Of a stretch of 64,000 nt of DNA, positions 1-64,000 are shown in pieces. The notes beneath the pieces were generated by a model. It saw only the letters and a program-made list of their open reading frames with translations. It had not been told where the DNA came from and did no database searches. The first letter of the stretch is position 1. Each line of letters begins with the position of its first letter. This DNA comes from Chlorops oryzae (taxonomy: Eukaryota; Arthropoda; Insecta; Diptera; Chloropidae), in contig CM035808.1 in NCBI GenBank assembly GCA_020466095.1, positions 68,891,957 to 68,955,956 on the forward strand, in the 5' to 3' direction. The position numbers and the translations under genes were made by a program.

Positions 1-1733
1 TCTGCCTCGATCAAAGAGTTTCAGTCCCCTAGCTCCAAAATCCTCAAGATAACCATGTAGAAGGCAGTACGTTTTGTTTGCCTGGGCTTAGATCTCCGCA
101 TTGGAGGAGGTTTTTCCTACGGGAATCTGGTTTGGCAGCATTTCAAAAATGTAGGTACTACCTTAAAACGATGTTAAGTCGAAACCAGAAAACAACAAAC
201 GGCCACGGCCCTCATTTATTCCCCAAAAGTCAGGCAAAAGGTGTTACCTGCCCTAACCCATGCACCCAACCATAGGTTACGTTGAATCAAAAGTAAATTA
301 TCTGGAACCACCTATGCTGGTTTCCTTAGTCAGTGGAAGTTCTGCGATTAAAGAAAAACTTTCAAATATCAAGATATGAAAAAAAAATTTAACTTAACAA
401 AACAAGAATTTAACATATTCATTATTTTCAAAATTGTGACGCTTCTTTAAAGCGCGTAAATTGCTTAGATTTCAACATAAATGCCACCGAACAAAAAAAA
501 AGTCAACTCCTAAATAAAAAATTACTGCAAATTGAATCAATAATGGTCGTTCACTAGGCCAAAACTTTCTTCTTTTTTTTATGGAAGGCAAAACCAAAAC
601 AAAAGGAATTCTTAAAAAGCAAGATGGACATTTTTAAATTTTTAAACAAACAAACCAAACGGATATATATTTATATAAGCCGTGGTTTTTCCCTTTTATT
701 CTTGAACTTCAAAATTTGCGTTCTTTGTGTTCCTCACTTAACCCCTTTGCCCTTGAAATCAGCAACCCACCAAGCAGCACATGCGCATGCACATGACTTT
801 GTGTTTAGGACGATATCCCAGAGTCCAGACTCATCAATCGTGGCTTCAATTGGAACACCCGGAAGGAAATATGGATGACTACCAATGCTTTCTTTAGCAG
901 GGAATGTAATCCCGGCCGATGCAGTGGAATTCTGCCAAAAGACACCAATCAATCGTCTTTTTTCCGACCTCAATTTATTTGTTTAACTTGTTATAAGAGC
1001 CAGAAATAACGCAGGTGCAAATAAATTAAAACATGTAACCGGAACTACGTTCTACGAATTTCGTATTTTGTTCGTCAATATTTCAAAGTAATCTAGTCGT
1101 GATTTGCTTTCAGAACGAATTTTTCGTTCAAAAATTGTGTTATTTATCTTTAGAAATCTCAACATTAAGTTGTTTTTGAAAAATATTTATATAATGCATA
1201 TGTTAAGTGCTGTTTCAAATATATTCTTTAACTATTTGAGAAAAAAATGCACAAAGTCCCTGTGGAACCAAAAAGTTTCAACCGCAATATCTGGCGAACG
1301 TTAGCTTATTTGGCAAAACGAAAAACGTAGCATTTCTGGGTTTAATAAGTACTTTCAAGAACGCCAAACAAAAGTTTCTTCGGAAACTATGTGTTGCACT
1401 ATGTTTTATAAACAAATATGTAAAGAAAAGAAAATAAGTCGACTTAAAACTAAAACAATAAGAGATCTTTCAATTAATTCTATCCGATAAGCGAGTGAAG
1501 AATTTGGAGAATCCTAACAACATTAGCGGCGCAGCCGGGTTAAACAACCTCTCGAAGAAGTTGGCTTTATACATGTGCAACATTATACATTAAAAAAACT
1601 TATAGTCCTTGGTATTAAAATACCATTCTTCCGCAATTTCAAGCGCAATAATTATTTGAAGAAAAATAACTTCTCATTATTTAAAAATTTTAACCGGGGT
1701 AAGATCTTCTTTATATATTAAGATAGGCCCGGG
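1..1733. other. AT-rich DNA without recognisable gene
   Basis: Only short open frames occur here and none shows a domain, signal peptide or codon pattern that I recognise. I see no terminal repeats that would define a mobile element. It could be intergenic, intronic or old transposon sequence. Confidence 0.5.
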
Positions 1734-1751
1734 ATATTTAATACAAATAAA

Positions 1752-2140
1752 AACAAGTAAGGGTGTTATAGTCAGGCGAGCCTGTTAATCGAATACCCGA
1801 CACAGATAATTTTTAACATCGAGAGGTGTTCAAGGCCATAAGGGCCCCATATACCGACTTTTGTTTAATTTCTTTATGAAAACCGACCCTTTTCCACGCC
1901 CACTTTTCCAATTATTTTAATCGGAGGCTTATATTTACGCTCAAATTCTAAGTTTCAGTGTAATATCTGAAAAAAATTCGTATATGGGGCAGTTTTGACA
2001 ATTTTTGGAGGATGTTCATGGCTACAAAGGAAGCATAACTGCTAAATTTCATTCAAGTCCCATTTGAATTTCGGGTGTAGGAGACAATTTTCGAAAACCG
2101 CCCTTCTGCCACGCCCAATTTTTCAATTCTTGAAAATAAT
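1752..2140 (+). repeat. Left half of a mini-me-like dispersed repeat
   Basis: The stretch starts with an AAGTAAGGGTGTTATAGTC-type segment followed by GAATACCCGACACAGAT. Its likely other half lies at 11119-11545 and ends in TATACCCTCGACACAGAG followed by GGGTATAAAA. The two halves are separated by BEL1. Repeats with such ends and an internal GTCY tract are known in flies as mini-me type elements; assigning this copy to them is inference. Confidence 0.5.
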
Positions 2141-2679
2141 TGTCTGATTTCAGACTAAAGAGGACGTACCTGGTACTCCACTGCTGACCTTGGGGGATGC
2201 CGGGTACGTCGATTTATATGTCGGTTTGCGCGACGATATTTCGGTTTATGAATTTCAAATTTTGGTTTTCCGTTTATCTTATAAAAAATTCAACTTCTTT
2301 TTTTTTCAATTTAATTCTTTTCGTTTGGCCTTTTCATTTATTCAATAATTTCAAATTTGGGTTTTTTCCTTTTGTTTTTCGTAGGTTTAATTTTAGTTTT
2401 CCCGATGGGGTTTTTTGTCTCGTTGTATTCGATTGAGTTAAGTTAAGAAAAATTAAAATTAAATTCAAATTTCGATTTTTGTGTTGATTTGATCTTTGTG
2501 GTTTTAACGTTTTTGCCGGCGCTTGGGTGAGCTGTTAACGCGAAGAGACTTTTCAGGCAATAAAGAGAGCAGCGCTGCCAGTTAGCCCAGTCGAACGCGA
2601 AAAAGGTACTCAATAAGATTGGTTATTTTGCCGTTCTTTAAAGCCCCGGCTTCAAAGTGGCTACGGCGAAAAACCAACA
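2141..2679 (-). repeat. BEL1 3' LTR
   Basis: The 539-bp repeat matches 7839-8295 plus 11081-11118. It has TG...CA ends. The copy in the 5' LTR lacks about 45 bp around 2255-2310 (a T-rich stretch), which explains its shorter length. Confidence 0.85.
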
Positions 2680-2682
2680 TAG

Positions 2683-3822
2683 TGCCCGCCTTGGGCTACG
2701 CAACCGATGACTCGAATGGGGGGCACGGCTTGCGCAGATAGATGCAAGGGGGCATCCCGAGACGGAGCGGCGGTATGAGGTGGACAACTCGTGTCGGAAC
2801 CTCTTTGGTGATACGCGGAGCGCATCAGGTGGCCAAAGTCTATAATTTTTGCTCGAATGTCGGTAATGCAAAGCTCCGCAAGGATCAAATGGCCGGATGA
2901 TGGTCGGAGTCAGCCATCTACTGGCAGATTCATATTTGCATTCTTTACCACCGAGTATGTATGACGAGGCGATGTTTAGCAAAAGATCAACCAAACCGGT
3001 CTGCAGCACCGATCCAACACGAAGCACATCGCTCAGCGATAAGAAGGAAGAGGTAGTCTGCCAAGCGTTGAAAACGGCTTGTACCTTCGTGGATATATTC
3101 TCAGGCTTCATTATTGTATGGTGGGGAAGATCAAACGAACGGGGATCATTTTCTCGTGGTTGCCGCCGAGCGAGCCTTTTTTCCAAGCTCCTGTATTGCG
3201 TCAGCGCCCCAATTGGCGACGAGTCATCCAAATTTGTAGATGTGATTGTAGCATAAAGTTCTTTGCAGTAGATGTCCTCTGGAAGAGGGCGAAGAGAGGT
3301 TGAAATTTCCTCTTGTTCTCCAAATGATTTGAGTGACTCGTGAAGTGACTCCTGGTGGTCTCCGGAGGAGATTTGCTTCTTTAGCGCTTCGATGGATTTG
3401 CTGGCGATTGGCCCACTCAAATACCATCCGAATACTGAATTTTGGGCAATTAAGCCCCCACCGATGTTCATCTTGATGCCCGACCGCAACAACTTCGGCA
3501 TGATATCCGACCCAATTACAATATCGATGCGGGATGGATTCATAAAACAGGGATCAGCGAGCTCCAACGATTGTAATGCGTGGGGATCCGAATTGGAGAA
3601 CGTTTTGGCCGGAAGCCAATTGGTCAATTTTGGCAACATCACGGCGTCGATTTCATCCTCGAACATAGAACGAGGCGATGCGAGTGTGATGGTGCACTTC
3701 TTTTCAGCGATTTGGGTGCATTGTCCACCCATGACTGTAAAGTTGCATACTTTAGGGGTCGTTAGCAAATTCAAATGCAGCTGCAGTCGATCAGTAAGAA
3801 ATTTCCTCCGCAAACCTTGATC
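2683..3822 (-). pseudogene. BEL1 protease and truncated RT remnant
   Basis: The frame reads a DUF1758/A17-type retroelement aspartic protease region (IDIVIGSDIMPKLL, then NSVFGWYLSGP), which is the typical tail of the BEL protease. It passes into the start of a BEL RT (VQAVFNAWQTTSSFLSLSDVL). After LLLNIASSY the sequence jumps to material just upstream of the polypurine tract, so the RT active site, RNase H and integrase are missing. The element cannot move by itself. The frame runs into the LTR at 2679. BEL pol usually exceeds 1500 residues, while this piece has about 380. Confidence 0.8.
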
Positions 3823-5168
3823 TTAAAGCGCCCGAACCGTTGGTAAAAGCGCCTGAGTATGGCTGATGGAGACGTGTGCGTGTGCCTGTGACGGGGAGGG
3901 GATGCTCACGGAGCTCGAAGCCTCTGATTGCGCACGAAAATGCGGCGGTTGGCTAGTCGGAAACGGGCCCATCTCCGGGGGAGATGTCAGGGGGGGGGGG
4001 GGGGTAGAGACTTTGTTGTCCGGTGTTGCAGCCGCGCTCGAATCATGCAACAAAGTTTGATGTCGTTGTTGGCACTTCGCACAGTTGTGTTGACTGGTGC
4101 AATTGGATCGTTGGCGACTGGTAGCGAGACAATTGAAGCAACGCTTTGGTTCTGTGATGATTTGAAAACGTTCCGCGACTGGCATCTTTAAAAATTGAGG
4201 GCGTTGGCGTAGAGGGTGATTTCCATTGCACAAGGAACACGATCCTAGTATTTGCTCTTGTGTGTGGAACGCGAAGGTCGATGAAATTGGCTGGTTTGCT
4301 GATAGAACCGTCGCTTTTACTTCCGTGAAGCTCGAAAGGCGTTCGACGACTTTATAACGATTGCTGAGAAACTCTTTCATCTGTTTCCAATTCGGCAGCT
4401 CTCGAAGCGATGAAAGCGACTGCTCCAAATGTGCGATCGTAGAGGCTGGTAGGCGGCTGGAGCAAATATGGACGAGCATGGCATCAAAAAAATCGACAAC
4501 TCCTTGACTTTTCATCAGGGTGATACAACAGCTGACCGTCGTTTGTATTTTGAAAATTCCCTCGCTGGTTTCGTTTTCAATAGGCGGCAGATCAAACAAG
4601 GTTTTTAATTGATGATCGATTAAAATGCGCTTGTTCTCGTAGCGCGTCTTGAGAGCCTCCCAGGCATGGATAAAATTCGAGCCGCATAATGGATATCCTT
4701 TAACAATCGTAGCTGCGGCGACTGTCGTTTTGTAATGCAGAAAGTAGAGCTTTTGTACGGGTGGCAACCTTGGATTGTTCATGGATAAAGCTGTTAACAT
4801 ATCACGAAACGCTGGCCGCTCATTGTACCCTCCGGAAAAATTCGCGACGTCACAAGGAGGCACTCGAATAAAATTATCTTCTGGCGGCATCTCAGCATAT
4901 TGGGGAGGCGCCCGTGAGCTGGATAATGGCTGATGTGCATGGGAATGTTTCCGTAACAAATCCTTCAGCTGCACTCGAGCAGTTACATGGAGATCGCGAC
5001 ATTCATTATTTGTAACAAGAGCATTGGCGCAACCTCCGCAGTCCATTCGTCATGTGCGATAGCGCGGCTGTAAGTCTCTTGAACACGTTGCCAACAAGAG
5101 TCAGTTTCCTCAATTTTAACTTCGATGAGCGACTCGGTTTGATTCAGGGGATTGGAGCGCATAATCAC
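3823..5168 (-). pseudogene. BEL1 gag (DUF1759 type with zinc knuckles)
   Basis: A 407-residue frame (5046-3823) carries the BEL/Pao gag core with the PLCGSNFIHAWEALKTRYENK segment. Near residues 295-345 lie cysteine motifs (CSLCNGNHPL, CFNCLA, CAKCQQRHQTLLH) that bind RNA in this family. An N-terminal piece with a glutamate/tryptophan segment lies in another frame (5168-4983), so a frameshift separates the two. A single in-frame TAA (3825-3823) separates gag from the protease frame. In related elements gag and pol are often one frame, so this may be a nonsense change. Confidence 0.8.
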
Positions 5169-5282
5169 ATCGCAGTAGCTCTAAAGCTGCTCCACCGCAT
5201 CATTGAATTGTTAATTGAAAACCATTTTGGAAGCGAGCATGAAACGTTAACACAGAGCTCAAGCAACGCGATTCCGAAGTGA

Positions 5283-5753
5283 AAAAACGAAAAAATATTG
5301 AATAATATTTCAGCAAAATTAACGAATATACTCGCCCACGCTTGAATTTAATTTTACTAAACCCAAAATTATCGATGACAATCTGGATGTACTAGCCTTT
5401 GTCGGGTGCGGAAGAGACCGGTTGTAGGGCACGGTGATGATCGATGTCATCTGAGCACCTTCAAGTCAGCCGTGGCAAAGAAACAAACAAACTAGAGAAT
5501 ATATATGCAACCGTGGCAGCGAATCCTCAATGATTCCTGCGCTTCGCAACACCTCCACAAGACTCCTGGTACTCCGAATCCAATATTTAAAAATTCCAAA
5601 TTATTTAACAAATTCCAGTATGAAAATATAGGTCAAATTAAATTGATTTGTTGGAAATTTAGGTTTTTTAACCAATTCGCAAAGCCGATGTGATGCACGT
5701 AAATCAAAAACAGCATGCAGGCAGAGCGCAGGCAGAGCGACGGATCGTATGTA
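5283..5753. other. BEL1 5' internal/leader sequence, left of the mariner
   Basis: I see no gene here. This is BEL1 internal DNA between the gag start and the mariner insertion, and it ends in the TA target (5752-5753). Confidence 0.5.
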
Positions 5754-5820
5754 ACAGGTTGGCTGATAAGTCCCCGGTCTAACAAAGAAAAACCCATTTT
5801 TTTGTCAAAATTCGTTTTTA

Positions 5821-7113
5821 TTATTCAACATAGTTCCCTTCAAGAGCGATACAACGATTATAACGACCTTCCAATTTTTTGATATCATTTTGGTAGTACT
5901 CCATCGGTTTTGCCTCAAAATAGGCCTCAGCACATATAACCATATACGTCACTCTCATAGATATTGCGTGGGATGTTTCGCGCCAGTTAGAAAAAGATGT
6001 TACTCGGCAGGCAAAAAAAGAGCGAGAGAGAAAAACTTTTGGTGAGTACCTAAGTGAAAAATGCTCATTTTGGTGGGTACCCAAGACCGTGGTGGGTACC
6101 CAAGACCGTGTTGAAAAGAGCCAAAATGGAAACGGCTCCTGAGTGACATATAATATATAGTTATATATGGGCCTCAGTTTTGGCGAAAACATCTTCATTG
6201 CAGCCAAATTTCTTCTCTGCGAGCACCCTTTTGAGGTCTGAGAACCAGAAAAAGTCGCTGGGGGCCAGATCTGGAGAATACGGTGGGTGGGGAAGCAATT
6301 CGAAGGCTTATTCATGAATCTTTGCCACAGTTCTCAATGATTTGTGGCACGGTGCGTTGTCTTGGTGGAAAAACACTTTTTTCTTCTTCATATGGGGCCG
6401 CTTTGCCGCGATTTCAAACTTCAAACGCTCCAATAACGACATTTAATAGTCACTGTTGATGGTTTTTCCCTTCTCAAGATAATCGATAAAAATTATTCCA
6501 TGCCCATCCCAAAAAAACAGAGGCCATTACTTTGCCAGCGGACTTTTGAGTCTTTCCACGCTTCGGAGACGGTTCACCGATCGCTGTCCACTCAGCCGAC
6601 TGTCGATTGGACTCAGGAGTGTAGTGATAGAGCCATGTTTCATCCATTGTCACATATCGACGCAAAAACTCGGGTGTATTGCGAGTTAACAGCTGCAAAC
6701 ACCGCTCAGAATCATCAACACGTTGTTGTTTTTGGTCAAATGTGAGCTCGCGCGGCACCCATTTTGCACAGAGCTTTTTCATATCCAAATATTGATGAAT
6801 GATATGACCAACACGTTCCTTTAATATCTTTAAGGCCTCTGCTATCTCGATCAAATTCATTTTACGGTCATTCAAAATCATTTTGTGAATTTTTTTGATG
6901 TTTTCGTCGGTAACCACCTCTTTCGGGCGTCCACTGCGTTCACCGTCCTCCGTGCTCATTTCACCACGCTTGAATTTTGCATACCAATCAATTATTGTTG
7001 ATTTTCCTGGGGCAGAGTCCGGAAACTCATTATCAAGCCAAGTTTTTGCTTCCACTGTATTTTTTCTTCAGAAAACAGTATTTTATCAAAACACGAAATT
7101 CCTCTTTTTCCAT
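5821..7113 (-). pseudogene. Himar1-like mariner transposase, broken
   Basis: The DD34D cut-and-paste transposase shows an N-terminal helix-turn-helix region (KSTIIDWYAKFKRGE) and WVPRELTFDQK. The first catalytic aspartate is in VTMDETWLYHYT. The ATG is at 7113-7111. The frame is broken by a frameshift before VEAKTWLDNE, an extra base in a poly-A run near 6510 and an in-frame TAA at 6445-6443. The MITE at 5931-6169 separates the last roughly 50 codons. The C-terminal KKLEGRYNRCIALEGNYVE is still legible. It resembles Himar1 very closely, far more than the other mariner in the window. Confidence 0.93.
5931..6169. mobile_element. 239-bp MITE with 8-bp TSD, nested in mariner copy A
   Basis: The 8-mer GGCCTCAG occurs at 5923-5930 and again at 6170-6177. 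Copy B of the mariner has it once, so the empty site is present in this window. The insert begins CACATATAACCATATA and the complement of its right end begins CATATATAACTATATA; both then reach GTCACTC. It has no coding capacity. An 8-bp duplication suits hAT or P-type elements. The CA...TG ends and GGCC-rich target lean towards P, but that is inference. Confidence 0.85.
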
Positions 7114-7292
7114 TTTTTTCACAATAACAAAAGTTGCTTCACAAAAGACGCTCTATCTCACAAACTATTTGACTTACAGACGTCAAGTTTTGACACGAAT
7201 CATTTGAAGGTTGCCACTATATAAAAATAATATGCATTTATTACTAGCGACGCCATCTATGTGTCAGACCGGGGACTTATCAGCCAACCTGT

Positions 7293-7838
7293 TATAAGGT
7301 CGTGTGTTCTAATTGAGGTCACCCATTGTCGCTCGAACAGGCAATACGCGATCAACGTCTCTGTTCGAAGTTCGATGCAACGTACAGCGTTAGAACTGAC
7401 CTACGCAACACAATGCTCGTATGCCCTATGCGTTTATACAGATGGTCTGGCTCGCTGTATGCTGGCCTTGAGTTCGTATGAAATTTCGATGAAAAAACCA
7501 AAGTCGAGACACAGTTTCGCTGCGTGTCCAGAACGAGAACGAGAAAACCAAATGCTGCTATGTGTTTGTTGTTTTGCACTATCGGCTGTGCACAAAAACC
7601 ACCACCAAACGACACACGGGTGTGCGAGTGAGACAGATGATTGATGTCGAGGAGGAAAGAGTTTCTCCCGCCGTTATGTTGTAATGCGTGACATGTGCTT
7701 TGATCTTGTCGTGCCCTTGAACTTGCACTAGGGCAAACAGAGGTCAAAGGCGACGTGCACCTGCCGGACTTTTTCGACCCTTTCTAACTATTATGGTCCA
7801 CCAGAACCTATTCCAGGCTCCTGGCAGGATCGCCAAAA
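7293..7838 (-). other. BEL1 5' leader with tRNA primer-binding site
   Basis: This non-coding leader lies next to the 5' LTR. On the minus strand TGGCGATCCTGCCAGGAG (7835-7818) starts three bases inside the LTR. It is complementary to what I recall as a fly tRNA-Arg 3' end, so it is the likely primer-binding site. The open frames here have no recognisable domain. Confidence 0.65.
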
Positions 7839-8295
7839 TGTCTGATTTCAGACTAAAGAGGACGTACCTGGTACTTCGCTGCTGACCCTGGGGGATGCCG
7901 GGTACGTCGATTTATATGTCGGTTTGCGCGACGATATTTCGGTTTATGAATTCACTTTAATTCTTTTCGTTTGGCCTTTTCACCTATTCAATAATTTCAA
8001 ATTTGGGTTTTTTTTCCTTTTGTTTTTCGTAGGTTAGATTTTAGTTTTCCCGATGGGGTTTTTTGTCTCGTTGTATTCGATTAAGTTAAGTCAAGGAAAT
8101 TAAAATTAATTTCAAATTTCGCATTTTTTTTTTTGTTTTGATTTGAGCTTTGTGGTTTTAACGTTTTTGCCGGCGCTTGGGCGAGTTGTTAACGCGAATA
8201 GACTTTTCCGACAATGAACAGGGCAGCGCTGCCGGCTAGCGCAGTCGAACGCGAAAAAGGTGCTCAATAAGATTGGTTATTTTGCCGTTCTTTAA
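7839..8295 (-). repeat. BEL1 5' LTR, major part
   Basis: It matches 2141-2643 and is cut at TTAA (8292-8295) by piggyBac. The remaining 38 bp lie at 11081-11118. Confidence 0.85.
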
Positions 8296-11076
8296 CCCAT
8301 TTTAAACCGCTGTACGATTATTCGTACACCAACTTTAAAAAATTATAAAAAATATTTTAACCGTGTTTCTGTGCTTTTTTTGTTTCTTAATATTCATTTT
8401 ATAGTTTTTCAAAATAATTATTACAAAAGTTTTTGGAAAAAAATTGATGTTTTTGGGAAAAAAAAATTAATTTAAAAAAGTGTATTTTTTGGAACATTTT
8501 TCGCGAGAAAAATTTTAATTTAAAAAAATTAACTCTTCACATATAACTGATGATTTCCGCTCCCAAAAGTTCGCAAAAAAGTATAATAGACAAATACTTC
8601 CAAATTTTCGTTAAAAATTTATCGAAATTTGTTAATATAAATATCCGTTCGATTAATCGTACGTTGGTCCATAACTAAGCAAATCATTATGTCATCTCTC
8701 TCGATCCAACGTTTGCTGCTGACACAGCTGTTAACGCATTTTTGAAATAATTAAGTAAATTTCTTATTAAAAATGGCTCGTCGTCGCTTTTTAAAGGCTT
8801 CGGAAATTCAAGATGTCATTGAAAACTGGAGTGACGGCGATGTAAATCTTATAACACTTTGCCCACCGGACAAAGTCGACCAAGTTACCGACAATGAAGA
8901 CATCGATGATGAAGAACTCCCAAATGGGAACTTGGCAGAAATACCAGAGGTGGCAGGGTTTGTGGAAGTTGAGTGCAGTTCTTTTCAAGAAGATTTCGCT
9001 GCACCAACATGTGGTGCTGAATTGGATGTAATGCCAAAAGCCGCATTGCATGTCAAAAATCAATCTGAGAAATCAGTTGCTACTTCAAGCAAAAAAAAAC
9101 ACCGACCTAAGTTTGACAACAATAACAATTTACGCACTTCAAACTCTTAAAATTGTAAAAATGTATTTATTTCGGAGGAATATACAGATTTGCAAAATTT
9201 TGGTAGCCCGGATTGGCGTAAGGGCAAAACATCATCCAAAGATGTAATAATTTATGACTTCAGCCCGGATCACTCGCGATTGGCGCGTGTGGCAAGGAAG
9301 TTGGTAACTAAATTGGAACATCTGAGCCCAACGGAACTAATTTTTCCAGTATTTTGATGACGACATGTTGAAACTTTTGCAAACAGAATCCAATCGGCAA
9401 GTTAAGACGACTGTAAATAATCGATTCCATATTACAAATTTATTTTATTTATGCAGATACTAAAACCAGCATAACAATATTGGAGAACTTTGTACAAATC
9501 AAGAAATGAAGCGTTTTCTTCGAACGTTACTTCTTACCGGCTATAGTACAGTGCCTTCTATAAGCGACTATTGGAGTAAGAGGCCATCATTGGGTAGACG
9601 AGTAGTCCAGAAAGCCATGTCTCGCAATAAGTTCAAACAAATAAAGTAATATTTGCACTTGGCCAACAACAACGCTTTGAATGCTGAAGATAAATTTGCC
9701 AAATTGCGGCCATATTTTGATATTTTGAATCGGAACTTCAAAAAATTTGGGATATTTAGCGATCATTTGTCTATAGATGAGCAGATGGTTCCTTACTATG
9801 GAAAACATTCAGCCAAGATGTATATTCGCGGTAAGCCAATACGTTTTGGCTACAACCTTTGGTGCTTGTGTTCTTCAGAAGGGTACTTGTACCAGTTCTT
9901 GCCTTATTCTGGCGCAGGCGGTTATAATAAAAAAATAGGCCTCGGAGCTGATGTGGTCTTACACCTTCTGTACATCGTAGAAAATCCTTCTTTCCATGAC
10001 GTCTATTTTGATAATTTTTTTTCTTCTTACTATCTAATGTGCCTTTTATCTGAACAACATTTTTTCGCTACTGGTACTATTCGCCCCAATCGCCTATGTG
10101 GAGCGCCTTTATCAATAGGCCAGAACTTGGCAAAAGGCAAAACGGATTATGTTTTTGATGAAAAAAACAAAATATTATTGACTCGTTGGAGTGACAATAA
10201 AGAAGTCACCCTTATAACAAATCATCAAACCATTGAGCCAACTGCTCGCACAATGCGTTACAGCAAAGAAGCTGGGAAAAAAGTACCGGTCGAAATTGCG
10301 CAGGTGATAGCGCAATACAACCAACACATGGGGGGTGTTGATCTCCATGACAATGCTGTATCTAACTTTCGAATGGCCATTCGTGGTAAAAATTGGTGGT
10401 GGACCCTTTTTATTTCTGGGCTGGATAGCGCATTAGTAAATGCGTGGAAAATTAGTTCTTTCATTAAAAAAATGCTGGGCGAAAAACCAATGTCACAAAT
10501 TCAATTTAAGTCAACGGTGGCAGAAGACTTACTGGCTGTAGACGAATCCGACGAAGAGGACCAAATTGGTTCCAACTACTCAGGAAATGTTAAAAACACT
10601 CATGTGATTTTAAAATACCCAAATTCCCAGCATTTACGCTGTGGCGTGTGCAACAAGACCACAATATACATGTGTGCTCAATGCAATAAGCACTTACATG
10701 CAAAATGTTTTTTGAAATATGAAGCTGATATGTAAAATTTGTAACCCCGAGACTCATTGTACGTATGTATATATTTAAAACATATATATATAGAAGGTTA
10801 AAACATATACTATTTTCGCTATTCATATACCTTATGTGCCTTAACTTTAATAAAAAGTTTATACTGTTGTTTTGTTTATCCACCTGAACTTATTTGTGTT
10901 TCAATATATCATGCAGGGTAATGGACCAACGTACGATTTTTCGTACAGGGCGTATCTGTAAAAGGGGCGGGGAAAAAAAAAATTCCGCCGGATTTATAAT
11001 CAAGCTCAGTTAATAAATAAAAAATAGAAATATTATTGAAAAATTTAAAACATTTCTGATAGCGGTCTAAAATGGG
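8296..11076 (+). mobile_element. piggyBac-family transposon in the BEL1 LTR
   Basis: It is flanked by TTAA at 8292-8295 and 11077-11080, the hallmark of piggyBac. The terminal repeats are CCCATTTTAAACCGC (left) and CCCATTTTAGACCGC (complement of the right end), 14 of 15 identical. Each end holds a GTACGA-N4-TCGTAC palindrome (8312-8327 and 10931-10946). A longer inverted segment ending in ACGTTGGTCCAT lies at about 8655-8672 and 10921-10936. The length is 2781 bp. Confidence 0.96.
8773..10735 (+). pseudogene. piggyBac transposase, broken
   Basis: The N-terminal frame (8773-9150) begins MARRRFLKASEIQDVIENWS and is acidic, as in the family. It is followed by a frameshifted middle and a TAA at 9647-9649 just before YLHLANNN. 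The 9653-10735 frame holds the DDD transposase core: LSIDEQMVPYYG, VYFDNFFSSYYL and GGVDLHDN each carry an expected catalytic aspartate. The C-terminus is a cysteine-rich domain (CGVCNKTTIYMCAQCNKHLHAKCF), as used for end binding. About 9151-9646 is part of the gene but not readable in one frame. Confidence 0.92.
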
Positions 11077-11080
11077 TTAA

Positions 11081-11118
11081 AGCCCCGGCTTCAAAGTGGC
11101 TACGGCGAAAAACCAACA
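11081..11118 (-). repeat. BEL1 5' LTR, terminal 38 bp
   Basis: AGCCCCGGCTTCAAAGTGGC and the following bases match 2642-2679. It is separated from the rest of the LTR by the piggyBac insertion. Confidence 0.9.
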
Positions 11119-11545
11119 ATTATATTACTGGCCTTCAAATATGTTCAAATATCAACTTTCATCAACATATTTTGAAAAACGTCGATTTTAGAGCAGTTTT
11201 TGTGATATTCGTAACAGACCCTAGTACTGGAGGTACCCCTTAAAATGGTCCGATCAGCTCCATTCTCGAACTCGTTCTTATTCCTGTCCCCGTGAGCACG
11301 CATACTAAATTTTGGCGAGAAAGCTCCACTCCTTCGATAAGATAACTGTATACAGACAGACAGACAGACGGACAGACAGACAGACGGACAGACGAAAAGA
11401 CAGACGGACATGTCTAAATCGAATCCCGTGGTGATGCTGATCATTTCTATATATATTTTGTATGGTCTATCTCGACTGGTTCTGGGTGTTACACACAACC
11501 ACACAGACGCAATATACCCTCGACACAGAGTATGTCGGGTATAAA
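11119..11545 (+). repeat. Right half of the mini-me-like repeat with GACA tract
   Basis: It contains a (GACA/GACG)n tract at about 11355-11410 ending GACGGACATGTCTAAATCG, then ATATATATTTTG and the end TATACCCTCGACACAGAG. The (GTCY)n tract plus TA-rich tract is typical of mini-me type dipteran repeats. It is interrupted by BEL1. Confidence 0.55.
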
Positions 11546-12785
11546 AAGAGAGTAAAAAAAAGATGTTGAAACTTGAGAAAGATTTGCGAAATATTGGAGT
11601 CGAAGATGAAATTAATTTAAAGTTCGTACAAAAAATAACATAATATTAGTGGTATTCAAGCAGGCTCGGAAATAGCTAGCTGCAAATTTTGTGTACTAAA
11701 ATTTTGAACTATTGCTCGAGCGAGCCTTATGCAAAGTGTGTCTTAAAATTAAAGAAAAACAGCTGATTTCAATATTAATTTTGGTGAGAGAAGGAGAAGT
11801 CAGTATCGCGCATATTTTGCGCATCACAGAAGGCGTGCAAAGTTTTCGAGACTGCGGAAACTATTTTTCATACTAAATCATTTTATATCTTTTCACTTTG
11901 TTGGATTTTCATAACAAATTTATCTTAGATCGTTATGAAAAAGATAGCTGTTTGGTGTTGAAGGTTTCACAAATGTCGTAATAGAAGGCAAGACAAGAAA
12001 TCAGATTTAGAAAACAACATGATCTTGACACAACGCTCAATACGAACGAATCAGTCTTAATATTATACGACGCATAAAGTCCGTTTGTTGACACTTAACG
12101 TAATACCGATTGAAAAAAATTTTTTTTTTTATCTGCTGAGTATGATGATACCGTCAAAGAACTGGAAGTACTTTTCATTGAAACTGAGAGCGAACAGGTC
12201 CCTGTGCCAAAAAATAAAAAGGCAATATCCGACATTCGGAAGCGTACTTCACTTGTGTAAGATCACAGAAAATTGCAGTAGAACTTAATTAATACGAGCT
12301 TTGACGCTACTACAGCAGAGAATGCAATCAAAGAGACTGTGTGGATCGAATAACCTGCAAAAAGCCATCAATTGAAACATTGTATCTCGTTTGTTTGATT
12401 CAAGAGCAGATATTACTTTGTTTCAAGGAATGTTGACCGACGCCAAGGAGATAAAATGTGTAAGCAAACTGCTTTTAAACTACGCTTGTTAAAGAATTAC
12501 CGATAGAGCTGACGGAAACCGTATTAAATTTCCAGGAGGAGAGCATAGGATTCATACACAAAGCACTGTAACAGTTCTACCTTCTAAGAGAATAATCCCG
12601 AACGAATATAAATATGAAAATCTTAAACAGAGTCCGTAAGAATGCAAAAAAGAAGAGTTTTCTGAATTAAACACATTATAGGAAACACGACATCAATTGA
12701 TATTTTGTGAGCAGCAAACTTTTTGTTCCACTAATGTGCATTTTGCCTTGCCTGTCTCAGGCCCGGTAGGCTTTGTGAATATTAT
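11546..12785. other. No recognisable gene
   Basis: Only short frames occur and I see no domain or terminal repeat. Confidence 0.45.
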
Positions 12786-13620
12786 TTGTCGGAAAGGAGT
12801 TCCCTATTCTTGAGGGAATTTTTAACTATTGCATTTCAGATGCCACAAGAGGGTTTAGGGCCGATTAATTTTGTAGCAGACCAAGTTCATATACTCCTTC
12901 ATTTCCTACGATGTCTGCATGTCCGGGAACGCAGCATATTTTCACTTGGTTTCGCTGTGTGAGAAGTTACGAAGTCTTGAAGCAGCTATTCACTAAATGC
13001 GATATATGTTCATGCGAGGCCAGTGCTATCATTGCGGCCTGGCTGTCCGTACAGATGCAGATATGTGCACCCTTGATTTTGTGATATAGGTTAATATGCG
13101 CGCAGGCTTCAATCGCAAAGATTTGGGCTTGAAAAACAGTGGACAGTGGAACAGTGTATCCCTATGTACATCAGCCGTTGAAAATTTTCAAGTTTTGCAA
13201 TGGTTTTCTTTTCCTCAGATTTCGTTGATCAGGTAATGGCTGTGTATGCAAATATTGGTCTCACCATTGTTGTGAAGGTGCAAAAAATAAAATTTTTTGA
13301 TTTTGTCCTAATGCTTTGCGGCATATTCTACTACAAGACCTAGCTTTCCTAGCTTTATCTATGGTTTTGTCAGTTTGGCGATTCCACTTAAGGTTTTTTG
13401 GTTCGTCGGAGAATTTAAGAGCTTTATCCCTCACTACCATAATCTTAAGTGTTATCTTACGTTTTTGTGTTAAACGTAGGTACTAGTATTGCTTTGTCTG
13501 GATTGACAGACAGCCCTTTATCTTTAAACCACTCGATGGGCAAGTTTAAAGCGGATTGCATGACATCATAGACCTATAGACATATTTTATGCAATAAATG
13601 TTGTTGTTGCGAAGCCTCAT
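12786..13620 (-). pseudogene. Decayed non-LTR retrotransposon fragment (RT tail and RNase H)
   Basis: On the minus strand the sequence reads, in several frames, a post-RT segment (GLSVNPDKAILVP near 13500-13540). Then comes an RNase H domain: TVFQAQIFAIEAC near 13135, ICTDSQAAMIAL near 13050 and VPGHADIVGNE near 12920. This arrangement belongs to R1/I-type LINEs that carry RNase H. It is broken by many stops and both ends are missing. It is too degraded for a family name. Confidence 0.7.
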
Positions 13621-14221
13621 TAATAAACCATCTGTAACCAATGATCATAGAAGAGGAGATTTAACTCCTCCTTAGAGGCATCCCCTCACAGCTTTAACGC
13701 GTACCACGATCCTACCTAATTGGGTTTGTATATTCCGGTGTGTGATCGTCGACTAGATCTATTTAATAAAATGTTCGTCAATGCCTTTTCGTTCTAGTGC
13801 TGTGGTAATTGTACCGTGACTGGTATTGTCGACAGATCCCTCTATTTCAAGAAAAGCAAAAAGCGCATTTTCTTTGTACTTTGTTCCAGTTTTTTTCCTT
13901 AAGCATTCATTCTCCTCAAAAAACCCACCTTGCCAAAAACACCGAAAACATTAAATCAACGTTTTCGGTAGTTAACAATAGAAGGCGTTCGTAGGTGGGA
14001 ACCAAATGAATTGAATGCCTTCGTTGAAGAAGTAAATAAAAAATGTGATACAACTGAAACTATCAAACTCTGCACCAGCCCCTTCTCCAGCCAAAAAACG
14101 AATCCGTTTCAATGCGGACCCAGCACAACAAAGGGAGGGAGAAGAATATTGTGTGGACGGAGTGAGCATTCATTAAGGCTTATTGTAGAACAAGCAAAAA
14201 GGGGAAAATACGTCACTGAAT
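13621..14221. other. No recognisable gene
   Basis: I see no domain in either strand, and no clear element boundary. Confidence 0.4.
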
Positions 14222-15174
14222 GAAGGCAGCCTTCATGGCGTTGAATATTAATAAATTATAAAAAATACAGAAATGTTGCATTCTTGGTTTTTGTTTTTTT
14301 TTTTGTCACATAGATTTAAACTGGTTTGCTTTTCATATATGATTTCGTTTATCACGGAGCTAGTGCGCTCAGTTAACCCAAATCGATTGAACACGTTGAA
14401 CTGTGTTTTTTTTTTTTTGTTGCTTAAGCGGAACGGCGCACAGTGGGGAAGCCTCATACATTTCTTGGAACAAAAAGAAGTAGTCCAATGTAAAAATTAA
14501 GAATAAGCACAATTGCTTTTATAAATGTTACTAAGAAAAGAACCAAAAATTGTCAAAAATGGTCAACACCTAGGGGTACCTCCCGTAGGCCCATAGCTCA
14601 TGCTTTTTTCGCTAAGATGCGTTGAAATTTGCAAACAGCCGTTAGCTTGTATGTAAGTTTTTGAAAATATTGCTTAAATTTGGTGAATCTTACGGCTGAA
14701 ACTGAAAGAAGAGACTCCTTCCTCCTAGTTTTTTTGTAAAGAACCGATGTAGGTAGACGTAGATATTTTTTTTTCTTCAACGAAAATTGCAAAAACTTAA
14801 TTTTTTAGTGCACTTGTGTATCGCCAATATCTATTCAACCACTTACGGCAATCAGTAAGTTTATATTTTTTGTGAAAAACTAAATGCTATATTTATTTTA
14901 AATAAAAATATTAATCAAACTGCATAAGCAAACATTTGTTTCATATACACGTTACTAGATTACATGCAAATTTATATTCATTTTTCCGTACAATCTTCAG
15001 CTGAACTCCCATAACTTCTTGGAAGGCAAAAGATAAGATTTTACGACAACCAATTTCTAAGTCAAGCTTTCCTTTATCAAACTATCCGCTATAGAAGCAT
15101 CTTTAGATTTTTGAAAAGCATGAGTCGAAATAGTGGCTTTTTTTGCAAGTTTTCACTTTGTGGCGAGGCGAGAC

Positions 15175-15969
15175 TTAGCGGTAGCGATCAAAGACTCCGC
15201 CGTCTTCGCTGGAGATCGAGCTGTTGAACCCAAGGGAAAACGGCCCCATAGTGGCTACGGCAACGGAGAAAAGTGGACATACTGAGTTGGCATTCCGAAA
15301 ACGTTGGCTAGCCTGTGCCTTTCGAAAAGTACGTCGTCGAAGATCTTTTGCTTGCGATGGGTCCTGTGGAAGAGGAAGTGCATGATTCATAACTTCTCGC
15401 GCCGAAATAAACTAGAGCAGCTCGTGGAGCATTTAATTGATAGATTCGAGTATGCCATACGGCGTTTGGTGATGAACTTATTCGCCGAAGATATCCAGCG
15501 TGGTAGCGGTTGGATAGATGGGAAATTCCGGCGGAGATGTCAATGGGCATGAAGAAACTTGTCCACCCAGTTTTGCAGTAGCATTTGGAAAATGCAGGGT
15601 AAAATATCGTTGTTGGCACTTCGTGCAGTTAAAGTTGCTAGAACATTTGGACTTTTGAAGATTCGCAGCGAGACAGTTGATGCAAATTTTATGTTGCGAC
15701 ACATTGGAATTCGATCTTCGCAAGGCATCTTTTGATCTTGAGCAAGACACTCGTTTGATGAAGGATATATTTGGTTGAAGGCTGCCGTTGGAGCTTTTAA
15801 TTGTGCAAACAGCGCTCAAGAGCTTCACGACGGCGTCGGATGATAGCATTAGTTTGTTCCCAGGCCAGAGGCTCTTGGTGTGAAGAACGTGATTGCGTTG
15901 GAGGCATGTCTTTTTTCCTATAGCATATTGCTGAGTTGTGCTCGGGCTATGACTTGGAGTTATTGACAT
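15175..15969 (-). pseudogene. BEL2 gag C-terminus and downstream fragment
   Basis: The minus-strand frame 15969-15478 carries the BEL gag knuckle region (ICINCLAANLQKSKCSSNF then CTKCQQRYFTLHF), close in layout to the BEL1 gag C-terminus. Overlapping frames down to 15175 read MNHALPLPQDPSQAK and a KAQASQRF segment, resembling the start of BEL pol after the protease. The frames overlap and shift, so this is a relic. Confidence 0.65.
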
Positions 15970-16260
15970 TCGTTCAAAACGATCTTAGCACGTGCGATGA
16001 CTCCAACACTCCATATGGCTCTTTCACAAGCTACTCTGAAGGCGTCGTTGATACGTTGCCAAGACGTTTTGATTTTTTCCGCAACGAGCACCAACAGCGA
16101 CTCCGTCGAAGCATATGGACCACAATCAGCCGCATAAAGGCACAAACACTTGAGATCCTTTAGCCGGAAGTTAAAATTCCAATTGTACGCCATGATGATC
16201 GAAGAAACTCATATATGTCTAAACCTCGTTGAATAGCATCGCAGCAATCACTGCCGGTTC
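15970..16260 (-). other. BEL2 gag N-terminal/leader remnant
   Basis: The minus-strand frame 16193-15960 holds a glutamate- and tryptophan-bearing segment that may match the BEL gag N-terminus (SWQRINDAFRVACERAIW; compare CWQRVQETYSRAIAHDEW in BEL1). Otherwise nothing is recognisable. Confidence 0.4.
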
Positions 16261-16480
16261 TAGCGCACTTGAAAATAAGGAATTTACTTTTTGCAATCGA
16301 TGTTATTTGATCGACTCCGTGGGAGTCACGGTAGAACAAATTTTTGGTCAATGTCTGTCGTAGCGCACTTGAAATTATATATATTCGCAATCGATTTAAT
16401 TGTATCGACTCCGTAGGAGTGTAGATCGCATAATTTTTACACAATGACGGCTGTAGCACACTTCAAATATAGACTTTTAT
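16261..16480. repeat. Three-copy repeat of about 96 bp in the BEL2 leader
   Basis: TAGCGCACTTGAAA recurs at 16261, 16361 and, as TAGCACACTTCAAA, at 16454. Between copies lies GCAATCGAT, an AT-rich stretch and (G)ATCGACTCCGT(G/A)GGAGT. The ATCGAT/ATCGACTCC arms are partly self-complementary. There is no coding sense. Confidence 0.75.
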
Positions 16481-17347
16481 TTTCGCAACACCCCCACAGG
16501 CTTCCTGCAACCCCAAATTCAAAAAAAAATCAAATCGTTTCAATATATAAAAGAAAATTGCAATAAATTCCAGATTCAATCAAATTCAAATTTCTATCAT
16601 AACCATGTCATGCATAAATGTTAGCAGAGCACAGGGACGTTGCAGACCATCATAACAACGGAGGCGACATAAAAACACGCCTTGCAGTTCTTATTGCCCT
16701 TGTCTGGAGAATTCACGCTCGATCGTTGATGTTCGATGTGCGCTCGCTTTCGCAAAACGCGGTTAATCGCAACTTTCGGAAAACGATGCCAAAACTGACT
16801 TACGCAATAAATATGGTTGTATGAATATACATATCTCGGCACGCATGAACATCAAGGTCAGTTGATATGTGGACAAACTCTGGTCTTCTTTGCTTGAAAT
16901 TGTAATAAGATTCCAACGACAATGCAGTAAGCAAATGAAGAAAACTGGTTCGCAAAGACTTTCAGAGAACCGAAAAGGAAAACAAACCATTCTTTAGACG
17001 GCCCACTATCTCTTTTTGTTCTCCACTGAAGGGAGCGGGGAAACGACAATTATACGAGGCACCTGGTTATTATATTGAAGCTGTTGTATACTTGCCTTGC
17101 ATAAAGAATTCACGCCAAATGGTAAATGGATATGCTACTAATGTGAAGTACTGATTCCGAGGGGAAAAGGATTGTCCACGCCTCTTGTGTATCATACGCT
17201 GCACGCACTTTGTAAATCGGTGCCCTTGAAAATGAGGTAGGGCGTATGAAGGTCAGAGGCGCGGTACTCGTGGCGGACTTTTTCCACCTATCCAGAAGGA
17301 TTGGTCCACCGGAGCTGATTCCAGGCTCCTGGCTCGGGGTCACCAAA
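16481..17347. other. BEL2 leader with primer-binding site, no gene
   Basis: Only short frames occur. At the right end, GGAGCTGATTCCAGGCTCCT followed by GGCTCGGGGTCACCA gives a minus-strand tRNA primer site beside the putative LTR start at 17348. The layout mirrors the BEL1 leader end at 7800-7838. Confidence 0.5.
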
Positions 17348-17770
17348 TGTTAATGTCAGCGACACTTAAAAACGAGACGTACCTGCTTGTGATAGTGAGG
17401 ACGTAGGAGGAATATCTTTCTTTTAATTTGCCGGCAATTTGCGCGATGCGAATAAAGATTTTTGATTTGATTTGAACTTGACAGAGAGTCTAGCCTTCGT
17501 GGCGTTGAATATTAAGGAATTTGTTTCTCATGTACGATATTGTTTTTTATTACGGCTCGAGCGCGCACGGGTTATCCAAATCGATCGAGCACACTGACGT
17601 ATGATTTTGAAAGTAGAATTTTTGAGCGAGCGGACGTTCACCTTCTACTTGAAGCGGTCGAACACTGTCGTCTTCGCTCAACTCTAGCTGCAGTTGCACG
17701 CAAAAATAAAACTTGCTGAATCGGTTCGTTTAAGGTTTAAGAAAAAACGTAACATTTCACTATCACCGCA
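17348..17770 (-). repeat. BEL2 5' LTR (approximate)
   Basis: It starts TGTTAATGTCAGCG right after the primer site. The internal segment at 17492-17600 matches 14228-14400 imperfectly. The right limit is not defined. Confidence 0.45.
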
Positions 17771-18485
17771 CACTACCTATCACTATCACAGGAGAAACCT
17801 TACAGCATTTTTACATTGAAGTGTGGCACCATTGCGACGATTTAAAGAACTCAGTGTGACAAAGCCTTCATCGGAGCAGTCGTATAGAAATAGCAATCTA
17901 TTTGTAAAATTCCAAAACTTTACTCGGCTTCTCAATTTTTCGATTGGTTTCAAAAATTTCAAAAATGTCAAAATTGCCAATATAAAATGACTCCACGCCG
18001 TATAAAAATATATTTAAATATGTAACAAAAAATCATGTCCTATGCCAACTTTTTATCACTAAGAAATTTCCAATCTACGAAAAAGTTATTCGTTTGGTAG
18101 TCCTAATAGGTTATTCTGTAATAAGAATTAAAAAAATGTTGATAATCGATAAAACGAAAAGCTGTTTTTTGTTGTTTGAAAGAATAACTCTGTTGTTCTA
18201 TAAATGATTAAAAAATATTTTAACTGAACTTCTAAGGACTTTGTTAAGAACTAACAGAAAGCCAAAAATTGATGTTCGCTCCTATGATTCCCTCATATGA
18301 GCATGCATGCATTAGCCAAGAGCGCGTTGGAATTGCACGAATTCTTATGACTTACATAAAAACAAATATGCAGAAAAGAAGGGCAAAAGAAATAAAATAA
18401 AAAGAAAACAAAGTTAGGTAAGACTAACGTCGTCAACGACTTGAAGGCAAATTTGGTGAGTTGTCAATTAGGAGTAATGAACTTC
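17771..18485. other. No recognisable gene
   Basis: AT-rich sequence with short frames only. The last bases before the array (from TGTCAATTAGGAG at 18462) might be the outer part of the BEL3 LTR; see findings. Confidence 0.4.
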
Positions 18486-18489
18486 AAGT
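18486..18489. other. Target-site duplication AAGT, left side of the array
   Basis: AAGT directly precedes LTR1; the same 4 bp directly follow LTR4 at 55243-55246. Ty3/Gypsy integrases commonly make 4-bp duplications. Confidence 0.8.
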
Positions 18490-19918
18490 TGTTATGGGCT
18501 AATTTTTTTTTAAACAGCAGCCAGCTGAAAAGGGAGAAATATGAACATGCATACATACATATAGTCGCGCATACGTTCCAGCTGAACGGGCGAACATAGC
18601 TAAAAGAAGAAAACAAAACAATTTAGAGCTTAGATCAGCCTTGTTTACCATTCACTTACCTTTGAGGATGGAGTTTCATTTTTATTATTTTATGATTTAT
18701 TTATTTATCTTGATATTTAAGGTGATATAAGTTTTTTTATTTATTTATATTTATATTTATTTTATTCCACTACAGAAATGTGCTGTACACAATTTCTGTC
18801 TTTTCTAGGTAAATGTCATTTTCAATTCTTTCCTTTGACATTCTCTCTCTCCCTCTCTCTCTCGATCTTCGAAAGTGCTGCATTCTCTCTGCGAAAGCTT
18901 TCGAAGATAAGGAGGGGGAACACGGAAAGTAACACATACAAAGAGTAGATGTTTTCAGGATAAAATAACATAATATAAATTAGAAAAATTATAAGCAGCG
19001 GCAGCCAATGACCTATTTATTAGTCAAATGAACAAACAGCTGATGAGAAGTAAACTACTGCGAGGGCGTCTCAAGAAGTGTGAGAAGCCATCGCAGTGGA
19101 AATTGTAACAAGAACAAGAGAAAGATCGAAAGGTTTACATCGTTGCTTTCGAACATTTCCCCACGCTTATACTGATACCTTTCAACAGCCAAGTAAAAGC
19201 GTAAAGCCATACCTCTGTGTATTTTGTGTCTTGGGCATGGTTATCAATGTATGAACCCGAATGTATTGAGATGTAATTGTAAGCAACACCAAGAAAATCG
19301 GTGTTATGATTTTCGCGGGAGTTGCACTGATTCGTTATGTCTAAGGGAGGCGTTCGGGGAAATGAGGTTACGATGAGTGAAAGCTTTTCGCCTAATTATT
19401 ATAAAAAAGATGTTTAGGGAAGAGTGAAAGTTAGTTAGTTTTCGAATTGTGTTTAGAAGTGTTCGAAAGTGAAAGTAGATCAGAGTCAGTGAAGAATAGT
19501 GAATTCGAGTTAAAAAATTATATCAGGAGAGTATTATTTGATTTGGTGGAATTGTTATTTAATAGTTTTCAATTTATGAATTTATAATTCTTTTCGTGTT
19601 TCTCTTCCAAATTCAATTGGTTTAATCCACGTGTTACTGTTGTTAATTTATTTTCTTCTATTCAATCGTGCGAACCCGTCTTTTGGTTAATTATAGACAA
19701 ACCATTTCGGTTGTATCGGATTCCGTGGGAATCTAGCGTGTGAGCCTATTTCATTTATTTTCCGCCTCCAACTCGAGGCACCCTTCCAAACAGGGATTTT
19801 GTGGTGTACACGGGACTCCAGCTTGTACCAAGTTTAATCCCCCCCCCGTCTCCACTGAGAAAGGGGGAATTTATTGTTGTTTCGTCCGTCGCTAGTGTTT
19901 GGCGGAATAGATGCAACA
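18490..19918 (+). repeat. LTR1 of the Gypsy array
   Basis: The 1429-bp LTR has TG...CA ends, a short (CT)n tract near 18840-18865 and a TATA-like box at 19400-19408. It nearly matches LTR2-4. Confidence 0.92.
19400..19408 (+). promoter_or_regulatory. Putative TATA box in LTR1
   Basis: TATAAAAAA is conserved at the same place in LTR2 (about 25905) and reads TTTAAAAAA in LTR3. It is the best core-promoter candidate in the LTR, but no start site can be proven from sequence. Confidence 0.4.
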
Positions 19919-20324
19919 ATTGGCGCCCAACGTTTGTGTAGTTGTGGTAGAAGCTGTAAGCGGGTTTTTTTTTGTAGTTACCGGTTGCGTGTATCTGTTT
20001 GTCGTTATATAAAAACTGATCTGCGTTTGGTTTTTTTTTTAGTCAAGCAGCCGTGGAGACAATCAAAAAGCGTTGTGAAGAGTTTGGCTGTAGCAGAGCG
20101 AGAGACACGAGGGTCGAAAAATAAATTAATAGAGGAAGAGAAATAGCGCGGCGAGTTGGTTCTGGTTTGAAAATTTATATTTTTTTTTTAGAAATTGTTA
20201 AACTTTTTTATTTTATTTTAACAAAACACTGAATATTAAATAATTAGATTTTTTATTGATAAATATTTGGACAGGGTTTTTTATTTTTTTTTTTTTCACA
20301 ATTACAATTTTTTAAAAATACATT
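19919..20324 (+). other. int1 leader with primer-binding site
   Basis: TGGCGCCCAACG at 19921-19932 lies two bases after the LTR and would pair with a tRNA 3' end to prime minus-strand DNA. The rest is a T-rich untranslated leader. Confidence 0.8.
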
Positions 20325-21786
20325 ATGGATATTAATCGCTTAAACCAGGAGCAATTAATATATGAAATACAGGCTAGGGGCTTGATAGTAGGAACGGTAG
20401 ATAGCATGCGGAAATCGCTACGTACATCTAGGAATTAAAAAAAAGGGGATCGGTAGACCTATTTTCCAATTACGCGATTGATTTCCAGGAGGACAAGTTA
20501 GCAGTAGAGCAGAAAATTAAGGAGATAGGTGATTTGTTGAACACTTGTTCGAAAGATCCTAAATCTAACGAATATGCGAAAGTAGCAACAAAAATTGAAT
20601 GGGCTTTGACTTGAATAGGTAAAGCAAAACCAAATAGTGAAGAGGAATCAAAAGAGCAAATCAGACTTAGGCAGAATTGCCATGATTTGTGGGCAAATTT
20701 GACGGATGAATACGAAGAAAAAGCAGATGATTTGCCATGCGAGGAGAAGCAATCAGCTAGTCAGCCGAAAACACCTTTAACTTGGAGTAATACGGCCGTT
20801 ATGAGTAGAGAAGCAGCAGTAGAAATTTTGGATGTGGTAGAAGCTGCCGCACCCAGCGACACTCGATCTCCTAGAAATACTAAGCAAGTGAATTTAGCGA
20901 AATGGGAAGTAAAATTCAATGGAGAAAAATCAGGGATGTCGGTTCATGCTTTTATCAAAAGCGTTAAAGAGCTTTGTGAAGCATTTAAAGTAGGTGAAAT
21001 GCAACTTTTTAGGGGAGTAATTCATTTTTTCGAGGGAAAAGCGTTAATTTGGCTGAGAGGCACTAAAAAAGAGGTAAAGAATTGGGCAGAATTAGAAGAA
21101 CAGCTAAAAGCAGAAAATTATGGACAAAAATAAGGCGTAGAACACAAGGAGCAGAGGAGTCAATAGGGGTTTATGTGTCAGTGATGAAAAATTTATTTAG
21201 GAGATTAAAATATAGAGTCCCGAAAGAGCAGATGCTAGGAATAATAAGGGAAAATTTAGCACCATTTTACCAGGCACAAATTGGATTGGCGGAGCCAAAA
21301 TCTTTGCTAGAGTTAGTTCAACTTGGTAGGAAAATTGATAGTGTTAAAGCCTCAGTAGAATCTTATGTGCCACCGCCAAACCACAAAACTAAAGCGCTCT
21401 TAGAGCCGGATTTGGCGTACGTATGCGCGGTGGAGGACGTAGCACTAGTTGACAGTCAGAGCACGGATTCGGATAGTAAGGAAAAAATTTATGCGTTTGG
21501 AAATCAAACAGGAGTTAGATGTTTTAAGTGTAAGAAAATAGGACATGTGTCAGCTAATTGTCCCGATAGGAAATGTTACGGTTGTGGCAGAAATGGCGAA
21601 CCTAGGTGTACTTGTCCTCATTGTAGAAATATTCAGTCGAATTCAAGTCAACAAAATAATCAGGCTAGGGCGTCAGGAAGTTACCAGAAAAGGCTAAAAG
21701 ATAATGGTACCAATTCGGCTTCTACTTTGGAAGCGTCGGGAAACGACAGTGGAACTCCTGGGGTCGCAGGACAGGAGTCCCAATAA
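20325..21786 (+). pseudogene. int1 gag
   Basis: Gag starts at ATG 20325 (MDINRLNQEQLIYEIQARGL) but stops at TAA 20436-20438; reading resumes in another frame and hits a TGA near 20614. The capsid region is 20687-21133. A deletion of about 25 bp relative to int2 near 21112 shifts the frame. 21082-21786 ends with the nucleocapsid: CFKCKKIGHVSANC followed by a second Cys-rich set CYGCGRNGEPRCTCPHC. The N-terminal stops are also present in int2. Confidence 0.88.
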
Positions 21787-21797
21787 ATAAGGATAGG

Positions 21798-22358
21798 TTG
21801 CCTGCGAGCAACCAGCTGGCTTATGTAGGGGTATTTAACCACATCACGAATAGGAATGTAGAAAATAGTAATTTCATTGTAGGAGCAACAGAAGTAGATA
21901 AGAGACCGTTCTTGAATGTGAAAATTTCTGACACAGTGGTAAGGGCATTATTGGATTCAGGAGCGACGCGTACAATTATAAGTTTAGAATTGTGGAAACG
22001 CATTCATCTTCAGACTAATAGGGATATAGAGGTTTCAAACATGAATATAGCCTTAGCCGATGGGAAAATAATAAATACAATAGGAGAAATTACTTTAAAT
22101 ATAGAAATAGAAACGAAAATTTTTGCTATTAAGTGTCTAGTATTAGAATTCTTGTCTCAAGAGTTGATTCTTGGAACAGATTTTTGGATTAAAACCGGTA
22201 TTATACTGGATATAGCCAGGAATGCATGGAGGTTTTCGGAGCAAGCAGAAGTGGCTACCCTTAATACGATTATAGGACACTCTGAGTTGAACATTAGGGA
22301 AAAGGAGGCACTTGAACAGATTATTTCTAACGAATTTAGGGAAATATCGAATGGTTAA
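21798..22358 (+). pseudogene. int1 protease
   Basis: A retroviral-type aspartic protease with VRALLDSGATRTIIS at residues 49-63 and LILGTDFWIKTGI downstream. It sits just after gag, separated by a stop, and opens with a non-ATG codon. The frame ends at a TAA after REISNG that all three copies share, so it no longer joins RT. Confidence 0.85.
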
Positions 22359-22359
22359 G

Positions 22360-24934
22360 GTTGTACCCATTTAGTAGAACACAAAATTAGGGTGAACCCG
22401 AATGTAGAACCAGTAAAACAGCTCTATTATCTCGTTTCGCCGGTAATACAGAAATTAATGGATAAGGAGGTGGCAGATATGTTGAAAAAAGGAGTAATTG
22501 AAGTTTCTCACAGCCCGTGGGCTTCGCCGGTAGTAATGGTGAAGAAATAGGATAATACCTATAGGTTTTGTGTGGATTATAGGGTGTTGAATAAAGTAAC
22601 AGAGAAAGATAGTTATCCACTACCATACATTTTAGCTACACTAGATAAATTAAGAGAAGCTAAATTTTTATCAAGCTTAGATATAAAATCGGCATACTGG
22701 CAGATTCCAGTCGCAGAGAATTCCAGAGCTTACACTGCTTTTACTGTGCCCGAACAAGGGCTATTTCAATTTAAAAGAATGCCATTTGGTCTGCACAATG
22801 CTCCGGCAACATGGCAGCGATTCATCGATAATCCTTTCCAAGCAAATTTAGAGTCAAATGTTCTGGTCTATTTAGATGACATTATTATTGTGACCAATAA
22901 TTTTGAACAGCACCTGGAAGTATTAAAAGCAGTGTTAAAACGACTAAGCGACGCCGGGTTACAATTAAATAGACGAAAATGTCATTTTGGCTTACCTCAA
23001 CTAAAATATTTAGGGTAAATAGTCAACAAAGATGGGCTTCATGTAGATCCAGGGAAGGTGGAAGCGATGCGTCAAATTCCAACACCCAGAAATGTGAAAG
23101 AGGTTTGAGCATTCACTGGTACAGTTTCGTGGTATAGACGTTTTATTCCAAATTTTGCACAACTTTTACAGCCATTAACAGAGCTATTAAAGAAAACTAG
23201 GAAATTTAGATGGGAACAAGAGTGTGAAGATAGTTTTGCAAATGCAAAAAAAATGCTTGGTATCAGCACCGGTACTTACGTGTCCGGATTTTGAACGACC
23301 ATTAACGATTCAAACCGATGCCTCCGATTTCGGAATAGGAGCTGTATAAACACAGCACTTCGAGGAGGGAGAAAAGGTTATTTCGTATTTAAGTCGATCG
23401 CTAACAAAATGTGAGAGAAATAACTCCACAACAGAAAAGGAATGTTTAGCAGTACTATGGGCAGTGGAGAAGTTAAGACCCTATATAGAAGGCAGTAAGT
23501 TTTCAGTTATAACAGTCCATTATTCTTTAAAATGGCTGAATAATTTAAAAGATCCGTGTGGAAGATTGGCAAGATGGGCCCTAAAGCTACAACAATATGA
23601 TTTCGAAATGATTCATAGGAAAGGGAAAGATAATGTAGTACCGGACATGTTGTCTAGGAGCGTACCAATAATAGCCGAAATGCAATCAGAAAGGAGGGAG
23701 GAGACGTGGATAAGCAGAATGCGGAAGCGCGTAGAGGGTCAACCTCAACTTTTTCCAGAGTGGCGCATAGTAGGAAATGAATTGTTCAAGTATATTAAAA
23801 ATAATCTAAATAATTTATTTGATGAGGCATTCTGTTGGAAGAGAGTTATAGGCAATGAGGAAAGCAAGGAACTATTACTATTATGTCATGACCACCCATT
23901 AAGTGATCATATGGGGGTTAAGAAAACTTTAGCACGAATAGCCGAAAAATATTATTGGCCAAAAATGAAGCGCGATGTGGTTAAATATGTGAGGGAGTGT
24001 CAAGTGTGTCAAGCGGTCAAGCCTGATAATAGTAAGCCAGCGGCTTGCATGGTGGAACGGTCTACTGATCTTGGGCCGTGGCAGATGATTTGTGTAGATC
24101 TGATTGGGCCTTTAGTAAGGAAAAACCAGGGAAATTCTTATATTTTAACAGTCGTAGATTATTTGACCAAATTTCCATTGTTAAATGCGTTAAGAACGGC
24201 CGGCTAAAGCTATCTGTAGATGCTTAGAAGAAGATGTTTTTTTTATTATTTGGAGTACCAGAATCCATTGTCTGTGACAACGGGCCTCAATTTAAAAGTA
24301 GAGAGTTAGAGTCACTATGCGAAAAATATGGAGTTCACCTGAGATTCACGGCACACTATCACCTACAAGCAAATCCCGCTGGAAGGATAAATCAAATTAT
24401 AAAAACTTCTTTACGGGCATATGTCTCGGAAAACCATCTCACCTGGGACATCAATTTGGCGAAAATTGGATGCTGCATTAGAACAGCACAACATGAAGTC
24501 CTAGGGACGTCCCCATATTTTGTGAACTTCGGGCGTAACATGGCTATCTGTGGACAAACAGATTATCAGCGACAGATGATATTCGGACGGAGGGACGTGA
24601 GAGAAGGGTAGATGCGCTGAAAGGGTAAAGGGAACATGTAAAGGAAAAGTTAAAAGAAGCCAGTGCACAAGCAGCGCATACTTACAACCTTAGGAGAAGA
24701 GACGAACAGTTTTTAGAGAACGAGTTAGTTTGGCGTAGGCATTTTGCTCTATCGGATGCCGCTTCATATTTTTCAGCGAAATTAGCTCCAAAATTCGTAG
24801 GTCCATTTCGAATTCGAAAGAAGCTGTTAGGGTAGACATATCAACTTCAAGATGAAGATGGCAATGATAAGGGAGTTTGGAACGTGTAGGATTTGAAGCG
24901 ATTTCAGGGGAATCGCCAAGTGGTTAACGGCTAG
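22360..24934 (+). pseudogene. int1 RT-RNase H-integrase
   Basis: RT at 22572-23018 has FLSSLDIKSAYWQIP, RMPFGLHNAPATWQ and the active site VYLDDII. RNase H follows (TDASDFGIGAV). Integrase at 23700-24611 has an HHCC finger (HPLSDHMGVKKT then CQVCQAVK), VDLIGP and VCDNGPQFKS. Stops occur after MVKK, after KYLG, in KEV*AF, after GIGAV and after RTAG, several shared with int2. The C-terminal LAPKFVGPFRIRKK lies near 24785. The last coding remnant is at about 24934 before the purine tract. Confidence 0.9.
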
Positions 24935-25162
24935 TAGTCACTCGCTAGAATGGGGAAAAAAAATTTAAAAAAAAAAAATATATATATAAAAGGAAAAAAA
25001 ACATATCAATATTTAGTATGTAGGCGTATTTTAATATTTGAAATTTTTTTTAGTTACAACGTTGGGCCAGCGCTGTCGATCCTTCGACAATTTTTTTCCC
25101 TTTCCAATACCGTCCGAAGTTGTTTGGCTACCAAACAACTTCATAGGAGGAGGAGGTGGAGT

Positions 25163-25317
25163 TGTTATGGGCTCATTTTTTTTTAAACATCAGCCAGCTG
25201 AAAAGGGAGAAATATGAACATACATACATACATATAGTCGCGCATACGGTCCAGCTGAACGGGCGAACATAGCTAAAAGAAGAAAACAAAACAACTTAGA
25301 GCTTAGATTAGCTCAGA

Positions 25318-25367
<50 letters not shown>

Positions 25368-26423
25368 GATCTTCGAAAGTGTTGCATTCTCTCTGCGAAA
25401 GCTTTCGAAGATAAGGAGGGGGAACACGGAAAGTAACACATACAAAGAGTAGATGTTTTCAGGATAAAATAACATAATATAAATTAGAAAAATTATAAGC
25501 AGCGGCAGCCAATGACCTATTTATTAGTCAAATGAACAAACAGCTGATGAGAAGTAAACTACTGCGAGGGCGTCTCAAGAAGTGTGAGAAGCCATCGCAG
25601 TGGAAATTGTAACAAGAACAAGAGAAAGATCGAAAGGTTTACATCGTTGCTTTCGAACATTTCCCCACGCTTATACTGATACCTTTCAACAGCCAAGTAA
25701 AAGCGTAAAGCCATACCTCTGTGTATTTTGTGTCTTGGGCATGGTTATCAATGTATGAACCCGAATGTATTGAGATGTAATTGTAAGCAACACCAAGAAA
25801 ATCGGTGTTATGATTTTCGCGGGAGTTGCACTGATTCGTTATGTCTAAGGGAGGCGTTCGGGGAAATGAGGTTACGATGAGTGAAAGCTTTTCGCCTAAT
25901 TATTATAAAAAAGATGTTTAGGGAAGAGTGAAAGTTAGTTAGTTTTCGAATTGTGTTTAGAAGTGTTCGAAAGTGAAAGTAGATCAGAGTCAGTAAAGAA
26001 TAGTGAATTCGAGTTAAAAAATTATATCAGGAGAGTATTATTTGATTTGGTGGAATTGTTATTTAATAGTTTTCAATTTATGAATTTATAATTCTTTTCG
26101 TGTTTCTCTTCCAAATTCAATTGGTTTAATCCACGTGTTACTGTTGTTAATTTATTTTCTTCTATTCAATCGTGCGAACCCGTCTTTTGGTTAATTATAG
26201 ACAAACCATTTCGGTTGTATCGGATTCCGTGGGAATCTAGCGTGTGAGCCTATTTCATTTATTTTCCGCCTCCAACTCGAGGCACCCTTCCAAACAGGGA
26301 TTTTGTGGTGTACACGGGACTCCAGCTTGTACCAAGTTTAATCCCCCCCCCCGTCTCCACTGAGAAAGGGGGAATTTATTGTTGTTTCGTCCGTCGCTAG
26401 TGTTTGGCGGAATAGATGCAACA
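25163..26423 (+). repeat. LTR2 of the Gypsy array, shortened
   Basis: It is 1261 bp. Compared with LTR1 it lacks roughly 200 bp between TTAGATTAGC and the CT tract, and its (CT)n tract is expanded (25318-25367). Confidence 0.9.
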
Positions 26424-26830
26424 ATTGGCGCCCAACGTTTGTGTAGTTGTGGTAGAAGCTGTAAGCGGGTTTTTTTTTGTAGTTACCGGTTGCGTGTATC
26501 TGTTTGTCGTTATATAAAAACTGATCTGCGTTTGGTTTTTTTTTTAGTCAAGCAGCCGTGGAGACAATCAAAAAGCGTTGTGGAGAGTTTGGCTGTAGCA
26601 GAGCGAGAGACACGAGGGTCGAAAAATAAATTAATAGAGGAAGAGAAATAGCGCGGTGAGTTGGTTCTGGTTTGAAAATTTATATTTTTTTTTTAGAAAT
26701 TGTTAAACTTTTTTATTTTATTTTAACAAAACACTGAATATTAAATAATTAGATTTTTTATTGATAAATATTTGGACAGGGTTTTTTATTTTTTTTTTTT
26801 TTCACAATTACAATTTTTTAAAAATACATT

Positions 26831-27867
26831 ATGGATATTAATCGCTTAAACCAGGAGCAATTAATATATGAAATGCAGGCTAGGGGCTTGATAGTAGGAA
26901 CGGTAGATAGCATGCGGAAATCGCTACGTACATCTAGGAATTAAAAAAAAGGGGATCGGTAGACCTATTTTCCAATTACGCGATTGATTTCCAGGAGGAC
27001 AAGTTAGCAGTAGAGCAGAAAATTAAGGAGATAGGTGATTTGTTGAACACTTGTTCGAAAGATCCTAAATCTAACGAATATGCGAAAGTAGCAACAAAAA
27101 TTGAATGGGCTTTGACTTGAATAGGTAAAGCAAAACCAAATAGTGAAGAGGAATCAAAAGAGCAAATCAGACTTAGGCAGAATTGCCATGATTTGTGGGC
27201 AAATTTGACGGATGAATACGAAGAAAAAGCAGATTATTTGCCATGCGAGGAGAAGCAATCAGCTAGTCAGCCGAAAACACCTTTAACTTGGAGTAATAGG
27301 GCCGTTATGAGTAGAGAAGCAGCAGTAGAAATTTTGGATGTGGTAGAAGCTGCCGCACCCAGCGACACTCGATCTCCTAGAAATACTAAGCAAGTGAATT
27401 TAGCGAAATGGGAAGTAAAATTCAATGGAGAAAAATCAGGGATGTCGGTTCATGCTTTTATCGAAAGCGTTAAAGAGCTTTGTGAAGCATTTGAAGTAGG
27501 TGAAATGCAACTTTTTAGGGGAGCAATTCATTTTTTCGAGGGAAAAGCGTTAATTTGGCTGAGAGGCACTAAAAAAGAGGTAAAGAATTGGGCAGAATTA
27601 GAAGAACAGCTAAAAGCAGAATTTTTGCAAGCTAATTATGAGAATTTATTATGGACAAAAATAAGGCGTAGAACACAAGGAGCAGAGGAGTCAATAGGGG
27701 TTTATGTGTCAGTGATAAAAAATTTATTTAGGAGATTAAAATATAGAGTCCCGAAAGAGCAGATGCTAGGAATAATAAGGGAAAATTTAGCACCATTTTA
27801 CCAGGCACAAATTGGATTGGCGGAGCCAAAATCTTTGCTAGAGTTAGTTCAACTTGGTAGGAAAATT
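26831..27867 (+). pseudogene. int2 gag, 5' part
   Basis: Almost identical to int1 gag, with the same early TAA and TGA stops. It keeps the stretch AEFLQANYENLLWTK that int1 has lost, so the capsid frame 27193-27867 is open. The RTE LINE interrupts it after GRKI. The 3' part resumes at 30191. Confidence 0.88.
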
Positions 27868-30156
27868 CCGGGATCGACGAGAACAAACCAGATAGACCAT
27901 ATTTTAATCAACAAGGAAAAGCAAGCGCAAATACTTGATGTACATAGCTGTAGAAGCGCCAGCATTGATAGTGACCATTTCTTGGTGAAGGCGAAATTAA
28001 GACAGACATGTCAGAAAATACAACGAACACGGGAAACGAGAAAGAGAAAATGGAACGTCAATAGACTGAAAAGTAGCGAGAGAGTGCGTGGTTATAAAAC
28101 TCGTATCAACGAACTAATGGAAACGAATGAAGAGCGAAACGACATTGACGAGCAATGGTCAAAAATAGCCACCGCTATAACGAGGGCGGCGCAAGAAGTA
28201 ATAGGGACAGAAGAGGCGCAAAGACGAGAAACATGGTTCGATGAAGAATGTGAGGAAGCTATTAGCAGAAAAAATAGTGCAAGGAAGAAAATGCTGGAAA
28301 ACAACACCATAGAAAACCAGGAGGACTACAATAGCAAACGGAGAATTGCCAATAAACTATGCAAGAGGAAGAAAAAAAACGCGCAAAACCTGGAGGTCAT
28401 GGAAATAAACAATGAGTTTATTGCAAATAAACCTAGAAATTTTTTTAGCAACATAAAGAAACAGTCGAAAGGTTTCCAACCGAAAATAAACATGTGCAAA
28501 GATAGAAACGGAAAAGTCATAGTCGAAAAAGAATGCATTGTGGATAGATGGCAGCAATATTTTAAAGAGCTCTACAACGTTAATGAGGATAGTGCGAACA
28601 GCATAGAACCTGATGGGCAAGAAGGGGCAGAAAACGAACCGACTTTGGAAGAAGTGAAAGAAAGTATACGGCAGATGAAGAATTATAAATCACCAGGTGA
28701 AGACGGAATAACTGCAGAATTAATAAAATTCTGCGGCGAAACGGCTACTAGGGAAATCCACAAGCTAATAATGCGGGCCTGGACAGCAGAGGAGCTTCCA
28801 AAAGCGTGGTTGACTGGTGTCATAGTACCACTGCACAAGAAAGGCGACAAAATGAAGTGTGAGAACTATAGAGGGATAACATTGCTAAGTGTGTGTTATA
28901 AAATATTTGCGCACATTTTAAACAAGAGGCTACGGGAAGCTGCAGAGAATATACTAGGAGAGTACCAAGGCGGATTTAGAGCGAATCGCGCAACAACTGA
29001 CCAGGCCTTTTTACTAAAACAAAACCTGGAAAAATGCTATGAGTATAAGGCGTTAGTACACATACTGTTCATCGACTTCAGACAAGCATTTGATAGTATA
29101 AAAAGAGGAAAAATGCAAGAAGCCCTGCTGGCACTGGGAATTCGTCCGAAAATTGTTCGACTGGTGATGGCCACACTAAAAGACACAAGAGGAAAAGTAC
29201 TGGTGCAAAATGAAATTTCTGACGCTTTTGAAATTAAAAGCGGTGTGAAGCAAGGAGACTCACTATCCTCTACGATTTTTAATTTGGTGTTTCATTATGC
29301 TATTGGACAAACTGCAAAGACCGGAAACTTATTTTCAAAAACTGCGATTACAATTGCATATGCGGACGACATCGCGATAGTAAGCAGGTCAAAAAAATTC
29401 ATGATCGAAATCTTTAATGAGATAGCAGCACGAGCGAAAGAGGTGGGGCTCTGTATTAACGAAGAAAAGACAAAGTACATGAAAGTATGTAAAGAAGAGG
29501 AAAGAAGACATGCAGAAAATATACAAATTGGGGAGTATACGTTCGGTGGAGTCGAAAACTTTAAATATCTCGGCATGTTAATAAATAGCAACAATGGAAT
29601 CACGGACTGTATTCAAGACAGAATCATGGCAGCAAACAAATGTTTTTATGGACACGCGAAAATATTTAAATCGAAAATCATTTCACGCAGTGCAAAGATG
29701 AGAGCGTATATGGCAATCGTACGCCCAGTCTTATGCTACGGTTCCGAGGCGTGGACGCTGTCAACAGCAGCGGAACAAAGAATAAGAGTGTGCGAAAGAA
29801 AGATGCTACGCAAAATATATGGGACCGTGCAAATGGAGAACGGCGAGAGAAGGTGGCGCACAAATGAGGAATTACTGCAGCTATGCAATGGCGAAGATGC
29901 GGTGAAATTTATAAAAGCGCAAAGATTACGTTGGGCAGGGCACGTAATAAGAATGCCAGACACCAGGCCGCAGAAAGCGTTACTAAACTTTACACCGTAT
30001 AATGTTAGAGCGACCGGCAGACCCCGAATAAGATGGCTAGATGACGTCATAGGTGATGTCAATAAAATGGGAATACGAAACTGGATGGGGAGAGCAAGGA
30101 ATCAGGATGAATGGAGAAAAATCGTTGATGAAGCTAAAGCTCACCCCGAGCTGTAA
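27868..30156 (+). CDS. RTE LINE ORF2, truncated at the 5' end but open
   Basis: About 762 codons stay open to the stop at 30154-30156. They begin with the endonuclease C-terminus (NQIDHILINKE, then SIDSDHFLVKAKL). RT follows: YKSPGEDGITAELIK, LHKKGDKMKCENYRGI, FIDFRQAFDSI, GVKQGDSLSSTIFN and the active site AYADDIAI. A C-terminal domain with RLRWAGHVIRMP and GRPRIRWLDDV follows, as in RTE proteins. The catalytic front half of the endonuclease is missing, so the copy is dead. By chance it is in frame with the upstream gag (from 27193), giving a 987-codon chimeric frame. Confidence 0.9.
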   Translation, partial: PGSTRTNQIDHILINKEKQAQILDVHSCRSASIDSDHFLVKAKLRQTCQKIQRTRETRKRKWNVNRLKSSERVRGYKTRINELMETNEERNDIDEQWSKIATAITRAAQEVIGTEEAQRRETWFDEECEEAISRKNSARKKMLENNTIENQEDYNSKRRIANKLCKRKKKNAQNLEVMEINNEFIANKPRNFFSNIKKQSKGFQPKINMCKDRNGKVIVEKECIVDRWQQYFKELYNVNEDSANSIEPDGQEGAENEPTLEEVKESIRQMKNYKSPGEDGITAELIKFCGETATREIHKLIMRAWTAEELPKAWLTGVIVPLHKKGDKMKCENYRGITLLSVCYKIFAHILNKRLREAAENILGEYQGGFRANRATTDQAFLLKQNLEKCYEYKALVHILFIDFRQAFDSIKRGKMQEALLALGIRPKIVRLVMATLKDTRGKVLVQNEISDAFEIKSGVKQGDSLSSTIFNLVFHYAIGQTAKTGNLFSKTAITIAYADDIAIVSRSKKFMIEIFNEIAARAKEVGLCINEEKTKYMKVCKEEERRHAENIQIGEYTFGGVENFKYLGMLINSNNGITDCIQDRIMAANKCFYGHAKIFKSKIISRSAKMRAYMAIVRPVLCYGSEAWTLSTAAEQRIRVCERKMLRKIYGTVQMENGERRWRTNEELLQLCNGEDAVKFIKAQRLRWAGHVIRMPDTRPQKALLNFTPYNVRATGRPRIRWLDDVIGDVNKMGIRNWMGRARNQDEWRKIVDEAKAHPEL

Positions 30157-30178
30157 CGCTGATGATGATGATGATGAT
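27868..30178 (+). mobile_element. 5'-truncated RTE-clade LINE in int2 gag
   Basis: The 12-mer GGTAGGAAAATT flanks the insert at 27856-27867 and 30179-30190; int1 has it once at the same place. The insert encodes only the end of the endonuclease plus the RT, has a tiny 3' UTR and ends in (GAT)n at 30160-30178. Very short 3' UTRs with such triplet tails are typical of the RTE clade. Confidence 0.92.
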
Positions 30179-30190
30179 GGTAGGAAAATT

Positions 30191-30640
30191 GATAGTGTTA
30201 AAGCCTCAGTGGAATCTTATGTGCCACCGCCAAACCACAAAAATAAAGCGCTCTTAGAGCCGGATTTGGCGTACGTATGCGCGGTGGAGGACGTAGCACT
30301 AGTTAACAGTCAGAGCACGGATTCGGATAGTAAGGAAAAAATTTATGCGTTTGGAAATCAAACAGGAGTTAGATGTTTTAAGTGTAAGAAAATAGGACAT
30401 GTGTCAGCTAATTGTCCCGATAGGAAATGTTACGGTTGTGGCAGAAATGGCGAACCTAGGCGTACTTGTCCTCATTGTAGAAATATTCAGTCGAATTCAA
30501 GTCAACAAAATAATCAGGCTAGGGCGTCAGGAAGTTACCAGAAAAGGCTAAAAGATAATGGTACCAATTCGGCTTCTACTTTGGAAGCGTCGGGAAACGA
30601 CAGTGGAACTCCTGGGGTCGCAGGACAGGAGTCCCAATAA
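30191..30640 (+). pseudogene. int2 gag, 3' part (nucleocapsid)
   Basis: It continues the gag cut by the RTE element, with CFKCKKIGHVSANC and CYGCGRNGEPRRTCPHC RNA-binding motifs. The int1 counterpart is 21331-21786. Confidence 0.88.
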
Positions 30641-30651
30641 ATAAGGATAGG

Positions 30652-31212
30652 TTGCCTGCGAGCAACCAGCTGGCTTATGTAGGGGTATTTAACCACATCA
30701 CGAATAGGAATGTAGAAAATAGTAATTTCATTGTAGGAGCAACAGAAGTAGATAAGAGACCGTTCTTGAATGTGAAAATTTCTGACACAGTGGTAAGGGC
30801 ATTATTGGATTCAGGAGCGACGCGTACAATTATAAGTTTAGAATTGTGGAAACGCATTCATCTTCAGACTAAAAGGGATATAGAGGTTTCAAACATGAAG
30901 ATAGCCTTAGCCGATGGGAAAATAATAAATACAATAGGAGAAATTACTTTAAATATAGAAATAGAAACGAAAATTTTTGCTATTAAGTGTCTAGTATTAG
31001 AATTCTTGTCTCAAGAGTTGATTCTTGGAACAGATTTTTGGATTAAAGCCGGTATTATACTGGATATAGCCAGGAATGAATGGAGGTTTTCGGAGCAAGC
31101 AGAAGTGGCTACCCTTAATACGATTATAGGACACTCTGAGTTGAACATTAGGGAAAAGGAGGCACTTGAACAGATTATTTCTAACGAATTTAGGGAAATA
31201 TCGAATGGTTAA
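30652..31212 (+). pseudogene. int2 protease
   Basis: It matches the int1 protease almost residue for residue (RALLDSGATRTI). It ends at the same TAA after REISNG. Confidence 0.85.
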
Positions 31213-31213
31213 G

Positions 31214-33788
31214 GTTGTACCCATTTAGTAGAACACAAAATTAGGGTGAACCCGAATGTAGAACCAGTAAAACAGCTCTATTATCTCGTTTCGCCGGTAA
31301 TACAGAAATTAATGGATAAGGAGGTGGCAGATATGTTGGAAAAAGGAGTAATTGAAGTTTCTCACAGCCCGTGGGCTTCGCCGGTAGTAATGGTGAAGAA
31401 ATAGGATAATACCTATAGGTTTTGTGTGGATTATAGGGTGTTGAATAAAGTAACAGAGAAAGATAGTTATCCACTACCATACATTTTAGCTACACTAGAT
31501 AAATTAAGAGAAGCTAAATTTTTATCAAGCTTAGATATAAAATCGGCATACTGGCAGATTCCAGTCGCAGAGAATTCCAGAGCTTACACTGCTTTTACTG
31601 TGCCCGAACAAGGGCTATTTCAATTTAAAAGAATGCCATTTGGTCTGCACAATGCTCCGGCAACATGGCAGCGATTCATCGATAATCCTTTCCAAGCAAA
31701 TTTAGAGTCAAATGTTCTGGTCTATTTAGATGACATTATTATTGTGACCAATAATTTTGAACAGCACCTGGAAGTATTAAAAGCAGTGTTAAAACGACTA
31801 AGCGACGCCGGGTTACAATTAAATAGACGAAAATGTCATTTTGGCTTACCTCAACTAAAATATTTAGGGTAAATAGTCAACAAAGATGGGCTTCATGTAG
31901 ATCCAGGGAAGGTGGAAGCGATGCGTCAAATTCCAACACCCAGAAATGTGAAAGAGGTTTGAGCATTCACTGGTACAGTTTCGTGGTATAGACGTTTTAT
32001 TCCAAATTTTGCACAACTTTTACAGCCATTAACAGAGCTATTAAAGAAAACTAGGAAATTTAGATGGGAACAAGAGTGTGAAGATAGTTTTGCAAATGCA
32101 AAAAAAATGCTTGGTATCAGCACCGGTACTTACGTGTCCGGATTTTGAACGACCATTAACGATTCAAACCGATGCCTCCGATTTCGGCATAGGAGCTGTA
32201 TAAACACAGCACTTCGAGGAGGGAGAAAAGGTTATTTCGTATTTAAGTCGATCGCTAACAAAATGTGAGAGAAATAACTCCACAACAGAAAAGGAATGTT
32301 TAGCAGTACTATGGGCAGTGGAGAAGTTAAGACCCTATATAGAAGGCAGTAAGTTTACAGTTGTAACAGTCCATTATTCTTTAAAATGGCTGAATAATTT
32401 AAAAGATCCGTGTGGAAGATTGGCAAGATGGGCCCTAAAGCTACAACAATATGATTTCGAAATGATTCATAGGAAAGGGAAAGATAATTTAGTACCGGAC
32501 ATGTTGTCTAGGAGCGTACCAATAAAAGCCGAAATGCAATCAGAAAGGAGGGAGGAGACGTAGATAAGCAGAATGCGGAAGCGCGTAGAGGGTCAACCTC
32601 AACTTTTTCCAGAGTGGCGCATAGTAGGAAATGAATTGTTCAAGTATATTAAAAATAATCTAAATAATTTATTTGATGGGGCATTCTGTTGGAAGAGAGT
32701 AATAGGCAATGAGGAAAGGAAGGACCTATTATTATTATGTCATGACCACCCATTAAGTGGTCATATGGGGGTTAAGCAAACATTAGCACGAATAGCCGAA
32801 AAATTTTATTGGCCAAAAATGAAGCGCGATGTGGTTAAATATGTGAGGGAGTGTCAAGTGTGTCAAGCGGTCAAGCCTGATAATAGGAAGCCAGCGGCTT
32901 GCATGGTGGAACGGTCTTCTGATCTTGGGCCGTGGCAGATGATTTGTGTAGATCTGATTGGGCCTTTAGTAAGGAAAAACCAGGGAAATTTTTATATTTT
33001 AACAGTCGTAGATTATTTGACCAAATTTCCATTGTTAAATGCGTTAAGAACGGCCGGCTAAAGCTATCTGTAGATGCTTAGAAGAAGATGTTTTTTTTAT
33101 TATTTGGAGTACCAGAATCCATTGTCTGTGACAACGTGCCTCAATTTAAAAGTAGAGAGTTAGAGTCACTATGCGAAAAATATGGAGTTCACCTGAGATT
33201 CACGGCACACTATCACCCACAAGCAAATCCCGCTGGAAGGATAAATCAAATTATAAAAACTTCTTTACGGGCATATGTCTCGGAAAACCATCTCACCTGG
33301 GACATCAATTTGGCGAAAATTGGATGCTGCATTAGAACAGCACAACATGAAGTCCTAGGGACGTCCCCATATTTTGTGAACTTCGGGCGTAACATGGCTA
33401 TCTGTGGACAAACAGATTATCAGCGACAGATGATATTCGGACGGAGGGACGTGAGAGAAGGGTAGATGCGCTGAAAGGGTAAAGGGAACATGTAAAGGAA
33501 AAGTTAAAAGAAGCCAGTGCACAAGCAGCGCATACTTACAACCTTAGGAGAAGAGACGAACAGTTTTTAGAGAACGAGTTAGTTTGGCGTAGGCATTTTG
33601 CTCTATCGGATGCCGCTTCATATTTTTCAGCGAAATTAGCTCCAAAATTCGTAGGTCCATTTCGAATTCGAAAGAAGCTGTTAGGGTAGACATATCAACT
33701 TCAAGATGAAGATGGCAATGATAAGGGAGTTTGGAACGTGTAGGATTTGAAGCGATTTCAGGGGAATCGCCAAGTGGTTAACGGCTAG
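31214..33788 (+). pseudogene. int2 RT-RNase H-integrase
   Basis: The layout and most stops are those of int1 (RT 31426-31872 with VYLDDII; RNase H and HHCC integrase 32318-33465). An extra TAG replaces the W codon after RREET (32561-32563). One site in the integrase reads VCDNVPQF instead of the usual VCDNGPQF, next to the second catalytic Asp. The close match to int1 shows a recent duplication. Confidence 0.9.
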
Positions 33789-34015
33789 TAGTCACTCGCT
33801 AGAATGGGGAAAAAAAATTTAAAAAAAAAAATATATATATAAAAGGAAAAAAAACATATCAATATTTAGTATGTAGGCGTATTTTAATATTTGAAATTTT
33901 TTTTAGTTACAAAGTTGGGCCAGCGCTGTCGATCCTTCGACAATTTTTTTCCCTTTCCAATACCGTCCGAAGTTGTTTGGCTACCAAACAACTTCATAGG
34001 AGGAGGAGGTGGAGT

Positions 34016-35567
34016 TGTTATGGGCTCATTTTTTTTTAAACATCAGCCAGCTGAAAAGGGAGAAATATGAACATACATACATACATATAGTCGCGCATAC
34101 GGTCCAGCTGAACGGGCGAACATAGCTAAAAGAAGAAAACAAAACAACTTAGAGCTTAGATCAGCCTTGTTTACCAATCACTTACCTTTGAGGATGGAGT
34201 TTCGTTTTTATTATTTTATGATTTATTTATTTATCTTGATATTTTAGGTGATAGAAGTTTTTTTATTTATTTATTTTTATATTTATTTTATTCCACTACA
34301 GAAATGTGCTGTACACAATTTCTTTCTTTTCTAGGTAAATGTCATTTTCAATTCTTTCCTTTGACATTCTCTCTCTCTCTCTGTCTCTCCCTCTCGATCT
34401 TCGAAAGTGTTGCATTCTCTCTGCGAAAGCTTTCGAATATAAGGAGGGGGAACACGAAAAGTAACACATACAAAGATTGGATGTTTTCAGGATAAAATAA
34501 CATAATATAAATTAGAAAAATTATAAGCAGCGGCAGCCAATGACCTATTTATTAGTCAAATGAACAAACAGCTGATGAGAAGTAAACTACTGCGAGGGCG
34601 TCTCAAGAAGTGTGAGAAGCCATCGCAGTGGAAATTGTAACAAGAACAAGAGAAAGATCGAAAGGTTTACATCGTTGCTTTCGAACATTTCCCCACGCTT
34701 ATACTGACACCTTTCAACAGCCAAGTAAAAGCGTAAAACCATACGTCTGTGTATTTTGTGTCTTGGGCATGGTTATCAATGTATGAACCCGAATGTATTG
34801 AGATGTAATTGTAAGCAACACCAAGAAAATCGGTGTTATGATTTTCGCGGGAGTTGCACTGATTCGTTATGTCTAAGGGAGGCGTTCGGGGAAATGAGGT
34901 TACAATGAGTGAAAGCTTTTCGCCTAATTATTTTAAAAAAGATGTTTAGGGAAGAGTGAAAGTTAGTTAGTTTTCGAACTGTGTTTAGAAGTGTTCAAAA
35001 GTGAAAGTAGATCAGAGTCAGTGAAGAATAGTGAATTCGAGTTAAAAAATTATATCAGGAGAGTATTATTTGATTTGGTGGAATTGTTATTTAATAGTTT
35101 TCAATTTATGAATTTATTATTCTTTTCGTGTTTCCCTTCCAAATTCAATTGGTTTAATCCAAGTGTTACTGTTGTAAATTTATTTTCTTCTGCTCTATCG
35201 TGCCGAGCCCGTCTTTGGGGTTAATTATAGACAAACCATTTCGGTTGTGTCGGATTCCGTGGGAATCTAGCGTGTGAGCCTATTTCATTTATTTTCCGGC
35301 TCCAACTCGAGGCACCCTTCCAAACAGGGATTTTGTGGTGTACACGGGACTCCAGCTTGAACCAAGTTTAATCCCCCCCCCTCCACCTCCGTCGCCACTG
35401 AGAAAGCGGGAATTTATTGTTGTTTCGTCCGTCGCTAGTTTGTGGCGGAATAGATGCAACAACGGGACTCCAGCTTGTACCAAGTTTAATCCCCCCGTCT
35501 CCACTGAGAAAGCGGGAATTTATTGTTGTTTCGTCCGTCGCTAGTTTGTGGCGGAATAGATGCAACA
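34016..35567 (+). repeat. LTR3 of the Gypsy array, with internal duplication
   Basis: It is 1552 bp. It is longest because about 110 bp at its 3' end, from CGGGACTCCAGCTTG to GATGCAACAA, are present twice (about 35344-35462 and 35463-35567). Only the second copy is followed by the primer site. Confidence 0.9.
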
Positions 35568-36105
35568 ATTGGCGCCCAACGTTTGTGTAGTTGTGGTAGA
35601 AGCTGTGAACGGTTTTTTTGTAGTTAGAGGTTGCGTGTATTTGTTTGTCGCTATATAGAAACTGATCTGCGTTTGATTTCTTTTTTTTTAGTCAAGCAGC
35701 CGTGGAGACAATCAAAAAGCGTTGTGGAGAGTTCGGCTGTAGCAGAGCGAGAGACACGAGGGTCGAAAAATAAATTAACAGAGAAAGAAAAATAGCGCGG
35801 TGAGTTCGTTCTGGTTTGAAAATTCATTTTTTTTTGAGAAATTGTTAAACTTTTTTTTTTTATTTTAACAAAACTCTGAATATTAAATAATTAGATTTTT
35901 TATTGATAAATATTTAGACAGGGTTTTTAATTTTTTTTTCACAATTACAATTTTTTTTTTAAATACATATATTAAAGAAGGAAAAAAATACTTTATGGAT
36001 ATTAATCGCTTAAACCAGGAGGAAGTTATGTATGAAATACAGGATAGGGGATTGATAGTAGGAACGGTAAATAGCATGCGAAATACAGACTAGGGGCTTG
36101 AAAGT
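35568..36105 (+). pseudogene. int3 leader and gag start
   Basis: The primer site TTGGCGCCCAACG is followed by the leader and ATG at 35996 (MDINRLNQEEVMYEIQDRG). At about 36080 a second, slightly different copy of the AAATACAG(G/A)CTAGGGGCTTG segment appears, and then the errantivirus-like leader begins. Roughly 735 bp of gag (compare int2 26893-27630) are missing; int3 resumes at 49713. Confidence 0.8.
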
Positions 36106-36162
36106 AGTTTTGAGCCTTGGTTCGTCTCCAACTGAAAGTCAGTCGAATCCCGGCTGCGCCAA
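36106..36162 (-). repeat. 57-bp errantivirus leader copy outside the 3' LTR
   Basis: It matches 48879-48935, which is the primer-site end of the internal region. Its presence on the outer side of the left LTR is not expected for a simple insertion. Confidence 0.85.
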
Positions 36163-36941
36163 TGTTGAAGTATTTTCCGCTGTATTCCCGATTGAATACA
36201 ACGTCTGAATACTTCAGTGCGAATAAACAAAATGAAAGGACACCAAATAAGTTATTTTCAAATCTTTTATTAAGCTAAAGCCCTTATTGTCTTTTCACAA
36301 ATTAGAACCTTATAGTCTCCTAACTGACACTCGAAACTTCCCTAAACTCTTACAACACTAAGATCCACACTCTTCCGCTTTTGCCACTGTTGAGTACATA
36401 CGTAAGAGTTGAGATCTCGCAAACTGCTTCTCGCTAAGTCCTTTTCTCATTCTCGATCGTTGTCTTTTATAACACAAAAGTGTCAATGCTGCATAGTCGA
36501 TTTCCCAATCAATGCTAGTTGAATATTGCGTAGTTGCAGGTAGAACTTTCCAGAATTGACCTGCGTGTACCATCAATTTGCTGTTGTTGTTGTTGTGCTC
36601 GGCTTAAATTTGCCGACTTGCAATCTTAACTCAAACAGGTGTTTCAATAGTTCTTATTCTCGAATTTCCTTGTATATGGAAATTCGCTTACGACGTTGGC
36701 TTACGATTTGCTGTTGTTGTTGTTGTTGTGCCCATTCACCGTTCCCGTCGTGTGCTAAAAGTGCTCGAGTTACAGTTTCGGTCTTGCAGTACGGTGCGGT
36801 TGTCTTTGTTGTTGTTCACCGTTGCTTGGGCTGGACGTTTAGCTTGCTCATGAGTTTGTTGCTGTTTCGTAATGCTGCACTTTTGAGGTGATCAACGGTA
36901 AAAATGTAAAATGCTCGTGAGTCAAGGGTTGACTCACAACA
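36163..36941 (-). repeat. Errantivirus-like 3' LTR
   Basis: TGTTGAAGTATTTTCC...CTCACAACA. It is nearly identical to 48936-49712 and includes a (GTT)n-rich stretch near 36580-36730. Confidence 0.92.
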
Positions 36942-37416
36942 CCCCTCCCCCTTTTAAAGGAGTCGTGAGCATCGCGACATTAAACGTGTTGAAGTTTGTG
37001 AACGGCTCTGAGCATTCCCTCCCCCTTTTTAAAGGAGTCGCTGTAAATGTGATTACACGCGACTTCTAGGTGCTCTGGTGTGTTGATGATCGTTTTGTGT
37101 AATCTAAGGAAATGATGTACTGCTGATGGCTGCTGATGTACTGCTTATTTGAGTTGTTCGATCTTAGTGTTATATTAAAAGAGTGGCAGATATTTCAAAT
37201 CAAACAATCTTATATTTAAGACATTGTTTACTTTTCTTGTTTATATCTCTTAAATCATAAAATCAATTTTCTCATCCTTTATAAAATTATATATTTCTTA
37301 TATTATAGACCTTGTTTAATTTTCTTGTTTCTGTTCTTAATTTATAAAGTTTACTTATTGCATAACTGATTTTTATTTTTATTTTTATAATACCCTCACC
37401 AATATATTAGGTGTAG
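36942..37416 (-). promoter_or_regulatory. Polypurine tract region with two purine tracts
   Basis: Directly inside the 3' LTR the minus strand reads AAAAGGGGGAGGGG (36955-36942), the expected plus-strand DNA primer. A second very similar tract (CCCTCCCCCTTTTTAAAGGA on the plus strand) lies near 37018-37040. The rest is AT-rich with no gene. Confidence 0.7.
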
Positions 37417-38696
37417 TAAAAAGAAATCCATTATTTTTGCATTAAATTGAGGGCTTTATTTAAGATAGTTAGAATGACCCGATTTAGGTCAAATAAGCGC
37501 CGTTTTGCTCGATAACTTGTTGCCATTTTAAAGGTAATTTCATTATGCCTCTCTCATAGAAGCCCTCGTTCCTATTAGCAAAAAATTGAGACAGTCGAAT
37601 TTCAGAAGCCTCTCTTGAAGCGAATGTTTCACCAGCAAAATTGTTCGCCATGGACAGGAACAGATGGTAATCACTTGGTGCCAGGTCCGGACTATAAGGT
37701 GGATGCAGAAGAACCTCCCAACCAAACTCCCGGAGCTTCTGGCGAGTCACTATCGATGTGTGTGGCCTGGCGTTGTCCTGATGGAACACAATTCCTCTCC
37801 TATTGGCCAAAGCTGGCCGCTTATGGGCGATTGCTTCCTTCAGACGGTCCAATTGTTGACAGTAGAGTTCCGAGTTAAGAGTTTTGCCGTATGGGAGCAG
37901 CTCATAGTAGATAATTCCCTGCCAATCCCACCAAACACACAGCAAAACCTTCCTGGCCGTCAATCCTGGCTTGGCCACCGTTTCCGCCGGTTCACCGTGT
38001 TTCGACCACGACCGTTTTCGCTTGACGTTGTCGTAAGTGACTTACTTTTCATCACCAGTCACCAACCGCTTCAGAAATGGGTCGATTTTGTTGCGGTTCA
38101 GCAGCGATTCGCAGATGGAAATTCGGTCTATGAGGTTTTTTTTGCGTTAACTCGTGTGGCACCCATACATCGAGCTTCTTTGTGTATCCAGCCTTATTCA
38201 AATGGTTCCAAACGGTTTTTTTGTGCAATCTTTAGCTCTTTTGCAATCGAAACAGTGCTAACATGACGGTCGGACTCGATAATTTCCATGATTTTATCGA
38301 CATTTTCGACAATTGGCCTTCCAGTGCGTGGTGCATCCTTGACATCGAAGTTACCGGAACGGAATCGACGAAACCAAAATTGCGCATGATTGGCTGTTAC
38401 AGTATCAGGTCCATAAACGCTATTCACATTTTCAGCCGCCTGGCTTGCGTTTTCTCCCTTATCGAAGAAAAACTGTAAAATGTAGCGAATTTTCTCTTTG
38501 CTGATGTCCATCTTTGACAAGCTCTCAAACAAAACTGAATCAATCAATCAAAGAAGTGTCGAAAAAGTTTTTTTAGTAGGAACTGTCATCTTTCTAATGC
38601 CCCCTAGCGGAACACGATCGGACTTATACAACGCGAGATACAGATAAATAACGCCATCTATTAGAAAAATAATGGATTTCTTTTTACTACACCTAA
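37417..38696 (-). mobile_element. mariner element, second type, in the errantivirus-like element
   Basis: The 32-bp inverted repeats start TTAGGTGTAGTAAAAAGAAA and are flanked by TA (37415-37416, 38697-38698). It is 1280 bp long and unlike Himar1. It resembles the mauritiana/cecropia branch; the subfamily is uncertain. Confidence 0.92.
37484..38547 (-). pseudogene. mariner transposase (DD34D), broken
   Basis: The N-terminal part (from MDISKEKIRYILQFFFDKG) has a paired-type DNA-binding region. The C-terminal part has FHQDNARPH and SPDLAPSDYHLF, with 34 residues between the two aspartates. The first Asp is in a GDEK motif, directly followed by a stop (near 38045). Two extra bases in poly-A runs (near 38217 and 38143) shift the frame. 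The protein ends QNGAYLT. The terminal repeats are still intact, so trans-mobilisation is conceivable. Confidence 0.9.
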
Positions 38697-38768
38697 TATA
38701 TAAAATTTAATAGCTACAAACATTATTTTCTGCGGTTTTCGTAAATACATCTCATGCTTCTTAAACAA

Positions 38769-39610
38769 TTATTTTACTCGTTTTATTTTTAGTTCGTTCG
38801 AAATTCCTATGGTTAATCTGAAGGATTTACCATTTAGCTTAACCAGCTCTCTTTTTCTATTTTTATTTTGTCTCTTTTTTCTTAGTACCTGCATCATTTG
38901 TTTCAATATTTCCATTTCTTCTGCTGTCAGTTCTTGGTCTGTTACATTAAGGTCATTTTTATTCCAATTTTTTATAAGGTTTCCAAAAAACATTCTCGTA
39001 AATTCTTTGCTTTCTTTTTCTAACGAGATTGTGTTCTCCCAGTCTTCATTTCCATCTTTTACTTTTTAAAAAAAATATTCTGCAAAGTGCAGTGTAAATA
39101 TCCCACAGTCAAGCATGTTTTTTTGTTGCGGGCATTTCGGCCAAATGAATTTATTGTTTAATAATTTATCGTCTTTTAATTTTTTTGCGACATTCTCAAA
39201 GAATTAGGCTATGTTTGTGTATATCTCAATGTAATTGTGTGGATTTAATGAGTCTAGGATATATACTAATTGATTCCGCACAATTGCCAACATCCAGTGG
39301 TTTTTCACACATATGAGTAATAACCAACTTTTTATTTTCCTCGCATCGATGTTTTTTATAATTGTTTTAAATCGCAACTCAGCTATGCTTTCCGTAGCCT
39401 CTACTGCCGCTTTTATAGCTGCGTACGTGAAAGAATTAAAAATGTGCACTTCTCCTGAAATAGGATCATGCCTTTTTAATATCCAATCAAAAATACATTG
39501 ATATGAGTATCACCCAGCCACTGGTTGTCAATTAAATCAATATACTCTTTTTTAGTTATCTCCGTTGCCTGTTTTCCGATCATGTAAGAACAAAATTGCT
39601 CATTGGCCAT
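38769..39610 (-). pseudogene. Ulp1/SENP-like C48 cysteine protease carried by the LTR element
   Basis: The ATG is at 39610 (MANEQFCSYMIGKQATE). The conserved blocks are NQWLGDTHIN near 39510; KNHWMLAIV with the catalytic His at 39299-39297; YILDSLN with Asp at 39254-39252; and PQQKNMLDCGIF with the Gln and the catalytic Cys at 39107-39105. His-Asp and Asp-Cys spacings (15 and 49 residues) fit Ulp1-type deSUMOylating proteases. A charged lysine-rich tail follows to 38769. It is broken by a frameshift near 39490 and in-frame TAA codons at 39206-39204 and 39068-39066. It lies between env and the 3' LTR, on the element's coding strand. An adenain-like protease is the main alternative. Confidence 0.85.
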
Positions 39611-40037
39611 TTTTTGATTTTTATTTTGATTTTTTATTATTTCTTCTTATTTGATCAGAGCCGAGAAACAATGAAGCAAAGTTAATAATAAAAATTTGAA
39701 TTTGGAAAACTGATTAGATATTCTCACTTGTCGACTTGCGCCTGGATGTATTTGGATCGTTGCCCTTTTCATTTTTCCTTTCTCCAGGTGCTTCTATAAG
39801 AATAAAATAATTTTTATTATTGTGCAAAGAGTCGCGTCTTTTTTATACCTTTCTTTTAATATTCCCTCACTGCTGCGGTGTCAATATCGAATGCTATGCG
39901 TTCATGCATTTCGTTTTATATTTTATTCGTTTAATTGAAAGATAAACAAAATTTCGTTTATGCCTTAAATACATTTCTTAGATATGAGTTTCTGTTTATT
40001 GCTTAAGTCGGGTATGTGGTTGGTAATATACGAGGGT
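39611..40037. other. AT-rich spacer between env and the C48 gene
   Basis: No gene is recognisable. A-rich runs on the minus strand precede the C48 start. Confidence 0.5.
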
Positions 40038-41527
40038 CTAAATTAATGTTCTTGACTTTAACGTGGAGCGCATGAAACTCCTGTTGTTTTTTCTGTTTCT
40101 TTGTATCGTTTCAGAATTAATATTTTGGCTTTCTCTTGCCATTTCCTGTTTAATTTCTACTCTTACCGATCTTCTTTTAAAAATAAAATATAATCCTATT
40201 AACCCTCCTATAATTATCAATAGAAGTGTGCCACTAATGCCGTATGATATGTTGCGATGAAAAATCTGCTCCTTTATATATGGTCTATTTTTAAAACTAT
40301 TTACTATTATGTCTTCGAAAATTATTGGTGTGTTATTAAGATTTAACATTTTATCAGAGTAAAAATATTTCTCTTCCATCATGGTACGAGAATTGAAAAA
40401 ATTTTCCTTTTTAATTGTGATACTGCAATTCGAAAAAGTTATAAGGGCGTTATTGGTTAATGTTATATTTCTTTTGTCGCAAGTTTGATTTATAGTTACT
40501 TTTTTAGCGTTTTTCACTAATACGGTTCCTTCATCGATATACTTGATAAATGTTTTGTTATTGAAAATGAAATTACAATTATCCTGGATAGCACAATGCT
40601 GACTTCTTTTTTAATCCTTTAGAATGGCGTTTTCTTGGAATGAGAAAATATTTCCGTCTATTTCAGTCACTAACTCATCATTTGCCATTATCTCGAAAAA
40701 TTCCTTATTAGGGACTGGAGTGATTAGGTTGACTGCTGTCTGTATTAGGTTTCGGGGGACCTTAATTAAAATTATTAATGAATTTTGTGCGTGGGACAAT
40801 ATCCCGACTCTAAGTAATTTCAATGTAAAGAAATCTACTTTGAATTTGTCTATCTCTTCCGGAGTTAAAATGCTTGGATATTTTATACCGCTTTTTGCTG
40901 CTGCTACGCTATCCTGAATCAGATTTATTTTGTTTTCGATACTATTTGATTTAAACATTTGATCAATGAACCTTTGGTGGTTTGAGATATTTATATTTTT
41001 CGAGTCTATTGTGTTAAAAAATTGTCTGTCTTGTTCTATTGCTGCTTTTAGTGCTCCTAGGGTGGCGTTGAAATGATTGTTAATGGCTACCTCCTCGTTA
41101 AGGCCCTCTATTGCGTTGTGATAATTTTCTAATACTGTTGTAAGGTGGTCTTCTATTTCCTGTCTATCCTGGTCGTCCATGACCCCGAATAATAATTTGG
41201 TTGCTGTGCCTATTGCGTTAATTAACCCTCTACTTCGGCGTTTATGTACGAATATAGGGGTTATGGACTGCAACTTTAGTCTAATTGTTTTGATTTCGTT
41301 TATTAACAATAATTTGTTGTAAATGGTTACTTTATTTATGTAGTCTTCCATCGAGTTGAGCATGCTTTCAATCTCTTGAGGGTGGATTATGTGCAGAATG
41401 GTGTATGCATCCTTTACGATTTCAGTGTTGAACATGTGAATCTCAATAAAGCCTTTTTGTTCGTTAATTGGGGACACCAACAGACTCCCATAAATGGTTG
41501 TGATGAAAAAAACGATGACCGGAATTA
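40038..41527 (-). pseudogene. F-type envelope gene (env), one internal stop
   Basis: An open stretch without ATG begins after TTTTCAG (about 41530), a likely splice acceptor; errantivirus env is made from spliced RNA. It opens with a hydrophobic signal-like segment (VIVFFITTIYGSLLV). The frame 41480-40611 has a furin-type site RRSR at residues 81-84, directly followed by a hydrophobic fusion-peptide-like segment, as in insect errantivirus and baculovirus F proteins. After one in-frame TAA (40613-40611) the same frame continues (40517-40038) with N-glycosylation sites, a membrane span at residues about 93-113 and a basic tail. The stop would cut the anchor off. Confidence 0.85.
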
Positions 41528-41530
41528 TCT

Positions 41531-41799
41531 GAAAATGTAGTGCTATTGTTAACCCACTATGCCTACTTTTATTAATATTTGGTTTGAAGTGGTTTTATAT
41601 TGGTGAAATTTTCAATTTTTTGCCTTTATATTGCTTTGCCCGCTTTAACTCTTTCTCAGTCGATTCATTAAATTTTGCACGCGACCTTGGACCTGATGGG
41701 AGATTTATGTTAAAAAGAAAAAAGGTGTTGTGGAGTTAAAAACAAAAACCAAAAATTTTTTCTTTGATGCTTTTATTTTTTGTTTTTCGGAATTTCAGC
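41531..41799. other. Spacer between PTP and env
   Basis: The 270-bp AT-rich stretch shows no frame worth calling. It supplies the putative env splice acceptor at its end. Confidence 0.5.
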
Positions 41800-42540
41800 T
41801 TATTCAACCCATTTCGGTTGGTTTCGGCGTGCACCAGTAAGTCGCTTTATGTGAGGTATTAGAATTTCATGCACAAAAATATATTGACCTTTGTTGCTTA
41901 TTGCATTTGCTCGTTGGTCTCTAATTTCATTCACTATTTTTCGCATATTTATGTGTCGACCTTCATGTAAGGTTGAAAACGCTACATCTAGTGCGACGGC
42001 AGTACATGTCCTGTTAATGCCCGCTTTACAGTGTATCACTAATTTTGGAAAATCGTTTTTGTCTTCCGCTAGCTTTTGACTTTTCCTCACTTTGTGCCAA
42101 AATTCTAATAGGGGTATGGGTTTTGTTGTTTGATTGTCGGGCCAAGCTGTGAATTGCCAATGTTCAATTAAACGGAAATCTTCATTTGTTTGGTTTGTTA
42201 TTTTCAATTTACTTTGAATGTAATGACGTTCTGCTATTTTAGATATTGTTTCTATTTTGAATTGTGTGCAGCTAAAAAGATTTCCTTCATTTTTTTCCCC
42301 AGTATTGATAACACCCTTTTTCTTCTATCCTAGACAACATGGCTATAACGAAACAATTTTGTTCCTAAATCATTTGCCGGAAATCACTAGCTGTGTTTGC
42401 TAGTGGATTTTGCGTGGCGATATATTTATTCGGACAATGAACTCCATTTACGTAATTTGCGTGAATGTAATCGGAGCTATTTGTGTTTTTATTCGTACTC
42501 GATTTTGCTCGAAACATGGCACGTCCGCATATCTGTTTTT
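41800..42540 (-). pseudogene. Protein tyrosine phosphatase domain carried by the LTR element
   Basis: A nearly complete classical PTP domain is legible on the element's coding strand. Blocks in order: KNRYADV (42540-42520), DYIHANYVNG and YIATQNPLANTASDF in a second frame, FVIAMLSRIEEKG, then an open stretch. The open stretch holds AWPDNQ (WPD loop), VIHCKAGINRT (Cys codon 42030-42028, Arg six residues on), IRDQRANAIS and NKGQYIFVHE (Q loop). All key active-site elements are there. Breaks are in the front half: a TAG upstream of KNRY, one frameshift after it, a TAG at 42367-42365 where Trp is expected, and another frameshift after QYWG. It lies between integrase and env; the end of the pol frame overlaps its start. 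Confidence 0.9.
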
Positions 42541-44494
42541 GGACTAATTTTTGATGACTTGGATTTTTGGGTATTTAAGTTGTTTTTAGCCAGATTTTGG
42601 TGCTCTGTTTTTAACCCTTTAACGCCTAAGCTATTAAATGACTTTTCTACATTACTTTTTGTCGTGTTTTCATTTTTTTCTGAAAAAACTGCGCAGACAT
42701 TTTCCTGATTGTCGTGAAAAATTTTTATTAAATTCTTGTGAAAAGTTTTCTCTCTTCCTCTAATTTTAAGTCTTACATTTGTTGTAGTCGGTTCTGAGAT
42801 CACTTCGTATGGTCCCTCCCAAACTGGAGAGAATTTATTTTTTCGATTTTGGTTCTTTAACCAGACTTTGTCTCCGAGTACAATATCTCTCTCTTTAGAA
42901 TTTTTGTCATAATATTTTTTGGATTTCTCTTTTGCCGCTTTATGGTTGTACCTCACTATTTCGTAACTGCGTTGAATTTGGTATTGCAAAATTTTGCTAT
43001 AATCGTCTGAATTGTATACTGGACTTGGTTTTTTCTTTAACTTGAATGGAATTTCGAATTCAAAGCCGAAAAGTGTTCTACTGGGAGTTTGTTTTGTTGT
43101 TGTGTGGACCGTATTATTGTGTACGTGCATCCCATGATGTAGCCATTCATCCCAATTTGTGCCATCCTCGTTGACAAATTTTCGAAGAAATTCTGCAAGA
43201 GGCCGGTGACTCCTTTCGAGAGCACCATTGGCTTGTGGATGGCACGGAGAAGTTTGAGATTTCTTTATTCCAAGAATTTTACAAACTTCTCTAAACAAAG
43301 TTAGCATGAAATTTGTTCCGTTGTCCGTTACTAAAGCTTTTGGAATATTAAACTTTGAAGTTACTTCATTAGAAAATGCTCGTGCAACCGTTGAGGCTTC
43401 TGCATCAGGTATGGCTGCGCAAATGAAATATTTTGAGAAATCGTCCAAAAATGTCAGAATGTATTTGTTATTCCTAGCTGATATGGAAAGTGGACCAACT
43501 ATGTCCATGAAGACTTTGTCGAATGGTCTATGGGGTGTGTCTGTTATCGTCATAGGCATTTCCTCCACCCGTGAACTTTTGTTTTTTGGACAAAGCTTGC
43601 ATGATTCGATATATGATTTGATTTGGCGATGCATGCCTTCCCATTTGTATTGCTTTCTGATTCTTAAGTAAGTTTTTAAATATCCCTTATGCCCTGCAAT
43701 TGAGGTATCATGAAAAGTTTTCAGAATTTTTTTGATATCTAATGAGTCTGTTAGGAAGACCGCGGTGTCTTCTCCCTCTAAGGGTCCTTTGATTTCATCG
43801 TTTGCGACCTTTTCTAAAGCTCGGTTTTTTGCTCTTGTTATTACACTTACTTTATTCTCTGCAGGTGTTATTCTGCTCAGAGCGTCTGCATTTAAGTTGC
43901 TTTTCCCTGGTTTGTAACAAATTTCGAAATCATACTCTAATAATTTAAGACGGAAACGTCCTAATCTAGAGTCCTGATCCTTCAAATTAGCTATTCCTTT
44001 TAATGGTTTTTGGTCAGTATAGATTTTAAAATGTTTTTCTAAAAGATACGTTCTAAAGTTTTTAACTGTCCAAACTACAGCGAGAAATTCCTTTTCGATA
44101 GTGGAGTATCGTTTTTCAGTGGCACTAAGTGCTCTGCTGGCGTAGTAAATTGGGAGATCTTTTCCTGGCTCTCCCTGGGACAAAACTGCTCCTAGTGCCT
44201 CATTACTAGCGTCGGTTGTTAAAATGAACGTTTTTTCAAAATCTGGGTAACTATGATAAGTATTGGTGGACTGGTTATAGCGATTTTTAATTGTTCCATT
44301 GCCCTTTGACATGCGATAGACCACATGAATTTTGATTCATTTCGCAATAAGTTTGTTAAGGGCAGACAAATTTTTGCAGCATCGGGTATGAATTTCCTAT
44401 AACAGTTAATTAACCCCAATAATGCCTGTAACTGTTTTATATTTTTCGGCGCCTGTATGTTTTTCACGCATTCTATCTTTCCTGGATCTGGCAA
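42489..44494 (-). pseudogene. Errantivirus-like RNase H and integrase
   Basis: A 611-codon open frame (44324-42489) starts in RNase H (LTTDASNEALGAVLSQG) and continues with the full integrase. It has an HHCC finger (AGHKGYLKTY... CKLCPKNK), FMDIVGP, VTDNGTNF and HPQANGALERSHR for the D,D,E triad. The C-terminal GDKVWLKNQNRK and WEGPYEVI form the GPY-type module. The overlapping frame 44494-44219 (LLGLINCYRKFIPDA) is the RT thumb/connection, one frame away. This is the best preserved part of the element. Confidence 0.9.
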
Positions 44495-45182
44495 AACTCC
44501 TGCTTCTGAACATTTGTGTCCTAAATAAATTACCTCTTTCTGCAGAAAATTGCATTTTTTCTGTTTGCAATTTTAAATTATGCATTCTGAGCACCTCTAA
44601 GACTTTTCTTAGGCGGACTTCATGTTCTTTTAAGTTTCTGGCCTAGAAGACGATGTCATCTAAATAAACGAAACAGTCAATACCTTGGAAGCCTGTTAGA
44701 ATATTGTTCATAATTCTTTGAAAAGTTGCCGGAGCTCCCGTTAGACCGAAAGGCATCCTCGCAAATTCAAAATGTCCTAAACCAGTGCTGAAGGCCGTTT
44801 TTTCTCTATCCTTCTCATTTACCAAAACTTGGTGGTAGTCTCTGGCTAAATCTAACGTAGAGAAATAACGACTCTATCCGAACTGATCCAGGATTTCGTC
44901 AATACACGGAATTGGAAAAACCTGTTTAATAGTGATTTCGTTTAGTTTTCTGAAATCCACCACAAGTCTCCATTTTTTCACGCCATCTTTCCCAGCTTTT
45001 TTCGGGACTAAAATTTTTGGCGAGTTCCACGGCGATTTTTTCTGTGTGATAATGCCATCGTCAAGCATTTTCTTCACTTGTGTATTAGTTTCTGTTTTGT
45101 GTTGTTCGGGCAACCTATATTGTCTCGAATTTATAGGCGGATGTTCTGCTATTGTGGGGATTTCATGAGCTAAGACTGTCAT
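44495..45182 (-). pseudogene. Errantivirus-like reverse transcriptase
   Basis: The first part (45182-44874) has the RT fingers (SPWNSPKILVPKKAG, WRLVVDFRKLNEIT). The second (44825-44643) has FARMPFGLTGAPATFQ and the active site YLDD at residues 54-57. Stops or frameshifts lie at about 44873-44826 and at 44643-44645. The order and spacing are normal for Ty3/Gypsy. Confidence 0.9.
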
Positions 45183-45277
45183 GTAAGATAATTGGTCTCC
45201 CTGCAGGTGAGAAATATCGGAGTAGTCATAAAAAAATTTTTTCGTTGAATTGCTCTCCTCTTCATTTAGGTTTTTAT

Positions 45278-46018
45278 CTAATTTAATTGTTTCCGTTCCG
45301 CGTTTTCTTCTCTATTTATCTGATTTATTTTTGATATATCTAATTCATCGAACTCTGACCCTGGTTCGAAATCTAATTCAGTTTCCTCATTTATTTGTAC
45401 GGGTTCGCTAGTCGTATTCATTATTGGTTCATGGCTTTTGCCATTTTTTACCACTGTGAGTGTATTTCCTACGAAGACGTTTGGCATTTTTTCCTTTTTA
45501 TGGATCACTAGACTCCCTTCTAGCCCTTTAATACACACTTCCACTATTTTTGCTTCCCTAGCATTTATCGTAATTGACTCTGCAATACAAATCTTTTTGC
45601 TAGGCGTTGAAGTCAACAATGGTAGTGTTGCCATTCTTCCACCTAGATCAAAAACTACTTCCTTTTCCACACAATCTATGATTGATCTATTCCATAGTTC
45701 GTCCCTTCCTAAAAGTCCATCTGCCGGAATCTTGCTTCCTGCTGGCAATACTTGCAATTTAAACCTTAAATCTGGAATTTCGGAATGTGAAACTTCTGCT
45801 GTCCCTATACTATCAATTTTTTCTTCAAACACACCCACAAGATGACTTATCTCAGTTGTATTAATATTTAGGTCCTTGAGTGCTTCTATTTTAATTAAGC
45901 TCGTGTCAGAACCTATGTCCACTAACAAGGTAACTTTTTCATTTATAGCCTGTCTAGATGGAAGAACTACAAACGTGTCGTGTGAATGCTGCTTTCCTTT
46001 CACCAAGGTCCTTTTCAC
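45278..46018 (-). pseudogene. Errantivirus-like aspartic protease
   Basis: VTLLVDIGSDTSLI is the D-x-G-type active site, followed by GLLGRDELWNRSIID, the expected second protease block. It lies between the zinc-knuckle gag and the RT. The glutamate-rich C-terminal tail leads towards RT. The start codon of the mature unit is not defined. Confidence 0.8.
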
Positions 46019-46278
46019 AATGGGTAACTAATTTTTCTGTTGCATGCTTACTCTCTTCTCAAGCATGTATTTTGCTTATTAAAGGATCGCTGAAATGGAT
46101 TTTTTTCGAATTTTTATTCTTCAAACCCATTTCTTTTTTGCTCTCTGTCTTCAAATGGTGTTTACCTTTCTCGTCAAGGTAACTTTTATTTAAGTCTGAT
46201 ATCCCATATTCCTTTTTATCTAAGTTTTTATTAATGAGTTTTGGCCTTATTATTTCGTGTTTCATTTGGCGTTCCGAT

Positions 46279-46923
46279 CTAATAGCCTTGACCAGGCCGT
46301 TGGGAGTTTCCCTGTAAATTACAAAATCTCGCTATGTGGCCGTGCTGTGAGCATTTAAAGCATTGCATATTTCTAGGCCGTGCGTTTTGAGTCTTTTTCG
46401 ACTTGTTAGCAGTGTGTGTTTCGGCATTGGAATTGTTTTGTCTGCCTTCGCTGTTATTATTTTGAGCCCTGAATGGGTTGAAATGTTGTGGTGTGTTTGA
46501 ACTGAAGTATTGTGTTCTGTTTTGTGGTTGGGTGTCAGTTTGTTGGCCTCTTTGCCTAAGGGTGTCACAAAATTTATTCTTTACATGCCCTCTCAATTTG
46601 CATACGTTGCAAAATAATTTTTCAAGTCTTCCAAAACATTTATTCTCTGAATGTCCCTTTTTTCCACAGAATTTGCAAATTATGCTATCACGACTGCGTT
46701 TTTGTTCTGTTTTCCCGCATTTCGCTATTTGCTCATGTCCGTATTCGAAACATACATTGCAATAAGGAGTATTCCTTCTTTGCAGGCAAATATCGCGTGT
46801 ATGGCCCGCAATGTTGCAAAAAGAGCATAAAATTGTTTGTGCAGGTGTACTAATTTGACTTATAAAATTATTTGTATGAACATTTATATTTTCTGCCTGC
46901 AGCCCTTCTGCGTTTTCTGCCAA
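46279..46923 (-). pseudogene. Errantivirus-like gag nucleocapsid with five zinc knuckles
   Basis: Five CCHC-type knuckles are visible. CSFCNIAGHTRDIC starts at residue 33, CNVCFEYGHEQIAKC at 55, CKFCGKKGHSENKC at 83 and CNVCKLRGHVKNKFC at 105. CFKCSQHGHIARFC lies near the C-terminus. They should bind genomic RNA. Known insect errantivirus gags generally have no or few knuckles, so five is unusual. The frame is separated by a stop from the capsid part upstream. Confidence 0.85.
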
Positions 46924-46929
46924 TTTTAT

Positions 46930-47580
46930 TCAAAATGTGAGTGGTTTGTCTCTATGTCCTTCTAATCGGAGTTGCATGACCCGATCTTTTATACCGAAAA
47001 TGAATTTATTTTTGGCTAGCCTATTATATTCACTAAGAGCTGATACTGATTCTGAAGAATTCCATGTTTCTCTAATCAATTTTTCGGCTTCTTTCAGCAA
47101 GGCCGCGATCCTTTCCCCAAATGATGATGCTTTTTCATTTAAATATTCAGCACAGCTTTCTCTTTCAAATCTGATTGTGTCTAAACTTCTGTGCCTTAAA
47201 AAATTTTTCTTTATGAAATTTCCGAGTTCATCTAAACTGTTAAAATTTTTCTGGCTGGCTTTTATGTAAGCTGATCCCGATAGTCTTTGTTTAACGCATT
47301 TTATGGTGTCTTGCGCGGCCATGTTTTGTGTTATGATTTTTAGTAATTATAAGCCTGTGATGAATTTGTCTACTTCAGAGCTTAATTTTGGGTGTTCTTG
47401 GCCAGAAAAAATTGGCACTAGACTAACGACCTTTTTCATGACCTCATCTGCTGGAGTAGAGTTTGCCATTGTCACTGTTACTGTGGGTACTAATGAAACT
47501 CGGGTGGATGGTTGTTCTGTATTTTGAGCTGTAGGTTTTTGGGTGGTGACCTTCACGAGTTGTGTATTAAATTCTTCCAA
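46930..47580 (-). pseudogene. Errantivirus-like gag capsid region
   Basis: Two frames (47580-47347, 47322-46930) together resemble a Ty3/Gypsy capsid. They contain KKVVSLVPIFSGQEHPKLSS, then LGNFIKKNFLRHRSLDTIRF and RETWNSSESV. A break lies at about 47335. The sequence joins the nucleocapsid after a stop near 46926. Confidence 0.75.
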
Positions 47581-47714
47581 AAATGTTACCGGAGTTGTAT
47601 TTATTTCAACTGGTTTGTTTTGAGTTTTGTTTAAAAACTCTGTAGGGGCAACTGGTGCCAGTGGGGGGCCTGTGGTATTTGGTTTTTTGTGGTTGGGGAA
47701 TTTCCTGTTTGCTC

Positions 47715-48260
47715 TTAAGCGGGAAGCGATTGTTTTGTTATTGTTGGGCTTGGCATCGGTGAGGCAGTGTATACTGTCTTCAACTCCTTTTTTAAGTTTG
47801 TAATTTGATTTTTAAGTCTTTTTACCTCCTCTTCCCTTTCTCTAAGAACGGCCCTACCTTTTTCTAAGGTGTCCGTTAACCCTTGCCCTACCGCCTTTCT
47901 TAAGGCTTCCCGAAGAACGTCGTTTTCTTTTTCGGATTCCTCTGTTAGGGTGTTACTATGTTCTATTTGTTCTTTTAGCTTTTTACAACTTTTTGACAGG
48001 TATTTTACAGTTTTTTCTAAGTTGACTATTTTGTCTGTTTCGGCGTTTGTATTTACTGAATTTTTTACCTGATTTATTAAAAATATTGCCTCCTCTATTT
48101 GAGAAAATTGGCCTAGCACACGTTGATATTTAATTAACTGTAGAATTTCTTTGCTTAATTTTGACTCATGCAATAACTCTTTCGCTTCTTACAAAATTCT
48201 GCTGCTGTCAGCTTCTGATTGTGCGACCTTCTGTCTGAGACTTTCTAATTCTTCTTCCAT
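47715..48260 (-). pseudogene. Errantivirus-like gag N-terminus, coiled coil
   Basis: The ATG at 48260 (MEEELESLRQKVAQSEADSS) is followed after 23 codons by an in-frame TAA. The frame then stays open to 47715 with heptad-like L/I/V, K and E patterns (for example KEQIEHSNTLTEESEKEN and REREEEVKRLKNQITNLKKE). It is a long coiled coil, plausibly for gag assembly. A proline/threonine-rich linker (47714-47581) leads to the capsid. Confidence 0.7.
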
Positions 48261-48935
48261 AAGTTTAGAATGAACACGGAACAAGTCCGCTTAAAACACA
48301 TTTAAAAAAAAACGGACTTTTTGCAACAAAAATATTAATTCAAATTTGTTTTACTCACCATATTTATAGTTGATTGCTGCATATTGGTTCTTCCTTCTGT
48401 GACTTCCTGCTACCGTTGAATTTTACTTTTCACTTTAAAGGTATTAATTTGTGACTCTTTTAAATAATTCTTTGAAAAATGTTATTTGCGAGAATGTTCT
48501 AAACGTCTGAGTCGGTAGATCTTATGGACACGAGCTTTTGCTAATTCGGTTGATGATAACCACCTTTTTAAAACTTGCAAGGTTCCGCTTTAGCTTTGCA
48601 TTCGTTATTCCACACTTTCTACCGTACAGATGTATTCTTCTACTACAAGGATTAAAACTTTTTGAAGAAAAATCGGCAAGTTACGTTTAAAAACGTCTCT
48701 TGTCAATTTTGACTTGGTCTGAGCTATCTTATTTGTTTCTGCCGTATGACTTATGAATTTGAGTTTTGCTTCTTCGGATGATGATAACCACCTTTTTAAA
48801 ACCTGCAAGGTTCCGCTTCGGCTTAGTTCGTGTTTTCGTATGTCACACTACAAAAACCTTTAAGTATACTCTTTTTAAAGTTTTGAGCCTTGGTTCGTCT
48901 CCAACTGAAAGTCAGTCGAATCCCGGCTGCGCCAA
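48261..48935 (-). other. Errantivirus-like leader with direct repeats and primer site
   Basis: No gene. A 52-bp segment (ATGATAACCACCTTTTTAAA core) occurs at 48545-48596 and again at 48773-48824 with few changes. The primer site TGGCGCAGCCGGGATTCG lies on the minus strand at 48934-48917, next to the LTR. Confidence 0.75.
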
Positions 48936-49712
48936 TGTTGAAGTATTTTCCGCTGTATTCCCGGTTGAATACAACGTCTGAATACTTCAGTGCGAATAAA
49001 CAAAATGAAAGGACACCAAATAAGTTATTTTCAAATCTCTTATTAAGCTAAAGTCCTTATTGTCTTTTCACAAATTAGAACCGTATAGTCTCCTAACTGA
49101 CACTCGAAACTTCCCTAAATTCTTACAACACTAAGATCCACACTCTTCCGCTTTTGCCACTGTTGCGTACATACGTAAGAGTTGAGATCTCGCAAACTGC
49201 TTCTCGCTAAGTCCTTTTCTCATTCTCGATCGTTGTCTTTTATAACACAAAAGTGTCAATGCTGCATAGTCGATTTCCCAATCAATGCTAGTTGAATATT
49301 GCGTAGTTGCAGGTAGAACTTTCCAGAATTGACCTGCGTGTACCATCAATTTGCTGTTGTTGTTGTTGTGCTCGGCTTAAATTTGCCGACTTGCATTCTA
49401 AACTCAAACAGTTTCAATAGTTCTTATTCTCGAATTTCCTTGTATATGGAAATTCGCTTACGACGTTGGCTTACGATTTGCTGTTGTTGTTGTTGTTGTG
49501 CCCATTCACCGTTCCCGTCGTGTGCTAAAAGTGCTCGAGTTACAGTTTCGGTCTTGCAGTACGGTGCGGTTGTCTTTGTTGTTGTTGACCGTTGCTTGGG
49601 CTGGACATTTAGCTTGCTCATGAGTTTGTTGCTGTTTCGTTAATGCTGCACTTTTGAGGTGACCAACGGTAAAAATGTTAAATGCTCGTGAGTCAAGTGT
49701 TGACTCACAACA
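48936..49712 (-). repeat. Errantivirus-like 5' LTR
   Basis: The 777-bp partner of 36163-36941. High identity suggests modest age. The right end CTCACAACA abuts int3 gag at 49713. Confidence 0.92.
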
Positions 49713-50400
49713 CCAGCTAATTATGAGAATTTATTATGGACAGAAATAAGGCGTAGAACACAAGGAGCAGAGGAGTCAATAGGAGTTTATGTGTCAGTGA
49801 TGAAAAATTTATTTAGGAGATTTAAATATGGAGTCCCGAAAGAGCAGATGCTAGGAATAATAAGGGAAAAATTAGCACCATTTTACCAGGCACAAATTGG
49901 ATTGGCGGAGCCAAAATCTTTGCTAGAGTTAGTTCAACTTGGTAGCAAAATTGATAGTTTAAAGCCTCAGTGGAATTTTATGTGCCACCGCCAAACCACA
50001 AAAATAAAGCGCTCTTAGAGCCGGATTTGGCGTACGTATGCGCGGTGGAGGACGTAGCACTAGTTAACAGTCAGAGCACGGATTCGGATAGTAGGGGAAA
50101 GATTTATGCGTCTGGAAATCAAACAGGAGTTAGATGTTATAATTGTAAGAAAATAGGACATGTGTCAGCTAATTGTCCCGATAGGAAATGTTACGGGTGT
50201 GGCAGAAAATGCGAAACTAGGCGTACTTGTCCTCATTGTAAAAATATTCAGTCGAATTCAAGTCAAACAAAATAATCAGGCTAGGGCGTCAGGAAGTTAC
50301 CAGAATAGGCAAAATGATAATGGTACCAATTCGGCTTCTACTTTGGAAGCGTCGGGAAACGACAGTGGAACTCCTGGGGTCGCAGGACAGGAGTCCCAAT
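49713..50400 (+). pseudogene. int3 gag, 3' part
   Basis: It resumes at AGCTAATTATGAG, the equivalent of int2 27630. It includes CYNCKKIGHVSANC and CYGCGRKCETRRTCPHC. Frameshifts occur at about 49960 and 50272. It is more diverged from int1 and int2 than they are from each other. Confidence 0.85.
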
Positions 50401-50413
50401 AAATAAGGATAGG

Positions 50414-50974
50414 TTGCCTGCGAACAACCAGCTGGCTTATGTAGGGGTATTTAACCACATCACGAATAGGAATGAAGAAAATAGTAATTTCATCGTAGGA
50501 GCAACAGAAGTAGACAAGAGACCGTTCTTGAATGTGAAAATTTCTGGCACAGTGGTAAGGGCATTATTGGATTTAGGAGCGACGCGTACAATTATAAGTT
50601 TAGAATTGTGGAAACGCATTCATCTTCAGACTAATAGGGATATAGAGGTTTCAACCATGAAGATAGCCTTAGCCGATGGGAAAATAATAAATACAATAGG
50701 ACAAATTACTTTAAATATAGAAATAGAAAGGAAATCTCTTGCTATTAAGTGTCTAGTATTAGAATTCTTGCCTCAAGAGTTGATTCTTGGAACAGATTTT
50801 TGGATTAAAGCCGATATTATACTGGATATAGCCAGGAATGAATGGAGGTTTTCGGAGCAAGCAGAAGTGGCTACCCTTAATACGATTATAGGGCACCCTG
50901 AGTTGAACATTAGGGAAAAGGAGGCACTTGAACAGATTATTTCTAACGAATTTAGGGAAATATCGAATGGTTAA
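50414..50974 (+). pseudogene. int3 protease with altered active site
   Basis: It is homologous to 21798-22358, but the active site reads LLDLGATRTI instead of LLDSGATRTI. It ends at the same TAA after REISNG. Confidence 0.85.
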
Positions 50975-50975
50975 G

Positions 50976-53550
50976 GTTGTACCCATTTAGTAGAACACAA
51001 AATTAGGGTGAACCCGAATGTAGAACCAGTAAAACAGCGTTATTATCCCGTTTCGCCGGTAATACAGAAATTAATGGATAAGGAGGTGGCAGATATGTTG
51101 GAAAAAGGAGTAATTGAAAATTCTCACAGCATGTGGGCTTCACCGGTAGTAATGGTGAACAAATCGGATAATACCTAAAGGTTTTGTGTGGATTATAGGG
51201 TGTTGAATAAAGTAACAGAGAAAGATAGTTATCCACTACCATACATTTCAGCTACACTAGATAAATTAAAAGACGCTAAATTTTTATCAAGCTTAGATAT
51301 TAAATCGGCATACTGGCAAATTCCAGTCGGAGAGAATTCCAGAGCTTACACTGCTTTTTCTGTGCCCGAACGAGGGCTATTTTAATTTAAAAGAATGCCA
51401 TTTGGTCTGCACAATGCTCCGGCAACATGGCAGCGATTCATCAATAGTCTTTTCGAGGCAAATTTAGAGTCAAATGTTCTGGTCTATTTAGATGACATTA
51501 TTATTGTGACCAATAATTTTGAACGGCACCTGGAAATATTAAAAGCAGTGTTAAAACGACTAAGGGACGCCGGGTTACAATTAAATAGACAAAAATGTCA
51601 TTTTGGCTTACCTCAACTAAAATATTTAGGGTAAATAGTCAACAAAGATGGGCTTCATGTAGATCCAGGGAAGGTGGAAGCGATGCGTCAAATTCCAACA
51701 CCCAGAAATGTGAAAGAGGTTTGAGCATTCATTGGTACAGTTTCGTGGTATAGACGTTTTATTCCAAATTTTGCACAACTTTAACAGCCATTAACAGAGC
51801 TATTAAAGAAAAATAGGAAATTTAGATGGGAACAAGAGTGTGAAGATAGTTTTGCAAATGCAAAAAATGCTTGGTATCAGCACCGGTACTTACGTGTCCG
51901 GATTTTGAACGTCCATTTACGATTCAAACCGATGCCTCCGATTTCGGAATAGGAGCTGTATTAACACAGCACTTCGAGGAGGGAGAAAAGGTTATTTCGT
52001 ATTTAAGTCGATCGCTAACAAAATGTGAGAGAAATTACTCCACAACAGAAAAGGAATGTTTAGCAGTACTATGGGCAGTGGAGAAGTTAAGATCCTATAT
52101 AGAAGGCAGTAAGTTTACAGTTATAACAGACCATTATTCTTTAAAATGGCTGAATAATTTAAAAGATCCGTGTGGAAGATTGGCAAGATGGGCCCTAAAG
52201 CTACAACAATATGATTTCGAAATAATTCATAGGAAAGGGAAAGATAATGTAGTATCGGACATGTTGTCTAGGAGCGTACCAATAATAGCCAAAATGCAAT
52301 CCGAAAGGAGGGAGGAGACGTGGATAAGCAGAATGCGGAAGCGCGTAGAGGCTCAACCTTAACTTTTTCCAAAGTGGCGCATAGTAGGAAATGAATTTTT
52401 CAAGTATATTAAAAATAATCTAAATTTTTTATTTGATGAGGCATTCTGTTGGAAGAGAGTTACAGGCAATGAGGAAAGGAAGGAAATATTATTGATACGT
52501 AATGACCACCCATTAAGTGGTCATATGGGGGTTAAGAAAACTTTAGCACGAATAGCCGAAAAATATTATTGGCCAAAAATGAAGCGCGATGTGGTTAAAT
52601 ATGTGAGGGAGTGTCAAGTGTGTCAAGCGGTCAAGCCTGATAATAGGAAGCCAGCGGGGTGCATGGTGGAACGGTCTACTGATCTTGAACCGTGGCAGAT
52701 GATTTGTGTAGATCTGATTGGGCCTTTAGTAAGGAAAAACCAGGGAAATTCTTATATTTTAACAGTCGTAGATTACTTTACCAAATTTCCATTATTTTTT
52801 GCGTTAAGAACGGCTAAGGCTAAAGCTATCTGTAGATGCTTAAAAAAAGATGTTTTTTTTTTATCTGGAGTACCAGAATCCATTGTCTGTGACAACGGGC
52901 CTCAATTTAAAAGTAGAGAGTTAGAGTCACTATGCGAAAAATATGGAGTTCACTTGAGATTCACGGCACACTATCACCCACAAGCAAATCCCACTGAAAG
53001 GATAAATCAAATTATAAAAGCTTCTTTCAGGGCATATGTCTCGGAAAACCAACGAACCTGGGACACCACTTTGGCGAAAATTGGATGCTGCATTAGAACA
53101 GCACAACATGAAGTCCTAAGGACGTCCTCATATTTTGTGAATTTCGGGCGTAACATGGCTATCTGTGGACAAAGAGATTATCAGCGACAGATGATATTCT
53201 GACGGAGAGACGGTGAGAGAAGGGTAGATGCGCTGAAAGGGTTAAGGGAACATGTAAAAGTAAAGTTAAAATAAGCCAGTGCAAAAGCAGCGTATACTTA
53301 CAACCTTAGGAGAAGAGACGAACAGTTTTTAGAGAACGAGTTAGTTTGGCGTAGGAATTTTGCTCTATCGGATGCCGCTTCATATTTTTCAGCGAAATTA
53401 GCTCCAAAATTCTTAGGTCCATATCGAATTCGAAAGAAGCTGTCAGGGTGGACATATCCACTTCAAGATGTAGATGGCAATGATAAGGGAGTTTAGAACG
53501 TGCAGGATTTGAAGCGATTTCAGAGCAATCGCCAAGTGGTTAACGGCTAG
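50976..53550 (+). pseudogene. int3 RT-RNase H-integrase
   Basis: RT (51188-51634) has YLDDII, with a TAA after RGLF. RNase H (51871-52362) is open and reads DFGIGAVLTQHF where int1 and int2 have a stop. Integrase (52492-53202) is open through HPLSGHMGVKKT, VDLIGP, VCDNGPQFKS and HYHPQANPTERINQ, so the catalytic Asp/Asp/Glu set is legible. This copy is closest to a functional integrase. The stops after KYLG and in KEV*AF are shared with the other copies. Confidence 0.9.
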
Positions 53551-53819
53551 TAGTCACTCGCTAGAATGGGGAAAAAAAATTTCAAAAAAAAAAAAACAAA
53601 AACAAAAAAAAACCAAAAAAAAACAAAAAAAATATAAACAAAATATAAAAGGAAAAAAAACCTTATCAATATTTAGTATGGAGGCGTATTTTAATATTTG
53701 GATTTTTTTTTAGTTACAACGCTGGGCCATCGCTGTCGATCCTTCGACAATTTTTTTCCCTTTGCAATAACGTCCGATGTTGTTTGGCTAGCAAACAACT
53801 TCATAGGAGGAAGAGGTGG

Positions 53820-55242
53820 TTATGGGCTCATTTTTTTTTTAAACAGCAGCCAGCTGAAAAGGGAGAAATATGAACATGCATACATACATATAGTCGCGCA
53901 TACGGTCCAGCTGAACGGGCGAACATAGCTAAAAGAAGAAAACAAAACAATTTAGAGCTAAGATCAGCCTTGTTTACCAATCACTTACCTTTGAGGATGG
54001 AGTTTCATTTTTATTATTTTATTATTTATTTATTTATCTTGATATTTTAGGTGATAGAAGGTTTTTTTATTTATTTTTATTTATATTTAGTTTATTCCAC
54101 TACAGAATATGCTGTACACAATTTCTGTCTTTTCTAGGTTAATGTCATTTTCAATTCTTTCCTTTGACATTCTCTCTCTCTCTTTCTCTCTCTCGATCTT
54201 CGAAAGTGTTGCATCTCTGCGAAAGCTTTCGAAGATAAGGAGGGGGGACACGAAAAGTAACACATACAAAGAGTAGATGTTTTCAGGATGAAATAACATA
54301 ATATAAATTAAAAAATTATAAGCAGCGGTAGCCAATGACCTATTCATTAGCCAAATGAACAAACAGCTGATTAGAAGTAAACTACTGCGAGAGCGTCTCA
54401 AGAAGTGTGAGAAGCCATCGCAGTGGAAATTTTAACAAGAACAAGAGAAAGATCGAAAGGTTTAGATCGTTGCTTTTGAACATTTCTTCACGCTTATACT
54501 GATACCATTCAACAGCCAAATAAAAGCGTAAAGCCATAACTTTGTGTCTTGGGCATGGTTATCAATGTATGAACCCTAATGTATTGAGATGTAATTGTAA
54601 GCAACACCAAGAAAATCGGTGTTATGGTTTTCGCGGGAGTTGCACTGATTCGTTATGTCTAAGGGAGGCGTTCGGGGAAATGAGGTTACAATGAGGTAAA
54701 GCTTTTAGCCTAATTATTATTAAAAAGGTGTTTAGGGAAGAGTGAAAGTTAGTTAGTTTTCGAACTGTGTTTAGAAGTGTTGAAAAGTGAAAGTGGATCA
54801 GAGTCAGTGAAGAATAGTGAATTCGAGTTAAAAAATTATATCAGGAGAGTTTTATTTGATTTGGTGGAATTTTTATTTAATAGTTTTCAATTTATGAATT
54901 TATAATTCTTTTTGTGTTTCTCTTCCAAATTCAATTGGTTTATTTAATCCAAGTGTTACCGTTGTTAATTTATTTTCTTCTATTCTATCGTGCCGAGCCC
55001 GTCTTTGGGTTAATTATAGACAAACCATTTCGGTTGTGTCGGATTCCGTGGGAATCTAGCGTGTGAGCCTATTTCATTTATTTTCCGGCTCCAACTCGAG
55101 GCACCCTTCCAAACAGGGATTTTGTGGTCTACACGGGGCTCCAGCTTGTACCAAGTTTAAGCCCCCACCCCGTCGCCTTTGAGAAAGCGGGAATTTATTG
55201 TTGTTTCATCCGTCGCTAGTTTGTGGCGGAATAGATGCAACA
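53820..55242 (+). repeat. LTR4 of the Gypsy array
   Basis: It matches LTR1 and LTR3. Its first bases are eroded (about five bases AGTTG lost at the junction with the purine tract). It ends GATGCAACA, without a primer site, and then AAGT. Confidence 0.9.
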
Positions 55243-55246
55243 AAGT
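55243..55246. other. Target-site duplication AAGT, right side of the array
   Basis: It is the same 4 bp as at 18486-18489. Confidence 0.8.
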
Positions 55247-55587
55247 GGCAAAAAAAGCTGATTTTATTTCAAGGTTTGGAAAAGTTTGAATTTGTTTGCT
55301 TCTTTCCCTTGCTTCCAAAAAATTTAACGTTAGCAATATGATGGTATATAAGAAAAAATTTTTCAACAATAAAGACAGAATAATATTGACAACTGAAAAG
55401 TAAAGATTTATTATTTTCGAATTTGATTCTAGTTCAAGTGCTAGTAATCAATCCCAACGAGAGACCATAGCTCAAGTGCTATTGATCTCCTTCACTTAAT
55501 TGTGAACAATTTAATCTCATAAAACAACGATAGGTCGTAGTACATGCACTATGGGCCTAATACCATCTAAGGTGGTAAAATTAATCA
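55247..55587 (+). repeat. BEL3 5' LTR (right part)
   Basis: It ends in CA directly before the primer site and holds a TATA-like box at about 55344-55351. Its left end is probably cut off by the Gypsy array. Confidence 0.55.
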
Positions 55588-55696
55588 TTGGTGACCCCGA
55601 CAGATCTTGTTATCCTTCTTAACGCGGAAACTTTCAATTCGTATCTTAGGGCATTAGGACAGTTCGCCACGAATTAAATCTCGTTTACTGAAAACG

Positions 55697-55995
55697 TAGG
55701 CGTTCGGTGTCACAAGGACACATTTCGTTAAAATTTAGGCGTTCGGTGTCGCGAGGACACACTCTCAACATTAACGCGTTCGGTGTCACAAGGACACACT
55801 CCGTTAAAATTAAGGCGTTCGGTGTCGCGAGGACACACTCTCAACATTAAGGCGTTCGGTGTCACAAGGACACACTCCGTTAATATTTGGGCGTTTGGTG
55901 TCACAAGGACACACTCTGTTAACATCGGGGCGTTCGGTGTCGCGAGGATACACTCTCAACATTTAGGCGTTCGGTGTCACAAGGACACACTCTAA
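55697..55995 (+). repeat. Eight-unit hairpin minisatellite in the BEL3 leader
   Basis: Units of 36-39 bp start GGCGTTCGGTGTC. Two variants alternate: A (GTGTCACAAGGACAC) and B (GTGTCGCGAGGACAC), in order A B A B A A B A. Each contains GTGTC and GACAC separated by five bases, able to form a stem-loop in the RNA. It lies between the primer site and gag. Confidence 0.92.
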
Positions 55996-56073
55996 TCAAC
56001 AAATTTGGATACTTGGCGAATAAAAAGCACTAGCTTTCATCGTGAAACAATCAAGAGAAAGTAAGCTTCAGCC

Positions 56074-57435
56074 ATGGATTTTGACACGATTGTAAGCCGC
56101 CAATATAAGTTGGGGAACGAAATAAAGCAGTTCATAGAAAACTGCCGAAAGTCTCCGAAAGAGCGCCGCACTTCTCAATGCCGCTTAATCATCAATATTT
56201 TGAAAATTCATATTATGAAGAAATTACCAAGATGGCTGTAGATTACATCAAAAGTTTGGAAAAAAAGGCAATGGAACTGGCAGAAGGTGCCGAAGCATCT
56301 GCAAAAACAAAATCAACACAAGAGGAACACAAGGAGTTAAAGAAACAACACGAGGAAGAGTACGCTAAGCGAAAACTACTTCGTAATCAAAGAGCACTCA
56401 TTCGGGCCTTGGAAAGAAATATTGAAGAAATTTACTCAGCGCGAAATGAACAGCATCCTCACTCGTTCTACACAATTAAAGCAGCAATCCTGGAAAAACG
56501 TATGACAGAGTTGGAGCAAAACAATGCCGCTCTTTGGGAGTCAACAGATGAAAATCAAATAGAGGAATACACACTCCAAATCTATTATGAGATGGAATCT
56601 AAAGTTGCGGCGGCATTAGTTGAACTTCAGCAATACATAGGTAGTGAACCTCAACAGGCAAATCATATAGCATTAAGATCGTATTCCACAGGAAACACTC
56701 AACTTCTACGGATAACACTGCCAAAATTCAATGGCGATTACATGCAATGGGTCGCATTCAAGGTCATTTTTTCAGAGATCGTTCATCAGTCGTCCATAAG
56801 CGATTCTCAAAGGATGCAGTATCTGTCACAATCATTAGTTGGAGAGCCAAGAAATTTAATCAAGCATCTACCATCGATTTGAAGCAACTATTCAGCTGCA
56901 TGGAGCATACTGACAAGCAGATATAACAACAAACGTCTGCTTGTTTCAACATTACTAAATACCCTTTTGTCACAACCCAATGTTAAAACCGAGTCTCCAT
57001 CCTCGATGAAATTACTTCATGATGTGAGAAAAGGAATGCCTACACGGTCTGAAAACTCAAAGAATTCCAATTTAACATTGGGATACTATTATTACTCATG
57101 TGGTAATGCGGAAAATGGACCAATCTTCTCAAACAGCATTCGAACAAAGCATTGACGACAGTAAGATAATTACCGCACTAGATGAAGTCTTGAAGATTCT
57201 AGAACGTAGACTTCAAGCATTGGAAGTAAGGAGCAATGCTGACAAATTGAACAAACGTACATGCGCCTCAGCAGTAGATGCAGATGGAAAGTGTCCTGTG
57301 TGTAAAAAGGATTGTCACAACGTGTATGAATGCAACAGTTTTAAGAAGGCTCCTATCGAACAAAAATGGCGGCTTGTTAAAGCCCATCACTTGTGCGCTA
57401 ACTGCTTAAGAACAGGACATCAATCGCACATTTCG
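56074..57435 (+). pseudogene. BEL3 gag, 5' part
   Basis: The ATG at 56074 (MDFDTIVSRQYKLGNEIKQF) is followed by a frameshift near 56175. The frame 56178-56882 has a coiled-coil-like stretch and the BEL core LRITLPKFNGDYMQWVAFK. After a TGA, 57100-57435 carries CPVCKKDCHNVYEC and HHLCANCLRTGHQSHI knuckles. The LINE interrupts it; the remaining knuckle (GHCTKCKKRHNTLLH) is at about 61815-61860. Confidence 0.85.
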
Positions 57436-57544
57436 TTTTTTCAAAAGCGAATGGATCAACAGCTGACGTCTTAACTGATAATGTTTGCCCAAACGTATTA
57501 TGTACTCTGCCTATTGTTAAATCCAATACTTTTTTGAATTCATC

Positions 57545-60284
57545 ATTGAAAATTGATTATCAAAATGTTTCTGGTATGCGCACTAAAGGCAGCTTATTTG
57601 CTTCTCTGTCAGCCCATTTTGATTACGATATCATTATAATTTGTGAAACTTGGCTTAATTAAAATTTCTTCGGTGAGGAGTTTTTTAACCTTAATGTGTA
57701 TCAAGTGTTCCGAAAAGACCGATATCTGATTAAAACTGGGTGCAGTAGAGGTGGAGGGGTTCTTGTGGCGGTGAAGAACTTATTCTCTGCATCCGTAGTT
57801 GTGCTTGATGATGATGACTCGATTATTGACCAACTTTGTATTGCTATCGGCGGTCAAGCTAATAAGCTGTTTATGTGCGTCTCTTGTGTTCCTCCGAATA
57901 GTTGCTTTGATTTGTATAAATCTCACGTAGATAATATTTATACTATTGCTAATGACTGGAAAGGTAATCATATGTGTGTAGTTAATGACTTTAACTTTAA
58001 TAATTTAAATTGGAAAAGCTCTTTAGATAGGTGTTGCCTTAATCCGTGTAACGTAAGCAATAATATTGAATTGTATTTAATTGATATATTCTCTTCCATA
58101 AATTTGGTTCAAATAAATAATTGCCTAAATGGTTTACATAAACTATTAGACTTAGTTTTCATCACGGATGACAAAGACACGAGTATCTATGAATCTCCTC
58201 CAATCTCACCAGCTACTGTGCATCATACCGCCCTTTCGATCGAACTCAAGTTCTATAATTTTTTGCCGGTTACTGTAAATAATGACGTGACTTTTATTTT
58301 TGATTATAAAAATTGCGATTTTGATATCCTCAATAGCAAAATTACTCGTATTGATTGAAACGCTATTTTGGTAGATTTATGTCCGAAAGATGCTTTCTTA
58401 TGCTTTAAGCGCACATTAGTGGAACTCTGTAATAAATTGGTTCCTCGGGTGTGTAAAAGATACTCCAGCACGCCATGGGCAACTCCGGGCTTAACAAACC
58501 TAAAAAATCTTAAAACTAAATTTTATAAGGGTTTTTTGTCTTCAGGTAATATTGGCTTTTATCTTAAATATAAATTTTATATGCGTGAGTTTAATTTTCT
58601 AAACAAATTTCTTTATAAAATATATATTTTGAATTTCGAATCAAAACTAAGATTAACTCCGAAAGATTTCTGGCGTTTTTTTAACTCTAAAAAGAAAAAT
58701 TCCTACATTCCAGGGAATATGTTTTTTAAATCTGCCTACTCTAGCTGTGCAATTGAAACAGCCAATTTATTTGCTGATTTTCTTTTTGCATCAAATTATG
58801 AACCCATTGGTAGTGAGGGATTTGAAGACTGCGAACCGAACTCTGCCATTGATTTCGGCTGCATGAGTCTGTCCGATAACGACGTCGTCACTGGTATTTC
58901 AAACTTGAAGAATTCATCTAAAAATGACTTAGATGGTATCTCGGTTATCTTACTCAAGCGTTGCTGAAAAAGTATTGCCATGCCCTTAAGAATTATTTTC
59001 AATAAATCTTTGAGTGCTGGAAATTTTATTAATGATTGGAAGACAGCTACATTTACGCCTAATTTTAAATCTGGCAATAAAAGTAATATTGAAAATTATA
59101 GGTCAATTTCTAAAATATCAAATATTAGCAACCTTTTTGAATGCATAGTAAAAGATAGAATATCTCTTGCAGTAAAAAGTTTAATTTCTTCTTTCCAGCA
59201 TGGCTTTGTGTCTGGAAGATCGACTGTGACGAATCTCGCTATTTTTACCGAGTACTGTCTATTGACTTTTGCAGAAGGATACCAAGTCGATAGTATCTAT
59301 ACCGATTTTTCAAAGGCCTTTGATAAGGTGTCACATAAAATCTTGGTTTTGAATCTTGCTGCAATGGGATTTCACTCAACTTTCTTAAGCTGGATTGAAT
59401 CCTATCTTTGTAATAGAGTTTCATTTGTCCGTGTAGATAATATGTTGTCAAATCAGATCATCGCAACGTCAGGGCTACCGCAAGGTTTGGGCCCTCTCTT
59501 ATTCGTATTGTTTATAAATGACATCTCTAATTCTATAAAAATATCTCAATGCCTCCTGTTTGCTGATGATCTTAAACTTTTCTTGAAAATCAAAAATATG
59601 TCTGATTCTGATACGCTTCAGAATGAATTTCATCTTTTATACCGATGGTGTGCTAACAACCGAGTCTTTCTTAATTTAGAAAAGTGCTCATTTGTTACTT
59701 TCTCTTAATGTTTTAACTCTCTTTCCACCTCTTATTGTCTTGGTTCACACTCTCTTAGAAGTATGGATATGGTGAAAGATCTGGGAGTGGTGTTTGACTC
59801 AAAGTTTAGGTTTACACAGCATCTGAATTATATTATTCCGTAGGCCTATCGAATGCTAGCTTTTATAAAACGTAATGGTTCGTATTTTACTGATCCCTAT
59901 ACAATAAAGTCTCTATATATATCGCTGGTTAGATCTAAGCTTGAGTATGCATCCTTCATTTGGAGTCCGTACTATGAAATTCATATTTCCCGCGTTGAGA
60001 GAGTGCAAAAATCGTTTACACGTTTTGCGTTGCGTGGATTGTTTTCTGGTGAAACAATTCCACCATATTTAACTCGTTGTGCCCTTATTGGTATCAAAAA
60101 GTTAGAATCACGCCGTACCTTGCAATCTATTATTTTTATTTCGAATATTATAAGTGCCAGGGTAGATTGTCCGGATCTAATTCATCTTATAACATTTAAC
60201 GTTCTAAACCGAATTTTAAGGCGTATGGATATGTTTTATATGAAGCTGGTGAGAACTTATTATGAAAGGTTTGCCCCTTTCTAA
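57545..60284 (+). pseudogene. LINE ORF2 (endonuclease and reverse transcriptase)
   Basis: Endonuclease: IDYQNVSGMRTKGSLFASL, IIICETWLN, RGGGVLVAVKN and NDFNFNNLNW. RT: GFVSGRSTVTNL, IYTDFSKAFDKVSHKIL, SGLPQGLGPLLFVLFINDI and the active site FADDLKLF. The C-terminal region is at 59853-60284 (YASFIWSPYYEIHISRVERV). Breaks include a TAA after TWLN, stops at about 58356, 58965 and 59706, and further shifts. It is Jockey/I-like; the exact clade is not certain. Confidence 0.88.
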
Positions 60285-60412
60285 AGAGCTTTATCTTGCC
60301 TAAACGCTATTGCTGGCAACGCTGAAATTGACTTTTACCTGTCTAGAGAGCGACTAAAGTCAATTTTAGTATTTTTCACATAATTGTAAAATACATTCTA
60401 ATCATTATTATA

Positions 60413-61705
60413 AAAGGTTGGCTGATAAGTCCCCGGTCTAACAAAGAAAAACACTTTTTTTTTTGTCAAAATTCGTTTTTATTATTCAACATAGTTCCCG
60501 TCAAGAGCGATACAACGATTATTACGACCTTCCAATTTTTTGATACAATTTTGGTAGTACTCCTTCGGTTTTGCCTCAAAATAGGCCTCAGTTTCGGCGA
60601 TCACCTCTTCATTGCAGCCAAATTTTTTCCCTGCGAGCATCCTTTTGAGGTCTGAGAACAAGAAAAAGTCGCTAGGGGCCAGATCTGGAGAATACGGTGG
60701 GTGGGGAAGCAATTCGAAGCCTAATTCATAAATTTTTGCCGTCGTTCTCAATGACTTGTGGCACGGTGCGTTGTCTTGGTGGAACAACACTTTTTCCTTC
60801 TTCATATGGGGCCGTTTTGCCGCGATTTCGACCTTCAAACGCTCCAATAACGACATTTAATAGTCACTGTTGATGGTTTTTCCCTTCTCAAGATAATCGA
60901 TAAAAATTATTCCATACCCATCCCAAAAAACAGGACCACTACTTTGCCAGCGGACTTTTGAGTCTTTCCACGCTTCGGAGACGGTTCACGGATCGCTGTC
61001 CACTCAGCCGACTGTCGATTGGACTCAGGAGTGTAGTGATAGAGCCATGTTTCATCCATTGTCACATATCGACGCAAAAACTCGGGTGTATTGCGAGTTA
61101 ACAGCTGAAAACACCGCTCAGAATCATCAACACGTTGTTGTTTTTGGTCAAATGTGAGCTCGCGCGGCACCCATTTTGCACAGAGCTTTTTCATATCCAA
61201 ATATTGATGAATGATATGACCAACACGTTCGTTTGATATCTTAAGGCCTCTGCTATCTCGATCAACTTCATTTTACGGTCATTCAGAATCATTTTGTGAA
61301 TGTTTTTGATGTTTTCGTCGGTAACCACCTCTTTCGGGCGTCCACTGCGTTCACCGTCCACCGAGCTCATTTCACCACGCTTGAATTTTGCTTACCAATC
61401 AATTATTGTTGATTTTCCTGGGGCAGAGTCCGGAAATTAATTATCAAGCCAAGTTTTTGCTTCCACTGTATTTTTTCCCTTCAGAAAACAGTATTTTATC
61501 AAAACACGAAATTTTTTTTTTTCCATTTTTTTCACAATAACAAAAGTTGCTTCACAAAAGACGCTCTATCTCACAAATTAATTGACTTACAGACGTCAAA
61601 TTTTGACACTAATCATTTGAAGGTTGCCACTAAATAAAAATAATATGTATTTAATACTAGCGACGCCATCTATGTGTCAGACCGGGGACTTATCAGCCAA
61701 CCTGT
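60413..61705 (-). mobile_element. Himar1-like mariner, copy B
   Basis: The inverted ends are A(A/C)AGGTTGGCTGATAAGTCC; TA flanks at 60411-60412 and 61706-61707. It is 1293 bp, collinear with copy A, and holds the empty MITE site AGGCCTCAG near 60585. Confidence 0.95.
60482..61535 (-). pseudogene. Himar1-like transposase, copy B, broken
   Basis: Readable parts are 61200-60907 (CAKWVPRELTFDQK, VTMDETWLYHYT) and 60856-60482 (FHQDNAPCHKS, SPDLAPSDFFLF, KKLEGRNNRCIALDGNYVE). The DD34D spacing is correct. A TAA at 60859-60857 stands at the same codon as the TAA of copy A (6445-6443). Additional shifts lie in the N-terminal part and near 60925. Confidence 0.92.
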
Positions 61706-61796
61706 TACACATAACCTTTAGTTAGTTGTTAAGCTATGGTCTGTTAGAACACTGTTTCATAGACTGAATAAATAATAATAATAATAATAATAATAA

Positions 61797-62765
61797 TCGA
61801 ATAACTGTTAATCAGGTCATTGTACAAAATGCAAAAAAAGGCATAACACCCTTCTTCATATGGAAGAAAACAAACCTGAAAATCAACTACAAGGTACACC
61901 CACTCTGCTTGTAACAGCGACTTCAAATCGAAAGGAGCAAAAAGAGTACTCAGCCACGTCGAGTGCAGTAACCCTTTCGACAAACCATACAGCTCATGAG
62001 GAATGCTTCACTTTGTTGGGAACAGTAGGAATCATTCTTATGAATGAAAATGGCGACACGGTAGAATGTAAGGCAATCCTTGATTCTGGATCACAAGTAA
62101 ATTTGAACACAGAAAATTTACAACGAAAACTCGGAATATCAACATCGCTTTTGAAGCTACAAGTGCCAGGCATTGGTCAAAAAGAAACCAAAATTCATCA
62201 TCGCACAATGATCAAAATACAATCTAAAATCAATGGATTCACAGCCCAAGTGGATGTTCATGTGATACCGAAAATTGTTTCCAATCAACCCGCATATCGC
62301 ATTGAAATTGAAGATTGGAAAATTCCTAAACACTTAACCTTAGCTGATCCGGAATTCAATAAACCTGGGCGCATCGATTGCCTTTTGGGAGCCGAAATAT
62401 TTTTCGACTTACTCACAGAAGGAAACATCAAACTTGGAGACGGGTTACCCACATTGCAAAATACTGTATTTGGCTGGGTGGTCGCCGGCAGTGTAGGAAT
62501 TTCCAATTTATCGAATGCAATTTGTGGCATATGCTCTACATCAGAATTAGAACAGTTGGTTTCGAATTTTTGGAAATTAGAAGAGCTTCCGGAAGACAAT
62601 TCGACTCTGTCACAGGACGATATGAATTGCGAATTACATTTCATTCCAAATACGACCAGATCTCAGGATGGAAAATTCATTGTGAAATTACCACTCAAGG
62701 AGCATCCATCTTCAGTGGGCGATACCCGAGAATTGGCATACTATAGACTCAAACACATTGAGTAA
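61797..62765 (+). pseudogene. BEL3 gag end and protease
   Basis: The stretch resumes gag with GHCTKCKKRHNTLLH. It then carries the DUF1758-type retroelement protease: VECKAILDSGSQVN at about residues 71-84 of the 61860 frame, IDCLLGAEIFFDLL and NTVFGWVVAGSV. BEL gag, protease and pol normally form one long frame; here a TAA at 62763-62765 ends it. Confidence 0.85.
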
Positions 62766-64000
62766 AAACTATCAGCTAATGATGCATTGAGAGCTCTCTA
62801 CAAATCTTTCATGAAAGAGTATGAAGCATTCGGACATATGACCGAAGTTAAGCCACGAGAAAGAAGAAAGCCACAGTACTATATTCCACATCACTACGTG
62901 TTGAAGCCAGACAGTACTAGTACAAAATTAAGAGTCGTTTTTGATGCTTCAGCACACAGAGCTGGAAGCATGTCTCTAAATGACATAATGCACACCGGTC
63001 CCACAATGCAGAGTGAACTGTTTTCGATCTTGCTAAGATTCAGAACATATAAATATGTTTTCAAAACTGATGTCGAAAAAATGTACAGACAAATATGGGT
63101 GCATCCGGATGATCGCAACTTGCAACTTATAATGTGGCGTAAAAATCCATAAGACCAAGTTAAAGTCTACAAGCTCAACACTGTTACTTACCGTACACAT
63201 GCGGCACCTTATTTAGCTACTAGATGCGTAAACCAATTGGCTGATGATAACATGCAGCAATTTCCAGAAGGAGCATCTGCACTCAAAACCAACTTCTACG
63301 TCGATGATGGGTTAGTAGGTGCCAACACGATCCGAGAAGCCATTCAAATTCAGCAGCAGTTGACAACAATATTTCAAGGTGCCGGAATGAAGTTGAAAAA
63401 ATTGTGTGCAATTCATTCCAAGCTTCTACAAGATATTTCTGCAAATGATCAAGAAATAACATTGGATTTCGACTCACAGGAGGACCAAACAACAAAAACT
63501 TTAAGGCTCACATGGCGACCGAAAACTGACGTCCTAGGAACAAGGGCCAGTATTCAGGAGAAACCATCAAGCACCAAGAGAACTAGACGTCGTAAGAATT
63601 TATGATCCACTAGGAGTTGTTGGACCCATTATTTTCAGTGCAAAAATTTTCATTCAACAATTATGGCAACTAAAATATGATTGGTACACAAGACTTCCAA
63701 CGGATCTACAAAAGCAATGGGATAAGTTCAGAAATGAGCTTCCTCAATTGGAAGAAATACCTATTCCAAGATACATACTAGGATCACAAGATTATGCACG
63801 TCTGGAGCTGCATGCTTTTGCCGATGCTTCAGAAAGAGCGTACGGAGCCGCAGTATACGTCAGAACAGTCCAAAGGGATTAAACCGTAAAGAATAATCTG
63901 TTATGTTCTAAATCACGTGTGGCACCCCTAAAACTTCAAACCATTCTAAAATTAGAGCTTTGTGCAGCTCTGCTTGCAGCTGAGTTAACTGCAAGAGTCA
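62766..64000 (+). pseudogene. BEL3 RT and RNase H, incomplete at window end
   Basis: RT pieces: YYIPHHYVLKPDS, LRVVFDASAHRAGS and FKTDVEKMYRQIWV (62787-63152), then the active site NFYVDDGLVGA (63237-63605). After a frameshift, YDPLGVVGPIIFSAK near 63603 and LELHAFADASERAYGAAVYV near 63805 mark the connection and RNase H-like A17 region. Stops at 63150 and about 63880 break it. Integrase and the 3' LTR would be beyond 64000. Confidence 0.87.

What the first reader, a model, noticed from the sequence alone, without database searches (positions are those of the whole stretch)
41800..42540. Protein tyrosine phosphatase domain inside an errantivirus-like LTR element
Between integrase and env, on the coding strand of the element, a nearly full-length classical PTP domain is readable: KNRY, WPD loop, HC-x5-R with Cys and Arg, and Q loop. 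Phosphatase genes are known in polydnaviruses and baculoviruses, but I know of none as a stable part of a Ty3/Gypsy element. The catalytic half is clean while the front half has two TAGs and two frameshifts. It could be a captured host gene that helped the virus, or a cellular retrocopy that fell into this copy only.
Basis: partly seen in the sequence, partly recalled or inferred. Interest (0 to 1): 0.93.

Follow-up and report, generated by a model that had tools for sequence, protein, structure and literature searches.

The report
Retroviral Pol carrying a tyrosine phosphatase
In this genome, dozens of copies of an errantivirus-like endogenous retrovirus lineage carry a tyrosine phosphatase domain at the end of the replication polyprotein, and many also carry a predicted SUMO-protease gene; the phosphatase likely alters signalling or defence in the cell while the element copies itself.

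Summary
A classical PTP domain (PF00102) lies between integrase and env on the element's coding strand; in this copy its front half is broken.

It is not a one-off insertion. Two searches of the window's genome list 191 PTP places, and 94 of 122 scored integrase copies have a listed PTP just downstream. Integrase and PTP share one open frame in 24 of 36 loci examined (15 of 15 picked for long frames, 9 of 21 others), so the PTP is a C-terminal domain of Pol. All 33 near-complete PTPs examined keep the Cys-x5-Arg signature. Constraint is clear between lineages and weaker than for integrase. Ten representatives form one clade with an integrase-PTP fusion from another public record.

Two further genes go with it: a predicted Ulp1/SENP-type SUMO protease downstream of env (broken in the window) and, in many copies, a conserved antisense ORF between PTP and env (absent in the window). 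One sub-lineage lost env and the antisense ORF by a shared deletion but kept PTP and protease, which argues for an intracellular role.

Function is inferred: likely a Pol-packaged active phosphatase. Host species, substrate and activity are unknown. I rate it a new variant of a known kind: enzyme capture by Ty3 elements.

The parts
48936..49712 (-). 5' LTR of the element (element runs on the minus strand)
   Evidence: 98% identical direct repeat of the 3' LTR; ends TG..CA next to a PBS-like motif
48925..48934 (-). primer-binding-site-like motif TGGCGCAGCC directly after the 5' LTR
   Evidence: sequence and motif search; which tRNA was not tested
46279..48173 (-). gag region in pieces (48173-47715, 47322-46930, 46923-46279), the last with several CxxC zinc-knuckle-like motifs
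   Evidence: ORF list, by eye; PF16588 zinc-finger match E 6e-7 in 46923-46282
44643..46018 (-). protease / reverse transcriptase region in broken frames
   Evidence: ORF list, RT-like motifs by eye; no Pfam match in the two pieces scanned, 46018-45281 and 45182-44877
42489..44324 (-). RNase H and integrase part of Pol, one open frame that ends just inside the PTP region
   Evidence: RT_RNaseH E 3e-35, H2C2 E 1e-17, rve E 2e-15
42287..42574 (-). front half of the PTP domain, in three frame pieces (KNRY 42543-42451; 42574-42368; 42364-42290)
   Evidence: PF00102 E 0.005, 7e-12 and 0.011, pieces searched apart
41800..42324 (-). rear, catalytic part of the PTP domain, open frame (WPD, HCKAGINRT, Q-loop)
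   Evidence: PF00102 E 7e-31; 240 distinct PDB sequences matched by the 135-aa ORF, best LAR
40038..41480 (-). env in two frames (41480-40611 Baculo_F-like; 40610-40038 with a C-terminal hydrophobic stretch, by eye)
   Evidence: PF12259 E 1e-5 for the first, nothing significant for the second; ORFs
38769..39646 (-). broken Ulp1/SENP-type (C48) SUMO-protease gene downstream of env
   Evidence: PF02902 E 3e-7 (39203-39069) and 0.005 (39509-39207, below the curated cut-off); the outer pieces 39646-39479 and 39065-38772 did not match C48; full-frame relatives E 8e-14 and 2e-12
37402..38701 (.). mariner-like DNA transposon inserted into this copy downstream of the protease gene
   Evidence: terminal inverted repeats 37402-37462 / 38645-38701; transposase-like ORFs by eye
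36942..36955 (-). polypurine-tract-like motif directly before the 3' LTR
   Evidence: sequence
36163..36941 (-). 3' LTR

Best explanation
The tyrosine phosphatase domain is a fixed C-terminal part of the Pol polyprotein (RT-RNase H-integrase-phosphatase) in a large lineage of env-bearing Ty3-type endogenous retroviruses, and it likely works as an active enzyme that is packaged with Pol and removes phosphate from host or viral tyrosines inside the cell where the element copies itself. Shown: one open frame through integrase and PTP in many copies, conserved catalytic motifs, one clade of the PTPs sampled, constraint on the protein between lineages, and linkage to a predicted SUMO-protease gene and an antisense ORF. 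Inferred: that the domain is active, that it is made and packaged as part of Gag-Pol, whether protease frees it from integrase, and its target. The most plausible target is host tyrosine-kinase signalling that opposes the element, because env-less copies keep the domain, which points to a step after entry. The neighbouring SUMO protease would act in parallel on SUMO-dependent transposon silencing. The window copy is a decayed member: its RNase H-integrase part is one open frame, but most other genes, including the PTP front half, are broken.
For: Genome-wide copies: 428 and 564 first-look candidates for two PTP queries, 191 distinct listed places (some may be cellular). 94 of 122 scored integrase places have a listed PTP within 2.5 kb downstream on the same strand. 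44 of the 150 matches lie in open frames of 500 aa or more and 10 in frames of 1500 or more. Integrase and PTP share a frame with an open linker in 24 of 36 loci: 15 of 15 chosen for long frames and 9 of 21 others. Two loci show RT (by eye), RNase H, integrase and PTP in single frames of 1160 and 1265 aa. Near-complete PTPs: 33 of 40 places, 25 of them without stops; Cys-x5-Arg signature in 33 of 33, HCxAGxxR in 30, WPD in 31, KNR[YF] in 33. dN/dS: median 0.14 between lineages (107 pairs, dS saturated) and 0.32 in 30 close pairs. Trees of PTP and integrase mostly agree in 31 loci. Ten element PTPs plus P0001, an integrase-PTP fusion from another record, form one clade, 98/97. The P0001 model folds as a PTP; best PDB match PTPN9/MEG2, E 4e-30. 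Env-less copies L022, L023, L026 and L034 share one deletion junction; all four keep a stop-free PTP and a protease match.
Against: No activity, expression or packaging was tested. The window's own clade has HCKAGINRT (S to K, G to N in the P-loop), the L024 clade HCMAGVGRT, L006 and L039 have SPD for WPD and YC for HC, L032 has HCNAEINR, so activity may vary. PTP changes faster than integrase (median dN 0.26 against 0.11 between lineages). Very close pairs show weaker constraint (14 pairs, median 0.62, maximum 1.51), and the single pair L027/L028 has dN/dS 1.09. 28 of 122 integrase places had no listed PTP; the lists are truncated, so whether some lack it is unknown. In loci not chosen for long frames only 9 of 21 keep the joint frame, as expected of old copies. 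Being in frame with Pol, the PTP need not be useful to persist for a while.
Confidence: 0.6

Rival explanations
1. The PTP serves as a phosphotyrosine-binding or chromatin-targeting module on integrase, like the chromodomain at the end of integrase in chromoviruses (recalled), with catalysis secondary or lost.
For: It sits where chromodomains sit, 147-222 nt after the integrase segment in the 24 loci with an open linker; some clades have altered P-loops.
Against: The Cys-x5-Arg signature and KNR[YF] are kept in 33 of 33 and WPD in 31 of 33 near-complete PTPs, which a pure binding role would not need.
Confidence: 0.17
2. The PTP acts on the element's own proteins (for example phospho-Gag or integrase) to time assembly or integration, not on host defence.
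For: Fusion to Pol would put it in the particle with Gag and integrase; it is kept in env-less copies.
Against: No direct evidence; the company of a predicted SUMO protease suggests host targets.
Confidence: 0.15
3. Passenger: one capture event fused a host PTP to Pol and it has been carried along without a function of its own.
For: Single clade of the element PTPs sampled; faster change than integrase and weak constraint in very close pairs.
Against: Open frame and catalytic residues persist between lineages whose synonymous sites are saturated, dN/dS about 0.14.
Confidence: 0.06
4. One-off retrocopy of a cellular PTP in this copy, or a chance neighbour.
For: The window copy alone is broken and could look like a pseudogene.
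Against: 94 of 122 scored integrase copies have a listed PTP downstream; same frame in 24 of 36 loci.
Confidence: 0.02

Closest known systems
Errantiviruses / insect env-bearing Ty3 (Metaviridae) elements
   Same: LTRs, Gag, Pol with RNase H and integrase, Baculo_F-type env downstream
   Different: C-terminal PTP on Pol, a predicted SUMO protease after env and an antisense ORF; in the insect ERV paper PMC12992720 the words phosphatase, SUMO and accessory do not occur (term count in the main text only)
Orchid Ty3/Gypsy elements with an AlkBH5-like m6A demethylase domain (PMC9289625)
   Same: A Ty3 element lineage that fixed a captured enzyme domain with conserved catalytic residues; there activity was shown in vitro (passages)
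   Different: Plant host, different enzyme; there the domain lies in the element's ORF2, here in the integrase frame
Bracovirus (polydnavirus) PTPs
   Same: Classical PTPs with a shared YIHAN motif; Cotesia-type rows are their neighbours in the tree, 93/89, not starred
   Different: Encoded by DNA viruses of wasps (PMC3573978, PMC4553618, passages), not fused to Pol; sister relation unresolved (p-AU 0.213 for the alternative)
Cellular PTPN9/MEG2 and receptor-type PTPs
   Same: Fold and motifs; best PDB fold match of the fusion P0001 is PTPN9, best sequence matches of L030 are receptor types S, epsilon, LAR
   Different: At most 44% identical to L021 among the 120 proteins listed; no membrane or receptor part in the Pol frames read
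Transposons with C48/Ulp1 proteases, e.g. oomycete Cryptons (PMC3212892)
   Same: Mobile element carrying a Ulp1-family protease as an additional protein (passages)
   Different: Tyrosine-recombinase DNA transposons, not LTR retroelements
Antisense additional ORFs of plant LTR retrotransposons (PMC7264820)
   Same: A conserved ORF on the opposite strand between pol and the 3' LTR (passages)
   Different: Different hosts; no sequence relation tested; here it sits between PTP and env

Membership tests
Classical protein tyrosine phosphatase (PF00102) | Whole-domain profile match | tested here: met
   E 6e-68, 2e-70, 4e-74 for three relatives; the window in pieces, best 7e-31
Classical protein tyrosine phosphatase (PF00102) | KNRY, WPD, HC-x5-R | tested here: met
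   KNR[YF] 33, WPD 31, Cys-x5-Arg 33 and HCxAGxxR 30 of 33 near-complete copies; the window has all three, in pieces
Classical protein tyrosine phosphatase (PF00102) | PTP fold | tested here: met
   Model of the relative P0001, pLDDT mostly above 90 over the PTP part, PTPN9 E 4e-30; the window protein itself was not folded
Classical protein tyrosine phosphatase (PF00102) | Phosphatase activity | not testable with these tools
   needs a bench assay
Ty3-type LTR retroelement (Metaviridae) | LTR pair, PBS, PPT | tested here: met
   PBS and PPT by motif only
Ty3-type LTR retroelement (Metaviridae) | RNase H before integrase in one Pol | tested here: met
   RT_RNaseH, H2C2, rve in order in one frame
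Errantivirus | Baculovirus-F-type env | tested here: met
   PF12259 just above the cut-off, 24.9 against 24.1 bits; relative L021 28.9 bits
Errantivirus | Place in the RT/integrase tree with gypsy, ZAM and others | not tested
   no reference errantivirus sequences were fetched
Errantivirus | Gag without zinc knuckles and tRNA-Ser primer (recalled) | tested here: inconclusive
   Gag here has several CxxC knuckle-like motifs by eye and one zinc-finger match, which speaks against; primer tRNA not identified
Ulp1/SENP SUMO protease (C48) | C48 profile with His-Asp-Gln-Cys | tested here: met
   Window pieces E 3e-7 and 0.005; relatives E 8e-14 and 2e-12; PDB best SENP7, E 1e-9; residues by eye
Bracovirus PTP | Nested among or sister to bracovirus PTPs | tested here: inconclusive
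   93/89, alternative not rejected, p-AU 0.213; only three such rows, two of them unnamed

The most novel reading that the evidence does not exclude
A lineage of insect-type endogenous retroviruses has assembled a host-control kit: a particle-borne tyrosine phosphatase at the end of Pol, a SENP-like protease that strips SUMO from the piRNA silencing machinery, and an antisense-encoded protein of a new family; the phosphatase shares its source with bracovirus PTPs.
Probability: 0.25. Interest if true: 0.95.

Novelty: new variant of a known kind. Interest (0 to 1): 0.87.

Why it matters
I know of no Ty3-type or retroviral Pol that ends in a tyrosine phosphatase (recalled), and the listings of the ten answered paper searches showed none; the searches that paired phosphatase terms with retroelement terms were made, the others had other aims. 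If active, the element would bring its own signalling enzyme into each cell together with integrase. The linked predicted SUMO protease is striking because SUMOylation is required for Piwi-mediated silencing and for transposon repression in Drosophila (passages of PMC8733420 and PMC7676866): elements that erase SUMO would be a direct counter to piRNA silencing. Together they give a testable case of an endogenous retrovirus with accessory genes against host control, and a possible source or sink of the polydnavirus PTP family.

Tried and rejected
One-off retrocopy and chance: rejected by the genome counts. Scans of viral contigs for the window PTP, the window RNase H-integrase part and a PTP alignment: 0 relatives in three scans. 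The 135-aa window PTP found nothing in the protein collection (4 candidates); a full-length relative found 2709, of which 120 are listed. Antisense ORF: no significant Pfam match (one at E 0.8), no PDB match better than E 0.15, none in the protein collection (2181 candidates), none in PHROGs. A claim that bracovirus PTPs are the sister group was considered and not made: support 93/89, alternative p-AU 0.213; in the larger tree a long-branched nematode row (P0119) sits between them and the element clade, and it was left out. Naming the host was not attempted. Some genome places without a listed PTP could not be read. The integrase search had 6259 candidates and only 122 were scored, so the true share of PTP-bearing relatives is open. 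Structure prediction of the window's relatives was not attempted, because loci from the genome search are not on that tool's list of allowed inputs; the fold job used protein P0001 aligned with other proteins and one open window piece.

Choice and dropped rows: the 15 loci were chosen for long open frames, so counts of open frames lean upward; those follow the ranking with a few skipped. In one search, 15 of 55 loci that repeat a place held in a longer locus were dropped (40 left). In one search, L001 and segments with a stop, under 85% coverage or with a length not divisible by three were dropped (25 PTPs left). In one search, L001 and loci with more than one stop in the PTP or low coverage were dropped (31 left). 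In one search, 3 of 40 places had no integrase match and one had opposite strands (36 left). In one search, 62 of the 120 listed proteins and 10 of 40 element PTPs were used. In one search, 136 of 138 listed protease rows were typed, 121 of 148 listed antisense rows (the rest mostly fragments of a place already typed; the fragments at C2:69699106-69702270 were dropped whole).

Full report
Observation. The window's element runs on the minus strand from a 5' LTR at about 48936-49712 to a 3' LTR at about 36163-36941 (98% identical repeats; 13 substitutions in 778 aligned bases, K2P 0.017), with a PBS-like motif after the 5' LTR and a polypurine-like motif before the 3' LTR. In order it holds gag pieces, broken RT, a 611-aa RNase H-integrase frame, the PTP region, a Baculo_F-type env in two frames, a broken Ulp1-type gene and a mariner-like insertion. 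The PTP's catalytic part is one open frame, 42324-41800, with PF00102 E 7e-31; the front half is in three pieces that each match the same profile, two of them weakly. Nothing else in the window matches the PTP (next E 4.6). The one addition is a third frame change between the Pol frame and KNRY.

Is it only in this copy? No. A search of the window's own assembly (442 Mb, 1044 contigs) with the 135-aa piece had 428 first-look candidates, of which 150 were scored, all 150 significant. A second query from another lineage had 564 candidates; 152 matches, 150 rows used. The two lists give 191 distinct places; some of these could be cellular genes. A search with the integrase of a relative (L028) had 6259 candidates, 122 scored; 94 of those 122 have a listed PTP within 2.5 kb downstream on the same strand (71 by the first list; 23 more by the union).

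Pol fusion. In one search the open frame around the PTP is at least 500 aa in 44 of 150 matches, at least 1000 in 20 and at least 1500 in 10. In the loci fetched, 24 of 36 with both domains in order have integrase and PTP in one frame with an open linker of 147-222 nt. That is 15 of 15 loci that I had chosen for long frames and 9 of the 21 others. Two loci show RT (by eye), RNase H, integrase and PTP in one frame of 1160 and 1265 aa, both running off the fetched start. In the window copy that frame is broken.

Conservation. Of 40 distinct places, 33 have a near-complete PTP and 25 of these have no stop. The Cys-x5-Arg signature is kept in 33 of 33, HCxAGxxR in 30, WPD in 31 and KNR[YF] in 33; L006 and L039 have YC and SPD in place of HC and WPD, L032 HCNAEINR. 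dN/dS (Nei-Gojobori) is 0.14 at the median between lineages (107 pairs, synonymous sites saturated, so rough), 0.32 for 30 close pairs and 0.62 for 14 very close pairs; one further pair lies between these classes (0.37). Integrase gives 0.05, 0.14 and 0.29 for the matching classes. Within clades the PTP ratio is 0.33 to 0.42, except the single pair L027/L028 with 1.09. So the PTP is constrained as a protein but changes faster than integrase.

Origin. Trees of PTP and integrase for 31 loci mostly agree in their clades, with one group sorted differently (PTP puts L036, L038, L006, L039 together and L031, L032, L053, L055 together; integrase puts L038 with L053 and L055, and L031 and L032 with L036, L006 and L039), as recombination would do. 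Against proteins of a public collection, ten element PTPs form one clade, joined by P0001, a protein from another record (98/74, 98/97). P0001 itself carries the integrase C-terminal part upstream, 66% identical over 65 residues to L028, so the fusion is not a private feature of this assembly. Its model is confident over the PTP part and matches PTPN9/MEG2 best. Three Cotesia/bracovirus-type rows (P0007, P0013, P0061; the label is my inference from one Cotesia name and recalled sequence character) are the neighbours in the smaller tree, but the support is 93/89 and the alternative is not rejected, p-AU 0.213. In the larger tree these three, a long-branched nematode row (P0119), P0001 and the elements stand on one side of a branch (97/92) and 57 cellular-type rows on the other.

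Accessory genes. A Ulp1/SENP-type gene lies downstream. In the window it is broken; two relatives have full frames of 296 and 304 aa with C48 E 8e-14 and 2e-12, and the best solved relative is SENP7. A genome search had 833 candidates, 137 scored. In the lists, 72 of 191 PTP places have a listed protease place within 8 kb downstream on the same strand, against 0 upstream and 0 on the other strand downstream. Between PTP and env many copies carry an ORF on the opposite strand of about 180-250 aa; eight sequences of three versions align with 25 invariant columns. Of 121 typed places, 73 have a listed PTP within 3 kb, all 73 on the opposite strand and downstream of the PTP; 48 have none listed. 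Its dN/dS is 0.20 and 0.33 in two classes (17 and 19 pairs). It matches no known family in the libraries searched. The window copy lacks it: the PTP-env gap is only about 0.3 kb.

Env-less copies. L022, L023, L026 and L034 match L030 up to the same point after the PTP and resume at the same point beyond env, with a 16-nt overlap, so one deletion most likely removed the antisense ORF and env and was then copied. All four keep a stop-free PTP and a protease match, the latter split over two frames in L023. Within these four the PTP dN/dS is 0.36 (6 pairs). The protease genes of three of them are far apart from each other (mean dS 1.2, 3 pairs), so that part has likely been exchanged between lineages. 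The retention suggests, without proving it, that PTP and protease serve steps inside the cell.

How it likely works. The domain is predicted to be made as the end of Gag-Pol, carried in particles with integrase and active on phosphotyrosine in the cell where reverse transcription and integration happen. The partner protease would remove SUMO, and SUMOylation is needed for Piwi-mediated silencing in Drosophila (PMC8733420 and PMC7676866, passages seen). Apart from that literature, this paragraph is inference.

Literature. PMC12992720 (insect ERVs) was searched for terms in its main text only: phosphatase 0, SUMO 0, accessory 0. Precedents seen as passages: an enzyme domain in orchid Ty3 elements (PMC9289625), antisense ORFs in plant elements (PMC7264820), C48 proteases in Cryptons (PMC3212892), bracovirus PTP families (PMC3573978 and PMC4553618). 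Papers on plant mobile domains in Gypsy elements (PMC5418596) and on Ty3 elements of sex chromosomes (PMC9025612) were also seen as passages; none of those passages reports a PTP in an element. The ten answered paper searches showed no Pol-PTP fusion in their listings; subscription papers are mostly not covered.

Verdict. A real, stable and unusual Pol architecture: a new variant of the known habit of Ty3 elements to fix captured enzyme domains. Function remains to be tested.

Noticed in passing
window 38769-39646 (-): Broken Ulp1/SENP-type SUMO-protease gene downstream of env; relatives elsewhere in the genome have full frames.
   Followed up: yes
L021 2304-3053, L028 4234-4785, L030 4001-4582 (all -): Conserved antisense ORF between PTP and env without a known relative in the libraries searched, present in many copies but not in the window's copy.
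   Followed up: partly
L022, L023, L026, L034 against L030 3879 / 5925: One shared deletion removes the antisense ORF and env, giving an env-less sub-lineage that kept PTP and protease; the protease genes of these copies differ strongly, so they have likely been exchanged.
   Followed up: partly
window 36106-36162: About 50 bases of PBS and leader sequence are repeated beyond the 3' LTR, so the outer end is not a simple insertion; perhaps a tandem or recombined copy.
   Followed up: no
window 37402-38701: Mariner-like element with inverted ends inserted in this copy.
   Followed up: no
window 18487-36083 and 49715-55243: Several 88-99% identical copies of another LTR-type element, nested and in tandem; the PTP element lies between pieces of them.
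   Followed up: no
G000 C3:75503703-75542094 and C3:16542460-16551733: Small clusters of the antisense ORF without a listed PTP within 3 kb; could be tandem elements or the ORF on its own.
   Followed up: no
window 55698-55993: Short tandem repeat array, copies offset by about 76 bases or half of that.
   Followed up: no
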